Source: Haematobia irritans
Taxonomy: Eukaryota; Arthropoda; Insecta; Diptera; Muscidae
DNA: 64,000 bases
Direction: 5' to 3'
Assembly (NCBI RefSeq): GCF_050003625.1
Contig: NC_134397.1
Coordinates: 150,039,526 to 150,103,525 of the forward strand
Part shown: positions 1 through 64,000 of the stretch, piece after piece
Position numbering within the stretch: position 1 is the stretch's first letter
Layout: each line of letters starts with the position of its first letter
Made by a program: the position numbers and the translations under genes
The notes under the pieces: model-generated
The model's input: only the letters and a program-made list of their open reading frames with translations
Databases searched by the model: none
What the model was told of the DNA's origin: nothing

Positions 1-801
1 CGTACCAAATTTCAACCAGATTGGATGAATTTTCCTTCTCCACAAGGCACCGGAGGTCAAATCTGGGGATCGGTTTATATGGGGGCTATATATAATTATG
101 GACTGATATGATATATAATTATGGACTAACATCACGTACCAAATTTCAACCGAATCCGATGAATTTTGCTCTTCCAAGGAACTCCGGAGGTCAAATCTGG
201 GGATCGGTTTATATGGGGGCTATACATAATTATGGACCGATTTCGACCAATTTTTGCATGGGTGTTTGAGGCCATATACTTACACCATGTACCAAATTTC
301 AGCCGGATAGGATGAAATTTGATTCTCTTAGAGGCTCCGAAAGCCAAATCGGGGGATCGGTTTATATGGGGGCTATATATAATTATAGACCGATGTGGAC
401 CAATTTATGCATGCTTGTTGGAGACCATATACTAACTCCATGTACCAAATTTTAGCCGGATCGGATGAACTTTGCTTCTCTTAGAGTCACCGAAAGCCAA
501 ATTTGGGGGTCCGTTTATATGGGGGGCTATACGTAAAAGTGGACCGATATGGCCCATTTGCAATACCTTCCGACCTACATCAATAACAACTACTTGTGAC
601 AAGTTTCAAGTCGATAGCTTGTTTTGTTCGGAAGTTAGCGTGATTTCAACAGACGGACGGACGGACGGATATGCTCAGATCGACTCAGAATTTCACCGCG
701 ACCTGGAATATATATACTTTATGGGATCTTAGAGCAATATTTCGATGTGTTACAAACGGAATGGCAAAGTTAATATACCCCCATCCTATGGTGGAGGGTA
801 T
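1..801 (-). mobile_element. Helentron-like non-autonomous element (HINE/DINE type), cut by window edge
   Basis: The right end carries the family's 5' terminal hairpin (complement of TACCCTCCACCATAGGATGG, 780-801). Next comes the conserved block with a short GGAC run (the GTCC microsatellite of DINE-like elements) near 650-668, then diverged 153-bp internal tandem units running off the left edge. The 3' hairpin end lies outside the window. The same order is seen in complete copies elsewhere in the window. Orientation is minus. The open frames in it are tandem-repeat translations, not genes. Confidence 0.8.
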
Positions 802-889
802 AAAAATAGCAAAAATAGCTCCTATCATATTATTTTGCTCTTCGAATATGATTGTGACAAAAATTGTAGATTTTGCAAAATATTCCAAA

Positions 890-1528
890 TATATCTACAG
901 AAATAAAATTTTGACAAAATTTTCTACAGAAATAAAATTTTGACAAAATTTTCTATAGAAATAAAATTTTGACAAAATTTTCTATAGAAATAAAATTTTG
1001 ACAAAATTTTCTATAGAAATAAAATTTTGACAAAATTTTCTATAGAAATAAAATTTTGAAAAAAAATTTATAGAAATAAAATTTTGACAAAATTTGCTAT
1101 AGAAATAAACTGTTGCCAAAATTTTCTATAGAAATAAAATTTTGAGAAAATTTTCAATAGAAATAAACTTTTGCCAAAATTGTCTATAGAAATAAAATTT
1201 TGAAAAATTTTTCTATAGAAATATAATTTTGATACAATTTTCTATAGAATTAAAATTTTGATAAAATTTTCTATAGAAATAAAATTTCGATAAAAATTTC
1301 TGTAGAAATAAAATTTTGGCAAAATTTTCTATAGAAATAAAATTTTGAGAAAATTTTTTGTAGAAATAAACACTTTTGACAATATTTTCTAAAGAAATAA
1401 AATTTTGACAAAATTTTCTATCTAAATAAAATATTGACAAAACTTTCTATAGAAATAAAATGTTCACAACATTTTCGATATAAATAAAGTTTTGACAAAA
1501 TTTTCTATAGAAATAAAATGTTTGCAAA
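890..1528 (+). repeat. 29-bp minisatellite array (forward orientation)
   Basis: About 22 copies of a 29-bp unit, TTTTGACAAAATTTTC followed by TATAGAAATAAAA, with point changes and small indels. It starts next to a lead-in with TTGTAGATTTTGC that resembles the lead-in of the array at 12.5 kb. Each unit carries the palindrome TTTCTATAGAAA. Short open frames rich in Phe, Tyr, Lys, Ile and Asn here are repeat translation only. Confidence 0.95.
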
Positions 1529-2971
1529 AAAAATATAAGATGTTTTTCAATGGTTTAGTTTAAAGACGTTTTGAACTCGAAACATAGCATAAGTTCTACA
1601 TGAAATTGAGCCAGAATTTGGAAATTTAAGTTTTCGTTAACACCTTTTTGAAGGACTTTCGTAGCACATGAAGGAAAAAAATTTAAAATAAATTAAATTT
1701 TATCTCCTACTAGCAAGTATGCAAAACTCAAATTGAGAGAATTTTCAAAAGAGAATTTTGTCTTAAAAGTTTCGGAAACAAGGCCAAAATCATTAGTTCA
1801 AAGACAAAATCATTGGAAAGGGGCATGCTTTATTTTCAGTGTATATTTTTCTTGGATTAAGTAGACAGCAACGTCTATGTTACAAACAATTTGCGCTCAA
1901 GATACTTGGTATTTTTAGATTTTTATATACACTTTATTAGAACTATTTCTACCATTTTCTTTATTGCCACTACGCATTGTGAAAACCTCAAAACTCGGAG
2001 TTCTTCGACTTTAGCTCGAGATAATTCATTTCTACTATTAAACACTTTCCCTTTTTTCTGTGTTAACACATCTCTTATTTGCTTTAATTTGAAAAGCAAT
2101 GACTTTTGCCGTATCACTATCATCAAGAAAGTAGAAAAAAATTAATTAAATTTGAAATTCTTTTGTTACGTTGTAGTGTCCTCTTATCCATGGAAACTAG
2201 TTGATATGGCATTCTGAATATTCAACATGTCCAACTGAATTATTGTCTTTTTTGTCGTGGTCATATTGTAGGTGTTCTTGTCAACATTTTAAGAATTACT
2301 TAACATTATATCCAACTTCCACTTTCATGTAGTATCTTCTATAAGGACATTTATTTTAATTAAATAAGAAGAAAAAAAAGCAAACCAGAAAAAGCTTATT
2401 GTTGTCATTTTTTTGTTCTTAGTGTCCATGTAGAGACTTTGACATTTTTTGTGATGTTTATCCGTTTCCTGATTTTCTTTTGAATTCACATATGCACACG
2501 CACATAATTTAATAAACACTCACAAGTTGCGTATACACACATACGCATACTATGGAATACTGTGGAATTTGTCTTTCACTCTTTTACTCCCGGCATGCTA
2601 ATCACTTAGTCAGTGCTCGTGTAACGCAAATTAAACCCTCTTCACTTGTTGTATAAGACAAGTGAAGGCTTTGCAGAAAAAAAATCATTTCTTTTTTTCT
2701 GAAATAATTCTTAGATTCATATATGAACCATTTTATAAAGTAACTGAAAGGGCGGAATAGAATTACCTGTCCCCTCCATCATCCTTCATATGAAAAGTCT
2801 AAATGAGTAGGTTTTGGCGTAGATGTACAAAATATGAAAGTCATCTAAACGACTTTGTCAAGTCGAGTTTTAATGCCTTTGAAACCCTTCTTTTGTCCAA
2901 AATCGACTTTTCATGTTGAATCAAATTTCATATTAAAGCAAATGAAAATGGAAAATTTGGCTTTTTCGTTC
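1529..2971. other. A/T-rich unique sequence, no gene seen
   Basis: No recognisable coding exon, RNA gene or known repeat. The open frames at 1891-2145 and 2325-2519 are short and lysine/phenylalanine-rich by composition, with no convincing splice sites or conserved motif. Confidence 0.6.
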
Positions 2972-4685
2972 GAAGTAAAATTTTGGGAAAATTTTCTATA
3001 GAAATAAAATTTTGAAAATTTTTTTTATAAAAATAAAATTTTGAAAAAATTTTCTATAGAAATATAATTTTGATAAAATTTTCTATAGAATTAAAAATTT
3101 CTATAGAAATAAAATGTTGACAAAATTTTCTATAGAAATAAAATGTTGACAAAATTTTCTATAGAAATAAAATTTTGACAAGATCTTCTATAGAAATAAT
3201 ATTTTGACAAAATTTTGTATAGAACTAAAATTTTTACAAAATTTTCTATAGAAGTAAAATGTTGACAAAATTTTGTATAGAAATAAAATGTTGACAAAAT
3301 TTTCTATAGAAATAAAATCTTGACAAGATCTTCTATAGAAATAACAATTTGTATAGAAATAAAATTTTGCCAAAATTTTCTATCGAAATAAAACTTTGGG
3401 AAAACTTTCTATAGAAATAAAATTTGATAAAATTTTCTATAGAAATAAAATATTTTTATAAAAATAAAATTTTGAAAAAAATTTTCTATAGAAATATAAT
3501 TTTGATAAAATTTTCTAAAAAAAAATTTGATAAAATTTTCTGTAGAAATAAAATTTTGACAAAATTTTCTACAGAAATAAAATTTGGACAAAATTTTATA
3601 TAGAAATAAGATTTGTACATAATTTTCTATAGAAATAAAATTTTGACAAAATTTTCTATAGAAATAAAATGTTGACAAAATTTTGTATAGAAATAAAATG
3701 TTGACAAAATTTTTTTATAGAAATAAAATTTTGACAAGATCTTCTAAAGAAATAACACTTTGACAAAATTCTGTATAGAAATAAAATTTTGCCAAAATTT
3801 TCTATAGACATAAAATTTTCTATAGAAATAAAATTTTGATAAAAATTTTCTATAGAAATAAAATGTTGATAAAATTTTCTATAGAAATAAAATGTTGATA
3901 AAATTTTCTATAGAAATAAAATTTTTATAAAATTTTCTATAGAAATAAAACTTTCTGTAGAAATAAAATATTGACAAAATTTTCTATAGAAATAAATTTC
4001 TTTTTATAAAAATAAAATTTTGAAAAAATTTTCTATAGAAATATAATTTTGATAAAATTTTCTAAAAAAAAAATTGATAAAATTTTCTATAGAAATAAAA
4101 TTTTGACAAAATTTTCTAAAGAAATAAAATTTGGACAAAATTTTATATAGAAATAAAATTTTTACATAATTTTATATAGAAATAAAATTTTAAAAAAATT
4201 TTGTATAGAAATAAAATGTTGACAAAATTTTGTATAGAAATAAAATGTTGACAAAATTTTCTATAGAAATAAAATTTTGACAAGATCTTCTATAGAAATA
4301 ACATTTTGACAAAATTTTGTATAGAAAAAAAAAATATTGACAACATTTTATACAGAAATAAAATTTTGCCAAAATTTTCTACAGAAATAAAATTTTGGGA
4401 AAATTTTCTATAGAAATAAAATTTTGATAAAATCATCTATAGAAATAAAATTTTTATAAAATTTTCTATAGAAATAAAACTTTCTGTAGAAATAAAATTT
4501 TTAGAAAATTTTCTGTAGAAATAAAAATTTTTGGCAAAATTTTCTAAAGAAATAAAATGTTGACAAAATTTTCTATAGAAATAAAATTTTCACAACATTT
4601 TCTATAGAAATAAAACTTTGACCAGATCTTCTATAGAAATAACATATTGACAAAATTTTCTATAGAAACAAAATTTTGACAACAT
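2972..4685 (+). repeat. 29-bp minisatellite array (forward)
   Basis: About 58 diverged copies of the 29-bp unit. Blocks of several units recur (for example around 3250-3350 and again around 4210-4310), so local higher-order duplication has occurred. The array is interrupted at 4686 by a terminal-inverted-repeat insertion and resumes at 5246. Confidence 0.95.
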
Positions 4686-5245
4686 CCCTACGGGAAATTG
4701 GTGCAAATTTCCACTGATGGACCTATCGCAGAACTTCTACCGGAGCTCCAGTTAGTTGCTATTTTGAAATTGTCTTAATTTATTGATTCCCATACTCGCT
4801 TGATATTAAAATCTGATTGGATCTACACATTTGGTGAAATAATGTTATCAAAATAACTATTTTTAAGAACAATACGATTTATTGGCCACGAAGGCTTCCT
4901 GTATTGTTAAATAAAATGAAATGAATAACCTATTGTTTGACATAACATATTTCAAAAGTTTTTTTTTTCATTTCGAATGCGATTCGGATGCCCAAAATGA
5001 AACAGATTTCTAAGTGTTTGTCCGAGAGTGGACCTGTTTATGGTGTGCTCCTTCTAAATTGTCCCAGGACATGTCCTTTGGAGTGAGTCCAAGATGTGTC
5101 CTAAAGTGTAAATTCACCCCGTCAATGGCAAACCCATGTTAAAGTGACCGGTCCCTCCGTACGTTCTGGCCAGAACAGGGACTGGTCCATACACACCAGG
5201 GACTAGTCGTGTACAGGTCCTGTGGTTGCTCCATTTCCCGTAGGG
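4686..5245. mobile_element. Non-autonomous DNA transposon with CCCTACGGGAAAT inverted ends
   Basis: The left end reads CCCTACGGGAAATTGGTGC. The right end is its inverted copy, CCCTACGGGAAATGGAGC when read on the minus strand. The element is 560 bp and sits cleanly inside the 29-bp array. The array reads ACAT...ATTTT across the insertion, compatible with a 2-bp AT target duplication (4684-4685, 5246-5247). No transposase is present. The superfamily is not assigned. Confidence 0.8.
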
Positions 5246-5348
5246 ATTTTATATAGAAATAAAATTTTGACAAAATTTTATATAGAAATAAAATTTTGAC
5301 ATAATTTTCTGTAGAAAAAATTTAGAAAAAATTTTCTATAGAAATAAA
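5246..5348 (+). repeat. 29-bp minisatellite array, continuation
   Basis: Three to four further copies of the 29-bp unit after the insertion at 4686-5245, showing that the insertion split one array. Confidence 0.9.
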
Positions 5349-5394
5349 AAACAAATATCCGTATTAACTTATTTGGAGGCAATCAAATGGGAAG

Positions 5395-5710
5395 TATATA
5401 CCCACCCGCCCAAATAGCCCAGGCATTCCTCCTTCTGATTACCACTTATTCCAATCGATGAAACATGATCTGTGTGTTTGAGTTAAGTCGTTGTTTCGTC
5501 TAGGTATCCGTCTGTTGCCGTAACGATGGGAAAGAGCAGTGGCAACCAGTGGACACCACTTCAATTTGAAGTGCATTAAATACTCAAACATTAAAAAAAA
5601 CAATTTTTTAATTTGTTCTTCCTAAATAAATTTATGCAACCAAACTTTTTTAAAAACATCAATTTTTACATTGTTCTTCCTAAATAAATGTATGCAACCA
5701 AACTTTCAAT
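5395..5710 (+). pseudogene. Decayed mariner transposase C terminus and end
   Basis: One frame near 5416-5475 reads NSPGIPPSDYHLFQSMKHDL, matching the mariner signature YSPDxAPSDYHLF. The third catalytic Asp is replaced by Gly. A second frame near 5515-5570 reads RWERAVATSGHHFN, matching the mariner C-terminal W..V...G.YF motif, with an in-frame stop just before it. A 65-bp tandem duplication downstream repeats a terminal-repeat-like segment ending ATGCAACCAAACTTT. The subfamily differs from the Himar1-like copies in this window. Only a frameshifted remnant is left. Confidence 0.7.
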
Positions 5711-6770
5711 ATAGGTCCATAAACTTACATGTGGAAACTTATTTATAGATTTATTTTTTTTTTTACATTAATTTTTCTTATGTTGCAAATGTATATAGAT
5801 ATTCGCTAAAACCTAACAGCAGTTCATTTCACTTTGCAACATTTATTTTGATCATAGTCAATTTCTTACGAAATGTCTCATATAGGGGAACAAATATGTT
5901 TCTTGTCAACTCTGACATTTTTTTCTTGTCTAGTTGCGAACATGACATGACTTCAGCAACATTAACTTTAATCAAAACAACGAGCCAAATAACAATAAAA
6001 AGGAATTTGGGTAACAGCAGTGGTAACCTGCTACAAAGACAGGTGTTAAGGATATTCGAATTTAGCTGGTTGAGTAGCTGACAATGACGCCATTTGAAAG
6101 CTACAAAACCAAAATGCCTAAAAGTATTACATTTTTAATATTCTCTTGAATATGTGTACGTTCGTGCCTACTTCTTCAAGAATTGGTTGTTGTGGAAATC
6201 CTGTTTTGGCGAGTACGGACGAGCTTCACTTAAAGCAAGATGAAAAACCAAATGAATAGTGAAAGATTTAGCAGTGTTGAAATCTAGGGTTCACGATTAA
6301 ATGTTTTTAAAATCAATTTAAAATTAGTTCGTGGAATGATTTTTAATATATTTTTTAAGTTACTGAGCTCAATAAATTCAGATGTAATATGACAAAAAAT
6401 ATTTTAATATTTTACGTTAATGAAAACACAGAGCCATGTTTACATACGTTTATATAAGTTAAAAACTTCGTTTTTCAAACCAAACCGAAGGCGTATTTAG
6501 TAAGGTAGTTTTGCCAGTCGCCATATTGAAACTTTGATTGTCAGGCAATTGACTTAAATTTCCCACTTGTTGAACACATTTAACATAGAGAAAATCTGGA
6601 AATGTATCGATGTATGCTTCGAAATATGAGGAAATGTGTTACGGTACGGAAAAATAGTTGAAGTAATTCTTACCATCAATTATGAGGACCATTTACTTCA
6701 TAAATTTAAGACAAATTCAATATTTCAAAATTTTTTGTATAAAATAAATTTATTTTGAATTTTTATTTTT
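5711..6770. other. Unique A/T-rich sequence, no gene seen
   Basis: No exon with supporting splice sites or recognised domain. The 77-codon frame at 5848-6081 has no recognisable motif and is not called. Confidence 0.5.
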
Positions 6771-7033
6771 ATACCCACCCCCATAGAATGGTTATGGGGG
6801 TATAATAAGTTTGTCATTCCGTGTGTAACCATCGAAATATCGATTTCCGACTATATAAAGTATATACTTGATCAGGGAGAAATTCTAAGACGGTATAAGC
6901 ATGTCTGTCTGTTGTAATCACGCTACAGCCTTCAATAATAGCGCTATCGTCCTAAAATTTGGCACAGATTCGTTTTTTGTTTGCAGGCAGGTCAAGTTCG
7001 AAAATGGGCTATATCGGTCAAAGTTTTGATATA

Positions 7034-8326
7034 AAGTGTGATACGGTCAAAATTTGGTCGAGGGAAAACGCGTGTAAATCGGTGAAATCGTTTATTTAAA
7101 AAATCAAACTAAATTTCTTTTTCAAGTTCAATTAGTATAAAATTCAGGAAAAATATTCAGTGAGGCTTTCGCTTTTCCAAATCCGAATTGCCGGGCCTCA
7201 CGCTTGACACCTGCCATCAGATTTTGTACAGCCACCTTGTCCACCTTCTTCGCCGCAGAAAGCCAGTTTGCCTTGAACTGCTGCTCGTCCTTAGCAGTTT
7301 TTTTTTTGGTCTTCTTTAGGTTCCGCTTGACAATAGCCCAGTATTTCTCAATTGGGCGGAGCTCTGGCGAGTTGGGAGGGTTGTTGTCGTTGGGAACCAC
7401 TTGCACGTTGTTGGCGGCGTACCACACCATGGCCTTTTTACCGCAATGTCAAGATGCCAAATCCGGCCAAAACAGTACGGAACAACCGTGTCTCTTCAGG
7501 AAAGGCAGCAGACGTTTATTCAAATACTCTTTCACGTAAATTTCTTGGTTGACAGTCCCAGAAGCTATGGAAATGCTGCTTTTCAAGCCACAGGTACAGA
7601 TGGCTTGCCAAACCAGATATTTCTTTGCGAACTTTGACAGTTTTATGTGCTTGAAAATATCTGCTGCCTTTCCCCTTCCTTTTGCCGTATAAAACTCCTG
7701 TCCCGGAAGCTGCTTGTAGGCTTTGACGTAGGTTTCGTCGTCCATTACCACGCAGTCAAACTTCGTCAGCATCGTCGTGTACAGCCTCCGGGATCGCGCT
7801 TTGGCCGTCGTATTTTGTTTATCATCGCGATTTGGAGTCACTACCTTCTTGTAAGTCGATAGTCCGGCTCGTTTTTTGGCTCGATGCACGGTTGTAGACG
7901 ATACACCCAGCTTATTTGCTGCATCTCGGAGAGAGAGGTTAGAGTTTCGCTTGAAACTACCGGCAACTCTCTTTGTCGTCTCAACGGCTTCCGGTTTTCG
8001 ATTTCCCCCCGATCCAGACTTCCTGGCTGTCGACAAACGTTCCCCAAACACTTTAATTACATTTGTAACGGTTGATTTGGCAACTTCTGGCGATTTTGCC
8101 AGCTTTGCGTGCGAGTAGCTCGGATTTTCGCGCGAGCAAAATTTTGATACGCTGCTCTTCTTGCTTGGACGGCATTTTGACAACTGAAGAGTGAATTCCA
8201 AAATCAAAATAGGAGCAACATTCTACACACACACCTTCAAAATGAGGGGTGTTCAGGTTTTTTAAATGCAAACTTGAAAGAAATACGTCAAGTTTATATT
8301 GACTAAATTTTGACCGTATCACCCTT
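7034..8326 (-). mobile_element. Tc1/mariner-superfamily element, DD37E type, near full length
   Basis: The inverted ends match at AAGKGTGATACGGTCAAAATTT (left AAGTGTG, right AAGGGTG on the minus strand). They are flanked by TA duplications at 7032-7033 and 8327-8328. Length is 1293 bp. The transposase remnant is on the minus strand. The element interrupts the Helentron-like copy at 6771-10498. A second, half-deleted copy lies at 17120-17655. Confidence 0.9.
7128..8175 (-). pseudogene. DD37E transposase, two lesions
   Basis: The transposase would cut and paste its own element. Reading minus from ATG 8175-8173, the N terminus (MPSKQEEQRIKILL) leads into a bipartite helix-turn-helix region (SHAKLAK..., then SLRDAANKLGVSSTTVHRAKK), as in Tc1/mariner transposases. 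Catalytic residues are Asp in VVMDDETYVK, Asp in LFWPDLAS, and Glu in ELRPIEKYW. The last two are separated by 37 residues, the spacing of the ITmD37E group known from mosquitoes. Two lesions inactivate it. A 5-bp deletion near 8131 shifts the frame after about 16 codons (compare the second copy at 17310). A TGA at 7449-7451 stands where Cys is expected, just after WPDLAS. The frame resumes directly and runs to 7128. Assignment to DD37E rests on my residue count. Confidence 0.85.
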
Positions 8327-9687
8327 TAGTCCCCATATAAACCGATTTCCCGATTTGGGGTCTTGGGCTTATAAAAACCGTAGTTTTTATCCAATTTGCC
8401 TGAAATTAAAACTCTAGAGGTACTTGAGGACAATAAAAAGGTGTGCCGAAAATGGTGCCCATCGGTCCAAGTTTTGGTATAGCCCCCATATAGACCTATC
8501 TCCCGATTTTGCTGCTTGGGCGTCTAGAAACTGCATTTTCCATCCGATTTGCCTGAAATTGGAAGTCTAGAGGTATTTTGGGACCTTAAAGAGGTGTGTA
8601 GAAAATGGTTCATATCGATCCATGGTTTGGTATAGCCCCCATATAGACCTATCTCCCGATTTTGCTGCTTGGGCGTCTAGAAACTGCATTTTCCATCCGA
8701 TTTGCCTGAAATTGGAAGTCTAGAGGTATTTTGGGACCTTAAAGAGGTGTGTAGAAAATGGTTCATATCGATCCATGGTTTGGTATAGCCCCCATATAGA
8801 CCGATCTTTTGCTGCTTGGGCGTCTAGAAACTGTATTTTCCATCCGATTTGCCTGAAATTGAAAATCTAGAGGTATTTTAGGACCATAAAGAGGTGTGTC
8901 GAAAATGGTCAGTATCGGTCCATGTTTAGGTATAGTCGCCATATAGACCGATCTCCCGATTTTTGTTCTTGGGCTTCTATAAACTGTATTTATTACCCGA
9001 TATGCCTGAAATTGGAAATCTAGAGGTATTTGTATGCCGAAATTGACCGATCTCTCGGTTTTACTTCTTGGGTATCTAGAGACTATATTTTCTAGCCGAT
9101 TTGCTTGAAATTGAAAATCTACAGGTATTTTAAGATCACAAATAGGTGTGTCGAAAATGGTCTGTATCGGTCCATGTTTTGGTATAACCCCTATGTGGAC
9201 TGATCTCCCGATTTTACTTCTTGGGCTTCTAGAATCCGTATTACTTCGGCTTCTAGAATCCGTAGTTTTTATCCAATTTGCCGGAAATTAGAAATATAGA
9301 CTTATCTTAGGACCATAAAGAGGTGTGTCGAAAATGGTCCGTATCGGCCCATGTTTTGGTATAACCCCTATATACATTGATCTCCCGATTTTACTTCTTG
9401 GGCTTCTAGAATTCGTAGTTTTCACCAAATTCGTCTGAAAGTGGAATTCTAGAGGTATTTGAGGAACATTAAGAGGTGGTGAGTATTGGTCCCTGTTTTG
9501 GTATAGCCCCCATATGGACCAGATTTAACTCCTAGGGCTTCTACAAACCGTAGTATTTATCCGATTTACACACAAATTTAAACATACTGGAATTTTAGAC
9601 CCTCAAAAATCTGTATCGCGTTTATTTTTACCGGTCCATTGGACAAGGCATCGATATAGATCGATTTAACTCCTTGAGAGTACACCC

Positions 9688-9875
9688 AAAGAAAAAATAT
9701 TTTCCTATTTTAGACAAACGTAATTCCCCTTTTGTATAAAGTATTTTCGTTTAGGGCAAACTAATCCGAATTTTTGGTAAGCGATTCAACGATACTCTCT
9801 AAAATTTCTGTCAAAATAAATCTTTGCTTGTCTAAAATTTCGTTCCTCAGAAAAGAAAACACTCCTTTCAGGGTG
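9688..9875. mobile_element. MITE with CACCC ends and TA flanks
   Basis: A 188-bp segment begins TA-CACCCAAAGAAAA and ends CTTTCAGGGTG-TA. An internal inverted pair (ATTTTAGACAA near 9709 and TTGTCTAAAAT near 9829) extends the pairing. It interrupts the tail of the Helentron-like element. The ends resemble those of the MITE at 10061-10299. No coding capacity. Confidence 0.6.
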
Positions 9876-10060
9876 TAGCAGTCGCACTGATCATGAAAAT
9901 TGCTTGAAACTTAAAGTAAAATTTCCAGATTTTACCCATCGTATTCATTTAAATAACGGCGGAAAAAATCTACAGGTTTAAGATTTCAAATCGATTCGTT
10001 TTCTCTAAAACTCAAACAGAATTGGTTCTCATAAATCCAGAATCTGATCTGGTCTTCATA

Positions 10061-10299
10061 CACACAGAGAAGGAATATGATCACCTCAAACATGTATCAA
10101 GAGCAAAATGTTATTTTTGTATGGTGACCATGTAACATGTTTGTTACTAAAATGTTATTTTCTCGTCAAATATAACCTGCTTGCCGAAATCAGATACATG
10201 ATTTTCGAGAAAATAACATGGTTGTTACATGGTCACCACCCAAAAATAACATTTTGCTCTTCAAACATGTTTGAGGTGATCATATCCCTTCTCTGGGTG
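10061..10299. mobile_element. Palindromic MITE, TA flanked
   Basis: The terminal inverted repeats are about 90 bp long. The left end reads CACACAGAGAAGGAATATGA and the right end mirrors it as CACCCAGAGAAGGGATATGA on the minus strand, followed by a shared GATCACCTCAAACATGT and GAGCAAAATGTTATTTT. TA dinucleotides flank it at 10059-10060 and 10300-10301, as expected for a Tc1/mariner-mobilised MITE. A second copy begins at 63934 and runs off the window. Confidence 0.85.
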
Positions 10300-10716
10300 T
10301 AGGTAGAATCTTTAAATTTTTTCTTTGGGAAAAAATTTACTGGCTTGGGAGAAGATTTGTCATCAAGTACCCAAAATCCTATATTATCAAGTAACCCGCT
10401 ACGAAGAAGAAGTTTTCAAAGTAAACTATTATGTTTGATTCATGGTGGTGGGTATTTAAGATTCGGCCAGGCCGAACTTACTGCTGTATATACTTGTTAT
10501 TTGTCACAATTGTCGATTAAACCTTGGCGTAGCTAGCAAAAGCTACAATGTGTGTCCATTGTGAAGGTACCTCAAAAAGAGAAAAAAATAATTCATGTAG
10601 ATGGGAAGAAATCAGAATATTTAATACAATGATATATAATCATAGTTTAAAAAAATACTGCATGGTATGTGGTAGGGGGAGATGACAAACCTATGAAACC
10701 CCTTTAGCTATGCATA

Positions 10717-11184
10717 CACTAAAAAAAGTGAACCCTCTATTTCACTAAAGGCAATTTAACTTTATTTCAGTTCATGGAATTATTACATTTGGAGAAAGTT
10801 TCTTTTACTCTAATAATACACAAATGAAGCAAAAAGATTTACTAAATTCGTACTGCTCACAAAATAGTTCACTATTTCACTAAATTTGTAAATCTTACTA
10901 CAAATGCGACCATCTTGAACTTCGTATGGCACTAAAGACATTCTTACAATTTTGAACTCCAATTTTTTTCCTTCAAACTACAAAATTTTCTTTAACAAGT
11001 GAAAAAAATTAATTATGTCTAACAAATTTTCTTGATTTTGTCGAAAAATATTTTTTTATTTTTGTGATATCGTCGTGATGTTAGTGTTTGTTATACTGTT
11101 TAGTTAAAATTTTCTAAAAATAATCAAAATTTTCTAAAATTATCCAAAATTGTTATTCCTGGTGAGTTCACTGTTTTTTCAGTG
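10717..11184. mobile_element. MITE with CACTRAAAAAA ends, TA flanked
   Basis: Left end TA-CACTAAAAAAAGTGAAC and right end GTTCACTGTTTTTTCAGTG-TA are inverted copies with a few mismatches. The TA dinucleotides fit a Tc1/mariner-type target duplication. The 468-bp interior is A/T-rich with no reading frame of note. It lies downstream of the last exon found for the minus-strand gene. Confidence 0.7.
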
Positions 11185-11549
11185 TATGTGTATTAACCAA
11201 ATACCGGCAATCAAAGTTCTGCTCAAATGAAAAAATTGTAATCACCTGATTGAAACTGCCTTCCTAAATATGCCTTGACCAAACCTTTTCATATATTCTG
11301 CATCTGATAATCTAATAATCAATTAATAAAAATAAAAAATAAAACAAAATCATTTAAAAATAATTCTAATAATTTCCTCAAATTTCTTATACTTTTAGGT
11401 AAGTCCACAATATTTGCACAGAATTCTTTTGGTATTTTCTTTGGACAATAAATAACTCTAACAATTACTTAGTACGGTAAGAGTCTATATTTTAAGTTTA
11501 CTTATAAAGAAAAATGTTTCAAACTACAATTTATTTTTTTTTTACTTAC

Positions 11550-11653
11550 TTTACCATACGCTCCTGCTCATAACGAGCTATCCATACTGGCAGTGTCATA
11601 TCCAGACTTGTTGCATGATGTAAAAAGTAGACCATGGCTCTTGTATTCTCATC
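11550..11653 (-). CDS. Unrecognised multi-exon gene, exon 5
   Basis: Minus-strand exon encoding residues of about 144-177, reading DENTRAMVYFLHHA then TSLDMTLPVWIARYEQERMV. The donor is a perfect GTAAGT (11544-11549). The acceptor CTAAAG at 11654 is weak, with little pyrimidine tract, so the left edge of this exon is the least certain junction of the gene. It enters in phase 0, agreeing with exon 4, and leaves in phase 2. The next exon must lie left of 11544. I could not find it among the repeats, so the 3' end of the gene is unknown. Confidence 0.7.
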
Positions 11654-12535
11654 CTTTAGGGTTAAGTTATTGCAGTGAAATTTGTGGTAAAAAAAAATTC
11701 AAAAGAAAACAATGAGTCCAATGAGCAAAATGTTTAACATGGAAAATATATGCAGTACACAAAACACACACAAATAAAATATGTCAACTAAGAGGATTTA
11801 TGGGGGGCGACTTTTTACAGTGGTTTCAAATGGATGTAATTAGAAAGGCAAAACAAAAGGGAGTTTAAATACTAAAGACAAATACATACAGGTTGCTCTA
11901 TTTTGCGGATTCTCGTCGGGGGCTATTACCCCGAGAGTAGATGCCGCTTGATAGAATCATATGTAGTCCTATACGTCTTATATGAAACTAAACCGCTCTT
12001 CTGACAGATTTATATTAGTGACAGTTTATTTTATTGTTTACAAGCTTCCAAAGCAATTTGATATAGTGCATTCAGAAATAAAGTTATTCGCTTTATATTT
12101 GCCTGGAAAACTACAAGGCAGGCACTAGACGTGGGAACACATAAACCTTGTTGACTACATATGAGAAAATTGGCCGGTCAGTGGCAAACTATGCAGCGCC
12201 AGTGCAAACTCCTCCAACAAGCGACATTCAGTGGAATAACATACTGACCCATTAGAACGCTGCCCTAAGCGATGCGACAGGGTGTCCCCGAGATACACCC
12301 CAGGATCGCCTTTATGTGGGGACCCCTGTGCGTAGACACAATTACATCTTGTCAAAGCGGTATTTACTGGGATGTTATCAGCATTACACAAGAGAACCTC
12401 TTGCACTGTGGCCACATTTGGTAGAATTTTACCCAAAATGGTAGATTGGTAGAATTCTTGAAGATTTAGTAGATTTTGCAAAATATTCTCCTCCCGCTAA
12501 GATGTACTTCAATTTTCATAATTTAAAAAAAAAAA
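11654..12535. other. Intron 4 sequence with an unassigned, higher-G+C segment
   Basis: Intron of the minus-strand gene. The part at 12110-12420 has a more balanced base composition than its surroundings, and a 108-codon minus-strand frame (12155-12481) that I do not recognise. A stretch near 12010-12060 is similar to 32960-33000, so it is probably repeat-derived. The right edge (12470-12490) matches the lead-in of the 29-bp array at 870-890. Confidence 0.45.
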
Positions 12536-13671
12536 GATTCTATTGAAATTAAAATGTTGAGAAAATTTTCTATAGAAATAAAATTTTGAGAAATTTTTCT
12601 ATAGAAAAAAAAAACTTTGACAAAATTTTCTATAGAAATAAAATTTTGACAAAATTTTTCTATAGAAATAAAATTTTGACAAAATTTTCTATTGAAATAA
12701 AATATTCACAAAATTTTCTATAGAAATAAAACTTTGACAAAATTTTTCTATAGAAATAAAATTTTGACAACATTTTTGCTATAGAAATAAAATTTTGAGT
12801 AAATCTTCTATTGAAAAAAAAATTTGAGAAAATTTTCTATTGAAATAAAATTTTGAGAAAATTTTCTATTGAAATAAAATTTTGAGAAAATTTTCTATTG
12901 AAACAATATTTCGACAAAATTTTCTGTAGAAAAAAATATTGTCAAAATTTTCTATAAAAATAAAATGTTGAAAAAATTTTCTATAGAAATAAAATTTTGA
13001 CAACATTTTTGCTATAGAAATAATATTTTGAGAAAATTTTCTATTGAAATAAACTTTTGAGAAAATTTTCTATAGAAATAATATTTTGACAAAATTTTCT
13101 ATTGAAATAAAATTTTCTCAAAATGTTCTATAGAAATAAATTTTTGACAAAACTTTCTATAGAAATAAAATATTGACTAAGTTGTCTATAGAAATAAAAT
13201 TTTGACAAAATGTTATACTGAAATAAAATTTTGACAAAATTTTCTATAGAAATAAAATTCTAACAAAATTTTCTATAGAAATAAAATTTTGACAAAATTT
13301 TCCATGGAAATACAATTTTAACAAAATTTTGTATAGAAATAAAATTTTGACAAAATTTTCTATGGAAATAAAATTTTGACAAAATTTTCGAAAGAAATTA
13401 AATTTTGACAAAATTTTCTATAGAAATTAAATTTTGACAAAATTTTCTATAAAAATAAAATTTTGACAAAATTTTCTATAATAATAAAATTTTGAGAAAA
13501 ATTTCTATAGAAGTTAAATTTTGACAAAATTTTCTGAAGGAATAAAAAATTGACAAAATTTTCTATAGAAATAAAAGTTTTCAAAATTTTCTATAGAAAT
13601 AAAATTTTGACAAAATTTTCTATAGAAATAAAATATTGACAAAATTTTCTATAGAAATAAATTTTTTTTTT
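12536..13671 (+). repeat. 29-bp minisatellite array (forward)
   Basis: About 39 copies of the 29-bp unit in intron 4 of the minus-strand gene. The array ends at the hammerhead-bearing element that follows. Confidence 0.95.
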
Positions 13672-14124
13672 CCATTTGTTTTGTTTTGTTATTGTTGGTT
13701 TTGTTCTTTAAGCATTGTTGTTGTTTTTTTTTATTTCAGCTTAAAACCATACATTGACTAAACTACAATTGTAGCTTAACCAACAGAGGAAAAGAATGTT
13801 TGTCAAATTTATTTGGGCAAAGCCCTATAGACTGCAAGATGGTTGGATGGACGCACGTTTCGGAATTACCACATTCCTCATCAGCATCCTCTACTTGCAG
13901 CAAAACTATCAACCAATTATCAGAATAAATTCAGGCAGTTTATTAAACCCAACAAAAACCACACTTGAACCCTCCGAAAAAAGGTTTTACATTGATAGCC
14001 GGCTTATGCCGAAATAAATTCGAAACAAACATATCTCTTTTCCTATGCCACTGTCAAATCATCGATTTGAATTCACATGGCTGGGTTTATTTTGAGCGTG
14101 CCTCCTCTTCTTTTTCCAAATAGA
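13672..14124 (-). mobile_element. Array-embedded foldback-type element carrying a hammerhead motif (copy 1)
   Basis: The left arm contains TTATTTCAGCTTAAAACC, CATACATTGACTAAACTAC and CTTAACCAACAGAGG, the inverse of arms found in the other copies. Then comes the complement of a hammerhead ribozyme (13832-13900), followed by a tail through CCGGCTTATGCCGAAATAAA. The right inverted arm is absent from this copy. The 29-bp array resumes at about 14125. The frame at 13796-14017 is not a gene: it overlaps the ribozyme. Confidence 0.75.
13832..13900 (-). ncRNA. Hammerhead ribozyme, type I, short stem III (copy 1)
   Basis: Read on the minus strand, every conserved hammerhead element is present. Stem I outer strand CTGCAAG and inner strand GGATG lead into the core CTGATGA. 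Stem II is GGAAT/ATTCC with loop GTGGTA, then GAAA. Stem III has two pairs (A-U and C-G) closed by loop GTGC, then cleavage triplet GTC. The stem I return strands are CATCC and CTTGCAG. Predicted self-cleavage lies between 13850 and 13849. The sequence is identical to the copies at 20293 and 21444. Activity is inferred, not shown. Confidence 0.88.
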
Positions 14125-15818
14125 AAATTTTATTTCTATAGAAATAAAATTTTGACAAAACTTTCTATAGAAATAACATTTTTACTAAGTTGTCTATATG
14201 TTTCACAAAATGTTCTATAGAAATAAAGTTTTGATAAAACTTTCTATAGAAATAAAATTTTGACTAAGTTGTCTATAGAATTAAAATTTTGACAAAATTT
14301 TCCATAGATATAAAATTCTGACAAAATTTCCTTTAGAAATAAAATTTTGACAAAATGTTTCTATAGAAGTAAAAATTTTGACAAAATTTTCTTTAGAAAT
14401 AAAATTTTGACAAATTTTCTATAGAAATAAAATCTTGACAAATTTTCTATAGAAATAAAATTTTGACAAAATTTTCTATAGAAATAAAATTTTGCCAAAA
14501 TTTTCTATAAAAGTAAAATTTCGCCAAAATTTTCTATAGAAATAATATTTTGACAAAATTTTCTATCGAAATAAAAATTTAACAAAATTTTCTATACAAA
14601 TAACATTTTGTCAAACTTTTCTATGCAAATAAAATTTCGATAAAATTTTCTATAGAAATAAAATTTTCTATAGAAATAAAATTCTAACAAAATTTTCTAT
14701 AGAAATAAAATTTTGACAAAATTTTCCATGGAAATAAAATGTTGACAAAATTTTGTATAGAAATAAAATTTTGACAAAATTTTCTATGGAAATAAAATTT
14801 TGACAAAATTTTCGAAATAAATTCAATTTAAAAATAAAATTTTGACAAAATTTTCTATAGAAATAAAATTTTGACAAATTTTCTATAGAAATAAAATCTT
14901 GACAAATTTTCTATAGAAATAAAATTTTGACAAAATTTTCTGTAGAAATAAAATTTTGACAAAATTTTCTATAAAAGTAAAATTTCGCCAACATTTGCTA
15001 TAAAAAAAAAATTTTGACAAATTTTTCTATCGAAATAAAAATTTGACAAAATTTTCTATACAAATAACATTTTGTCAAACTTTTCTATGCAAATAAAATT
15101 TCGACAAAATTTTCTATAGAAATAAAATTTTCTATAGAAATAAAATTCTAACAAAATTTTCTATAGAAATAAAATTTTGACAAAATTTTCCATGGAAATA
15201 AAATGTTGACAAAATTTTGTATAGAAATAAAATTTTGACAAAATTTTCTATGGAAATAAAATTTTGACAAAATTTTCGAAAGAAATTAAATTTAGAAATA
15301 AAATTTTGACAAAATTTTTCTATAGAAATAAAAATTTTGACAAAATTTTCTATAGAAATAAAATTTTGACAAATTTTCTATAGAAATAAAATCTTGACAA
15401 ATTTTCTATAGAAATAAAATTTTGACAAAATTTTCTGTAGAAATAAAATTTTGACAAAATTTTCTATAAAAGTAAAATTTCGCCAAAATTTTCTATTGAA
15501 ATAAAATTTTGACAAAATTTTCTATCGAAATAAAAATTTGACAAAATTTTCTATACAAATAAGATTTTGTCAAACTTTTCTATGCAAATAAAATTTCGAC
15601 AAAATTTTCTATAGAAATAAAATTTTGACAAAATTTTCTACAGAAATAAAATTTTGACAAAATTTTCTATAGAAATAAAGTTTTAATAAAGTTTTCTATA
15701 GAAATAAAATTTTGAGAAAATTTGTCATAAAAACAAAAATTTGCAAAATTTTTCATTGAAATAAAATTTTGACAAAATTTTCTATAGAAATAAATTTATT
15801 TCTATAGAAATAAAAGTG
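14125..15818 (+). repeat. 29-bp minisatellite array with a higher-order period near 480 bp
   Basis: About 58 units. A marker variant (CTATACAAATAACATTTTG then TCAAACTTTTCTATGC) recurs at about 14590, 15057 and 15545, so blocks of roughly 16-17 units have been duplicated together. It ends at GAAATAAAAGTGGCAATTTCG. Confidence 0.95.
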
Positions 15819-16266
15819 GCAATTTCGTGCAGCGTGTGATGACTTTATCGGACGTGCTACCGATAGTCAATCGTAACAAATCTATACTAATTCTAAAACT
15901 AGATTTATTTCTAAAACTAGATTATTTTCCCCTTTTTACGAATTTCTACTTGACTCCAATATGAATATTGAACCTATGTGGTTCCTTATATTTTTGATCC
16001 ACCCTTTCGACTTTACTTTTTAGAAGGCTAACACTATTCATGAATGCCGCTTTTGCTTGCATATATTTTGTTTTAGTTTTCACGAAAATGGTGAGTTTGT
16101 TGTTTTCTCATATGAAACCACTGTACTGTAGAATTTGAAGCCAAAAGCAAAAGAAGTAGAAAGGAAAACACTGCATCGTTATAGTAAAATACATTGCATT
16201 GTTAAATAAAGCAAACAATTCTTTTTACTTATTAGTATGCATTATTTATGTGAACAGCGTATTTAC
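15819..16266. other. Intron 4, unique sequence
   Basis: Intron of the minus-strand gene between the array and exon 4. No recognisable feature. Confidence 0.5.
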
Positions 16267-16376
16267 CTGATCCCGAAAGTCACTACGCCAACCAGCAATG
16301 AAATGTGGGGCATTTGGTCCAAATAAAGCACCCAGGAATATTCGTTCAAAAGTTTTTTCGCATGCATAAATCTCCT
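16267..16376 (-). CDS. Unrecognised multi-exon gene, exon 4
   Basis: Minus-strand exon encoding about residues 107-143: EIYACEKTFERIFLGALFG then PNAPHFIAGWRSDFRDQ. The acceptor is TTACTTTCAG at 16377-16386 and the donor GTAAAT at 16266-16261. Taking one base from exon 3, its 110 bp give 37 whole codons and leave phase 0, exactly as exon 5 requires. The aromatic- and acid-rich, non-repetitive composition is unlike the surrounding repeats. I recognise no domain. Confidence 0.82.
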
Positions 16377-17119
16377 CTGAAAGTAAAGATAAGAAACAAC
16401 AATATCCGAATAAATTTGTATACATGATGGGTAAGAATTTAGAATAAATCTTCTTTGAAAATTTTTTTATATATATATGATGAAAATATGTTTAAGATTT
16501 TAATGCTAAAAGAAAAACATCAAACATATGAAAACTACAATATTAAATTCATTAATGCACCCGCAGTAATCAACATAAAAATTAATTGCTATAGCGTAGT
16601 AAAACGTATGGTATAGTGGAGCGTATGATAATTATTATTTCATTTGCATACCCTGACGTATACGCATTAAATCGCCTGGAAATACTCATACGCTATGAGG
16701 GCTCGCAAACATTGTCGAATAAATTGCGGCATAAAAGCTCATTAGTTGAAGCTTGGAAAACATGGCCAACTACAAATACGCATATATAAGTCGACAAATA
16801 AAATGAATGAGTTTGTTAATATATATCTGCTATAATTTACACTTCTATTCACATAGTGAAACAAGAATTTAATTCTTAAGCTCATATATAGTCAATGCAA
16901 TATAAGCGAAGAGTAAATGGTTTAGTAATGAAATAAATTTTTTTATGTACTATTTCGGAACTAGGATCAAGATAGGATACATTTGTTCGTGTTAGAAATG
17001 ATCTAACATTTTCTCATTAACAAATTATTTAATATTTTCTCAAATAGCAATACATTCTTTAACGAAAAACTTAGGTCAGAGTTATGTTCCATTAATTATT
17101 GCGAGATATTGGAGTCATA
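16377..17119. other. Intron 3, unique A/T-rich sequence
   Basis: Part of the 8.4-kb intron between exons 4 and 3 of the minus-strand gene. No recognised feature. Confidence 0.5.
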
Positions 17120-17655
17120 AAGGGTGATACGGTCAAAATTTAGTCAATATAAACTTGACGTATTTCTTTCAATTTTGCATTTAAAAAACCTGAATACCCC
17201 TCATTTTGAAGGTGTGTGTGTGTAGAATGTTGCTCCTATTTTGATTTTGGAATTCACTCTTTAGTTGTCAAAATGCCGTCCAAGCAAGAAGAGCAGCGTA
17301 TCAAAATTTTGCTCGCGCATCGCGAAAATCCGAGCTACTCGCACGCAAAGCTGGCAAAATCGCTAAAAGTGTTTAAAGTGTTTGGGGAACGTTTGTCGAC
17401 AGCCAGGAAGTCTGGATCGGGGGGAAATCGAAAACCTGAAGCCGCTGAGACGACAAAGAGAGTTACCGGTAGTTTCAAGCGAAACCCTAACCTCTCTCTC
17501 CGAGATGCCGCAAATAAGCTGGGTGTATCGTCTACAACCGTGCATCAAGCCAAAAAACGAGCCGGACTATCGACTTACAAGAAGGTAGTGACTCCAAATC
17601 GCGATGATAAACAAAATACGACGGCCAAAGCGTCGACGACAAAATACGACGGCCA
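17120..17655 (+). pseudogene. 5' half of a DD37E Tc1/mariner element
   Basis: It begins at the inverted end AAGGGTGATACGGTCAAAAT after TA (17118-17119). The frame from ATG 17273 gives MPSKQEEQRIKILLAHREN and the second helix-turn-helix (SLRDAANKLGVSSTTVHQAKK). About nine residues of the first helix-turn-helix are deleted (LAKSLKV joins directly to FKVFGER). The catalytic half and the other end are missing. The sequence passes at about 17655 into the 153-bp tandem units of a Helentron-like element. At the junction AAAATACGACGGCCA is present twice, about 28 bp apart. This is the second copy of the element at 7034-8326, in opposite orientation. Confidence 0.85.
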
Positions 17656-18664
17656 TGTTTCGGTATAGCGCACATATAGCCCGATCTACTGATGCGATTT
17701 CTTGCAATCCTTGAAACGTCAAATTTTATCCAGTTTGCTCTAAATTGGAAATTTTTGGCCTACACATAAATGTTGCGAAAATTGAGTGTATCGGTCCATG
17801 TTATGATATTTCCGTCATATAAATCGATCTCTCAATTTCACCCCTTGAGCGTCTAGACATCCCAAATTTTTATACGTTTTACCTGAAACTCAAAATCTAG
17901 AGCTATGTGGGGCGCATTGATCCACATTTTGACATAACCTCATATAGACCGATCTCCCGATTTGACTTCTGGAGCTTCTATGCACCGCAATTTTTACCCG
18001 ATCTGCCGGAAATTCAAAATATAGAGTTATTTTAGGTTTATAGTCGGATATGGTGTGAATCGGTTCATGTTTTGGTATATATCCCATATAAACTGATCTC
18101 CCGTTTTGACTCCTTAACCTTTTAGACATCACAGTTTTTACCCGATTTTTCTGGAATTCGAAATATTCTGTTTAGCGGTATTTTAGGTCCATTAGATTAT
18201 ATTATCCCACCTCAGTAATGCTGGTGACATTTCTGAGTGTTTGAAAGCTTCTCTAAGTGGTATCACTGCAATGTCGAACGCCGTTCGGACTCGGATATAA
18301 AAAGGAGGTCCCTTGTCATGGAGCTTAACATGGAATCGGACAGCACTCAGTGATAAGAGAGAAGTTCACCATTGTGGTATCACAATGGACTGAATAGTCT
18401 AAGTTAGCCCGAAATATCGGGCTGCCACTATATTCAGCCTAATCTAACCTTTAGTTCCATTAATATGTGTGACCAATATGGCTTGTATTGGGCAATGTTT
18501 TGGTATATATGTTTGCTTGACAGGGTGTCTGTCATCAAATTCACCCGAAATTTTATATATTTTCAAATAACCCGACGAAGAGTTTTCAAAGGAAACAATT
18601 ATATTTGATTCATAGTTTGGGGGGGAAGATTCGGCCCGGCATTCTTAAGTCCGTATTTACTTAT
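17656..18664 (+). mobile_element. Helentron-like element (type 2), 5' truncated
   Basis: Several diverged 153-bp units of the type seen at 8327-9660 (CGATCTCCCGATTTGACTTC cores). They are followed by the 3' end with a degraded hairpin (GATTCGGCCCGGC) and TATTTACTTATT at 18664. The 5' half is missing and replaced by the DD37E fragment. A SINE is inserted at 18195-18449. Confidence 0.75.
18195..18449 (+). mobile_element. tRNA-derived SINE, 5' truncated, with target-site duplication
   Basis: Body from ATCCCACCTCAGTAATGCTGG to the tail near AATCTAACC, in plus orientation and lacking the tRNA-like head. It is flanked by TTTAGGTCCATTA (18182-18194) and TTTAGTTCCATTA (18450-18462), a 13-bp duplication with one mismatch. 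That is the mark of LINE-mediated insertion, here into the Helentron-like element. Confidence 0.85.
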
Positions 18665-18729
18665 TTTAATATTTTTAATGCCATTTTGCAAAAGCAAATA
18701 ATGTCGGAAATCTCATGTAATTTCAAAAT

Positions 18730-19210
18730 CACTGTATACCTGTTCGAATTGGATACCTTTGGTACAAATTATGGCCTTCACATGACCGACAAAGCCAAGG
18801 CACTCTGCACGAAATTGACTCTGTGGCATTTTGTCCCATTAGCGCTATTTTGAAATTGTCGAAACTATGGTATTTTTAATGCCAACTTTGCTCTTCAAAA
18901 TTCCAAAGGCCTTACTCTTCGCAATGGCCCTTACGGCGGCTCATGCCATTCAAATCACCGGCGCCTAAGTTGGCCTATTGGCCAATAGAAGGATCCCACC
19001 GTCCATGAATATAGGGGAACAATCATTAGATACCACAATTAACATCGGCGCTGACCATCGAAGGTGTAAATATTTTTTTGTGACTTCACAAGCTGCTCAA
19101 TTTGGAATGACATCTCATTGGAGAAAATCAAATTCTGTCACTGGCCACTTTCGTGCAAGTGAAGCAACTTCTTGGCTCTTTCCAGGCTAGCTCGCATCGA
19201 TGAGCTCTTG
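18730..19210 (-). pseudogene. Decayed Tc1/mariner-superfamily transposase (DD41D-like)
   Basis: Minus-strand reading gives RASLERAKKLLHLHESGQ, a stop, then QNLIFSNEMSFQIEQLV. This resembles the first catalytic block of the transposase group with ...NLVFSDEKxFxIEQ, with the Asp changed to Asn. Further downstream MPQSQFRAECLGFVGHVKAI resembles the C-terminal PQ..IRAACDSFVGRLKAI block. Stops and shifts throughout. A C-terminal piece of the same family lies at 25196-25450. The DD41D assignment is tentative. Confidence 0.6.
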
Positions 19211-20067
19211 TACTCTTTCGTACTTCTATGACTTTAGTCCAAGCTTATCTATCATTTTCATTCTAAACTTACAAACAAGTTTTCTACCACTACGGCGTAT
19301 AAACCAGGTCTTAACTTCAAATGTTCTTGCCCATTTAATTTATCTGCTAAATATGCTGTCAATCCGAAATGGCATATATAGCAAACATCTATACCAACAT
19401 CAAATATGCTTAACTTAGAAAAAAATGAAGAATATAACGTTTATTTTGTTATTAGACGACGTATGCATTACCAATGAAAATTGTATTTTCTTTACTGAGG
19501 CATGAAACATATCATACAACAAATTAAATGGCTGCTAAAACTCGAAACATCTTCCCTGTAGATTTGCGTTCATATTTACCATAAATTTTCGACGCATGAA
19601 TGTGAAAAAATATTTGCATTATTTCTCAATCTAATTTCCCACTTGTTGGAAAGCACTTCTCTTCTATGGTATTCAGAATTAAGTTTTTTTTTTTTTGGCA
19701 CCAAAACTTCACAGAAATAAAATAAGACATACAAAAAACAAAATCATAGCAATAATAAATTTCTTTTTTGGAACTCTTATAACAGTAGTAAGCTTTTAGA
19801 ATTTCTCTCCAAATTGTTACTAAATGAAATTAAATTAATATGTTGTATACATTAGGGAGACATGCAAAATTGTTGCTAATTTTGCGATCCGAAATTTAAG
19901 TTCCAAGTGTGCAAAAATCGAAAACCACTAAGGCTGGTAGACACATTCCAAATAAAGATTTTTAAGAATTGTAACAAAACACCAAAATGTTTTTTAAAGG
20001 CAATTCTAATAATTCTTAAAATTTCAACTTTACAAACGTTTCACTATAACAGTGTAGGCAAAAATTA
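19211..20067. other. Intron 3, unique sequence
   Basis: A/T-rich, no supported exon or repeat. The 72-codon plus frame at 19200-19418 has no recognised motif. Confidence 0.45.
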
Positions 20068-20189
20068 AATTTTGACAAAATTATCTGTATGAATAAAAAA
20101 TTGACAAAATTTTCTATAGAAATTAAATTTTGACAAATTTTTCTATAGAACCAAATTTTGATAAAATTTTCTATAGAAATAAAATATTG
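20068..20189 (+). repeat. 29-bp minisatellite array (short)
   Basis: About four units of the 29-bp repeat immediately left of hammerhead element copy 2. Confidence 0.9.
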
Positions 20190-20478
20190 TTGGTTTTATT
20201 CTTTAAACATTGTTGTTGTTTTTTTATTTCAGCTTAAAACCATACATTGACTAAATGCCTGAATTTATTCTGATAATTGGTTGATAGTTTTGCTGCAAGT
20301 AGAGGATGCTGATGAGGAATGTGGTAATTCCGAAACGTGCGTCCATCCAACCATCTTGCAGTCTATAGGGCTTTGCCCAAATAAATTTGACAAACATTAT
20401 TTTCCTCTGTTGGTTAAACTACACTTGTAGTTTAGTAAATATATGGTTTTAAGCTGAAATAAAAAAACAACAACAATA
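20190..20478 (+). mobile_element. Array-embedded foldback element with hammerhead (copy 2)
   Basis: It has inverted arms. The left arm (TTATTTCAGCTTAAAACCAT near 20222) is mirrored by the right arm (ATGGTTTTAAGCTGAAATAA near 20445). The hammerhead (20293-20361) and a GGGC-TTT-GCCC hairpin lie between them. It is embedded in forward 29-bp arrays. Its right portion together with the following array is repeated 1151 bp downstream as copy 3. Confidence 0.8.
20293..20361 (+). ncRNA. Hammerhead ribozyme, type I, short stem III (copy 2)
   Basis: Stem I CTGCAAG...GGATG pairs with CATCC...CTTGCAG (7 and 5 pairs around an internal loop that could make the usual contact with loop II). The core is CTGATGA. 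Stem II GGAAT/ATTCC, loop GTGGTA, has the required G-C closing pair. GAAA is followed by the two-pair stem III with loop GTGC and the GTC triplet. Predicted cleavage lies between 20343 and 20344. Short stem III is typical of hammerheads in Penelope-like retroelements and retrozymes (known); this copy's parent element is not identified. Confidence 0.9.
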
Positions 20479-21430
20479 AAATAAAATGTTCACAAAAAAT
20501 TCTATAGAAAAAAATTTTCTGTAGAAATAAAAAATTGACAAAATTTTCTATAGAAATAAAATTTTGAAAAAAACTTTCTCTAGAAATAAAATTTTGACAA
20601 AATTTTCTCTAGAAAAAAAATGTTGACAAAATTTTCTATAGAAATAACATTTTGACAAAATTTTCTATAGAAATAAAAATTTGACAAAATTTTCTATAGA
20701 AATAAAGTTTTGACAAAAATTTTCTTAGAAATAAAATTTTGACAACATTTTCTACAGAAATAAAATTTTGACAAAATTTTCTATAGAGTAAAATTTTTGT
20801 CAAAATTTTCTATAGAAATAACATTTTCTATAGAAATAATTTTCTATAGAAATAAAATTTTGACAAAACTTTCTACCGAAATAAAATTTTGGCCAAATTT
20901 TTTATAGAAATTAAATTTTGACAACATTTTCTATAGAAATTAAATTTTGAAAAATTTTTCTATAGAAATAAAATTTTGACAAAATTTTTCTATAGAAATA
21001 AAATTTTGACAAAATTTTCTATAGAAATAAAATTTTGACAAAATTTTCTATAGAAATAAAATTTAGACAAAATTTTCTATAAAAATAAAATTTTGACAAA
21101 ATTTTCAATAGAAATAAAATTTTGACAAAATTTTCTATAAAAATAAAATTTTGACAAAATTTTCTACTTAAATAAAATTTTGGAAAAATTTTTTATGGAA
21201 ATCAAATTTTGACAAAATTTTCCATGGAAATAAAATTTTAACAAATTTGTACAGAAATAACATTTCGACAAAATTTTCTATCGAAATAAAATATTGACAA
21301 ATATTTCTATAATAATAAAATTTTGACAAAATTTTCTACAGAAATAAAATTTTGAAAAAATTTTCTATAGAAATGACATTTTGACAAAATTTTCTATAGA
21401 AATAAAATTTTCTATTATAATAAAATTTTG
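20479..21430 (+). repeat. 29-bp minisatellite array (forward)
   Basis: About 33 units. Variants such as TTTTTATGGAAAT and TTTGTACAGAAATAAC recur in the same order in the following array, showing that array and ribozyme element were duplicated together. Confidence 0.95.
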
Positions 21431-21634
21431 GTTGATAGTTTTGCTGCAAGTAGAGGATGCTGATGAGGAATGTGGTAATTCCGAAACGTGCGTCCATCCA
21501 ACCATCTTGCAGTCTATAGGGCTTTGCCCAAATAAATTTGACAAACATTATTTTCCTCTGTTGGTTAAACTACACTTGTAGTTTAGTAAATATATGGTTT
21601 TAAGCTGAAATAAAAAAATAACAACAATAAAATA
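21431..21634 (+). mobile_element. Array-embedded element with hammerhead (copy 3), left arm missing
   Basis: It starts abruptly at GTTGATAGTTTTG, contains the hammerhead (21444-21512), and keeps the right arm with CCTCTGTTGGTTAAACTAC and TTTTAAGCTGAAATAA. It is nearly identical to copy 2 from the ribozyme to the arm end. Confidence 0.8.
21444..21512 (+). ncRNA. Hammerhead ribozyme, type I, short stem III (copy 3)
   Basis: The same 69 nt as copies 1 and 2, with all core residues and stems intact. Predicted cleavage lies between 21494 and 21495. It is in tandem with copy 2 on the same strand at exactly 1151 bp. Confidence 0.9.
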
Positions 21635-22870
21635 AAATGTTCACAAAAAATTCTATAGAAAAAAATTTTCTGTAGAAATAAAAAATTGACAAAATTTTCT
21701 ATAGAAATAAAATTTTGAAAAAATTTTCTCTAGAAATAAAATTTTGAAAAAATTTTCTATAGAAATAACATTTCGACAAAATTTTCTATGGAAATAAAAA
21801 TTTGACAAAATTTTCTATAGAAAATAATAAAGTTCTGACAAACATTTTCTTAGAAATAAAATTTTGACAACATTTTCTACAGAAATAAAATTTTGACAAA
21901 ATTTTCTATAGAAGTAAAATTTTTGTCAAAATTTTCTACATAAATAAAATTTTGGCCAAATTTTTTATGGAAATAAAATTTTGACAAAATTTTCCATGGA
22001 AATAAAATTTTAACAAAATTTGTACAGAAATAACATTTTGACAAAATTTTCTATAGAAATAAAATTTTGACAAATATTTCTATAATAATAAAATGTTAAC
22101 AAAATTTTCTACAGAAATAAAATTTTGAAAAAATTTTCTATAGAAATAACATTTTGACAAAATTTCCTATAGAAATAAAATTTTCTATAATAATAAAATT
22201 TTGACAAAATTTTCTATAGAAATAAAATGTTGACAAAATTTTCAATGGAAATTAAATTTTGACAACTATTTCTATAATAATAAAATTTTGACAAAATTTT
22301 CTATAGAAATAAAATGTTGGCAAAATTTTCTACAGAAATAAAATTTTGACAAAATTTTCTACAGAAATAAAATTGTGACAAGTTTTTCTATAGAAATAAA
22401 ATTTTGACAACATTTTCTATAGAAATAAAAATTTGACAAAATTTTCTATATATATTAAATTTTGACAAAATTTTCTATAGATATTAAATTTTGACAAAAT
22501 TTTCTATAAATATTAAATTTTGACAAAATTGTCTATACAAATAAAATTTTGACAAAATTGTCTATACAAATAAAATTTTGACAAAATTTTTTATTAAAAT
22601 AAAATTTTGACAAAATTTTTAACAGAAATAAAATTTTGACAAAATCTTCTACAGAAATAAAATTTTGACAAAATTTTGAAATAAAATTTTGACAAAATTT
22701 TCTATAGAAAAAAAATTTTGACAAAATTTTCTATAGAAATAAAATTTTGATAAAACTTTTCATGGAAATACAATTTTGACAAATATTTCCATGGAAATAA
22801 AATTTTGACAAATTTTTCTATAAAAATTAAATTTTTGACAAAATTTTCTGTAGGAATAAAATGTTGGGAA
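21635..22870 (+). repeat. 29-bp minisatellite array (forward)
   Basis: About 42 units. The left half is homologous to 20479-21430. It ends at AAAATGTTGGGAAAATTTCAC. Confidence 0.95.
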
Positions 22871-23700
22871 AATTTCACCCACACAAATACCCACCCTAGT
22901 GTACATTTTTTCATATTGCTATTACTGCAATGCCAACAACTGTAATGGCTCTTTCAATTTGCTTGTCTATCTTTCTGAATATGTAACAGGAAATAAAAGG
23001 ATATTGGATTGCCTTAAATACATATGCATTTATGTATGGCTACACATATGAGGAGAGTGCAAGCAAACGCATTATTTCATTCACTTTTGAATATGAAATC
23101 GCATTCGAATGTGTGTTTGGTACGTTTATTGACAGACAGTGTACACAAATAGTTCGGAAATATGAATATTTATGAAATTGGACAATCCATGTCATGTTTA
23201 AAGCGTAGAGTACAAGGTTAGCAGGACTTGTGTATCTGAGTTTTGAAAGTATATGGTATTATTGCCAATTGGAGCACTTTTTTGTAGACGAAATTTACAC
23301 CAAAATTTAAATCGTTAAATTTTTGGAAAAAAATACAAGTATATGCGGCCGTAAGTTCAGCCGAGACGAATTTTAAATATCAACCACCATTGATCAAATG
23401 TAATAGTGTCTTTAAAAACACGTACTGTACCGGGCCGAACCAGGCCCGCTTCCTATTGTTTTCTATCTGAAAGATTATTTGTTGAAAAATACCTATTTTT
23501 AAGAAACAGTTAAGGTTCACTTAGTCAATCATATCCTTCACAGAATATTTCGTAGGATAAGATAATAAAATACCCCTACTGAAAAAAATCAAAAGGATTT
23601 GAAGTTATTTGCGAAATTCATATATACAGATTTCTCTATGTTGTCTGTCACTAAATGTATATTTTAATTTTCTTAAAAAAGTGTGGCACAAAGGAGAATT
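22871..23700. other. Intron 3, mostly unique; small Helentron-like end
   Basis: A 3' hairpin end of a Helentron-like element in minus orientation is visible at about 23334-23390 (TATATGCGGCCGTAAGTTCAG). The rest shows nothing I can assign. Confidence 0.5.
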
Positions 23701-24360
23701 CCTATCAAAGAAAATTTTCAATTTTCAAACGTTCCCTGTAAATTTCAAAAAATCTGAGATATTTGCAACATTTCAAAAAATTTCAAAATGTGGGGTAATG
23801 GGAGGTCATCTTCCCCGATCAAATATCGAAGAATAAAGTAGCGCATTTTTGTATAGGCACCGCCTTGACCTTCCTTTAAATCGAGCAATTCAGAGAACTT
23901 TGGTCTAACATGCAAACGGTAGGGCAAGGAGGAGGCCCCACTCCCAGCCAAATATTAAAAATTAGGTACTCTTTATTACAATGGACTGAATAGTCTAAGT
24001 GAGCCTCAATCAAATCGAGCTGTCACTTTAACCTAGGAACTCTTATTCACCTCATAACCTCCTTTCACGTCCTTCACTGTAATTCAAAAAAGTCGGCCAA
24101 AGAAGAGGTCCTCCTCCTCGATTAAATAACGAAAAATAAAGGAGGGGATCTTTGTCTAGACGCCAAATATTAAAAGATAGGTACTCTTTATTACAATGGA
24201 CTGAATAGTCTAAGTGAGCCTCAATCAATTCGAGCTGTCACTTTAACCTAGGAACACTTATTCACCTCATAACCTCCTTCCACGCCCTTCACTGTAATTT
24301 AAAAAAGTCGTTCCACTGCACTTTAAAAAAAATCGGGCAAAAAGGCGTCCGCACTAATTA
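23701..24360. repeat. Tandem duplication (~217 bp unit) with two SINE tails
   Basis: The segment with ATATTAAAAATTAGGTACTC, ACAATGGACTGAATAGTC and CCTCATAACCTCC is present twice about 217 bp apart (from about 23950 and from about 24168). A third, more diverged unit lies before 23950. Each of the two clear units carries the 3' end of the SINE (23977-24041, 24194-24258), so the duplication happened after the SINE inserted. Confidence 0.75.
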
Positions 24361-24779
24361 CCATTTCTGTGCAACATGTATTTTAAAATAATTGTGCTAC
24401 TTATTGAAAATGAGGCTTTTTGTGAAATTAATGCTGATAATGCTTCTTCCAATTTACCGAATTGCTTTAGTAATTAATTACTACCAAGGTCGATGATTAT
24501 TCAGCCTTCTCTAATAAACTTTGGATCAATTTTATGTATTTTTAATAATCCAATGATGATTTTATAGCATTCCCACTTTTTATCTTTCCAGTCCATAATT
24601 AAAAATAATTTATATTTCCCACCTCTAAAAAACATCTTAATCCAGTTGATATCATTGCCACTACAAACATAATATTTTAATAATTTAACTAGGGGTCATA
24701 TAACATAGAATAATTTGTATTAAATCTAGGCAAACAAACAAATGCATAAACCCACAAAATGCATTGCCATCATACTCAC
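24361..24779. other. Intron 3, A/T-rich, no feature seen
   Basis: Unique sequence next to the donor of exon 3 (GTGAGT on the minus strand at 24779-24774). Nothing else recognised. Confidence 0.45.
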
Positions 24780-24879
24780 CTAGTAAAACCACAACAACCG
24801 CAGAATCTCTAACACCCCAGTCCCAGCAAGTGCGCAGTGCAATGTATAAAATGTTATGGTATTTTCCCATTAGACATAC
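24780..24879 (-). CDS. Unrecognised multi-exon gene, exon 3
   Basis: Minus-strand exon encoding about residues 74-106: VCLMGKYHNILYIALRTC then WDWGVRDSAVVVVLL. The acceptor is a good CTTTCATTTACAG ending at 24880 and the donor is GTGAGTATG at 24779. Its 100 bp enter in phase 0 from exon 2 and leave one base for exon 4, which completes a Glu codon. The region is helical and hydrophobic in the second half, but no clear membrane segment or named domain is recognised. Confidence 0.85.
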
Positions 24880-25195
24880 CTGTAAATGAAAGCACAAAAC
24901 AGTAGATTTTTTTAAAACATGGATTATGAAGCATAGCTGGAAATGGGTAAAATGGGATTTTAATACAAATTTTATATATGGAAAAAAAATAAAACTAAAA
25001 TAAATTTATGGTTAAGACAATTTGAAATTGGAACAAGTTTTAATTGCCTAAGTTATTTAAATAAAAATCTGTTATGATAATACCATCGTAAGGAGTTTAA
25101 AGTATTAGGAAAGCCTGCAGAATGATTTTATTGTAGCAATATTGAAAGCCAATTGGGGCTGCCCGACTGTTCCGGCCTTTATTAAGACAAAGTAG
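24880..25195. other. Intron 2, no feature seen
   Basis: A/T-rich intron sequence of the minus-strand gene. Confidence 0.45.
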
Positions 25196-25450
25196 GGCCA
25201 CTAAACAAAGCCTTTTTCTGGCAACGATTCGGCAATGCCACCAAATTTTAGAAACAATTTAAATTTGGCACAAATTGCGGCCGACAAAGCCATCGTACGC
25301 TGAACGAAAGTGGCTCTGCGGTATTTGCGCCCATTCGTGGCAAAACACCGTCTTGATATAATGGACTTTTTGTTATTTTTGGTGCTAACCTTACTCTCTA
25401 AAATGTTTAGGCGCAAATATCCAACGGATTGTAATCAGAAGATTTTGGTG
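25196..25450 (-). pseudogene. C-terminal fragment of a DD41D-like Tc1/mariner transposase
   Basis: Minus-strand frames read SDYNPLDICA, then a frame with LESKVSTKNNKKS, then MGANTAEPLSFSVRW. These line up with the family pattern DYNPLDY...LESKV...EWAKIPQ..IRAACDSFVGR. Frameshifts separate the blocks. It shares the family of the remnant at 18730-19210. Confidence 0.6.
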
Positions 25451-25667
25451 GCCATTTTGAACATAATTGATTAATTAATTGATTTAATTATTTTTTTTTT
25501 AACTTAAATGTCTTCAATCACGAAAATGATAATATCAATCACAGTTTTAATTGGGCATAAAAAAACTTGGTTATAATAATTAATTGATTTCATTAGTAAA
25601 TTTCAATTAATTTTTTTAATTGATTCAATTAAAAATTTAATGTTGATTGCAAAACCTAATTATTTTT

Positions 25668-26361
25668 ACACCCTCCACCATAGGATGGCGGTATATTAAC
25701 TTTGTCATTCCGTTTGCACCACATCGAAATATTGCTCTAAGACCCCATAAAGTATATATATTCTGGGTCGTGTTGAAATTCTGAGTCGATCTGAGCATGT
25801 CCGTCCGTCTGTTGAAATCACGCTAACTTCCGAACGAAACAAGCTATCGACTTGAAACTTGGCACAAGTAGTTGTTATTGATGTAGGTCGAATGGTATTT
25901 CAAATAGGCCATATCGGTCCACTTTTACGTATAGCCCCCATATAAACGGACCCCCAAATTTGGCTTGCAGACCCTCTAAGAGAAGCAAATTTCATCCGAT
26001 CCGGCTGAAATTTGGTACATGGTGTTAGTATATGGTCTCTAACAACCTTTCGGCTTTCGGAGCCTCTAAGAGAAGCAAATTTCATCCGATCCAGCTGAAA
26101 TTTGGTACATGGTGTTAGTATATGGTCTTTAACAACCATGCAAAAATTGGTCGACATCGATCCATAATTATATATAGCCCCCATATAAACCGATCCCCAG
26201 ATTTGGCTTGCGGAGCCTCTAAGAGAAGCAAATTTCATCCGATCCGGCTGAAATTGGGTACATGGTGTTAGGTATAGTTAGGTATAGTGGCAGCCCGATA
26301 TTTCAGGCTCACTTAGACTATTCAGTCCATTGTGACATGGTGTTAGTATATGGTCTCAAGA
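25668..26361 (+). mobile_element. Helentron-like element, 3' truncated
   Basis: 5' end ACACCCTCCACCATAGGATGG, conserved block, GTCCGTCCGTCTG run near 25799, then about three 153-bp units (one partly deleted) and an abrupt stop at GTATATGGTCTC. The 3' hairpin is missing. A short SINE fragment is inserted at 26272-26334. Confidence 0.85.
26272..26334 (-). mobile_element. 63-bp SINE 3' fragment with perfect target duplication
   Basis: Only the 3' end of the SINE is present (GTGGCAGCCCGATATTTCAGG ... CAGTCCATTGTG). It is flanked by ACATGGTGTTAG on both sides (26260-26271 and 26335-26346), a perfect 12-bp duplication of Helentron-like sequence. This is an extreme 5' truncation at insertion. Confidence 0.88.
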
Positions 26362-27250
26362 CATTTTCGTGCGTGAGTGTGCGTGATTGTGAGTCCTATC
26401 AAACAATATCAAGCGTGAGTGTGCGTAACTATGACTCACATGCATCAAATCTGACACAGACTTTTTCTATCATTTCGGATGTTGTTACCGCTTTCTTTCG
26501 TCCACTTTTTGGACGCAATGCAGCACTGCCAGTATAACAGTAGCGAGCAATGCTACGAGAAATAAAAGATTTATTCACATTTAAATGCTAGAACCAAAGA
26601 TTGTAAACTTCACAAATAAAAATGTTTGTGCTAAGCTTCAAGAGGACGCATGGACAAACGGATACTGCCAAGTCTATTTAGAATACCGTCACGACTAAGA
26701 AGGTTCGATATATATAGTGTCAGACGAATATTGCAATGTGTTTCAAATGGCAGAGAGAAGAACAAATGTTTATATTTTACCATTCGTATGCAGTGTATTT
26801 TTAGCGAAGTATTTTTTGGCCTCTGCTTTTCGGATTCACAGTATTGTTAGTAAAACTGAAAAGATTGTGGAAAATCTCCAACTAAAAATTTCCAATTCTA
26901 TGTCATATAGCTTTCCAAAGAATTGGGCAACTCTCAGTGATAAGAGAAAAGTTCACCACTGTGGTATCACAATGGACTGAATAGTCTAAGTGAGCCTATC
27001 TAACCTAACATCAATGCTGCCAATACTGGAAATCTACGAATTTCAATTATTGTAGGCCTTTTGGTAAAGTCAAACTTCATATATTCATTAGTTTCTTAAT
27101 GTCACCCAATAAAATTTATTGAATTGGATGCACCGCCTCTTTCACCTCAGTTAGACCATTCATTACAAGGTACGTCGCTATATCCATTTTGTACAACAAG
27201 TGGTTCGCAATAAACTATGTAGTAATTGAACATAGTTCGAGTATACTTAC
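26362..27250. other. Intron 2, mostly unique, with a SINE 3' part
   Basis: A SINE 3' fragment in plus orientation lies at about 26925-27008 (CTCTCAGTGATAAGAG ... CTATCTAACCTAAC). The remainder shows no supported exon. The frames at 26262-26537 and 26717-26980 overlap repeats. Confidence 0.5.
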
Positions 27251-27339
27251 ATCGCCATTGGCATCCTTTTGATCACGATGATATCGGACTGCAGACAGAA
27301 CCGCTATACGGGCCACTTCATCCGCTTGCATATTGTGTC
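27251..27339 (-). CDS. Unrecognised multi-exon gene, exon 2
   Basis: Minus-strand exon encoding about residues 44-73: GHNMQADEVARIAVLSAV then RYHRDQKDANGD. The acceptor is TTTGTTCTCAG ending at 27340, the donor a strong GTAAGTATA at 27250. One base from exon 1 plus 89 bp gives 30 whole codons, leaving phase 0. Confidence 0.87.
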
Positions 27340-27420
27340 CTGAGAACAAAAGTAAAAGGAAACACGTTACACCATTCTACCTTCGTTACATTTTCGTAGT
27401 AATTTGTAACTTTGTCTTAC

Positions 27421-27550
27421 CATCACTGCAACCACCAATGATAGCATTTAAATGATCCAAAACATCACGACGGGATGAACGATCCTGGAGACCGCTACGG
27501 CTGATTTTCTCCAAAGTATCAGTGTAGAAACATTCAAAAATAAAATCCAT
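27421..27550 (-). CDS. Unrecognised multi-exon gene, exon 1 with start codon
   Basis: Start of a minus-strand protein-coding gene. ATG at 27550-27548 in the context GAAAATGG opens MDFIFECFYTDTLEKISRSG then LQDRSSRRDVLDHLNAIIGGCSD. The donor GTAAGA lies at 27420. Exon 1 ends with one base of a Gly codon. Intron 1 is only 81 bp, normal for flies, while introns 2-4 are 2.4, 8.4 and 4.6 kb, swollen by transposons and arrays. All four junctions keep frame over 533 coding bases (about 177 residues). The sequence has no signal peptide and no stop in frame. I do not recognise the protein and give no function. The start is the first Met of a frame that begins shortly upstream, so a further 5' exon is not excluded. 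Confidence 0.85.
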
Positions 27551-28448
27551 TTTCCTTCAGCACCTTCTCCAGCACCTTCTCCAACAAAGCAACCGGAAAT
27601 GTTGTTATCTATCTGTAGAACCACGATTATAATAGGAAACTAAAGGAAATTTGCCATTTTCACACTCATAAGCTTTATATCTTTTCTTGGGTCTAAAACA
27701 TAACATGGAAGCCATACATAGTGTAGCACAATTATATTCAACGATTCACTTAATGTCTCTGTTTCCAATTCTGTTTTACAATCAGGTCTTTGCCATCACA
27801 TAATATTTGTCATTCATTCTTTCTATCGATTTCCTACAACTATTACAGTGTTATTCAAATACATCAAAAGATATTTTATGAATTACTTCGTTTTTTCTTC
27901 AATGTTTACGATTATATGGAGATTTAAAAACAACCGCCTCTATGCATCTAAAAAATTGTGAACAGCTAATCCTCTTTCACCCCGAAAAAGCCAATTTCGA
28001 AAACTGTTCTCATTTATGTTCTCTCTGTTGTTATTATGACTGACTGATGTAAGACTCTCTGTTTTGTCTTTGAGCAAAATGCCGGTTCAGTTTATTTGCC
28101 ACCTCGAAATTCAAAACAAAACTAAATACTGTACCCAGCTGTTGCGATAACAAAAGTCTACTTTCTGGCGCTTTCCTTTAATGTCGTTACCTCCTCTCAT
28201 CTCATCAAGAGAGCAGAGAAACATGGGATTGGAAGTCAAGTCAATGTGCCGGGCATCAACACGTTAGTACCACAGGGTGTTACAAAATTTTAATGAGAAA
28301 ACTAGCAAGAATATACAGTGCACTCGCGGTAATGTGAACTAATTAAAACCAAGAGAGTTCATGTTTGCGAATTTCCAGCGAATTTCAAAACAAAATATTG
28401 CCATATTCGGGAGTTTTACACGTTCTAGCTTTAGTTATTAGTAATATT
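27551..28448 (-). promoter_or_regulatory. Upstream region of the minus-strand gene (5' UTR and probable promoter)
   Basis: Unique sequence 5' of the start codon. Just upstream of the ATG a 12-bp phrase, CAGCACCTTCTC on the plus strand, is repeated, probably in the 5' UTR. No clear TATA or initiator could be fixed by eye. Near 28315 the phrase CAGTGCACTCGCGGTAATGTG looks like one end of a pogo-type MITE, but no partner end was found. Confidence 0.35.
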
Positions 28449-30356
28449 AACATGTATATACGGCCGTAAGTTCGGCCAGGCCGAACCTTATGTACCTTCC
28501 ACCATGGATTGTGTAGAAACTTCTATCAAAGACTGCCATCCTCAATTGAATTACTCGGGTTGTGGTATCTTAAAACTTCTTAACACGGTTTTCTAAATTG
28601 TGAGTTAGTCCATACGTGGTATATATTAGACAAAAAAGTTATGTATAGGTAAGTCTACAAATAAATACGAATCAATATGGACTTTTGCACGGTACGTAGA
28701 GAGCCAGAATTGAAATATGGGGGTCGCTTATATGGGGGCTATGTATAATTATGAACTTGATATGGAGCAATTTTTGTGTGATTGGGGATCGATTTATCTG
28801 AGGGCTATATATCACTATAGACCGATATGAACCTAGTTAGGTATGGTTGTTAACAGCCATATACTAGCACAATGTACCAAATTTCAGCTGACTCGGATGA
28901 AATTTGCTCCTCCAAGAGGCTCCAAAACCAAATCTCGAGATCGGTTTATATGGGGGCTATATATGATTATGGACTGATATGGACCACTTTTGGCATGGTT
29001 GTTAAATATCATGTACTAACATCACGTACCAAATTTCAACCGAATCGGATGAATTTTGCTCTTCCATGGGGCTCCGGAGGTCAAATCTGGGGAACGGTTT
29101 ATATGGGGGCTATATATAATTATGGACCGATGTGGACCAATTTTTGCATGGTTATTAGAGACCATATACTAACAGCATGTGCCAAATTTCAGCCGGATCG
29201 GATGAAATTTGCTTCTCTTAGAGGCTCCGCAAGCCAAGTCGGAGCCTCTTGCTTTGACGAAATTTTCTATAGAAATAAATTTTTGACAAAATTTTGTATA
29301 GAAATTATATTTTGACAAAATTTCCTAAAGACATAAAATGTTAACAAAATTTTCTGTAGAAATAAAATTTTGACAAAATTTTCCATAGAAATATAAAATT
29401 TTGACAACATTTTCTATGGCAATAAAATTTTTGGTAGAATATATTTCGCTCGAGACGTAATCGAGATTTTTCTGTGATTGGGAATCAGTTTAGTTGGGGG
29501 CTATATATAATATAGATCGATACGGACCACTTTTGTCATGGTTGTTACCGGCCATACAGTAGCGAAATATACCAAACTTCAACCTGGTCGGATGATTTTT
29601 GCTCCTCCAGGAGGCTCCGGAGGTCAAATCTGGTGATCGGTTTATATAAGGGTTATATATAATTATGGACCGATATGAACCAATTCTGGTATGGTTGTTA
29701 GAGACCATATACTAACACCACGTACCAAATTTCAACCGGATCGGATGAAATTTTGCTTCTCTTAGAGGTTCCGCAAGCCAAATCTGGGGATCGGTTTATA
29801 TATAATTAATAACCGTTGTGTATATAATTAATAACCGATGTGGATCAAATTTTTCCTGGTTTCTGGAGACTATATACCAAAACCATGTTCCAAATTTCAA
29901 CCGGATCAGATGAAATTTGCTTCTCTTAGAGGCTCCGCAAACCAAATCTGGGGATCGGTTTATATGAGGGCTATATATAATTGTGGACCGATGTGGACCA
30001 ATTTTTGCAGGGTTGTTAGAGACCATATACCAACATCATGTACCAAATTTCAGCGGAATCGGATGAAATATTCTTCTCTTTGAGGCTCCGCAAGCCAAAT
30101 CTGGGGGTCCGTTTATATGGAGGCTATACGTAAAAGTGAACCGATATGGCCAATTGCAATACCATCCAACCTACATCAATAGCAACTACTTGTGCCAAGT
30201 TTCAAGTCTATAGCTTGTTTCGTTCACACGGACGGACGGACATGCTTAGATCGACTCAAAATTTCACCACGACCCAGAATATATATACTTTATGGGGTCT
30301 TAGAGCAATATTTCGATGTGTTACAAACGAATGACAATGTTAATAATGAAGGGTAT
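28449..30356 (-). mobile_element. Helentron-like element containing a 29-bp array
   Basis: In minus orientation the element's 3' end is at left: AACATGTATATACGGCCGTAA with the TTCGGCCAGGCCGAA hairpin. Diverged 153-bp units follow to about 29240. A short 29-bp array (29255-29435) interrupts them, further units follow, and the GGACGGACGGAC run lies near 30229. The 5' end is at about 30356 (GGGTAT). The right flank is the long AT run. Confidence 0.85.
29255..29435 (+). repeat. 29-bp minisatellite inside a Helentron-like element
   Basis: About six forward units embedded within the 153-bp tandem region, joined at CTCTTGCTTTGACGAAATTT. Shows that array blocks can be inserted into other repeats. 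Confidence 0.9.
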
Positions 30357-30406
30357 CCCATGTTTTTCTTATTTTTTATTCAAATTTTATATTTCAATTT
30401 TATATT

Positions 30407-31711
<1,305 letters not shown>

Positions 31712-32762
31712 AACAAGTAAGGAAAGTCTAAAGTCGGGCGGGGCCGACTATATTATACCATACACCACTTTGTAGATCTAAATTTTCGATACCATATCAC
31801 ATCCGTCAAATGTGTTGGGGGCTATATATAAAGGTTTGTCCCAAATACATTAAATACATTTTAATATCACTAGATCTGGACAGTATTTGATAGACTTCTA
31901 CAAAATCTATAAACTCAAAATTTAAGTCGGCTAATGCACAAGGGTGGAACACAATGTTAGTACAAAAATATGGGAAACATTTAAATCTTAAGCAATTTTA
32001 AGGAAACTTCGCAAAAGTTTATTTATGATTTATCGCTCGATACATATGTATTAGAAGTTTAGGAAAATTAGAGTCATTTTTACAACTTATCGACTAAGCA
32101 ATGGCGATTTTACAAGGAAAATGTTGGTATTTTGACCATTTTTGTCGAAATCAGAAAAAACATATATATGGGAGCTATATCTAAATCTGAACCGCTTTCA
32201 ACCAAATTTGGCACACTTGACTACACTACTAATTGTACTCCTAGTGCAAAATTTCAACCAAATTGGGGTAAAACTCTGGCTTCTGGGACCGTATTAGTCC
32301 ATATCGGGCGAAAGATATATATGAGAGCTATATCTAAATCTGAACCGATTTCAATAAAATTTGGCACACTTGACTACAGTACTAATTGTTCTTCGTGTGC
32401 AAAATTTTAAGCAAATTAGGGTAAAACTCTGGCTTCTGGGGCCATATAAGTCCATATCGGGCGAAATATATATATGGTAGCTATATCTAACTCTGAACCG
32501 ATTTCTTTCAAAATCAATAGGGTTCCATTCTGAGTCAAAACACATACTTGTGCCAAATTTGAAGTCGATTGGACTAAAACTGCGACCTAGACTTTGATTA
32601 CAAAAATGTGTTCACGGACAGACGGACATGGCTATGTCGACTCAGGAGCCCACCCTGAGCATTTTTGCCAAAGACACCATGTTTCTATCTCGTCTCCTTC
32701 TGGGTGTTGCAAACATATGCACTAACTTATAATACCCTGTTCCACAGTGTGGCGCAGGGTAT
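31712..32762 (-). mobile_element. Helentron-like element, third sequence type
   Basis: The left end ACAAGTAAGGAAAGTC with the hairpin GTCGGGCGGGGCCGAC corresponds to the 3' end of the group. The interior carries about three diverged units with GGGAGCTATATCTAAATCTG. GGACAGACGGAC lies near 32616. The 5' hairpin ATACCCTGTTCCACAGTGTG ... CAGGGTAT (32732-32762) is at right. Only the general plan is shared with the CCCTCCACC-type elements. Confidence 0.8.
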
Positions 32763-33650
32763 AAAAATGGATTTGGAGAAAAACATGTACTCTTCCGATT
32801 TTCCTTCTTGGATTTTTTTTGCTAACTTGATTGCTTCACGCTCATCCAAAATTTTGAGTTGGACACCCATTCATTAAATAATTGCCTACTCACTGAACGA
32901 ATATCTAAAAATGCTTATCTGGCGCAATCAAATCATACAATTATGTATGTATGATTGTTTTATTTCAGTGACCGTCCATTTTATTGTATACAAGCTTACA
33001 AAAGCATAAATGACCACCAAAATCTCTGAGTCTCCATCCGCCTGGGACATGTTGGATTGTAAGTTTGGCACTAAAAAATACCAAAGTGTCGGCGCACAAT
33101 ACTTCGATCCCTTACAATGAATGAACAAAAATAGAAAGAGGCACAGAAACTTTAAAGGGCTTTACTGCTGGTCAAAACTAAGACAAATGCGAAGTTTTAT
33201 TCCGATTGGACCACTCCTTCACGTACCTTCCATACAAAGGGATGAACAATATCTGATTGCATAAAAGGGTGAGATAACACAAATAACAAAATATCCGTAA
33301 CCCTAGTTGGATCGGAACCCCAATAACAGACCTCTAAAATTGGTCCCCTCGACTATGGGAAAATTTTATTAATTGAATCGTTTTGTTAAATAAATTAAAT
33401 ATAAATGAAATTCAGAAACAGAAAAAAGTGTCGCCAAAAAAGTACTGAAAATGTTCTTCTTGGATCCGGAAGTGGTGCAAGTTTGGCACAGAAGCGATGA
33501 ATTTAACATAGGCTTGTCATAGGACGGATGTCCATCATTTCAACAGTCGTTCCACTGAATATGCATCACTTCTTAAGGTGTGATCCGAATTCAGTGTTTT
33601 TGATGTGAATTAAAAAATTGTATGGTATTTTGATAAATAAAATATTTTAA
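32763..33650. other. Mostly unique; includes an older repeat at 33420-33630
   Basis: The stretch 33420-33630 is homologous, in reverse orientation, to 56020-56112 plus 56255-56370, where a SINE has inserted. It serves as the empty-site version. A segment at 32960-33000 resembles 12010-12060. No gene recognised. Confidence 0.55.
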
Positions 33651-35243
33651 AACAAATATATACGGCCGTAAGTTCGGCCAGGCCGAATCTTATGTACCCT
33701 CCACCATGGATTGCGTAGAAACTTCTACGAAAGACTGTTATAAACAATCGAATTACTTGGGTTGTGGTATTTTAAAACTTCTTAACATCGTCGACATGGA
33801 CTTTTACACGGTACGTAGATAGTCAGAATTGAAATATGGGGGTCGCTTACATCGGGGCTATATAGAATTATGAACTTGATATGGACCGATTTTTGTGTGA
33901 TTGGGGATCGATTTATCTGAGGGCTATATATAACTATAGACCGATATGGACCTTGTTATGCATGGTTGTTAACGGCCATATACTAGCACAATGTACCAAA
34001 TTTCAACTGACTCGGATGAAATTTGCTCCTCCAAGAGGCTCCAAAACCAAATCTCGGGATCGATTTATATGGGGGCTATATATGATTATGGACAGATATG
34101 GACCACTTTTGGCATGGTTGTTAAATATCATATACTACCACCACGTACGAAATTTCAACCAGATCGGATGAATTTTGCTTCTCCAAAAGACATCAGAGGT
34201 TACATCTGGGGATCGGTTCATTGGGGGTTATATATAATTATGAACTGATATGAACCAATTCCTGCATAGTTGTTGGATACTAACATCACGTACCAAATTT
34301 CAACCGAATCGGATGCTTTTGCTCTTCCAAAGTCAAATCTGGGGATCGGTTTATATGGGGCCTATACACAATTATTGACCGATTTCGACCAATTTTTGCA
34401 TGGGTGTTTGAGGCCATATATTAACACCACGTACAAAATTTCAACTGAATCAAATGATTTTTTGGTCTTCCAAGAGGCTCCGGAGGTCAAATCTGGTGAT
34501 CGGTTTATATGGGGGCTATATATAATTATGGACCGATGTGGACCAATTTTTGCATGGTCATTAGAAACCATATACTAACACCATGTACCAAATTTCAGAC
34601 GGATCGGATGAAATTTGCTTCTCTTAGAGGATCCGCAAGCCAAATCGGGGGATCGGTTTATATGGGGGCTATATTAATTATGGATCCATGTGGACCAATT
34701 TTTGCATGGTTGTTAGAGACCATATACAAACACCATATACCAAATTTCAACCGGATCGGATGAAATTTGCTTCCCTTAGAGGCTCCGCAAGCCAAATCGG
34801 GGGATCGGTTTATATGGGGGCTATATGTAATTATGGACCGATGTGGACCAATTTTTGCATGGTTGTTAGAGACCATATACTAACACAACGTACTAAATTT
34901 CAGCCGGATCGAATGAAATTTGCTTCTCGTAGAACAATCACAAGCAAAATTTGGGGGTCCGTTTATATGATGGCTATACGTAAAAGTGGACCGATATGGC
35001 CCATTTGCAATACCATCCGACCTACATCAATAACAACTACTTGTGCCAAGTGCCAAGTCGATAGCTTGTTTCGTTCGGAAGTTAGCGTGATTTCAACAGA
35101 CGGATGGGCGGACATGCTCAGATCGACTCAGAATTTCACCACGACCCAGAATATATATACTTTATGGGGTCTTAGAGCAATATTTCGATGTGTTACAAAC
35201 GGAATGACAAAGTTAATATACCCCCATCCTATGGTGGAGGGTA
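33651..35243 (-). mobile_element. Helentron-like element, near complete
   Basis: Left (3') end AACAAATATATACGGCCGTAA with the TTCGGCCAGGCCGAA hairpin. About eight 153-bp units follow, then the conserved block, GACGGATGGGCGGACATG near 35098, and the 5' end hairpin CCATCCTATGGTGGAGGGTAT at 35226-35243. The antisense frame stays open through several units because 153 is a multiple of three (for example 34688-35269). Confidence 0.88.
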
Positions 35244-36000
35244 TAATTAGAATGGTGACGGGGGTATAATAAGTTTGTCATTCCGTTTGTAACACATCGA
35301 AATATCGATTTCCGACTATATAAAGTATATATATTCACATATCTACTTGTCCTTTGTCTGCAGGCAGGTAAAGTTCGAAGATTGGCTATATCGGTCTAGG
35401 TTTTGATATAATAGTCCCCATATAAACCGACCACCCGATGTGGGGTCATGGGCTTATAGAAACCGTAGTTTTTATCCAATTTGCCTTAAATTAGACATTT
35501 AGAGGTATTTTGCGACCATAAAGAGGTGTGCAGAAAATGGGGCCTATCAGTCCATGTTTTGATGTAGCACCCATATGGACCAATCTCCCGATTTTATTTT
35601 CTTGGGTTTCTAGAAACTGTATTTACTATCCGATTTGCCTGGAATTGAAAATCTAGACCTATTTTAGAACCACAAAAAGGTGTGACGAAAATGGGGTGTA
35701 TAGGTCCAGTTTTGGTATAGTCCCCATATAGACCGATCTCCCGATTTTACTTCTTGGGCTTCTAGAAACTGTATTTTCTATACGATTTGTCTGAAATTTG
35801 AAATCTAGAGGTATTCTAGGATAAAGAATAGGTGTGCCGAAAATGGGGCGTATCGGTCCATCTTTTGGTGTAGCCCCCATATAGACCGATCTCCAGATTT
35901 TACTTCTCGGGCTTAAAGAAGCCGTAGTTTTTATCCAATTTGCCTGAAATTGAAAATCTAGAGGTACTTTAGGACCATGGTTAGGTGGCAGACCGATGTA

Positions 36001-37263
36001 ACAGGTTAGCTAAAGTCCCCGGTCTAACAAAGAAAAACACATTTTTTGTCAAAATTCGTTTTTATTATTCCCTTTAAGAGCGATACAACGATTATAACGA
36101 CCTTCCAATTTTTTGATACCATTTTGGTACTACTCCTTCGGTTTTGCCTCAAAATATGCATCAGTATCGGCGATCATCTCTTCATTGCAGCCAAATTTTT
36201 CCCCTGCGAGCATCCTTTTGAGGTATGAGAACAAGAAAAAGTCGCTGGGGTCAGATCTGGAGAATACGGTGGGTGGGGAAGCAATTCGAAGCCCAATTCA
36301 TGAATTTTTGCCATCGTTCTCAATGACTTGTGGCACGGTGCGTTGTCTTGGTGGAACAACACTTTTTTCTTCTTCATATGGGGCCGTTTTGCCGCGATTT
36401 CGACCTTCAACGCTCCAATAACGCCATATAATAGTCACTGTTGATGATTTTTCCCTTCTCAAGATAATCGATAAAAATTATGCCATGCGCATCGCAAAAA
36501 ACAGAGGCCATTACTTTGCCAGCGGACTTTTAAGTCTTTCCACGCTTCGGAGATGGTTCACCGGTCACTGTCCACTCAGCCGACTGTCGATTGGACTCAG
36601 GAGTGTAGTGATGGAGCATGCATTGTCACATATCGACGGAAAAACTCGGGTGTATTACGAGTTAACAGCTGCAAACACCGCTCAGAATCATCAACACGTT
36701 GTTGTTTTTTGTAAAATGTGAGCTCGCGCGGCACCCATTTTGTACAGAGCTTCCGCATATACAAATATTGATGAATGATATGACCAACACGTTCCTTTGA
36801 TATCTTTAAGGTCACTGCTATCTCGATCAACTTCATTTTACGGTCATTCAAAATCATTTTGTGGATTTTTTGATGTTTTCCCTCGGGCGTCTACTGCGTT
36901 CACTGTCCTCTGTGCTCATTTCACCACGCTTGAATTTTGCATACCAATCAATTATTGTTGATTTCCATGAGGCAGAGTCCGGAAACTCATTATCAAGCCA
37001 AGTTTTTGCTTCCATTGTATTTTTTCCCTTCAGAAAACAGTATTTTATCAAAACACGAAAACATGAAATTCTTTTTTTCCCATTTTTTTTCACAATAACA
37101 AAAGTTGTTTCACAAAAGACGCTCCATCTCACAAACTAATTGACTTACAGACGTCAAATTTTGACACGAATCATTTGAAGGTTGATACTATGTAAAAATA
37201 ATATGCATTTAATACTAGCGATGCCATCTATGTGTCAGACCGGGGACTTATCAGCCAACCTGT
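36001..37263 (-). mobile_element. Himar1-like mariner element (copy 1)
   Basis: Inverted ends ACAGGTTAGCTAAAGTCCCC (left) and ACAGGTTGGCTGATAAGTCC (right, minus strand). TA target duplications lie at 35999-36000 and 37264-37265. Length 1263 bp against about 1.29 kb for intact irritans-group mariners. It is inserted in the SINE. Confidence 0.93.
36070..37083 (-). pseudogene. mariner transposase, irritans subfamily, inactive
   Basis: Blocks in order on the minus strand: N-terminal helix-turn-helix (WLDNEFPDS ... MKLIEIAVTLKISKERVGHI), the linker WVPREL, then second catalytic Asp in LFHQDNAPCH and third in YSPDLTP. The first catalytic block (MDETW) is destroyed by an 8-bp deletion, so the frame reads TMHAPSLHS. 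A further deletion after the RRPRE region and a one-base loss after YSPDLTP also shift the frame. Residues match the Himar1 group closely as I remember it. Confidence 0.88.
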
Positions 37264-38073
37264 TATCAGGCTCACTTAGACTATTTAGTCCATTGTGATA
37301 CCACATAGGTGAACTTCTCTCTTATCACTGAGTGCTGCCCGATTCCATGTTAAGGTCAATAACAAGGGACCTCCTTTTTATAGCCGAGTCCGAACGGCGT
37401 CCCACATTGCAGTGAAACCACTTAGAGAAGCTTTGAAACCCTCAGAAATGTCACCAGCATTACTGAGGTGGGATACTGCACCGCTGAAAAACTTTTTGGT
37501 GTTCGGTCGAAGCAGGAATCGAACCCACGACCTCGTGTATGCAAGGCGGGCATGCTAACCATTGCCCACGGTGGCTCCCCATTTTAGGACCATAAATTGG
37601 TATGTCGCAAATGGGGTGTATCTGTCGACGTTTTAATGTAGCCCCCATATATTTAGACCGATCTTCCGACTTTACTCCTTGGGCTTCCAATTTGCCTGAA
37701 ATTAGAAGAGGTATTTTAGGACCATCAAAATAGACCTACCTCCCGAATTTATTTCTGGGATGTCTAGAATCCGGGGGGTAAACATCTATAAAATTTAGAT
37801 TTCAAATCATATGAAACGCGTTATTCTATCGGATTTTCGAGCCTATTTTGACGAGATATTTATGATTCATTTAAAACTCAAACAAAACTGGGTCGCATCA
37901 ATCGAGAGTCTGATGTAGAAACTCTAAATGTAACTTCGGGAATATTAACGTTTGCTAGGGAGAATATCTGTCATCGAATCTACCTGAAATTCTGTTCTAT
38001 TCTACTTCCTTCATGGTGGTGGGTATTTAAGATTCGGCTGGGCCGAACTTAATGACGTATATTTATACTTGTT

Positions 38074-39105
38074 TTTTTTTTCTAGTCTTAATAGGCCTCT
38101 TGGCAATAGAATTTAATAAATTTCTTCATATACAATTTAAATAAATATTATTTACTCATAACCTAAAGAGTTTTCAAAATTGAGTACTTGTTCCATAATA
38201 CTATGATATATTGAACATTTCAATGCTAAAATACAAAAGTAAATTCCTAACAAAGAATTGAATAAATCGTTCTGATGTCAGTCGACATTCTTGATGTATT
38301 AGACAGTTCGGATTGTTACATATTCTTTTATGTAACACAAAACCATGGATAGTACATTGGGTTGGGCATATGAAAAAATAAAATATTTTTCCCAGAAAGT
38401 AAAAGTCTTGGATTGACCACATAAACTCAGCAAAAAAAAAATGTTTCGCATATTTTCCAAATGGTGGCAGTTACACAAGCCCAGCTCGCACAATATTTCC
38501 ATGGAAATGACTTCGCAAAATCCAATGTTCAAAAGGCCGTAATCTATTTTCTCATATCTTCGACTGCAGTAATGATTCACTTTTATTTTACCTCCCATAC
38601 ACCTCGCTTCTTCCTATTGAATTTTGAAATTTCCTTAAGGATGAAAATAAATTGAAGATGAATGCTCAGCCATTAGTTGTACTAACATGAATGAAAGAAG
38701 GATATTCTAGATTTACTCTTAACATTGAATCGAACTTAACGCATTATCTGTGATGATTACTTTTACGTATACGGAATTGTATTGCTACATCAGCACAACA
38801 AATGGCTGTGAAATATATTTTGAACATAAAAATCATTTCTTATTTCAATCCATCAACATTGGTTACCTTTGTATATAGATACCTTTTGTATAGATATGGA
38901 TGCATGTGCATGTTTTCTCCATTACATTTTTTATGTATTTCGTATTGCCTTTTATGGAATGGATAGAGGTTAATAAATTTCCTCCTGGTATCCTTAAGTA
39001 TTATTCCTGCAACAGTGTGGACAAATTTAAGACTTTGGTACTTTTTTAGCGAAAGCAGTGCCACGTGTCATCTGTGACAATTTGACAGCATTTCCAATCC
39101 TTTTT
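38074..39105. other. Unique sequence, no supported gene
   Basis: A/T-rich. The frames at 38201-38598 and 38461-38655 lack motifs or splice support. Confidence 0.45.
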
Positions 39106-39714
39106 ATACCCTCCACCATAGGATGGATGGTATATTAACTTTGTCATTCCGTTTGTAACACATCGAAATATTGCTCTAAGACCCCATAAAGTATATATAT
39201 CCTGGGTCGTGGTGAAACTCTGAATCGATCTAAGCATGTCCGTCCGTTCGTCTGCTGACATCACGCTAACTTCCGAACGAAACAAGCTATCGACTTGAAA
39301 CTTGGAGCAAGTAGTTGTTATTGATGTAGGTCGGATGGTATTGCAAATGGGCCATATCGGTCCACTTTTACGTATAGCCCCCATATAAACTGACCCTCAG
39401 ATTTGGCTTGCGGAGCCTTTAAGAGTAGCTTAGGTTAGGTTAGGTTAGGTGGCAGCCCGATGTAGCATATTTCATCCGATCTGCTTGAAATTTGGTACAT
39501 GGTGTTAGTATCTCGTCTCTAACAATCATACAAAAATTGGTCCATATCGGTCCATAATTATATATAGCCCCCATAAAAACCGATCGCCAGATTTGACCTT
39601 CGGAGCCTCTAAGAGGAGCAAAATTCATCCGATCTGGTTGAAATTTGATACATGGTGTTGGTATATATTCTTTAACAACCATGCAAAAATTGGTCCATAT
39701 CGGTTGATAATTAT
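39106..39714 (+). mobile_element. Helentron-like element, 3' truncated at an array
   Basis: ATACCCTCCACCATAGGATGG start, GTCCGTCCGTTCGTCTG near 39238, and about two 153-bp units, then a direct switch into the 29-bp array at 39715. A 32-bp piece of SINE tail (39430-39461) with TTAGG repeats and GGCAGCCCGAT is flanked by GTAGC on both sides. Confidence 0.85.
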
Positions 39715-39715
39715 C

Positions 39716-42086
39716 TTGACAAATATTCTATAGAAATAAAATGTTGACAAAGTTTTCTATAAAATAAAATTTTCTATAGAAATAAAATTTTGAAAAAATT
39801 TTCTATAGAAATAAAATTTTGACAAAATTTTCTATAGAAATAAAATTTGGACAAAATTTTCTATAGAAATAAAATGTTGACAAAATTTTTTATTGAAATA
39901 AAATTTTTACAAAAAATTTTATAGAAATAAAATTTTGACAAAATTTTCTTTAGAAATAAAATTTTGACAAAAATTTCTTTAGAAATAAAATTTTGACAAA
40001 ATTTTCTTTAGAAATAAAATTTTGACAAAATTTTCTTTAGAAATAAAATTTTGTAAAAATTTTTTATAGAATTAAGATTTTGACAAAGTTTTCTATAGCA
40101 ATAAAATTTTGACAAAATTTTCTATAGCAATAAAATTTTGACAAAATTTTCTATAGCAATAAAATTTTGACAAAATTTTCTGTAGAAATTAAAATTTGAC
40201 AAATTTTTCTTTAGAAATAAAATTTTGACAAAATTTTCTGTAGAAATTAAAATTTGACAAATTTTTCTTTAGAAATAAAATTTTGACAAATTTTTCTTTA
40301 GAAATAAAATTTTGCCAAATTTTCTATTGAAATAAAATTTTGCCAACATTTTCTATAGAAATAAAATGTTGACAAAATTTTCTATAGAAATAAAATATAA
40401 CAAAATTTTCTATAGAAATAATAGTATGACGAAATTTTCTATATAAATACAATTTTGGCAAACAAACATTTTCTCTAGCAATAACATTTTGACAGCATTT
40501 TCTATAGCAATAAAATTTTGACTAAATTTTCTATAGCAATAAAATTTTGACAAAATTTTCTATAGCAATGAACTTTTGACAAAATTTTCTATAGCAATAA
40601 AATTTTGACAAAATATTCTATAGCAATAAAATTTTGACAAAATTTTCTATAGAAATTAAAATTTGACAAAATTTTCCTTAGAAATAAAATTTTGACAAAA
40701 TTTTTTATAGAAATACAATTTTGACAACATATTCTATAAAAATTAAATTTTTACAAAATTTTTTATTGAAATAAAATTTTTACAAAAATTTTCATAGAAA
40801 TAAAATTTTTACAAAAATTTTTATAGAAATAAAATTTTGACAAAATTTTCTTTAGAAATAAAATTTTGACAAAATTTTCTTTAGAAATAAAATTTTGACA
40901 AAATTTTCCATAGAAATAAAATTTTTGACAAACTTTTCTATAGCAATAAAATTTTGACAAAAATTTCTATAGAAATAAAATGTTGACAAATATTTCTTTA
41001 GAATTACAATTTTAACAAAAATTTCTATAGAAATAAAATTTTAACAAAAATTTCTATAGAAATAAAATTTTAACAAAATTTTTTATAGGAATAAACTTTT
41101 GACAAAATTTTCTATATAAATAAAATGTTGACAAAAATTTCTTTAGAAATAAAACTTTAACAAAAACTTCTATAGAAATAAAATTTTAACAAAAATTTCT
41201 ATAGAAATAAAATTTTAACAAAATTTTTTATAGGAATAAACTTTTGACAAAATTTTCTATATAAATAAAATGTTGACAAAAATTTCTATAGAAATAAAAT
41301 TTTAACACAATTTTCTATAGGAATAAACTTTTGACAATATTTTCTATAGAAATACAATTTTGACAAATTTTTCTATAAGAATAAAATGTTAACAAATTTT
41401 TTCTATAAGAATAAAATTTTAACAAATTTTTCTATAGAGATAAAATTTTGACAAAATTTTCTATAGAAATAAAATTTTAACAAAATTTTTTATAGGAATA
41501 TTTTCACAACATTTTCTATAGAAATAAAATTTTGACAAAATTTTCTATAGAAATAAAAATTTGACAAAATTTTCTATAGAAATTAAATTTTGACAAAATG
41601 TTCTATATAAGTAAAATGTTGACAAAAATTTCTATAGAAATAAAATTTTAACAAAGTTTTCTATAAGAATAAAATTTTTACAAAATTTTCTATAGAGATA
41701 AAATGTTGACAAAAATTTCTTTAGAAATAAAATTTTAACAAAAATTTTTATAGGAATAAACTTTTGACAAAATGTTCTATATAAGTAAAATGTTGACAAA
41801 AATTTCTATAGAAATAAAATTTTAACAAAGTTTTCTATAGGAATAAACTTTTGGTAGTATTTTCTATAGAAATACAATTTTAACAAATTTTTCTATAACA
41901 ATAAAATTTTCACAAATTTTTCTATAAGAATAAAATTTTGACAAAATTTTCTATAGAGATAAAATTTTGACAAAATTTTCTATAAAAATAAAATTTTGAC
42001 AAAATTTTTTATAAGAATAAAATTTTCACAAAATTTTCTCTAGAAATAACATTTTGACAAAATTTTCTATAGAAATAAAATTTTGA
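39716..42086 (+). repeat. 29-bp minisatellite array (forward), large
   Basis: About 81 units with local sub-families (TTTCTTTAGAAAT, TATAGCAATAAAA, TATAGGAATAAACTTTTG) that recur in blocks near 41080-41260 and 41500-41880. It ends at TTTGACGAGTGGCAACCATGG, whose inverse is found at the edge of the 44-kb array. Confidence 0.95.
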
Positions 42087-42099
42087 CGAGTGGCAACCA

Positions 42100-42890
42100 T
42101 GGCTACATATAATTATGAACTGAAGTCAACAGGATCGGATTATATATGCTACCCTAAGGACCTCTAGAAGTCAAATCTGGGGATCGGTTTAAATGAGAAT
42201 ATACATAATTATGGACCGATTTTTGCATGGTAGTTCGACGTCACATATTTACATCGCGTACCAAATTTCAACCAGCTCGGGACTTCCAATGTTTGTTGCT
42301 GTTCACTTAAGCCTAAGCTTACGTTGGACTAACGGACTAATTTTGTCAGTCCGTTTGTAACACGTTGAAATATTGGTCTAAGACCCCATAAAGTATATAT
42401 ATTCTGGGTCGTGATGAAATTCTGAGTCGATCTTGCGATGTCCATCCGCCCGTCTGTTGAAATCACGCTAACGAGACAAGATATCGACTTGAAACTGTTT
42501 ACAAGTCGTTGTTATTGTGCACTGTGCACAAGTCGTTGTATTGCGAATGGGCCATATCGGTCCACTTTTACGTATAGCCCCCATATCAACGAACCCCCAG
42601 ATTTGCCTTACGGAGCCTCTTGGAGAAACAAATTTCATCCGATCTGGCTGAAATTTGATACATAGTGTTAGTATATAGCCTTTAACAACCATGCAAAACT
42701 TGTCCATATCGGTCAATAATTATATATAGCCACCATATAAACCGATCCCCAGATTTGACTTCCGGTGCTTCTTGGAGAAGCAAATTTCATCCGATTCGAT
42801 TACAGTTTTGTACGTTGAGTTAGTATATAGCCTATAACAACCATGCAAAAATTGATTAATATCGGTTTATAATTTAATATGGCCCCATAT
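42100..42890. mobile_element. Two Helentron-like fragments in opposite orientation
   Basis: 42100-42290 holds one to two 153-bp units in minus orientation. 42330-42890 has the conserved 5' block (CCGTTTGTAACACGTTGAAAT) and units in plus orientation, lacking both terminal hairpins. The frame at 42438-42665 is repeat translation. Confidence 0.75.
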
Positions 42891-43341
42891 AAATGGACTT
42901 TTGATGTTAGCCTTTTTCGAATTTTAGTGAAAAATATTTCTATAGTAATTCTGAGATTATGCATAGACAATGTTATATGTTTTAAAATTTATTTTTACAT
43001 GCTCTTGGTGAATATAATGTGTGTGTGTGTGAATTATTCGGTTCTACCGCAACTCAAAAATTTTAATTTTTTTTGAAAATTCAATTTTTCCAAATTTTTA
43101 AAAGGTTGAAAATTCCAAATAAAATAAATAAAATAAAAAAAATAATGGACCCACATTTTAATACTTGTTTCTTCTGAAAATACATTAGAGTACTGCAATT
43201 TAAAGCTACTACTAATAGCCCCCCAAGCTTTCTAAGAGATTTGAACCACATACTATTTTACAACCACATATCTGCATTGCGAATGCATAATCCAAATGAT
43301 TACACACACTATCTCAATATTTCTTTATTACACATTTACAG
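42891..43341. other. Intron upstream of the guanylyl cyclase terminal exon
   Basis: A/T-rich with a short GTGTGTGTGTG run near 43020. It ends in a strong polypyrimidine/acceptor (TTTATTACACATTTACAG) at 43341. Confidence 0.5.
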
Positions 43342-43735
43342 ATTACTTTGTCAAGAGATCAACCAGGATGATTCATTCAATTTGGAATATCGTGGTCCAG
43401 TTGTCATGAAAGGTAAACCAACACCGATGAACTGTTGGTTCTTAACACGTAATACCACCACAACTGGTAGTGCTGGAGGCAGTACAAGTGGAGCTGTTGA
43501 TTCTCCATTGCCACCACCAACACCGACAATAGTTAACCAGGCAACGACATTCACAACGGCGTCAAATGTTCAACAACAAAAACAACAACAGCCTCCCACA
43601 CCTGCAGTGAGGACATATGCATCTACATCACGTAAGACATCCAATACTAGCATTGCCTCTGAACCATCATCGTCGACATCGCCCTCGGCAACATCAACGG
43701 TTGAGGCTGCTGTTGGAACATCAACTGAAACATAG
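43342..43735 (+). CDS. Gycbeta100B: Soluble guanylyl cyclase beta subunit, C-terminal exon
   Basis: Last coding exon of the beta subunit of the nitric-oxide-sensitive guanylyl cyclase, which makes cyclic GMP in the cytosol as a heterodimer. The acceptor is ...TTTACAG|A. The exon reads (R)LLCQEINQDDSFNLEYRGPV then VMKGKPTPMNCWFLTR, matching the end of the cyclase catalytic domain of animal beta subunits (HRGPVSMKGKKEPMQVWFL pattern). Then follows about 90 residues of low-complexity tail rich in Ser, Thr, Pro and Gln, ending at TAG 43735. A long C-terminal extension fits the Drosophila Gycbeta100B orthologue, which is longer than mammalian beta1. The exon enters in phase 2: the preceding exon must end with AG of an Arg codon. 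No upstream exon was found. The in-frame Met at 43241 is in intron sequence and is not the start. Confidence 0.82.
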
Positions 43736-44164
43736 AATATGTGCAAAGAGTCATCCTGTTGCTGCTGAAATATACTCTAAAGAATGCGTTCCTTCAGCCA
43801 TGTGCAACAGCACATACAATTGCATGAAATATAAATTTCTTCTTCTGCAATTGCTCCTCCCAACGACCAGGTAATTTATTTTAATTCATCTTTGGTTGTA
43901 CTAAGTATGAACACATATATACAACTCACACACATATATTTAAATGTCCTCTCACTGATATACAAGCTTGCACTTTTATAGGAAAATTTTATATATTTCA
44001 CATGGCTAGAAACACTCACATTGAAGGCAATATTGATAATCTAAAAGTTTAATGAGCCACCACGGTTGCCACTCGTGCCAAAAATAATCTTCCACAATTG
44101 TAAGAACATTTTACTAAAAATTTCATAAATTTAATACAGCTTTATTTTGAAGTTTTTCGTCAAT
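43736..44164 (+). other. Probable 3' UTR and flank of the cyclase gene
   Basis: Sequence after the stop codon. No unambiguous poly(A) signal was fixed. At 44055-44100 a segment CCACGGTTGCCACTCGTGCC and AAAAATAATCTTCC leads into the array. It is the inverse of the array end at 42088. Confidence 0.45.
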
Positions 44165-45926
44165 TTTTTGTGATTAGTAAAAAATTTTGTCAAAATTTTA
44201 TTTCTATAGAAAAAAATTTCAAAATTTTATTTCTATAGAACATTTTGTTACAATTTTATTTCTATCGAATTTTTTTTTTTTTAATTTTATTTCTACAGAA
44301 AATTTTGTCAAAATTTTATTTGTATAGAAAAATTTTGTCAAAGTTTTATTTCTATAGAAGTTTTTGTCAAAATTTTATTTCTATAGAAAATTTTGTTAAA
44401 ATTTTGTTTCTATAGAAAATTTTGTGCAATCTGTATTTCTATAGAAAATTTTGTCAAAATTATATTTCCTTAGAAAATATTGTCCCGAATTTACTTCTAT
44501 AGAAAATTTCCCAAAATTTTATTTCTGTATAAAATTATTTCAAAAGTTTATTCCTATAGAAAATTTTGTCAAAAATTTACTTCTAAAGAAAATATTGTCA
44601 CAATTTTTTTCTATAGAAAATTTTATCAGAATGTTATTTCTACAGAAAATTTTATCAAAATTTTATTTCCATAGAAAATCTTGTCAACATTTTATTTCTA
44701 CAAAAAAGTTTATCAAAACTTTTACTTGTATAGAAAATTTTATTAAAATTGTATTTCGACAGAAAATTTTGTCAAAATTTTATTTCTATATAATATTTTA
44801 TCAAAATTTTATTTCTATAGAAAATTTTGTCAAAATTTTATTTCTATAGAAAATTTTGTCCAAAAATTTTATTTCTATATAAAATTTTGTCAAAATTTTA
44901 TTTCTATAGAAAACTTTGTCAAAATTTTTACATCTATAAAAAAATTTTTGTGAAATTTTTATTTCTATAGAAGATGTCAAAATTTTATTTCTATAGAAAA
45001 TTTTGACAAAATTTTATTTCTATAGAAAATTTTGTTACAATTTTATTTTTATAGAAAATTTTTTCAAAAATTTATTTCTATAGAACATTTTGTTAAAATT
45101 TTATTTCTATAAAAATTTGTTTAAAATTTTATTTCTATAAAAAAATTTTTCAAAATTTTATTTCTATCGAAATTTTTTTTTAAATTTTATTTCTACAGAA
45201 AATTTTGTCAAAATTGTATTTGAATAGAGAAATTTTGTCAAAATTTTATTTCTATAGAAAATTTTGTGCAAACTGTATTTCTATAGAAAATTTTGTCAAA
45301 ATTATATTTCCTTAGAAAATTTTGTCAAAATTTTATTTCCATAAAAAATTTTGTCAAAATTTTATTTCTATAGAAAATTTTGTCAAAATTTTATTTCTAT
45401 AGAAAATTTTGTTAAAATTTTGTTTCTATAGAAAATTTTGTAAAACTTTTATTTCTATAGAAATTTATCTCAAAATTTTATTTCTATACAAAATATTGTC
45501 ACGAATTTACTTCTATAGAAAATTTCCCAAAATTTTATTTCTGTATAAAATTATTTCAAAAGTTTATTCCTATAGAAAATTTTGTCAAAAATTTACTTCT
45601 AAAGATAATTTTGTCACAATTTTTTTCTATAGAAAATTTTATCAGAATGTTATTTCTACACAAAATTTTATCAAAATTTTATTTCCATAGAAAATCTTGT
45701 CAAAATTTTATTTCTACAACAAAGTTGATCAAAACTTTTACTTGTATAGAGAATTTGATTAAAATTTTATTTCTATAGAAAATTTTGTCAAAATTTTATT
45801 TCTATAGAAAATTTTGTCAAAATTTTATTTCTATAGAAAATTTTGTTAAAATTTCATTTCTATAGAAAAATTTTTTTTAAAAATTTATTTCAATAGAACT
45901 TTTTGTTAAAATTTTATTTCTATAAA
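44165..45926 (-). repeat. 29-bp minisatellite array (reverse orientation)
   Basis: The unit is now the complement (TTTTATTTCTATAG then AAAATTTTGTCAAAA). About 60 units. Part of it (44400-44740) is an older relative of the exactly duplicated block that follows. The 132-codon frame at 44451-44849 is repeat translation: three 29-bp units encode 29 residues. Confidence 0.95.
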
Positions 45927-46058
45927 AATTTTTTTTCATTCGTTTTGTTTTGTTATTGTTGGTTTTTGTTCTTTAATCATTGTTGTTGTTTTTTTTTATT
46001 TCAGCTTAAACCCATACATTGACTAAACTATAAGTGCAGCTTAACCAACAGAGGAAAA
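45927..46058 (+). mobile_element. Arm of the hammerhead element, without ribozyme (copy 5)
   Basis: Contains TTGTTATTGTTGGTTTTTG, TTATTTCAGCTTAAACCC and CTTAACCAACAGAGGAAAAG, then returns directly to the array. The ribozyme and right arm are missing. Confidence 0.8.
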
Positions 46059-46790
46059 GAAAAAAAAAATTGTCAAAATTTTATTTCTATAGAAGTTTTT
46101 GTCAAAATTTTATTTCTATAGAAAATTTTGTGCAAACTGTATTTCTATAGAAAATTTTGTCAAAATTATATTTCCTTAGAAAATTTTGTCAAAATTTTAT
46201 TTCCATAAAAAATTTTGTCAAAATTTTATTTCTATAGAAAATTTTGTCAAAATTTTATTTCTATAGAAAATTTTGTTAAAATTTTGTTTCTATAGAAAAT
46301 TTTGTAAAACTTTTATTTCTATAGAAATTTATCTCAAAATTTTATTTCTATACAAAATATTGTCACGAATTTACTTCTATAGAAAATTTCCCAAAATTTT
46401 ATTTCTGTATAAAATTATTTCAAAAGTTTATTCCTATAGAAAATTTTGTCAAAAATTTACTTCTAAAGATAATTTTGTCACAATTTTTTTCTATAGAAAA
46501 TTTTATCAGAATGTTATTTCTACACAAAATTTTATCAAAATTTTATTTCCATAGAAAATCTTGTCAAAATTTTATTTCTACAACAAAGTTGATCAAAACT
46601 TTTACTTGTATAGAGAATTTGATTAAAATTTTATTTCTATAGAAAATTTTGTCAAAATTTTATTTCTATAGAAAATTTTGTCAAAATTTTATTTCTATAG
46701 AAAATTTTGTTAAAATTTCATTTCTATAGAAAAATTTTTTTTAAAAATTTATTTCAATAGAACTTTTTGTTAAAATTTTATTTCTATAAA

Positions 46791-46922
46791 AATTTTTTTT
46801 CATTCGTTTTGTTTTGTTATTGTTGGTTTTTGTTCTTTAATCATTGTTGTTGTTTTTTTTTATTTCAGCTTAAACCCATACATTGACTAAACTATAAGTG
46901 CAGCTTAACCAACAGAGGAAAA
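46791..46922 (+). mobile_element. Arm of the hammerhead element, without ribozyme (copy 6)
   Basis: Same sequence as 45927-46058, carried by the 864-bp duplication. Confidence 0.8.
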
Positions 46923-49670
46923 GAAAAAAAAAATTGTCAAAATTTTATTTCTATAGAAGTTTTTGTCAAAATTTTATTTCTATAGAAAATTTTGTGCAAA
47001 CTGTATTTCTATAGAAAATTTTGTCAAAATTATATTTCCTTAGAAAATATTGTCACGAATTTACTTCTAAAGAAATTTTCCCAATATTTTATTTCTGTAT
47101 AAAATTATTTCAAAAGTTTATTTCTATAGAAAATTTTGTCAGAAATTTTATTTCTACAGAAAATTTCGTCAAAATTTTATTTCTATAGAATATTTTATCA
47201 AAATTTAGCTTGTATAGAAAATTTTGTCAAAATTTTAATTCTATAGAAAATGTTATTTCTATAGAAAATTTTGTCAAAAATTTTATTTCTATACACAATT
47301 TTGTCAAAAATTTATTTCCATAACAATTTTTGTAAAAATTTTATTTCTATAGGAAATTTTGTAAAAATTTTATTTCTATAGAGAATTTTGCCAAAATTTT
47401 ATTCCTATAGAAAATTTTGTCAAAATTTTATCTCTATAAAAATTTTCTCACAATTTTATTTCCATAGAAAACATTATCAAAATTTTATTTCTATAGAAAA
47501 TTTTATCAAAATTTAGCTTCTATAGGAAATTTGGCAAAATTTTATTTCTATAAAAAATTTTGTCAAAATGTTCTTTCTATAGAAAATTTTGTCAAAATTT
47601 TATTTTTATAGAAAACCTTGTCAAAAGTTTATTTCGTTAGAAAATATTACCAAAATTTCTATAGAAGCCAATTCTATAGAAATTTTTGTCAAAATTTCAT
47701 TTTTATAGAAAAATTTCTCAAAATTTTATTTCTATAGAATATTTGCAAGATTTTATTTTTATAGAAAATTTTGTCAAAATTTTATTTCTATAGAACATTT
47801 TGTTAAAAATTTATTTCTATAGAAATTTTTCTCAAAATTTTACTTCTATAGAAAATTTTGTTAAAAATTTATTTCTACAGAAAATTTTGTCAAAATTTTA
47901 TTTCTATAGAAAAATTTTGTCAACATTTTATTATACCCTGCGCCACACTGTGGAACAGGGTATAGAAAATTTTGTGCAAACTGTATTTCTATAGAAAATT
48001 TTGTCAAAATTATTTTTCCTTAGAAAATTTTGTCAAAGTTTTATCTCTATAAAAATTTTGTCACAATTTTATTTCTATAGAAAATTTTATCAAAATTTAG
48101 CTTCTATAGGAAATTTGGCAAATTTTTATTTCTATAAAAAATTTTATCAAAATTTTCTTTCTATAGAAAATATTGTCAAAACTTTATTTTTTTATAGAAA
48201 ACTTTGTCAAAAGTTTATTTCTATAGAACATTTTGTTAAAAATTTATTTCTATAAAAATTTTGTCAAATTTTTAACTCTATAGAATTTTTTGTTAAATTT
48301 TTATTTCTATAGAGTATTTTATCAAAATTTAGCTTATATAGAAAATTTTGTCAAAATTTTATTTCTATAGAAAATTTTGTTAAAATTTTGTCAAAATTTT
48401 ATTAAAATTTTATTTCTGTAGAAAATTTTGTCAAAAATTTTTTTCTATAGAAAATTTTGTCAATGTTTTATTTCTATAGAAAATTTTGTCAAAATTTTAT
48501 TTCTATAGAAAATTTTGTTAAAATTTTATTTCTTTAGAAAATTTTTACAAAAATTTTGTTAAATTTTGTTAAAATTTTATTTCTATAAAAAATTTTGTCA
48601 AAATTTTATTTCTATAGAAGTTTTTGCCAAAATTTAATTCTATGGAAAAAATTTTTAAAACTTTTACTTCTATAAAAAATTTTTGTCAAATTTTTATTTC
48701 TATAGAAAATTTTATTTCTATAGAAAATTTTGTCAAAATTTTATTCTATAGAAAATTTTGTTGAAATTTTATTTCTATAGAACATTTTGTCAAAATTTTA
48801 TTTCTATAGAACATTTTGTCAAAATTTTATTTCTATAGAAATATCTCTCACATTTTTATTTCTACAGAAAATTTTGTCAAAAATTTATTTCTATAAAAAG
48901 TTTGGTCACAAATTTACTTCTATAGAAAATTTCCCAAAATTTTATTTCTGTATAAAATTATTTCAAAAGTTTATTTCTATAGAATATTTTGTCAGAAATT
49001 TACTTCTAAAAAAAATTTTGCCAAAAATGTTCTGCTATGGAAAATATTGTCAAAGATTTACTTCTATAGAAAAGTTTATCAGAATGTTATTTCTACTGAA
49101 AATTTTAACAAAATGTTATTTCCATAGAAAATCTTGTCAAACTTTTATTTCTACAGAAATTTTATCATAACTTTTACTTCCATAGAAAATGTTATTCAAA
49201 TTTTACTTCTACAGAAAATTTCGTCAAAATTTTATTTCTATAGAATATTTTATCAAAATTAAGCTTGTATAGAAAATTTTGTCAAAATTTTATTTCTATA
49301 GAAAATTTTGTCAAAAGTTTTATTTCTATAGAAAATTTTGTCAAAAATTTTATTTCTATACACAATTTTGTCAAAATTTTATTTCTATAAAAATTTTGCC
49401 AACATTTTATTCCTTTAGAAAGTTTTGTCAAAATTTTTACTTCTATAAAAAAATTTTGTCAAAATTTTACTTCTGGAGAAAACTTTGCCAAAATTGTATT
49501 TCTATAGACATTGTTAGTCAAAATTTTATTGCTATAGAATTTTTTGTCAAAATTTTATTTCTATAGAAAATTTTGTATAAATTGTATTTCCATAGAAAAT
49601 TTGGCCAACATTGTAGTTTGATAGAAAATTTTGACAAGATTTTATTTCTTTAAAAAAATATTGTCAAAAA
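46923..49670 (-). repeat. 29-bp minisatellite array (reverse), continued
   Basis: About 94 units. At 47933-47963 it is interrupted by a solitary 31-nt hairpin, ATACCCTGCGCCACACTGTG and GAACAGGGTAT. This is identical to the 5' end of the Helentron-like element at 31712-32762. Confidence 0.95.
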
Positions 49671-50409
49671 CAAAACTTCTGAATAAAAATAAGCATATTT
49701 TTCATTTATATACAGAATCTATAACTTATAAAATTTTGGTTATTAGTGTAGTCAAGCGTGTAAACAGCAGGATACGTGCAAAATATTTCATAAAAGTTCA
49801 TAATGCTACACACACTTTGCAATATTCCAATATACACTCTGCCAAGGATGTACGCAGATCATATGAATCTGCTACTTCTGAATACATCTGTTCATCTGAG
49901 TGCATAATACCTACATTTGTATGGATTTCCACTTGCTTCCTATGCAAATTCACTTTTATTCACAAACTACTGGGTCGAATAAACACAGTCATTTACACAT
50001 ACAAAAACACACTCACATCCCCACCCATCCGGTCGTTGTTGTTTTTTTGAAGTAATATGCAAATGAATATCCTTTCTTATTGTGTGATGATTATTATAAA
50101 GTATTCAAGGAGTAATGCCATAATGTATAAATCGTAAGCTCCTCATGTGTTGATCTACTAATAGGAAAATCGTTGCCACTATCGTATAAACATTTCCAAA
50201 TTATGCAATGACAAATAAGGATGATATAGGATGCATGCATTTTAAATGCAAGGAAATATGTTAGATTTGAAAAGATCATATTTTATGTATCATATCATAT
50301 ATTAGACATGTCATATAAGTATTGGATGTTGATATTAGTTTTTTAATTCATTGGTTTTGATTTTTTCCCACACTACTATTTTGCCAAAGTAAATTGCGGT
50401 GTCTAGAAG
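49671..50409. other. Unique sequence, no supported gene
   Basis: No recognised exon. The long frame at 49631-50050 begins in the array and has no motif. Confidence 0.4.
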
Positions 50410-50640
50410 CACAATAATTTAAATTTGGAGATCGGTCTATATGGGGCCAAAACAACGGACAATATTCGCATACCTTGTTGTGATCCTTAAATACCTCTGG
50501 ATTTTTCTATTTCAGAGTGAAATCAGGAGATCAGCCATTTTCAGCAAATCAGATAAAATTTTCGGGGTCTAAATACACATAAAAGCAAATCGAAGGGTCG
50601 GCTTAAACGACGGCTAGGCCTGCAGATAAAACAGGAAGTA
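50410..50640 (-). mobile_element. Degraded type 2 Helentron-like fragment
   Basis: Traces of 153-bp units in minus orientation (GGAGATCGGTCTATATGGGG near 50427, AAATCAGGAGATCAGCCATT near 50521). No ends. Confidence 0.5.
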
Positions 50641-50759
50641 GCGCCAAATTTCAGAACGATATGTCCACTAAATCACATTCACAATCAAATTTGAGAACTG
50701 AATTTCTCAGTCTTCTAAGTCGTGTGGGATTTCGCATCGCTTCTCAAAATCATATTATT

Positions 50760-51222
50760 ATACCCTCCATCATAGAATGGGGTATATTAACTTTATCATT
50801 CCGTTTGTAACACATCGAAATATTGCTCTAAGACCCCATAAAGTATATATATTCTGGGTCGTGGTGAAATTCTGAGTCGATCTAAGCATAACCGTCCGTC
50901 AATCCGTCCGTCCGTCTGTTGAAATCACGCTAACTTCCCAACGAAATAAACTATCGAAACTATTGATGTAGGTCGAATGGTATTGCAAAGTTAGAGCAGC
51001 ATATTTCATCCGATCTAGCTGAAATATGGTATATGGTTTTAGTATAGGGTCTCTAACTACCAAGCAAAAATTGGTCCACATCGGTCCATAATTATATATA
51101 GCCCCCATATAAACCGATCCCCCGATTTGGCTTGCGGAGCTTCTAAGAGAAGCAAATTTCATCCGATCCGGTTGAAATTTGATACGTAGTGTTAGTATAT
51201 GGTCTCTAATGACCATGCAACT
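50760..51222 (+). mobile_element. Helentron-like element, 3' truncated
   Basis: Starts ATACCCTCCATCATAGAATGG, then the conserved block, GTCCGTCCGTCTG near 50911, two 153-bp units, and an end at GACCATGCAA. No 3' hairpin. Confidence 0.85.
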
Positions 51223-51955
51223 AATTATTTTCGTAACTCTCGCTCATGTGCGATATCTGTTTATTTGATTTGTCAAGCGTGACACACGTGTGAGTCACCA
51301 ACGTTTTTGCGGGTCCCGACAATAACACACAGATGTCTGTGCTTAAAAGGATTTTAATGGCCTTAAAAATAATTCAAAATAAAAAGTCTTGCCTTAATTT
51401 CGTCTTAATTATATTTCATAAGTTTACGAATAATTATTTAAACACTTTTGACACTTATGCTTTAATACTTCACTGCCTTTGTAAATAGTTAACTTTGTGT
51501 GTTTTGAGTAACAGAGAATTTATAATATTTTCACTGGCCACAAAATGTGGTAAGTAAGAATCGTTTTTAAGTCCTTTGCAAAAGCCAATGGAAACACCAA
51601 CAAGAGCTGTAATTTTATTCATAAATTAATTTCCTTCTTGTGTCATGTGTCTTAAAAACATCATAATCATCATCGTCATATTACATCAAAGTAAAATAAT
51701 AATCGAGAGGAAAAATTAATGCTACTGTCAATGGACAAGTCAAACAGTGCGGACCCAGAAAAGTTAATGCAAACAATGACACTTCATAGGCACCGTTATC
51801 AGACATCAATGCTAATGTAAATAATGGACATTTCCGTAACCGTTTTCTGAGAATATTTTCTCTCTTCTTTGGACGAGAGCGTGTGGATGAAAAAGGATTG
51901 TTCATTAATTCAGCGTAGATTGTGTGCAAAATTCCTATGCACGGACGAAAAAGAC
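51223..51955. other. Unique sequence, no supported gene
   Basis: A perfect donor-like GTAAGTAAG occurs at 51551 (plus), but no coding sequence or acceptor could be linked to it. The minus frame at 51681-51965 is not recognised. Confidence 0.4.
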
Positions 51956-52400
51956 TGTTTTTCATATGTTTGGGTGTAAAAATTATAGGTTTGGAAGTCT
52001 AATTTTTAAACACAATAACATGTTTGGAACATATATGTTAATATGCTAGAACATATTATGTTTGGGACATAAAAAGTTTTGTAAATATAATATGATTGGA
52101 TGCAAACATATATTTATTTAGAAATAGCCTATAAACATATATGTGTTTAGAAAGAGCGACTTAGAGAGTATTCTGCAAGTAAAAGAATGGAAGTAACCAA
52201 CTGGCGCCTTAAAAATATATATACACAAGGAAAATTTCATTAAATGTTTTTTCTACCAATGTACGCCTAAGGTGAAACATAATATGTTTAAACAATACAA
52301 ACAATATTTTGTTTGGACCAATCGTGAAAATATATATGCTTGCAGCAAAATGTGTTTGGGGTATATGTTAGAGAAGCGATTTTTTTTTTAGGGAGTGGTA
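51956..52400. repeat. Probable MITE-like repeat with ATATGTT motifs
   Basis: Many short inverted words (AACATATATGTT, AACATATTATGTTTGG, AAACATAATATGTTT, GGGGTATATGTTAGAGAAG) are spread over about 440 bp, with no coding frame. Ends and target duplication could not be fixed. Confidence 0.4.
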
Positions 52401-52639
52401 AGTTTGAATTCATTCAGAACATTTAATTCACTTTAGATACCTACGACGCTATTCAGGAAGGAGGGGAAACTAAAAAACAATAATTGTTTTCACCAATATC
52501 ACTTTTTATTTTTAATGAAGACTAGTTACACTTTTGACGAAGGATTGAACATAGGTCAATGCATCGAATTGTCAATTCAAATGTTTATGAGGGTGTAAGA
52601 CACGAGCCAAAAATAATCTACCAAAATTTTGAGAAATTT
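52401..52639. other. Unique sequence leading into the array
   Basis: Ends with ACACGAGCCAAAAATAATC and TACCAAAATTTTGAG, related to the lead-in of the array at 44.1 kb. Confidence 0.45.
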
Positions 52640-52936
52640 TACCAAAAAACTACCAAACAAAAACAATATTTGGCAAACTTTTATTCCTAAATTTTGTCAA
52701 AATTTTACTTCTATAGGAAATTTAGTCAAAATTTTATTTCTATAGAAAGTTTTGTCAAAATTTTATTTCTATAGAAAGTTTTGTCAAAATTCTATAGAAA
52801 ATTTTGTCAAAATTTTATTTCTATAGAAAATTTTTTAAAAGTTTATTTCTATAGAAAATTTTGTCAACATTTTATTTCAGTAGAAAATTTTGTCAACATT
52901 TTATTTCTGTTGAAAATTTTGTCAAAACTTTATTTC
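52640..52936 (-). repeat. 29-bp minisatellite array (reverse)
   Basis: About ten units preceding hammerhead element copy 4. Confidence 0.93.
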
Positions 52937-53342
52937 GTTTTGTTTGTTATTGTTGGCTTCTCTTCAATCGTTATTGTTGTTTTTGATCTCAGCTTAAACC
53001 CATGCATTGACTAAACTACAAGTGTAGCTTAACCAACAGAGGAAAAGTATGCTTGTCAAATTTATTTGGGCAAAGCCCTATAGACTGCAAGATGGTTGGA
53101 TGTACAGCTGTTTCGGAATTACCACATTCCTCATCAGCATCCTCTACTTGCAGCAAAACTATCAACCAATTATCAGAATAAATTCGGGTAATTCACTCAA
53201 CCCAAAGTGAACTACACTTGAACCTCCCGAAGGCTTTGCCCAAATAAATTTGACAAGCATACTTTTCCTCTGTTGGTTAAGCTACACTTGTAGTTTAGTC
53301 AATGCATGGCTTTAAGCTGAGATCAAAAATAACAATAAAACT
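52937..53342 (-). mobile_element. Complete foldback element with hammerhead (copy 4)
   Basis: Both inverted arms are present. The left arm has TTGATCTCAGCTTAAACCC, CATGCATTGACTAAACTACA and CTTAACCAACAGAGGAAAAG. The right arm, its complement, has CTTTTCCTCTGTTGGTTAAG and GGCTTTAAGCTGAGATCAA (arms about 130 bp). Between them lie the ribozyme (53085-53153, minus) and about 70 bp of spacer. It is the only copy with both arms full, so it best defines the element. Confidence 0.85.
53085..53153 (-). ncRNA. Hammerhead ribozyme variant with GUA cleavage triplet (copy 4)
   Basis: Minus-strand reading keeps the stem I, CTGATGA, stem II and GAAA elements of the other copies. The stem III loop is AGCT instead of GTGC, and the triplet is GTA instead of GTC, still an allowed NUH triplet. 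Predicted cleavage lies between 53103 and 53102. All changes avoid the invariant core. Confidence 0.87.
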
Positions 53343-55612
53343 TTATTTCTATAAAAAATTTTGTCAAAATTTTATTTCTATAGAAAACTCTGTCAAAATG
53401 TTATTTTTATAGAAAATTTTGTCAAAGTTTTATTTCTATAGAAAATTTTTGTCAACATTTTATTTCTATAGAAAATTTTGTCAAAATTTTATTTCTAAAG
53501 AAAATTTTGTCAAAATTTTATTTCTATAGAAAATTTTGTCAAAATTTTATTTCTATAGAAAGTTTTGTCAAAATTTTATTTCTATCGAAAATTTTGTCAA
53601 AAGTTTATTTCTGTTGAAAATTTTGTCCAAATTTTATTTCTGTTGAAAATGTTGTCAAAATTTTATTTCCGTTGAAAATTTTGTCAAAATTTTATTTCTG
53701 TTGAAAATTTTGTCAAAATTTTATTTCTATGGGAAGTTTTGTAAACAATTTATTTTTATAGAAAATGTTGTCAAAAGTTTATTTCCAAATTTTATTTGTA
53801 TAGAAAGTTTGGTCAAAATTTTATTTTTATAGAAAATTTTGTCAACATTTTATTTCTATGAAAATTTTGTAAAAATTTTATTTCGGTAGAAAATTTTGTC
53901 AAAATCTAATTTCTATAGAAAAATTTATCCAAATTTTATTTCTATTGAAATCTTTGTCAAAACTTTATTTCTGTAGAATATTTGGTCAAAATTATATTTA
54001 TAAAGGAAATTTTGTCAAAATTTTATTTCCATAGATTGTTTTGTCAAAATTTTATTTCTGTAGAAAATTGTGTCAAAATTTTATTTCATTGGAAAATGTT
54101 GTCAAAATTTTATTTCTATAGAAAATTTTGTCAAAATGTTATTTGTATAGAAAATTTTGTCAAAATTTTATTTCTTTAGAAAATTTTGTCAAAATTTAAT
54201 TTCTATAGAAAATTTTGTCCAAATTTCATTTCTATTGAAATCTTTGTCAAAATGTTATTTCTAACGAAAATTTTGTCAAAATTGTATTTCTATAGAAAAT
54301 GTTGTCAAAAATGTATTTCTATAGAAAATTTTGTCAAAATTTTATTTCTATGGAAAGTTTTGTCAAAATTTTATTTGTATAGAAAGTTTGGTCAAAATTT
54401 TATTTTTATAGAAAATTTTGTCAACATTTTATTTCTATAGAAAATTTTGTAAAAATTTTATTTCTGTAGAAAATTTTGTCAAAATCTAATTTCTATAGAA
54501 AAATTTATCCAAATTTTATTTCTATTGAAATCTTTGTCAAAACTTTATTTCGGTAGAATATTTGGTCAAAATTATATTTATAAAGGAAATTTTGTCAAAA
54601 TTTTATTTCCATAGAATGTTTTGTCAAAATTTTATGTCTGTAGAAAATTGTGTCAAAATTTTATTTCATTGGAAAATTTTGTCAAAATTTTATTTCTATA
54701 GAAAATTTTGTCAAAATGTTATTTGTATAGAAAATTTTGTCAAAATTTTATTTCTTCAGAAAATTTTGTCCAAATTTTATTTCTGTTGAAAATTTTGTCC
54801 AAATTTTATTTCTGTTGAAAATTTTGTCAAAACTTTATTTCTATAGAAAATTTTTTAAAAATTTCATTTTTATAGAAAATTTTGTCAAAACTTTATTTCT
54901 ATTGAAAATTTTGTCAAAATTTTATTTCTTTAGAAAATTTTGTCAAATTTTATTTCTATAGAAAATTTTGCAAAATTTTATTTTTGTAGAAAATTTTGTC
55001 AACATTTTATTTCTGTTGAAAATTTTGCAAAATTTTATTTCTGTTGACAATTTTGTCAAAATGTTATTTCTATAGAAAATTTGTCAAAATTTTATTTCTA
55101 TAGAAAATTTTGCAAAATTTTATTTCTATAGAAAATGTTGTCAAAAGTTTATTTCTAAAGAAAATTTTTTCCAAATTTTATATCTGTTGAAAATTTCGTT
55201 AAAATTTTATTTCTATCGAAAATTTTGTCAAAATTTTATTTCTTTAGAAAATGTTGTCAAAATTTTATTTCTATGGAAAATTTTGTCCAAATTTTATTTC
55301 TGTTGAAAATTGTGTCAAAATTTTATTTCTGTTTAAAATTTTGTCAAAATTTTATTTCTATAGACAATTTTGTCAACATTTTGTTTCTATAGAAAATTTT
55401 GTCAAAATTTTATTTTTATAGAAAATTGTGTCCAAATTTTATTTCTGTTGAAAATTGTGTCAAAATTTTATTTCTAAAGAAAATTTTGTCAACATTTTAT
55501 TTCTATAGAAAATTTTGTCAAAATTTTATTTCTAAAGAAAATTTTGTCAAAATTTTATTTCTATATAAAATTTTGTCAAAATTTTATTTCTATAAAAAAT
55601 TTTGTCAAAATT
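53343..55612 (-). repeat. 29-bp minisatellite array (reverse) with a 580-bp duplication
   Basis: About 78 units. A block with GGTCAAAATTATATTTATA and AAATCTTTGTCAAAACTTTA occurs at about 53862-54200 and again 580 bp downstream, with few differences. The array ends at CAAAATTAGTTGGTGAGG. Confidence 0.95.
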
Positions 55613-56019
55613 AGTTGGTGAGGAATATTTTGCAAAAATTTTCCTGCGACACAGAAAACGAATGTATGTCAAATGTCAACACGTTGCCTTCATTACTGAA
55701 CGTTGTAGCGCAATAACAACAAGCATACGGACAACATTTTCGGATGTATATCATATCGGATTGCTACTTTTTCCCATCTATTTTGAAACATATCCTCTGT
55801 TACCTTTACGGCAGCAGGTCGCCAGCTTCCCGTAAGTGCTATTTTGCTAACACGATATGCACATCCCTCCAATATCTTCCAAAGATGTCATTTATTTTAA
55901 CCACACATGTATTTATTTTAATTCAACATTAATGAATTAATAAAATGATACAAATAAATTAAATTTTGTCAAAAAAAAATGCTTAATCCATTCTAGAAAA
56001 ATTGCGAATTTTTGAAAGC
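55613..56019. other. Unique sequence, no supported gene
   Basis: The frame at 55602-55835 (MSKLVGEEYFAKIFLRHRK) starts in the array and has no recognised motif. Confidence 0.4.
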
Positions 56020-56370
56020 ATTTGATGTCAATCGTAAAAAATTATAAAAATTATTGAATTGGCAAAGTGTCACAAAAAATTTTAATTCACATCCAAAACA
56101 CTAAATTCGGATCACACCTTAGGTTAGGTTAGGTGGCAGCCCAATGTATCAGGCTCACTTTGACTATTCAGTCCATTGGGATACCACAATGGTGAACTTC
56201 TCTCTTATCACTGAGTTTGGCCCGATTCCATGTTAAGCTCAATAACACACCTTAAAAAGTGATGCAAATTCAGTGCGACGGCTGTTGAAATGGTGGACAT
56301 CCCTCCTAAATATCACAAGTCCATGGATTCTGCGCCAATTTTAAACCACTTCTGGACCTAAGGATAAAAT
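56020..56370 (-). repeat. Interspersed repeat with SINE insertion
   Basis: Homologous in reverse to 33420-33630 (GATGTGAATTAAAA, ATCCGAATTTAGTG, GATGTCCACCATTTCAACAG when read minus). The SINE at 56122-56245 splits it. Confidence 0.75.
56122..56245 (-). mobile_element. SINE, 5' truncated, with target duplication
   Basis: Minus-orientation SINE 3' part with the tail (TTAGG-like) at left. It is flanked by CACACCTTA at 56113-56121 and 56246-56254. The paralogous empty site at 33574-33582 has this word once (TAAGGTGTG). Confidence 0.9.
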
Positions 56371-57392
56371 CTTTAATACTTTTTTGTAACGTTTGTTTTT
56401 TCTTTTACTGGGATATTGAGGGGCAAAAAAGAAACAACTGTGTTGATTACACCCTGGCCAAATGACTCATTTTGAAAACTAAAGCTACGAAGTGAGGTTG
56501 TGAAATGAATATTACAGTTCTGCCCGATGCCATCTGTTGTCAATCCCGCATTACTAATTTACGCACCAGATACATTTTCACCTCGATCAAGAATATATAT
56601 ATCACATATGGTTGATAATCGATATATCGGTGTGTTATAAACAAAATTTGAAACTTGTACTACGGTGATGTATATAAAAACAATTAATTAGACATATATT
56701 ATTAATCGATTGAATATTTTCTGTTTCCAGAGAGTGTGCACCACCAACCTTAACTTTAAAACTAAACTAAAACTTTAAAATAAAAATCCTATTTGTCCAT
56801 TTGTGACATTTTATTTCAATGCAAAACTCGTGCTCATTCGTTACAACTCACTACAAGAGTCTCTCTCTATATCTCAAACCTTAGTGGGTAACAAATATTT
56901 TAATTAAAGTAGCATATTTAATTAGAATCAATCGTTAGGTTTTCCACAAAACAATAGATCTTCTATAGACCAAGATAAATGACTGTTTATTCTGTCGAAA
57001 ACAAATAAATAATTAGTTAATGAATACTAAACTAAGCATTGGCCACTATGGAGCATTTCAAATATACAAGCAGTATGTATTGATTGTCTCAAGCCCCCCT
57101 AGCCCCGTCTGCCAATCATGGTCATCATGATGAAGAGGTACAAACCCCTGTCGAGTGCACGGGTGTATATGTGCAAACATATCCTTTCAACGAAACTAAT
57201 GTCACATCGAAATAATCGAATAAAATACGTGTGCTATGCTAGTGAATAATGAATGATTGTCATGGCAATGAAAGATAAATCCAAACAGTATTAAAGTTAA
57301 ACAAATGCATATGTATGTAAATACCAATGGGATACTCTATGTATAGGTGGGTACACTGAAAAACTAATAAAATTGTTTTATTGAATTTTTTT
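56371..57392. other. Unique sequence, no supported gene
   Basis: An acceptor-like TTTTCTGTTTCCAG precedes AGAGTGTGCACCACC at about 56730 and could start a 3' terminal exon, but the reading frame is very short and no partner was found. Confidence 0.4.
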
Positions 57393-57601
57393 GTACGCTC
57401 CACCATAGGATTGGGGTATAACAGGTTGGCTGATAAGTCCCCGGTCTGATACATAGATGGCGTCGCTAGTATTAAATGCATATTATTTTTATATAGTACC
57501 AACCTTCAAATGATTCGTGTCAAAATTTGACGTCTGTAAGTCAATTAGTTTGTGAGATAGTGCGTCTTTTGTGAAGCAACTTTTGTTGTTGTGAAAAAAA
57601 A

Positions 57602-58647
57602 ATGGAAAAAAGGAATTTCGTGTTTTGATAAAATAATGTTTTCTGAAGGGCAAAAATACGGTGGAAGCAAAAACTTGGCTTGATAATGAGTTTCCGGACT
57701 CTGCCCCAGGGAAACCAACAATAACTGATTGGTATGCAAAATTGAAGCGTGGTGAAATGAGCACGGAGAACGGTGAACGCAGTGGACGCCCGTAAGACGT
57801 GGTTGCCGACGAAAACATCAAAAAAATCCACAAAATGATTTTGAATGGCCGTAAAATGAAGTTGATCGAGATAGCAGAGGCCTTAAAAATATCAAAGGAA
57901 CGTGTTGGTCATATCATTCATCAATATTTGGATGTACGGAAGCTCTGTGCACAATGGATGTCGCGCGAGCTCACATTTGACCAAAAACAACAACGTGTTG
58001 ATGATTCTGAGCGGTGTTTGCAGCTGTTAACTCGTAATACACCCGAGTTTTTCCGTCGACGTGTGACAATGGATGAAACATGGCTCCATCATTACAATCC
58101 TGAGTCCAATCGACAGTCGGCTGAGTGGACAGCGACCGGTGAACCGTCTCCGATGCGTGAAAAGACTCAAAAGTCCGCTGGCAAAGTAATGGCCTCTGTT
58201 TTTTTGGGATGCGCATGGAATAATTTTTATCGATTATCTTGAGAAGGGAAAAACCATCAACAGTGACTATTATATGGCGTTATTGGAGCGTTTGAAGGTC
58301 GAAATCCGTTTGGCCGCCCCATATGAAGAAGAAAAAAGTGTTGTTCCACCAAGATAATGCACTGTGCCATAAGTCATTGAGAACGATGGCAAAAATTCAT
58401 GAATTGGGCTTCGAATTGCTTCCCCACCCACCGTATTCTCCAGATCTGACCCCCAGCGACTTTTTCTTGTTCTCAGACCTCAAAAGGATGCTCGCAGGGA
58501 AAAAATTTGGCTGCAATGAAGAGGTGATCGCCGAAACTGAGGCCTATTTTGAGGCAAAACCGAAGGAGTACTACCAAAATGGTATCAAAAAAATTGGAAG
58601 GTCTTTATAATCGTTGTATCGCTCTTGAAGGGAACTATGTTGAATAA
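57602..58647 (+). pseudogene. mariner transposase, irritans subfamily, inactive
   Basis: All blocks are present: helix-turn-helix (KLIEIAEALKISKERVGHII), first catalytic Asp in TMDETWLHH, second in LFHQDNALCH, third in YSPDLTPSDF 34 residues on (DD34D). Lesions: loss of one A in the poly-A run just after the ATG, TAA where Tyr (near 57633) and Lys (near 57796) are expected, one extra T near 58207 that shifts the frame, a scrambled stretch before the PHMKKKK region (58300-58320), and an extra A near 58590. Very close to Himar1 by memory, so decay is recent relative to other mariners here. Confidence 0.9.
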
Positions 58648-58679
58648 TAAAAACGAATTTTGACAAAAAATACGTTTTT

Positions 58680-60315
58680 ATACCCACCACCATAGGATGG
58701 GGGGTATATTAACTTTGTCATTCCGTTTGTAACACATCGAAATATTGCTCTAAGACCCCATAAAGTATATATATTCTGGGTCGTGGTGAAATTCTGAGTC
58801 GATCTGAGCATGTCCGTCCGTCCGTCCGTCCGTCTGTTGAAATCACGCTAACTTCCGAACGAAACAAGCTATCGACTTGAAACTTGGCACAAGTAGTTGT
58901 TATTGATGTAGGTCGGATGGTATTGCAAATGGGCCATATCGGTCCACTTTTACGTATAGCCCCCATATAAACGGACCCCAAAATTTGGCTTGCGAGGCCT
59001 CTAAGAGAAGCAAATTTCATCCGATCCGGCTGAAATTTGGTACATGATGTTAGTATATGGTCTCTAACAACCATGCAAAAATTGGTCCACATCGGTCCAT
59101 AATTATATATAGCCCCCATATAAACCGATCCCCCGATTTGGTTTGCGAGGCCTCTAAGAGAAGCAAATTTCATCTGATCCGGCTGAAATTTGGTACATGG
59201 TGTTAGTATATGGTCTCTAACAACCATGCAAAAATTGGTCGACATCGGTCCATAATTATATATAGCCCCCATATAAACCGATCCCCCGATTTGGCTTGCG
59301 AGGCCTCTAAGAGAAGCAAATTTCATCCGATCCGGCTGAAATTTTGTACGTGATGTTAGTATATGGTCTATAACAACCATGCAAAAATTGGTCCACATCG
59401 GTTCATAATTATATATAGCCCCCATATAAACCGATCACCAGATTTGATCTCCGGAACCTCTTGGAAGACCAAAATTCATCTGATTCAGTTGAAATTTGGT
59501 ATGTGGTGTTAATATTTGGCATCAAACTCCTATGCAAAAATTGGTCGATATCGGTCCATAATTATATATAGGCCCCACATAAATCGATCACCAGATTTGA
59601 CCTCCAGAGCCCCTTGGAAGAGCAAAATTCTTGCCATTCGGTTGAAATTTGGTACGTGATGTTAGTATATGGTATCCAACAACCATGCAGGAATTGGTTC
59701 CTATCAGTCCATAATTATATATAGCTCCCATATAAACCGATCCCCAGATTTGACCTCCGGTGCATTTTGGAGAAGCAAAATTCATCCGATCTGCTTTAAA
59801 TTTGGTACGTGGTGGTAGTATATGATATTTAACAACCATGCCAAAAGTGGTCCATATCAGTCCATAATCGTACATAGTTCCATATAAACCGATCCCGAGA
59901 TTTGGTTTTGGAACCTCTTGGAGGAGTAAATTTCATCCGAGTGAGTTGAAATTTGGTACATTGTGCTAGTATATGGTCGTTAACAACCATGCCTAACTAG
60001 GTCCATATCGGTCTATAGTTATATATGGCCCTCAGATAAATCGATCCCCAATCACACAAAAATTGGTCCATATCAAGTTCATAATTGTATATAGCCCCCA
60101 TATAAGCGACCCCCATATTTCAATTCTGGCTCTCTACGTACAAAAAGTTCATATCGATTCATAATTATTTGTAGACTTAACTATACATAACTTTTTTGTC
60201 TAATATATACCATGTATGGACTAAATCACAGCCTTTCGTAGAAGTTTCTACGCAATCCATGGTGGTGGGTACATAAGATTCGGCCTGGCCGAACTTGCGG
60301 CCGTATATACTTGTT
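58680..60315 (+). mobile_element. Inner Helentron-like element, complete
   Basis: Best complete copy of the family. 5' hairpin ATACCCACCACCATAGGATGG...GGTAT, conserved block, GTCC repeated four times near 58813, and about eight 153-bp units (starts at 58997, 59150 and 59303 are exactly 153 apart). The 3' hairpin TTCGGCCTGGCCGAA is followed by GTATATACTTGTT. It is inserted in the mariner 3' end between GTTTTT and CTTTGTT, as shown by the uninterrupted mariner at 36001. No target duplication, as expected for Helitron-type insertion. Confidence 0.93.
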
Positions 60316-61695
60316 CTTTGTTGGATCGGGGACTTGTCAGCCAACCTGTTATTAACTTTGTCATTCTGTTTGTAACAAATCGAAATATTGCTCCCAGACC
60401 CCATAAAGTATATATATTCTGGGTCGTGGTGAAATTCTGAGTCGATCTGACCATGTCCATCCGTCCGTCCGTCTGTTGAAATCACGCTAACTTCTGAAAG
60501 AAACAAGCTATCGTCTTGAAACTTGGTACAAGTAGTTGTTATTGATGTAGGTCGGATGGTATTGCAAATGGGCTATATCGGTCGACTTTTACGTATAGCC
60601 CCCATATAAACGTACCCCCAAATTTGGCTTGCAGACACTCTAAGAAAAGCAAATTTCATCCGAGCTGGCTGAAATTTTGTACATGGTGTTAGTATATGGT
60701 CTCTAACAATCATGCAAAAATTGGTCCACATCGATCCATAATTATATATAGCCCCCATATAAACCGATCCCCCCATTTTGCTTTCGGAGCCTCTAAGAGA
60801 AGCAAATTTCATCCGATCCGGCTGAAATTTGGTTCATGGTGTTATGGTGATATGGTCTCTAATGACCATGCAAAAATTGGTCCATATCGGTCCATAATTA
60901 TATATAGCCCCCATATAAACCGATCACCAGATTTGACCTCCGGAGCCCCTTGGAAGAGCAAAATTCATCCGATTCGGTTGAAATATGGTACGTGATGTTA
61001 GTATATGGTATCCAACAACCATGCAGGAATTGGTTCAAATCAGTCAATAATTATATATAGCCCCCATATAAACCGATCCCCAGATTTGACCCCGGGTGCC
61101 TTTCGGAGAAGCAAATTTCATCCGATCCGGTTGAAATTTGGCACGTGGTGGTAGTATATGATATTTAACAACCATGCCATATCAATCCATAATCATATAT
61201 AGCCCCCATATAAACCGATCCCGAGATTTTGTTTTGGAGCTTCTTGGAGGAGCAAGTTTCATCCGAGTCAGTTGAAATTTGGTACATTGTGCTAGTATAT
61301 GGCCATTAACAACCATGCCTAACTAGGTCCATATCGGTCTATAGCTATATATAGCCCTCAGATAAATCGATCCCCAATCACACAAAAATTGGTCCCTATC
61401 AAGTTCATAATTGTATATAGTCCCCATATTTCAATTCTGGCTCTCTACGTAACGTGCAAAAGTCCATATCGATTCGTAATCGTTCGTAGACTTACCTATA
61501 CACACCTTTTTTGTGTAATATATACCACGTATGGACTAACTCACAATTTAGAAAACGATGTTAAGAAGTTTTAAGATACCACAACCCAATTAATTCGATT
61601 GTGGATGACAGTCTTTCGTAAAAGTTTCTACGCAATCCATGCTGGAGGGTACATAAGATTCGGCCTGGTCGAACATACGGCCGTATATACTTGTT

Positions 61696-62051
61696 TTAAT
61701 TGAAGATTTGAGGTGGAAAGATCATACATTTCCAATAGTTTTAAAGGATAATTTTCATCACATTTTCTACTATTGTGATCAAATGCCCATCAATCTTACG
61801 GGTCTTTGATGGAGATTTGCTAGTGCTTGCGAAAGTCGATAAATAATGTCCTGAAAAATCCTTAGATGAAGCGGAACGTCCAGATCCTGCCGTGCTCTTA
61901 TTAAACTACCTTTGAGGAACGCATCGATGACGCATGAAACAGCACTTCCAAAATTTTTATACACATCCGCTAAATTTATTCGTTTTATAAAACTTTTGAA
62001 GGTATTAAATTATCCCGAACATGGAACATTTGGTTTTCGCCAAAAGTTTCT
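61696..62051. other. Short unique segment
   Basis: The minus frame at 61779-61964 contains RARQDLDVPLHLRIFQDIIY. It is not recognised and not called as a gene. It may be an exon or an old element. Confidence 0.35.
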
Positions 62052-62388
62052 TTAGGTGGCAGCCCGATGTATCAGGTTCACTTAGACTATTCAGTCCATT
62101 GTGATACCACATTGGTGAACTTCTCTCTTATCACTGAGTGCTGTCCGATGCCATGTTAAGCTCAAGGACAAGGGACCTCCTTTTTATAGCCGAGTCCGAA
62201 CGGCTTTCCACATTGCAGTGAAACCACTTAGAGAAGCTTTGAAACACTCAGAAATGTCACCAGTATTACTGAGGTGGGATAATCAACCGCTGAAAAACTT
62301 TTTGGTGTTCGATCGATGCAGGAATCGAACCCACGACCTTGTGTATGCAAGGCGAGCATGCTAACCATTGCATCACTGTGGTTCCCGG
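62052..62388 (-). mobile_element. tRNA-derived SINE, full length
   Basis: Minus reading: tRNA-like head with ATGCAATGGTTAGCATGC (box A region) and GGTTCGATTCCTGC (box B), then AACACCAAAAAGTTTTTCAG, the family body, and a short tail ending GGGCTGCCACCTAAA. Not a functional tRNA: the anticodon arm and acceptor stem do not form a proper cloverleaf. No clear target duplication. Confidence 0.88.
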
Positions 62389-63269
62389 ACTAAACCTTTT
62401 TAAATTTTTCTTCGTTCATTTCTGCCATTGGTTTTTCGTTGCTGAATAAAAAAAATATATATTATTTTTCTTGTTTAATAAAAAGTATGAGCTAACTATA
62501 AAATTTTCATTTTTCTTTCAGTGTTTCTATTCATGAGCACAGAATCTATTTCTTACTGCACAACATAGTTTCTATTAAATTATTTATACTGAATGTCCAT
62601 TGAAATTAGTACGACGATTTGTTGTATAAATAAAATTCAAATAAATTTAACACTCAATTAAAGTCCAAAGTCCAAAAGACCATATAAATGAAATTGAGCA
62701 AAGAGCAAAAATTAATTCCTAGGACTAGATTAACAAATGGCATAGTCTTCTCCATCTTGTCATTACCTTTGCGTCCTTTCTATTTAAATATTTGAATGTA
62801 CATAGTTCATTTAATGACTTCTAGTGGCAAATATTGATAGAGTTGGTGTTGATGTTGCAGAAGACCAGTTGGTATATTTTGGCATTCATACAATTCATAC
62901 AAAATCAAGTTAAATGTCATTTCTTAAAATAATCCTGCTTAATTGAGAAAACTTTTATTTTATATATTTATACATACTTGCCAATGGTGTATGCTTAATT
63001 TGAAATTACATAGCCTAAGGCATGGTCTTGGCATGGCATAAGTTCATCATAAATTTATAATTGCATTGAAGAGTAATTAAGAATTATAACAAAAAACTTT
63101 TTCACTTCTGAAAGTACACAATAGAATTCAATTATACGGCACATAGAAAGGCACTAATAGCTATTCAAGAAATCTCATAATAATTTTTGACCAAGGGCAT
63201 CACAAAGAAAAGTGAAATGGTTTTGTTACTTATATTAAGGCCAATAAGCTTTAATTAGAAATGAGTAGG
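62389..63269. other. Unique A/T-rich sequence
   Basis: No supported exon or repeat. Confidence 0.45.
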
Positions 63270-63640
63270 AATAGCAGTTAATGCATGGCCGAACTGGAGG
63301 CGTATTGGCTTCATCATATTCGTAAACATGCATTCTTGCCGTTGTGCCACGTTTGCCATTTTTTTTGAAGCAGTGGTATTTCCGTGCCACTTTTTATTGC
63401 GTCTTTGCATTTTTCTGCCCCTTTTTTCCCCCATATGATTTTCTAAATATGTGATCCATATTCCACGGTACATCAGATTTTGCTCAGCCGAACTGGAGGT
63501 CATATTGACTTCACTATATTCACATTCACTCGTATGTAGTGGTACCGTTTCCACTTTAGTAGCACATTTGCCGCTTTTTAGAAGCAGTGATACTTTTGTG
63601 TCACTTCTTTTGTCAAGTTGTGTCACGTTTTTATTTTTTT
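63270..63640. repeat. Diverged tandem duplication (~205 bp unit)
   Basis: GCCGAACTGGAGG occurs at about 63283 and 63488. Each is followed by ATATTCRTAAAC/ATTCACATTC, CATTTGCCATT/CATTTGCCGCT, GAAGCAGTG and TGCCACTTTTT/TGTCACTTCTT in the same order. The open frames on both strands follow from the repeat. Confidence 0.65.
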
Positions 63641-63931
63641 TTTTTGTAAATTTTTATCCCAAGTCCCGTTATTGCCATAATATGTAATCGAGTGTACACT
63701 TCAGTTACTATAGTTGTTAGCACTTTCCCCTTCTTATACATTATTTTGTATACGGCACTTGACCCGCCTAAAAGTATGCAAAGTAAATGTTAAATAGTAC
63801 GTAGACGTCTCCGGTTCTTGTATATCTACCAAATGTGCTCTTTCCTCTTTTAAACGAAAGAAAATTCATTTGGGTTCCTCTATTTTGAAAAGCAAAACAC
63901 TTCGTATTTTGTTGTCGAGTAGAAATGAACC

Positions 63932-64000
63932 TACACGCAGAGAAGGAATATGATCACCTCAAACATGTTTCAAGAGCAAAATGTTATTTTTGTATGGTGA
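63932..64000. mobile_element. Left end of the palindromic MITE, cut by window edge
   Basis: TACACGCAGAGAAGGAATATG followed by ATCACCTCAAACATGTTTC matches the start of the MITE at 10061-10299. Confidence 0.85.

What the first reader, a model, noticed from the sequence alone, without database searches (positions are those of the whole stretch)
20293..20361. Hammerhead ribozymes embedded in the minisatellite arrays
Seen: a 69-nt sequence with all invariant hammerhead residues (CTGATGA, GAAA, an NUH triplet) and three complementary stems (7+5 bp stem I, 5-bp stem II, 2-bp stem III). It occurs four times, at 13832 (minus), 20293 (plus), 21444 (plus) and 53085 (minus). Known: type I hammerheads with very short stem III occur in Penelope-like retroelements, retrozymes and some animal satellites. 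Inferred: the element is a ribozyme-bearing mobile or satellite unit, possibly a derivative of a Penelope-like terminal repeat.
Basis: partly seen in the sequence, partly recalled or inferred. Interest (0 to 1): 0.93.

Follow-up and report, generated by a model that had tools for sequence, protein, structure and literature searches.

The report
Hammerhead-ribozyme retroelement in a fly genome
Four copies of a self-cutting RNA motif in this insect genome window belong to a very abundant, roughly 441-base mobile element with no protein gene, whose ends look like those made by Penelope-type retrotransposons, so it may show which machinery spreads such ribozyme elements in animals.

Summary
A 69-nt type I hammerhead motif lies at all four stated places; three copies are identical, the fourth differs at five sites, all in loop III or at the cleavage base. 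Rfam's type I model scores it 16.1 bits, below its cut-off of 34.

The motif is not part of the 29-bp minisatellite. It sits in a separate element inserted into the arrays: no long ORF, about 441 bp when complete, preferred 3' ends, variable 5' ends, target duplications of about 9-13 bp. The host genome holds 18,313 core matches (at most 3 mismatches; reversed-pattern control 0). Copies form head-to-tail concatemers of 441-442 bp and head-to-head pairs; the listed places showed no tail-to-tail pair.

This fits the published definition of animal non-LTR retrozymes. Its ends carry published marks of Penelope insertions: an optional AC-rich tail of about 41 nt, inverted pairs with one long and one short end, AT-rich targets. 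That points to Penelope machinery, a candidate in the retrozyme literature but without a diagnostic motif there.

Against: no partner reverse transcriptase was found, a GIY-YIG search gave one hit, cleavage and circular RNA are untested, and single core mutations are as common as neutral ones among otherwise intact copies.

The parts
20293..20361 (+). type I hammerhead ribozyme motif, predicted cleavage 20343/20344 (GTC|CATCC)
21444..21512 (+). identical hammerhead motif, predicted cleavage 21494/21495
13832..13900 (-). identical hammerhead motif, predicted cleavage between 13850 and 13849
53085..53153 (-). variant B hammerhead (loop III AGCT, cleavage base A), predicted cleavage between 53103 and 53102
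13674..14117 (-). nearly complete single unit of the element (444 nt, 36% GC) with the long 3' end
20253..20477 (+). 5'-truncated unit ending at the short 3' site
20185..20255 (-). inverted arm of the same insertion; its outer end lies about 24 nt into the tail
21428..21630 (+). copy read as the product of a 1151-bp tandem duplication of element plus array
45931..46061 (-). 5'-truncated unit starting 3' of the hammerhead
46795..46925 (-). second such piece, 864 bp away with the same match values, read as a duplicate
52934..53231 (-). 5'-truncated unit with variant B hammerhead and long 3' end
53232..53336 (+). inverted arm of the same insertion, 98% identical to the right arm, outer end at the short site
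53337..53349 (.). target site duplication GAAATAAAGTTTT (minus-strand reading), left copy; the right copy follows the 3' end at about 52924-52936
   Evidence: read by eye
20062..22875 (.). 29-bp minisatellite array around two of the copies; similar arrays at 12538-15794, 44181-49669, 52689-52936 and 53337-55612

Best explanation
The motif is the type I hammerhead of a non-autonomous retroelement, about 441 bp when complete, of the animal non-LTR retrozyme kind. Shown by sequence: the unit occurs as single 5'-truncated insertions, head-to-tail concatemers and head-to-head pairs; most readable 3' ends fall at one of two sites about 41 nt apart in an AC-rich stretch; insertions sit in AT-rich 29-bp minisatellites with target duplications. 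Inferred: read-through transcripts of tandem copies are cut once per unit by the hammerhead, possibly as dimers through the self-complementary stem III, giving 441-nt RNAs that are probably circularised by a host ligase. A Penelope-type reverse transcriptase and endonuclease, supplied in trans now or in the past, nicks AT-rich DNA on either strand and starts copying inside the AC-rich tail. That yields truncated, tandem or head-to-head insertions. The 29-bp arrays are a favoured target, not the source.
For: Motif and chance. Copies: 9,245+9,068 = 18,313 core matches at <=3 mismatches, reversed-pattern control 0; 11,499 exact; variant A 7,861, variant B 3,610. In 264 kb, 18 matches that I group into 15 pieces: 5' ends at many points; 3' ends 9 at the long site, 3 at the short site, 1 inside the tail, 2 lost. 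Of 5 head-to-head insertions, 4 have both outer ends visible and each has one long and one short end. A head-to-tail junction predicted from two copies was found 2,069 times at <=3 mismatches, control 0; same-strand neighbouring junctions are 441 or 442 bp apart in 21 of 23 cases, and same-strand neighbours in the variant A list in 18 of 18. Neighbour orientation in listed places: divergent 9, 12, 7, 5; convergent 0, 0, 0, 0 (lists overlap in part). 10 of 10 insertions judged independent lie in arrays that cover 19.7% of 264 kb. Circular fold of one genomic unit -118.2 kcal/mol, z -5.1 against 100 shuffles. Published marks: tail at one of the inverted pLTRs, AT-rich simple targets (PMC3846280); AC-rich start sites, ATT targets, both strands cut and extended (PMC11167929); retrozyme definition (PMC7229834).
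Against: No reverse transcriptase or GIY-YIG gene was tied to the element: none by a recalled motif in 364 kb, and one PF01541 match in the genome, with an internal stop (only 25 candidates were scored, so this is weak). Rfam score below cut-off. Nearest-neighbour energy prefers a non-hammerhead fold for the lone motif and within the circular unit; of the two co-folded dimers only variant B's gave the double hammerhead. Single core changes are as common as neutral ones: G5->A 114, loop II G->A 105, position 7 T->C 60. One of the four long/short pairs (37k) rests on a T-rich stretch of about 15-18 nt, and another (20293) reaches only part of the tail. Two copies (69a, 69b) end neither at the long nor at the short site. 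441 bp lies at the upper edge of the published 150-450 bp range. Cleavage, circular RNA and expression were not testable.
Confidence: 0.73

Rival explanations
1. It is the terminal repeat (pLTR) of an autonomous Penelope-like element still present in the genome; the 441-bp units are internally deleted derivatives, and the hammerhead only trims tandem pLTR transcripts without any circular RNA.
For: Tail, inverted pairs and AT-rich targets match Penelope elements. [quoted passage not shown] The head-to-tail junction reads into a short open frame (MEKEEEARSK, by eye), as expected if a few codons of an ORF remain.
Against: No GIY-YIG or RT partner found (weak tests). Published PLE hammerheads are described as minimal forms lacking helix III or the tertiary contacts (PMC7761336, passages), whereas this one has a two-part stem I. 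Concatemers of 441-442 bp without an ORF are the retrozyme pattern.
Confidence: 0.17
2. Retrozyme of the same kind, but mobilised by a LINE-type retrotransposon.
For: 5' truncation, target duplications and inversions also occur in LINE-mediated insertions (established knowledge); LINE-like ORFs seem present in L001 beside the window and in L023 elsewhere on C1 (read by eye, not searched).
Against: No poly-A or simple terminal repeat; two alternative 3' ends about 41 nt apart inside AC-rich sequence, with one long and one short end per readable inverted insertion, are Penelope marks.
Confidence: 0.07
3. DNA transposon (foldback element or MITE) with long inverted repeats that carries a chance hammerhead-like sequence.
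For: The 53085 copy has about 105-bp inverted arms, 98% identical, and a target duplication.
Against: Inverted arms are absent or of different length in other copies, 5' ends vary more than 3' ends, and tandem 441-bp units exist. The motif is very unlikely by chance.
Confidence: 0.03

Closest known systems
Metazoan non-LTR retrozymes (Cervera and de la Pena 2020, PMC7229834; passages and one of three parts of the results section seen)
   Same: Type I hammerhead, non-coding tandem units of a few hundred bp, GC below 50%, target duplications over 4 bp, strongly self-paired RNA, thousands of copies
   Different: 441 bp, at the top of the reported range; in the 264 kb read here copies are single or paired, mostly 5'-truncated and inside minisatellites; Penelope-type ends and head-to-head concatemers, which the passages seen do not report for retrozymes
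Penelope-like elements and their pLTRs (PMC3846280, passages; PMC11167929, whole main-text section)
   Same: Optional tail, inverted copy at the 5' side with only one end bearing the tail, target duplications, AT-rich simple targets, AC-rich reverse-transcription start region downstream of a hammerhead, tandem arrangement
   Different: No RT/GIY-YIG ORF found; hammerhead with a two-part stem I and a 2-bp stem III, not the minimal form
Schistosoma Sm-alpha, cave cricket pDo500 and newt satellite hammerheads (named in PMC6155905, passages)
   Same: Hammerheads in repetitive animal DNA; the tiny stem III resembles Sm-alpha (recalled)
   Different: No sequence relation tested; here the unit is dispersed and inserted into an unrelated 29-bp minisatellite
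Aedes aegypti 'repeat-type' hammerhead (PMC3088659, passages, figure S8 legend)
   Same: Self-complementary stem III and loop that could pair between two molecules
   Different: Not compared directly; no sequence held
Dipteran type III hammerheads (PMC7936874, passages; Musca domestica example)
   Same: Hammerheads in fly genomes
   Different: Type III, open at stem III; the present motif is type I

Membership tests
Hammerhead ribozyme, type I | Invariant core CUGANGA, GAAA, NUH before the cleavage site, three stems, ends open at stem I | tested here: met
Hammerhead ribozyme, type I | Score above Rfam gathering cut-off | tested here: not met
   RF00163 16.1 bits of 34; none at gathering in the window. 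A curation threshold, not a chemical requirement
Hammerhead ribozyme, type I | Self-cleavage activity | not testable with these tools
   needs a transcript
Metazoan non-LTR retrozyme | Type I hammerhead in tandem repeats of 150-450 bp | tested here: met
   441-442 bp units elsewhere in the genome, from positions only; the window's own copies are single units
Metazoan non-LTR retrozyme | No protein-coding region; GC below 50% | tested here: met
   444-nt unit at 13674-14117, 36% GC; no ORF of 110 aa or more listed over it. Absence of LTR, primer-binding and polypurine motifs was not scanned for
Metazoan non-LTR retrozyme | Target duplications longer than 4 bp when present | tested here: met
   about 9-13 bp in four insertions, read by eye in a repetitive target
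Metazoan non-LTR retrozyme | Highly self-paired monomer RNA | tested here: met
   circular fold z -5.1 against 100 shuffles, one copy tested
Metazoan non-LTR retrozyme | Expressed as linear and circular RNA | not testable with these tools
   no RNA data available
Penelope-like element | ORF with telomerase-like RT and, in canonical forms, GIY-YIG endonuclease | tested here: inconclusive
   none linked; PF01541 one match in the genome, 25 candidates scored, recalled GIY-YIG motif 0 in 364 kb. No PLE protein was at hand as a query
Penelope-like element | Optional 30-40 bp tail, on one of the two inverted ends | tested here: met
   about 41 nt; 4 of the 4 head-to-head insertions with readable outer ends (5 pairs in all), one of them on 15-18 nt only
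Penelope-like element | Head-to-head inverted copies, AT-rich simple targets, target duplications | tested here: met
   divergent but no convergent neighbours in the listed places; target GAAATAAAATTTT or its complement in 9 of 10 junctions by eye
29-bp minisatellite | Hammerhead is part of the repeat unit | tested here: not met
   57 array intervals of 80 bp or more in 264 kb but 15 element pieces; the 447-nt element query gave no match to array units at E<=1e-3

The most novel reading that the evidence does not exclude
This fly element is a retrozyme whose insertions carry the fingerprint of Penelope reverse transcription. Hammerhead-cut circular RNA would be copied by a Penelope enzyme from the AC-rich tail, often on both nicked strands, giving head-to-tail and head-to-head concatemers. 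It would settle which machinery spreads animal retrozymes, with a minisatellite as favoured landing site.
Probability: 0.45. Interest if true: 0.74.

Novelty: new variant of a known kind. Interest (0 to 1): 0.62.

Why it matters
Animal retrozymes are non-coding circular-RNA elements whose helper is unknown: PMC7761336 (passages) says their repeats show no motif that would reveal the autonomous partner, and names Penelope-like elements and Terminons as likely candidates. Here a retrozyme-type unit with about 18,000 core matches carries the tail, one-long-one-short inverted ends and AT-rich targets described for Penelope insertions. That makes the helper question testable in an insect with abundant material. 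Paper searches: hammerhead ribozyme with Diptera and Musca domestica listed 3 papers, of which the one opened reports type III motifs; hammerhead with Muscidae listed 2 unrelated titles; retrozyme with Penelope and insect listed 6, none a dipteran retrozyme by title. These cover open-licence papers only, and most listed papers were not opened.

Tried and rejected
Rejected: the hammerhead as part of the 29-bp unit; a DNA foldback element (variable 5' ends); site-specific start of insertions at the ribozyme cleavage site. The 192k copy first looked like that, but a SINE-like insert with a 15-bp target duplication explains it.

Led nowhere: pattern scan of viral contigs, 0; Pfam scan of 7 window ORFs gave only transposase, helix-turn-helix and weak unrelated matches; a recalled GIY-YIG motif in 364 kb, 0; accession PF26215, tried from memory, is not in the library; DNA search of the genome with the 69-mer, 0, the tool skips very common words; five other 10-kb places on C1 and 50 kb downstream of the 264-kb region held no copy.

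Prediction that failed: neutral-position changes should exceed core changes. They do not (core G5->A 114, loop II G->A 105, position 7 T->C 60).

Dropped rows: one search tallied only the 64 one-mismatch places of the 100 listed and left out the 36 zero-mismatch places; its core comparison took 9 of the 11 junctions in the range of the listed cores (the other two have no listed core within 600 bases, by eye). Orientation tallies use the first 100 listed places of each search, neighbours within 1.5 kb or 1 kb, and partly overlap. In one search the five loop III and cleavage-base sites, where all five differences of the variant B copy lie, were left out of the 'scaffold' after seeing them.

Full report
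OBSERVATION. The 69-nt motif is exact at 13832-13900 (-), 20293-20361 (+) and 21444-21512 (+); the copy at 53085-53153 (-) differs at five sites, four in loop III and one at the cleavage base. A scan that demands the core, at least 5 bp of stem I, 4 bp of stem II and 2 bp of stem III finds only these four in the window, against 3 hits in 200 shuffled windows. Rfam's type I hammerhead model aligns to the right residues but scores 16.1 bits against a cut-off of 34; the alignment deletes three pairs of its 6-bp stem I. In both variants stem III and its loop are self-complementary (ACGTGCGT with two G-U pairs, ACAGCTGT perfectly). A co-fold of two variant B molecules predicts the double hammerhead, that of variant A does not, and lone molecules of both prefer another fold. 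Palindromic stem III sequences of several hammerheads, with Aedes as the example, are described in PMC3088659 (figure legend).

THE ELEMENT. Flanks show that the motif lies in an inserted element, not in the 29-bp unit. In 264 kb of contiguous host DNA (window plus L001-L020) there are 18 matches that I group into 15 pieces, 12 of them with all or part of the hammerhead; five other 10-kb places and a further 50 kb had none. The pieces start at many points, the usual sign of reverse transcription that stops early. Of the 15, 9 end at a long 3' site near AAAACGAATG, 3 at a short site about 41 nt earlier after AACAACAACAAT, 1 inside the tail, and 2 (69a, 69b) just after the hammerhead cleavage site. 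The 21444 copy, one of the two pieces without hammerhead in the window, and one of 227k/228k look like tandem duplicates. Some insertions carry an inverted piece at the 5' side. Of 5 head-to-head insertions, 4 have readable outer ends, and each has one long and one short end; in one (37k) the inverted piece is only a T-rich 15-18 nt, in another (20293) the long end reaches about 24 nt into the tail. Target duplications are about 9-13 bp (GAAATAAAGTTTT at 53085, GAAATAAAATTT in the 37k copy); they lie in repeats, but the 53085 one shares a unit-specific G on both sides.

TARGET. The 29-bp arrays cover 19.7% of the 264 kb, and all 10 insertions that I judge independent lie in them. By eye, 6 of 10 listed 3' junctions fall at the GAAATAAAATTTT part of the unit, 3 at its complement and 1 (146a) elsewhere. 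Ten of ten in arrays would by chance be of the order of 1e-7 (my estimate, which assumes independent insertions and equal detectability).

GENOME. The 28-nt core has 18,313 matches with at most 3 mismatches and 11,499 exact ones; reversed controls are 0. Variant A has 7,861 and variant B 3,610 exact copies of a 27-nt stretch. I predicted a head-to-tail junction by joining the long end of one copy to the 5' start of the window's longest copy; it occurs 2,069 times at <=3 mismatches. Of 11 junctions in the range where cores are listed, 4 have a core 199 bases before and another 242-243 after, 5 have a same-strand core 241-243 bases downstream only, and 2 have no listed core near (and by eye). 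Same-strand neighbouring junctions are 441 or 442 bp apart in 21 of 23 cases. One place, C1:18098415-18102638, holds five units in one direction followed head-to-head by six in the other. Convergent neighbours are absent from all four tallies, each drawn from the first 100 places listed.

CONSERVATION, BOTH WAYS. Between one copy of each variant (113k and 153k) flanks differ at 27 of 229 sites and the hammerhead at 5 of 69, all five in loop III or at the cleavage base; without those sites, a choice made after seeing them, 0 of 64 (P about 3e-4). The other comparisons with 113k, scaffold against flanks: 228k 1 of 64 and 25 of 239 (P 0.007), 227k 3 of 64 and 27 of 220 (P 0.04; duplicate of 228k), 37k 2 of 64 and 12 of 295 (P 0.51), 165a 1 of 64 and 14 of 263 (P 0.14), 192a 2 of 60 and 16 of 187 (P 0.10). 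So conservation is suggestive for the more distant copies only. The one abundant ribozyme variant that I counted changes loop III and the cleavage base, places a hammerhead tolerates. Against selection on individual copies: otherwise intact copies with core G5->A number 114, with a loop II G->A 105, with the tolerated position 7 T->C 60. Copies therefore seem to decay neutrally after insertion; any constraint acts on the source lineages.

MECHANISM. Shown: structure of unit, ends, targets, concatemers. Inferred: transcripts of concatemers are cut once per unit, the 441-nt RNA circularises, and a Penelope-type enzyme copies it from inside the AC-rich tail after nicking AT-rich DNA. The published Anolis Penelope enzyme cuts and extends both strands, prefers ATT-containing AT-rich DNA and starts inside an AC-rich stem-loop downstream of its hammerhead, the two start sites explaining the tail (PMC11167929). 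Rotifer Penelope elements carry the tail at one of the two inverted terminal repeats, and Penelope elements favour AT-rich simple sequence (PMC3846280, passages). The same Anolis study found hammerhead cleavage unnecessary in vitro, its hammerhead active only with protein, and no reads ending at the cleavage site, so an uncut multimeric template remains possible here too.

MEMBERSHIP. By the published definition (PMC7229834) the element meets the sequence criteria of a non-LTR retrozyme that I tested; expression as circular RNA is untested. It is not filed as a Penelope-like element: the defining reverse transcriptase was not found (weak tests). It works, in its insertion anatomy, like one.

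NOVELTY. Insect retrozymes are mentioned in general (PMC7229834) and type III hammerheads in flies are reported (PMC7936874). I met no account of a type I retrozyme in flies of this kind, nor of Penelope tails on a retrozyme, in the listings and the passages opened; the library is open-licence only and most listed papers were not opened. Checking the draft against the calls changed the piece count (14 to 15) and the wording on conservation and junctions; I lowered the main confidence by 0.01 for the weaker conservation evidence.

Noticed in passing
L003:8705-9030: A SINE-like insert of about 326 bp (tRNA-like end by eye) splits a hammerhead copy; its 15-bp target duplication CCATCCAACCATCTT begins at the ribozyme cleavage site.
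   Followed up: partly
L014:9321-9529: A head-to-head pair in which both arms stop about 6 nt after the hammerhead cleavage site and continue directly into minisatellite; unexplained.
   Followed up: no
window 125-548, 8327-9031, 28783-29237, 33902-35003, 58930-60050, 60594-61376: Tandem repeats of about 153 bp (51 codons) at several places, in which long reading frames stay open (VYMGAIYNYGPMWTNFCM... in some).
   Followed up: no
window 894-1529, 2972-4483, 12538-15794, 20062-22875, 39716-42087, 44181-49669, 53337-55612: The 29-bp minisatellite covers 19.7% of the 264-kb region and more than 10% of two of five other 10-kb places, so it is not confined to this locus.
   Followed up: partly
G000 C1:18098415-18102638: Eleven hammerhead units in one place, five in one direction and six in the other, at 441-bp spacing around a 228-bp centre (positions only).
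   Followed up: partly
G000 C1:41424244-41424477: The only GIY-YIG (PF01541) match reported in the genome, with one internal stop; a host gene exon or a decayed Penelope endonuclease could not be told apart.
   Followed up: no
window 7449-8222, 17210-17668, 57796-58242: Remnants that look like mariner/Tc1-type transposases (one weak Pfam Transposase_1 match, the others helix-turn-helix matches and by eye).
   Followed up: partly
window 30409-30582: A perfect run of 87 AT units.
   Followed up: no
junction of units, near window 14117 in the 13832 copy: Across a head-to-tail junction a short frame ATG GAA AAA GAA GAG GAG GCA CGC TCA AAA TAA opens (by eye), possibly the remnant start of a lost ORF.
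   Followed up: no

What the first reader, a model, noticed from the sequence alone, without database searches (positions are those of the whole stretch)
20293..20361. Hammerhead ribozymes embedded in the minisatellite arrays
Seen: a 69-nt sequence with all invariant hammerhead residues (CTGATGA, GAAA, an NUH triplet) and three complementary stems (7+5 bp stem I, 5-bp stem II, 2-bp stem III). It occurs four times, at 13832 (minus), 20293 (plus), 21444 (plus) and 53085 (minus). Known: type I hammerheads with very short stem III occur in Penelope-like retroelements, retrozymes and some animal satellites. Inferred: the element is a ribozyme-bearing mobile or satellite unit, possibly a derivative of a Penelope-like terminal repeat.
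Basis: partly seen in the sequence, partly recalled or inferred. Interest (0 to 1): 0.93.

Follow-up and report, generated by a model that had tools for sequence, protein, structure and literature searches.

The report
Penelope-style hammerhead retrozyme in minisatellites
A 441-letter repeat carrying a predicted self-cutting hammerhead RNA occurs in more than ten thousand copies in this genome, and the shared ends and mirror-image layout of the copies examined suggest that it was likely spread by a Penelope-type copying enzyme, which would help settle how such ribozyme-bearing elements move in animals.

Summary
The 69-nt type I hammerhead motif is at all four stated places; the fourth differs only in the stem-III loop and the base before the cut, and keeps the hammerhead rules. 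Rfam misses it (16.1 bits, cut-off 34), so the case rests on genome copies: 11,894 exact copies of its first 26 bases, two subfamilies (6,797 and 3,208 exact cores), none in reversed-pattern controls. The motif belongs to a 441-bp (or about 435-bp) monomer that forms tandem arrays, sits mainly in the 29-bp minisatellite in the sample read, and resembles animal non-LTR retrozymes. New here is its insertion anatomy: 3' ends cluster at two A-rich sites about 40 bp apart, 5' ends are ragged, word counts fall 3' to 5' (12,456 to 5,304), listed neighbours are head-to-head 22 times and tail-to-tail never, and 16 of 18 scorable head-to-head pairs carry the 40-bp "tail" on exactly one arm. That is the published signature of Penelope-like elements. 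I conclude that it is a non-autonomous retrozyme copied by Penelope-type reverse transcription; cleavage and circular RNA are untested and the donor enzyme was not found. New variant of a known kind.

The parts
20293..20361 (+). Type I hammerhead motif, subfamily A; predicted cut between 20343 and 20344
20253..20477 (+). 5'-truncated element copy, monomer m386-441 then m1-169 (ends at the short 3' site)
20185..20255 (-). Head-to-head partner arm, monomer m123-193 (tail-class 3' end)
21444..21512 (+). Hammerhead motif, copy made by local duplication of the 20.2-kb insertion
21428..21628 (+). Element copy m410-441 then m1-169 inside that duplication
13832..13900 (-). Hammerhead motif, subfamily A
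13664..14118 (-). About one full monomer, m209-441 then m1-219 (tail-class 3' end)
53085..53153 (-). Hammerhead motif, subfamily B (loop AGCT, cleavage triplet GTA)
52934..53231 (-). Element copy m348-441 then m1-208 (tail-class 3' end)
53232..53338 (+). Head-to-head partner arm m61-168 (short 3' end, no ribozyme)
45931..46061 (-). 5'-truncated copy m89-216, no ribozyme
46795..46925 (-). 5'-truncated copy m89-216, no ribozyme; looks like a duplicate of 45931-46061 (same ends, same flanks)
12538..15794 (+). 29-bp minisatellite array holding the 13.6-kb insertion (element inside)
20062..22875 (+). 29-bp minisatellite arrays around the 20.2 and 21.4-kb copies (arrays with the insertions between)
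44181..49669 (-). 29-bp minisatellite array holding the two ribozyme-less copies
52689..55612 (-). 29-bp minisatellite arrays around the 52.9-kb insertion

Best explanation
The 69-nt motif is a predicted type I hammerhead ribozyme inside a 441-bp, apparently protein-less tandem repeat that was likely copied and inserted by a Penelope-type reverse transcriptase, so it is best read as an animal non-LTR retrozyme that likely works like a stripped Penelope terminal repeat. Likely cycle: tandem copies are transcribed (inferred); the hammerhead cuts the transcript, possibly as a dimer through its self-complementary stem-III loop, and host ligase closes 441-nt circles (inferred from published retrozymes). 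A Penelope-type protein made elsewhere would cut A/T-rich DNA, mostly the 29-bp minisatellite, on both strands, and would start reverse transcription inside the RNA at one of two A-rich sites, m168 or m208-219. Copying would run upstream, pass the ribozyme and stop at random, giving ragged 5' ends and, on circular or multimeric RNA, tandem arrays; two such cDNAs meeting head to head would close the site. Shown here: motif, copy numbers, tandem and head-to-head layout, two 3' sites, one tail per pair, ragged 5' ends, minisatellite flanks. Inferred: transcription, cleavage, circles, enzyme.
For: Tandem monomers: 33 of 34 same-strand neighbours within 1.5 kb in the 100 listed places of each subfamily are 427-442 bp apart; L031 holds 5 minus then 6 plus cores, its nine full monomers 99.8-100% identical to the one taken as reference. 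Clustered 3' ends: of 123 runs in 68 loci, 56 end at m150-180 (31 of them at m168-169), 44 at m190-222, 22 elsewhere, 1 cut by the locus edge. One tail per pair: 28 head-to-head pairs, 18 with both ends in a class: 16 short+tail, 2 tail+tail, 0 short+short (P about 5e-4 if ends were independent). Orientation: 22 head-to-head, 0 tail-to-tail neighbours among the listed places. Gradient of exact words of 26 fixed bases from 3' to 5': m61-86 12,456, m1-26 11,894, m399-424 10,865, about m251-280 5,304. Penelope-like elements show internal initiation at two adjacent sites that bound the 30-40 bp tail, the main one in an AC-rich stem loop, cleavage of both strands at AT-rich DNA, and a hammerhead (PMC11167929, abstract and main text); inverted head-to-head repeats with the tail on one of them, and mobilisation in trans by the repeat alone (PMC3846280, passages). 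Minisatellite flanks: 83 insertions, 59 both sides, 17 one side, 7 none, against 45 of 240 random tiles. Ribozyme kept: one monomer each of subfamilies A and B (L031, L116) have 0 differences in the 74 nt m396-m28 against 45 in 290 aligned positions of m91-395, yet all four loop-III bases and base 17 differ, within hammerhead rules.
Against: No autonomous Penelope element was found: the Pfam GIY-YIG search scored 25 candidates and gave one match, which reads by eye, from recall, as host SLX1; that model may miss Penelope endonucleases, and I had no Penelope protein to search with. Rfam score below its cut-off. Target-site duplications not established in 7 insertions outside the minisatellite. 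The run-based list (48 loci) flags 3 tail-to-tail contacts: two are hits nested inside another run, one (L070) is a rearranged locus. If cut linear RNA were the usual template, 5' ends should pile up at m36: of 42 runs not chosen by the search pattern and with a classed 3' end, 23 start within m1-150 and only 2 within m33-40, about 1.2 expected; both stop at m37 by eye, so cleavage neither shows clearly nor is excluded. In 24 tail places without an exact subfamily-A core, 7 motifs are broken. The loci were mostly found through an intact core, so 5'-end statistics there are biased.
Confidence: 0.72

Rival explanations
1. Same retrozyme, but moved by a LINE-type (non-Penelope) reverse transcriptase that primes on A-rich tracts with the T-rich strand of the minisatellite; the inverted copies would be twin priming.
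For: A-rich 3' ends, 5' truncation and head-to-head inversion also follow from LINE twin priming (recalled); in several loci the flank next to the 3' end begins like ATTTT or ATAAAATTTT; the literature leaves LINEs open as carriers (PMC7229834 discussion; PMC11722881 passages).
Against: No terminal poly(A) at one fixed RNA end but two discrete internal sites 40 bp apart; exactly one tail in 16 of 18 scorable pairs; 22 to 0 head-to-head among listed neighbours.
Confidence: 0.17
2. Ordinary satellite DNA spread by recombination; the hammerhead is a passenger or relic.
For: Tandem arrays of near-identical monomers; satellites with hammerheads are known (PMC6155905 passages).
Against: 109 of 123 sampled runs are shorter than 600 nt; word counts fall from 12,456 to 5,304 along the monomer, whereas a satellite has all phases about equally; 3' ends cluster at two sites.
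Confidence: 0.06
3. A DNA element of foldback, MITE or Helitron/DINE-1 type: the inverted repeats around 20185-20477 are its terminal repeats and the minisatellite its core.
For: At first sight the window copy looks like inverted repeats beside a repeat array, as in DINE-1 (PMC3630058 and PMC2374699 passages).
Against: The 'terminal repeats' vary in length from locus to locus and are truncated copies of the same monomer; arms up to 2.4 kb exist.
Confidence: 0.03
4. The motif does not cut; it is kept for another reason, such as protein binding. (Not exclusive of the carrier question.)
For: Rfam below cut-off; in the Anolis Penelope element the ribozyme was inactive without protein and not needed for insertion in vitro (PMC11167929).
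Against: Between the two subfamily monomers compared, the changes in m1-35 lie only in the stem-III loop and base 17, where a hammerhead tolerates change; base 17 is not G in any of the 24 tail places read.
Confidence: 0.2

Closest known systems
Animal non-LTR retrozymes (Cervera and de la Pena 2020, PMC7229834; passages and discussion read)
   Same: Type I hammerhead with 2-bp stem III and tetraloop, tandem monomers of a few hundred bp, low GC (36%), thousands of copies, no room for a reverse transcriptase.
   Different: There the carrier enzyme is only proposed, and the word starts 'inverted', 'head-to' and 'truncated' do not occur in the main text. Here 3' sites, tails and head-to-head pairs can be read; flanks are mostly one 29-bp minisatellite.
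Penelope-like elements, Penelope/Poseidon clade (PMC11167929 abstract and main text; PMC3846280 passages)
   Same: Hammerhead upstream of two internal start sites 30-40 bp apart, optional tail on one inverted repeat, head-to-head copies, partial tandems, AT-rich targets.
   Different: No reverse transcriptase or endonuclease in the 441-bp unit; the hammerhead here has a stem III, Penelope ones usually lack it (PMC6155905); start sites lie about 133 nt after the predicted cut against about 85-92 nt in Anolis (computed from the numbers printed there).
Type III hammerheads reported for dipterans including the housefly (PMC7936874, passages)
   Same: Hammerheads in fly genomes.
   Different: Those are type III and resemble ones in delta-virus-like RNAs; this is type I.

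Membership tests
Hammerhead ribozyme, type I | Invariant core CUGANGA / GAAA / NUH and three stems with open stem I | tested here: met
Hammerhead ribozyme, type I | Rfam RF00163 gathering score | tested here: not met
   16.1 bits against 34; 0 hits at gathering
Hammerhead ribozyme, type I | Site-specific self-cleavage | not testable with these tools
   no RNA data or bench; the 5'-end footprint at m36 is inconclusive
Animal non-LTR retrozyme | Type I hammerhead in short tandem repeats of 150-450 bp, GC below 50% | tested here: met
   441 and about 435 bp, tandem; GC 0.36; definition
Animal non-LTR retrozyme | Expression as circular RNA | not testable with these tools
   no transcript data
Animal non-LTR retrozyme | Longer target-site duplications where present | tested here: inconclusive
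   7 insertions outside the minisatellite, shared words within the random range
Penelope-like element | Two internal 3' sites (tail), with the tail on one of two inverted repeats | tested here: met
   16 of 18 scorable pairs; published signature
Penelope-like element | Head-to-head inverted and partial tandem copies | tested here: met
   22 head-to-head, 0 tail-to-tail, 34 same-strand among listed neighbours
Penelope-like element | ORF with reverse transcriptase and usually a GIY-YIG endonuclease | tested here: not met
   the unit is 441 bp in tandem, too short to hold it; so it is not itself a full Penelope element
Penelope-like element | Autonomous partner in the same genome | tested here: inconclusive
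   PF01541: one match, reads as SLX1; no reverse-transcriptase search was made

The most novel reading that the evidence does not exclude
Animal retrozymes are Penelope repeats reduced to a ribozyme and a reverse-transcription start: a Penelope enzyme circles round the ribozyme-made RNA from two fixed internal start sites, from both sides of a double-strand break in a minisatellite, and so builds mirror-image tandem arrays in one insertion. This genome with its more than ten thousand copies is the fossil record of that reaction.
Probability: 0.5. Interest if true: 0.85.

Novelty: new variant of a known kind. Interest (0 to 1): 0.67.

Why it matters
Which enzyme moves animal retrozymes is open: the papers read name LINEs or Penelope-like elements as candidates and propose that retrozymes may be reduced Penelope elements (PMC7229834; PMC11722881). 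Insertion anatomy that carries the Penelope tail rule gives that proposal countable support and a system to test it. It also shows a ribozyme element that mostly sits in one minisatellite in the sample read.

Tried and rejected
Helitron/DINE-1 or MITE with terminal inverted repeats: my first reading, dropped once arms proved to be truncated monomers of varying length. Rfam at gathering and at E<=5 over the window: no hammerhead. Blast-type search of the genome with the 71-mer: nothing, probably because very common words are skipped. Pile-up of 5' ends at the cut as a footprint of cleavage: inconclusive. Target-site duplications: inconclusive. PF26215 is not in the library; PF01541 found an SLX1-like match only. 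Exact copies in viral and prokaryotic contigs: 0. Own-window pattern with a wrong gap length gave 0; a first fuzzy script timed out. No other fly genome was searched; none was on hand.

Full report
WHAT IS IN THE WINDOW. A descriptor scan of both strands finds four hits and 200 dinucleotide shuffles give one in all. Three copies have the core CTGATGAGGAATGTGGTAATTCCGAAACGTGCGTC; the fourth (53085-53153, minus) has AGCT in place of the GTGC loop and GTA in place of the GTC triplet, so the rule NUH holds and the loop stays self-complementary (GUGC with two G-U pairs, AGCU fully). The Rfam model scores it far below its cut-off (16.1 against 34 bits) and not at all in the whole-window searches; free-energy folding keeps stems I and II but prefers another pairing to stem III. 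The copy at 21444 is a local duplicate of the one at 20293, so the window has three independent ribozyme-bearing insertions; 45931 and 46795 are ribozyme-less copies with the same ends and flanks, one apparently a duplicate of the other.

THE WINDOW IN ITS GENOME. The exact 35-nt core of subfamily A occurs 6,797 times, that of subfamily B 3,208 times, the first 26 bases 11,894 times; each pattern read backwards gives 0. 3,724 copies with an intact m1-28 and T at m34 have a loop III that does not start with G.

THE ELEMENT. In the 100 listed places of each subfamily, neighbours within 1.5 kb on the same strand (34) are 427-442 bp apart in 33 cases. L031 holds five minus and then six plus cores; its nine full monomers of 441 bp are 99.8-100% identical to the one taken as reference. 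I number the monomer from CTGATGA (m1); the predicted cut lies after m35. It has 36% GC.

INSERTION ANATOMY. In 68 loci (the window and 67 non-overlapping loci fetched around the exact core A) blastn against the monomer gives 123 runs of 30 nt or more. Their 3' ends fall at m150-180 in 56 and at m190-222 in 44; 22 lie elsewhere and 1 is cut by the locus end. The peaks are m168-169 (31), m208-209 (16) and m216-219 (14). The 5' ends are scattered. There are 28 head-to-head pairs. In 18 both 3' ends fall in a class: 16 have one short and one tail end, 2 have two tails, none two short ends; the other 10 have at least one end outside the classes and were not scored. If the ends were independent, 16 or more of 18 would have a probability near 5e-4. 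In the listed places there are 22 head-to-head and 0 tail-to-tail neighbours; the earlier run list of 48 loci flags 3 tail-to-tail contacts, two of them hits nested inside another run and one in the rearranged locus L070. Exact words of 26 fixed bases, chosen to be shared by both subfamilies, drop with distance from the 3' sites: 12,456, 11,894, 10,865, 5,304; the last lies in a less conserved stretch, so part of that drop may be decay.

TARGET. Of 83 insertions with two readable flanks 59 have 29-bp minisatellite on both sides, 17 on one and 7 on none. Random 160-bp tiles from 20 places on the same contig: 45 of 240 minisatellite-like; window tiles 118 of 399. Local duplications were not removed and the insertions come from the first 19 Mb of the contig plus the window. 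Duplicated target sites could not be shown in the 7 insertions outside the minisatellite.

IS THE RIBOZYME KEPT? One monomer of subfamily B (L116, 432 bp) compared with one of A (L031): no difference in m396-441 plus m1-28 (74 nt, a block I chose after seeing the alignment), 45 differences in 290 aligned positions of m91-395; the four loop-III bases and base 17 all differ, and m36 differs in this copy. Of the first 30 listed tail places, chosen without regard to the ribozyme, six lie in loci already read; the other 24 have no exact core A beside them, so they lean towards damaged motifs. Of these 24, 17 have an intact motif by rule (at least 4 pairs in stems I and II), 3 are rearranged and 4 have core or stem changes.

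WAS THE RNA CUT? A linear RNA cut at m35|36 would give cDNAs that stop at m36. Of 42 runs not selected by the pattern that brought the locus in (window copies counted among them), and with a classed 3' end, 23 start within m1-150 and 2 within m33-40, about what chance gives (1.2); by eye both stop at m37 (L061, L113). One arm selected by the tail pattern starts near m39-41 (L116). So most of these cDNAs do not end at the cut site, which fits a circle or an uncut multimer as template. In the Anolis Penelope element too, uncut RNA was the main template in vitro and the ribozyme needed the protein to cut (PMC11167929, main text).

COMPARISON WITH PRINT. PMC11167929 (abstract and main text) reports two adjacent internal start sites that bound the 30-40 bp tail, the main one in an AC-rich stem loop, cutting of both strands at AT-rich DNA, and a hammerhead. 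PMC3846280 (passages) reports head-to-head inverted repeats, a 31-bp tail on one of them, palindromes at the junction, and mobilisation by the repeat in trans. The tail, its place on one arm, the head-to-head layout and the AT-rich target are the features found here; palindromes were not scored and mobilisation in trans is inferred. PMC7229834 (passages and discussion) defines animal retrozymes and names LINEs or Penelope-like elements as possible carriers; PMC11722881 (passages) proposes that retrozymes are reduced Penelope elements. PMC7936874 (passages) mentions type III hammerheads in housefly and fruit flies. The papers of Cervera 2014 and Lunse 2017 are not held; they are cited through others, and dimer cleavage is taken from PMC7761336 and PMC6155905 passages. 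In the listings I saw no paper that reports this element or the tail rule in a retrozyme, judged by titles, abstract starts and the passages read.

WEIGHING. The anatomy is direct; the enzyme is inferred from it. The missing donor is the main gap: PF01541 found only a host SLX1-like exon (the SLX1 label is from recall), and I had no Penelope protein to search with. A LINE-type carrier with twin priming is the strongest rival, but it does not predict one tail per pair. The element is not itself a Penelope element (no room for the ORF); it works like the Penelope terminal repeat and meets the tested structural features of an animal retrozyme.

Noticed in passing
window 894-1529, 2972-4682, 39716-42087 and others: The 29-bp minisatellite (AAAATTTTCTATAGAAATAAAATTTTGAC) marks 118 of 399 window tiles and 45 of 240 random tiles of contig C1, a large share of this genome if C1 is typical.
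   Followed up: partly
window 125-548, 8327-9130, 28783-30155, 33902-35978, 58930-61376: Tandem repeats with a period of about 153 bp recur in several places; blastn with the ribozyme element does not hit them.
   Followed up: no
window 7449-8207 (-), 17216-17668 (+), 57799-58242 (+): Fragments that look like Tc1/mariner-type transposases (by eye); Pfam gives HTH_24 for the second and a sub-cut-off Transposase_1 for the third, nothing for the first.
   Followed up: partly
monomer m427-432, e.g. L002, L114, L121, L122: Several copies begin close to AAGTAGAGGATG, inside the 5' strand of hammerhead stem I, as if reverse transcription stopped at the folded motif.
   Followed up: no
monomer m396-424: 29 nt just upstream of the hammerhead are identical between the two subfamily monomers compared although they lie outside the ribozyme; a promoter or protein site is possible.
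   Followed up: no
G000 C1:41423900-41424700 (L131): The only GIY-YIG match of the genome search reads like an SLX1 gene with a stop or intron inside.
   Followed up: partly
window 30409-30582: Perfect (AT)87 dinucleotide run.
   Followed up: no
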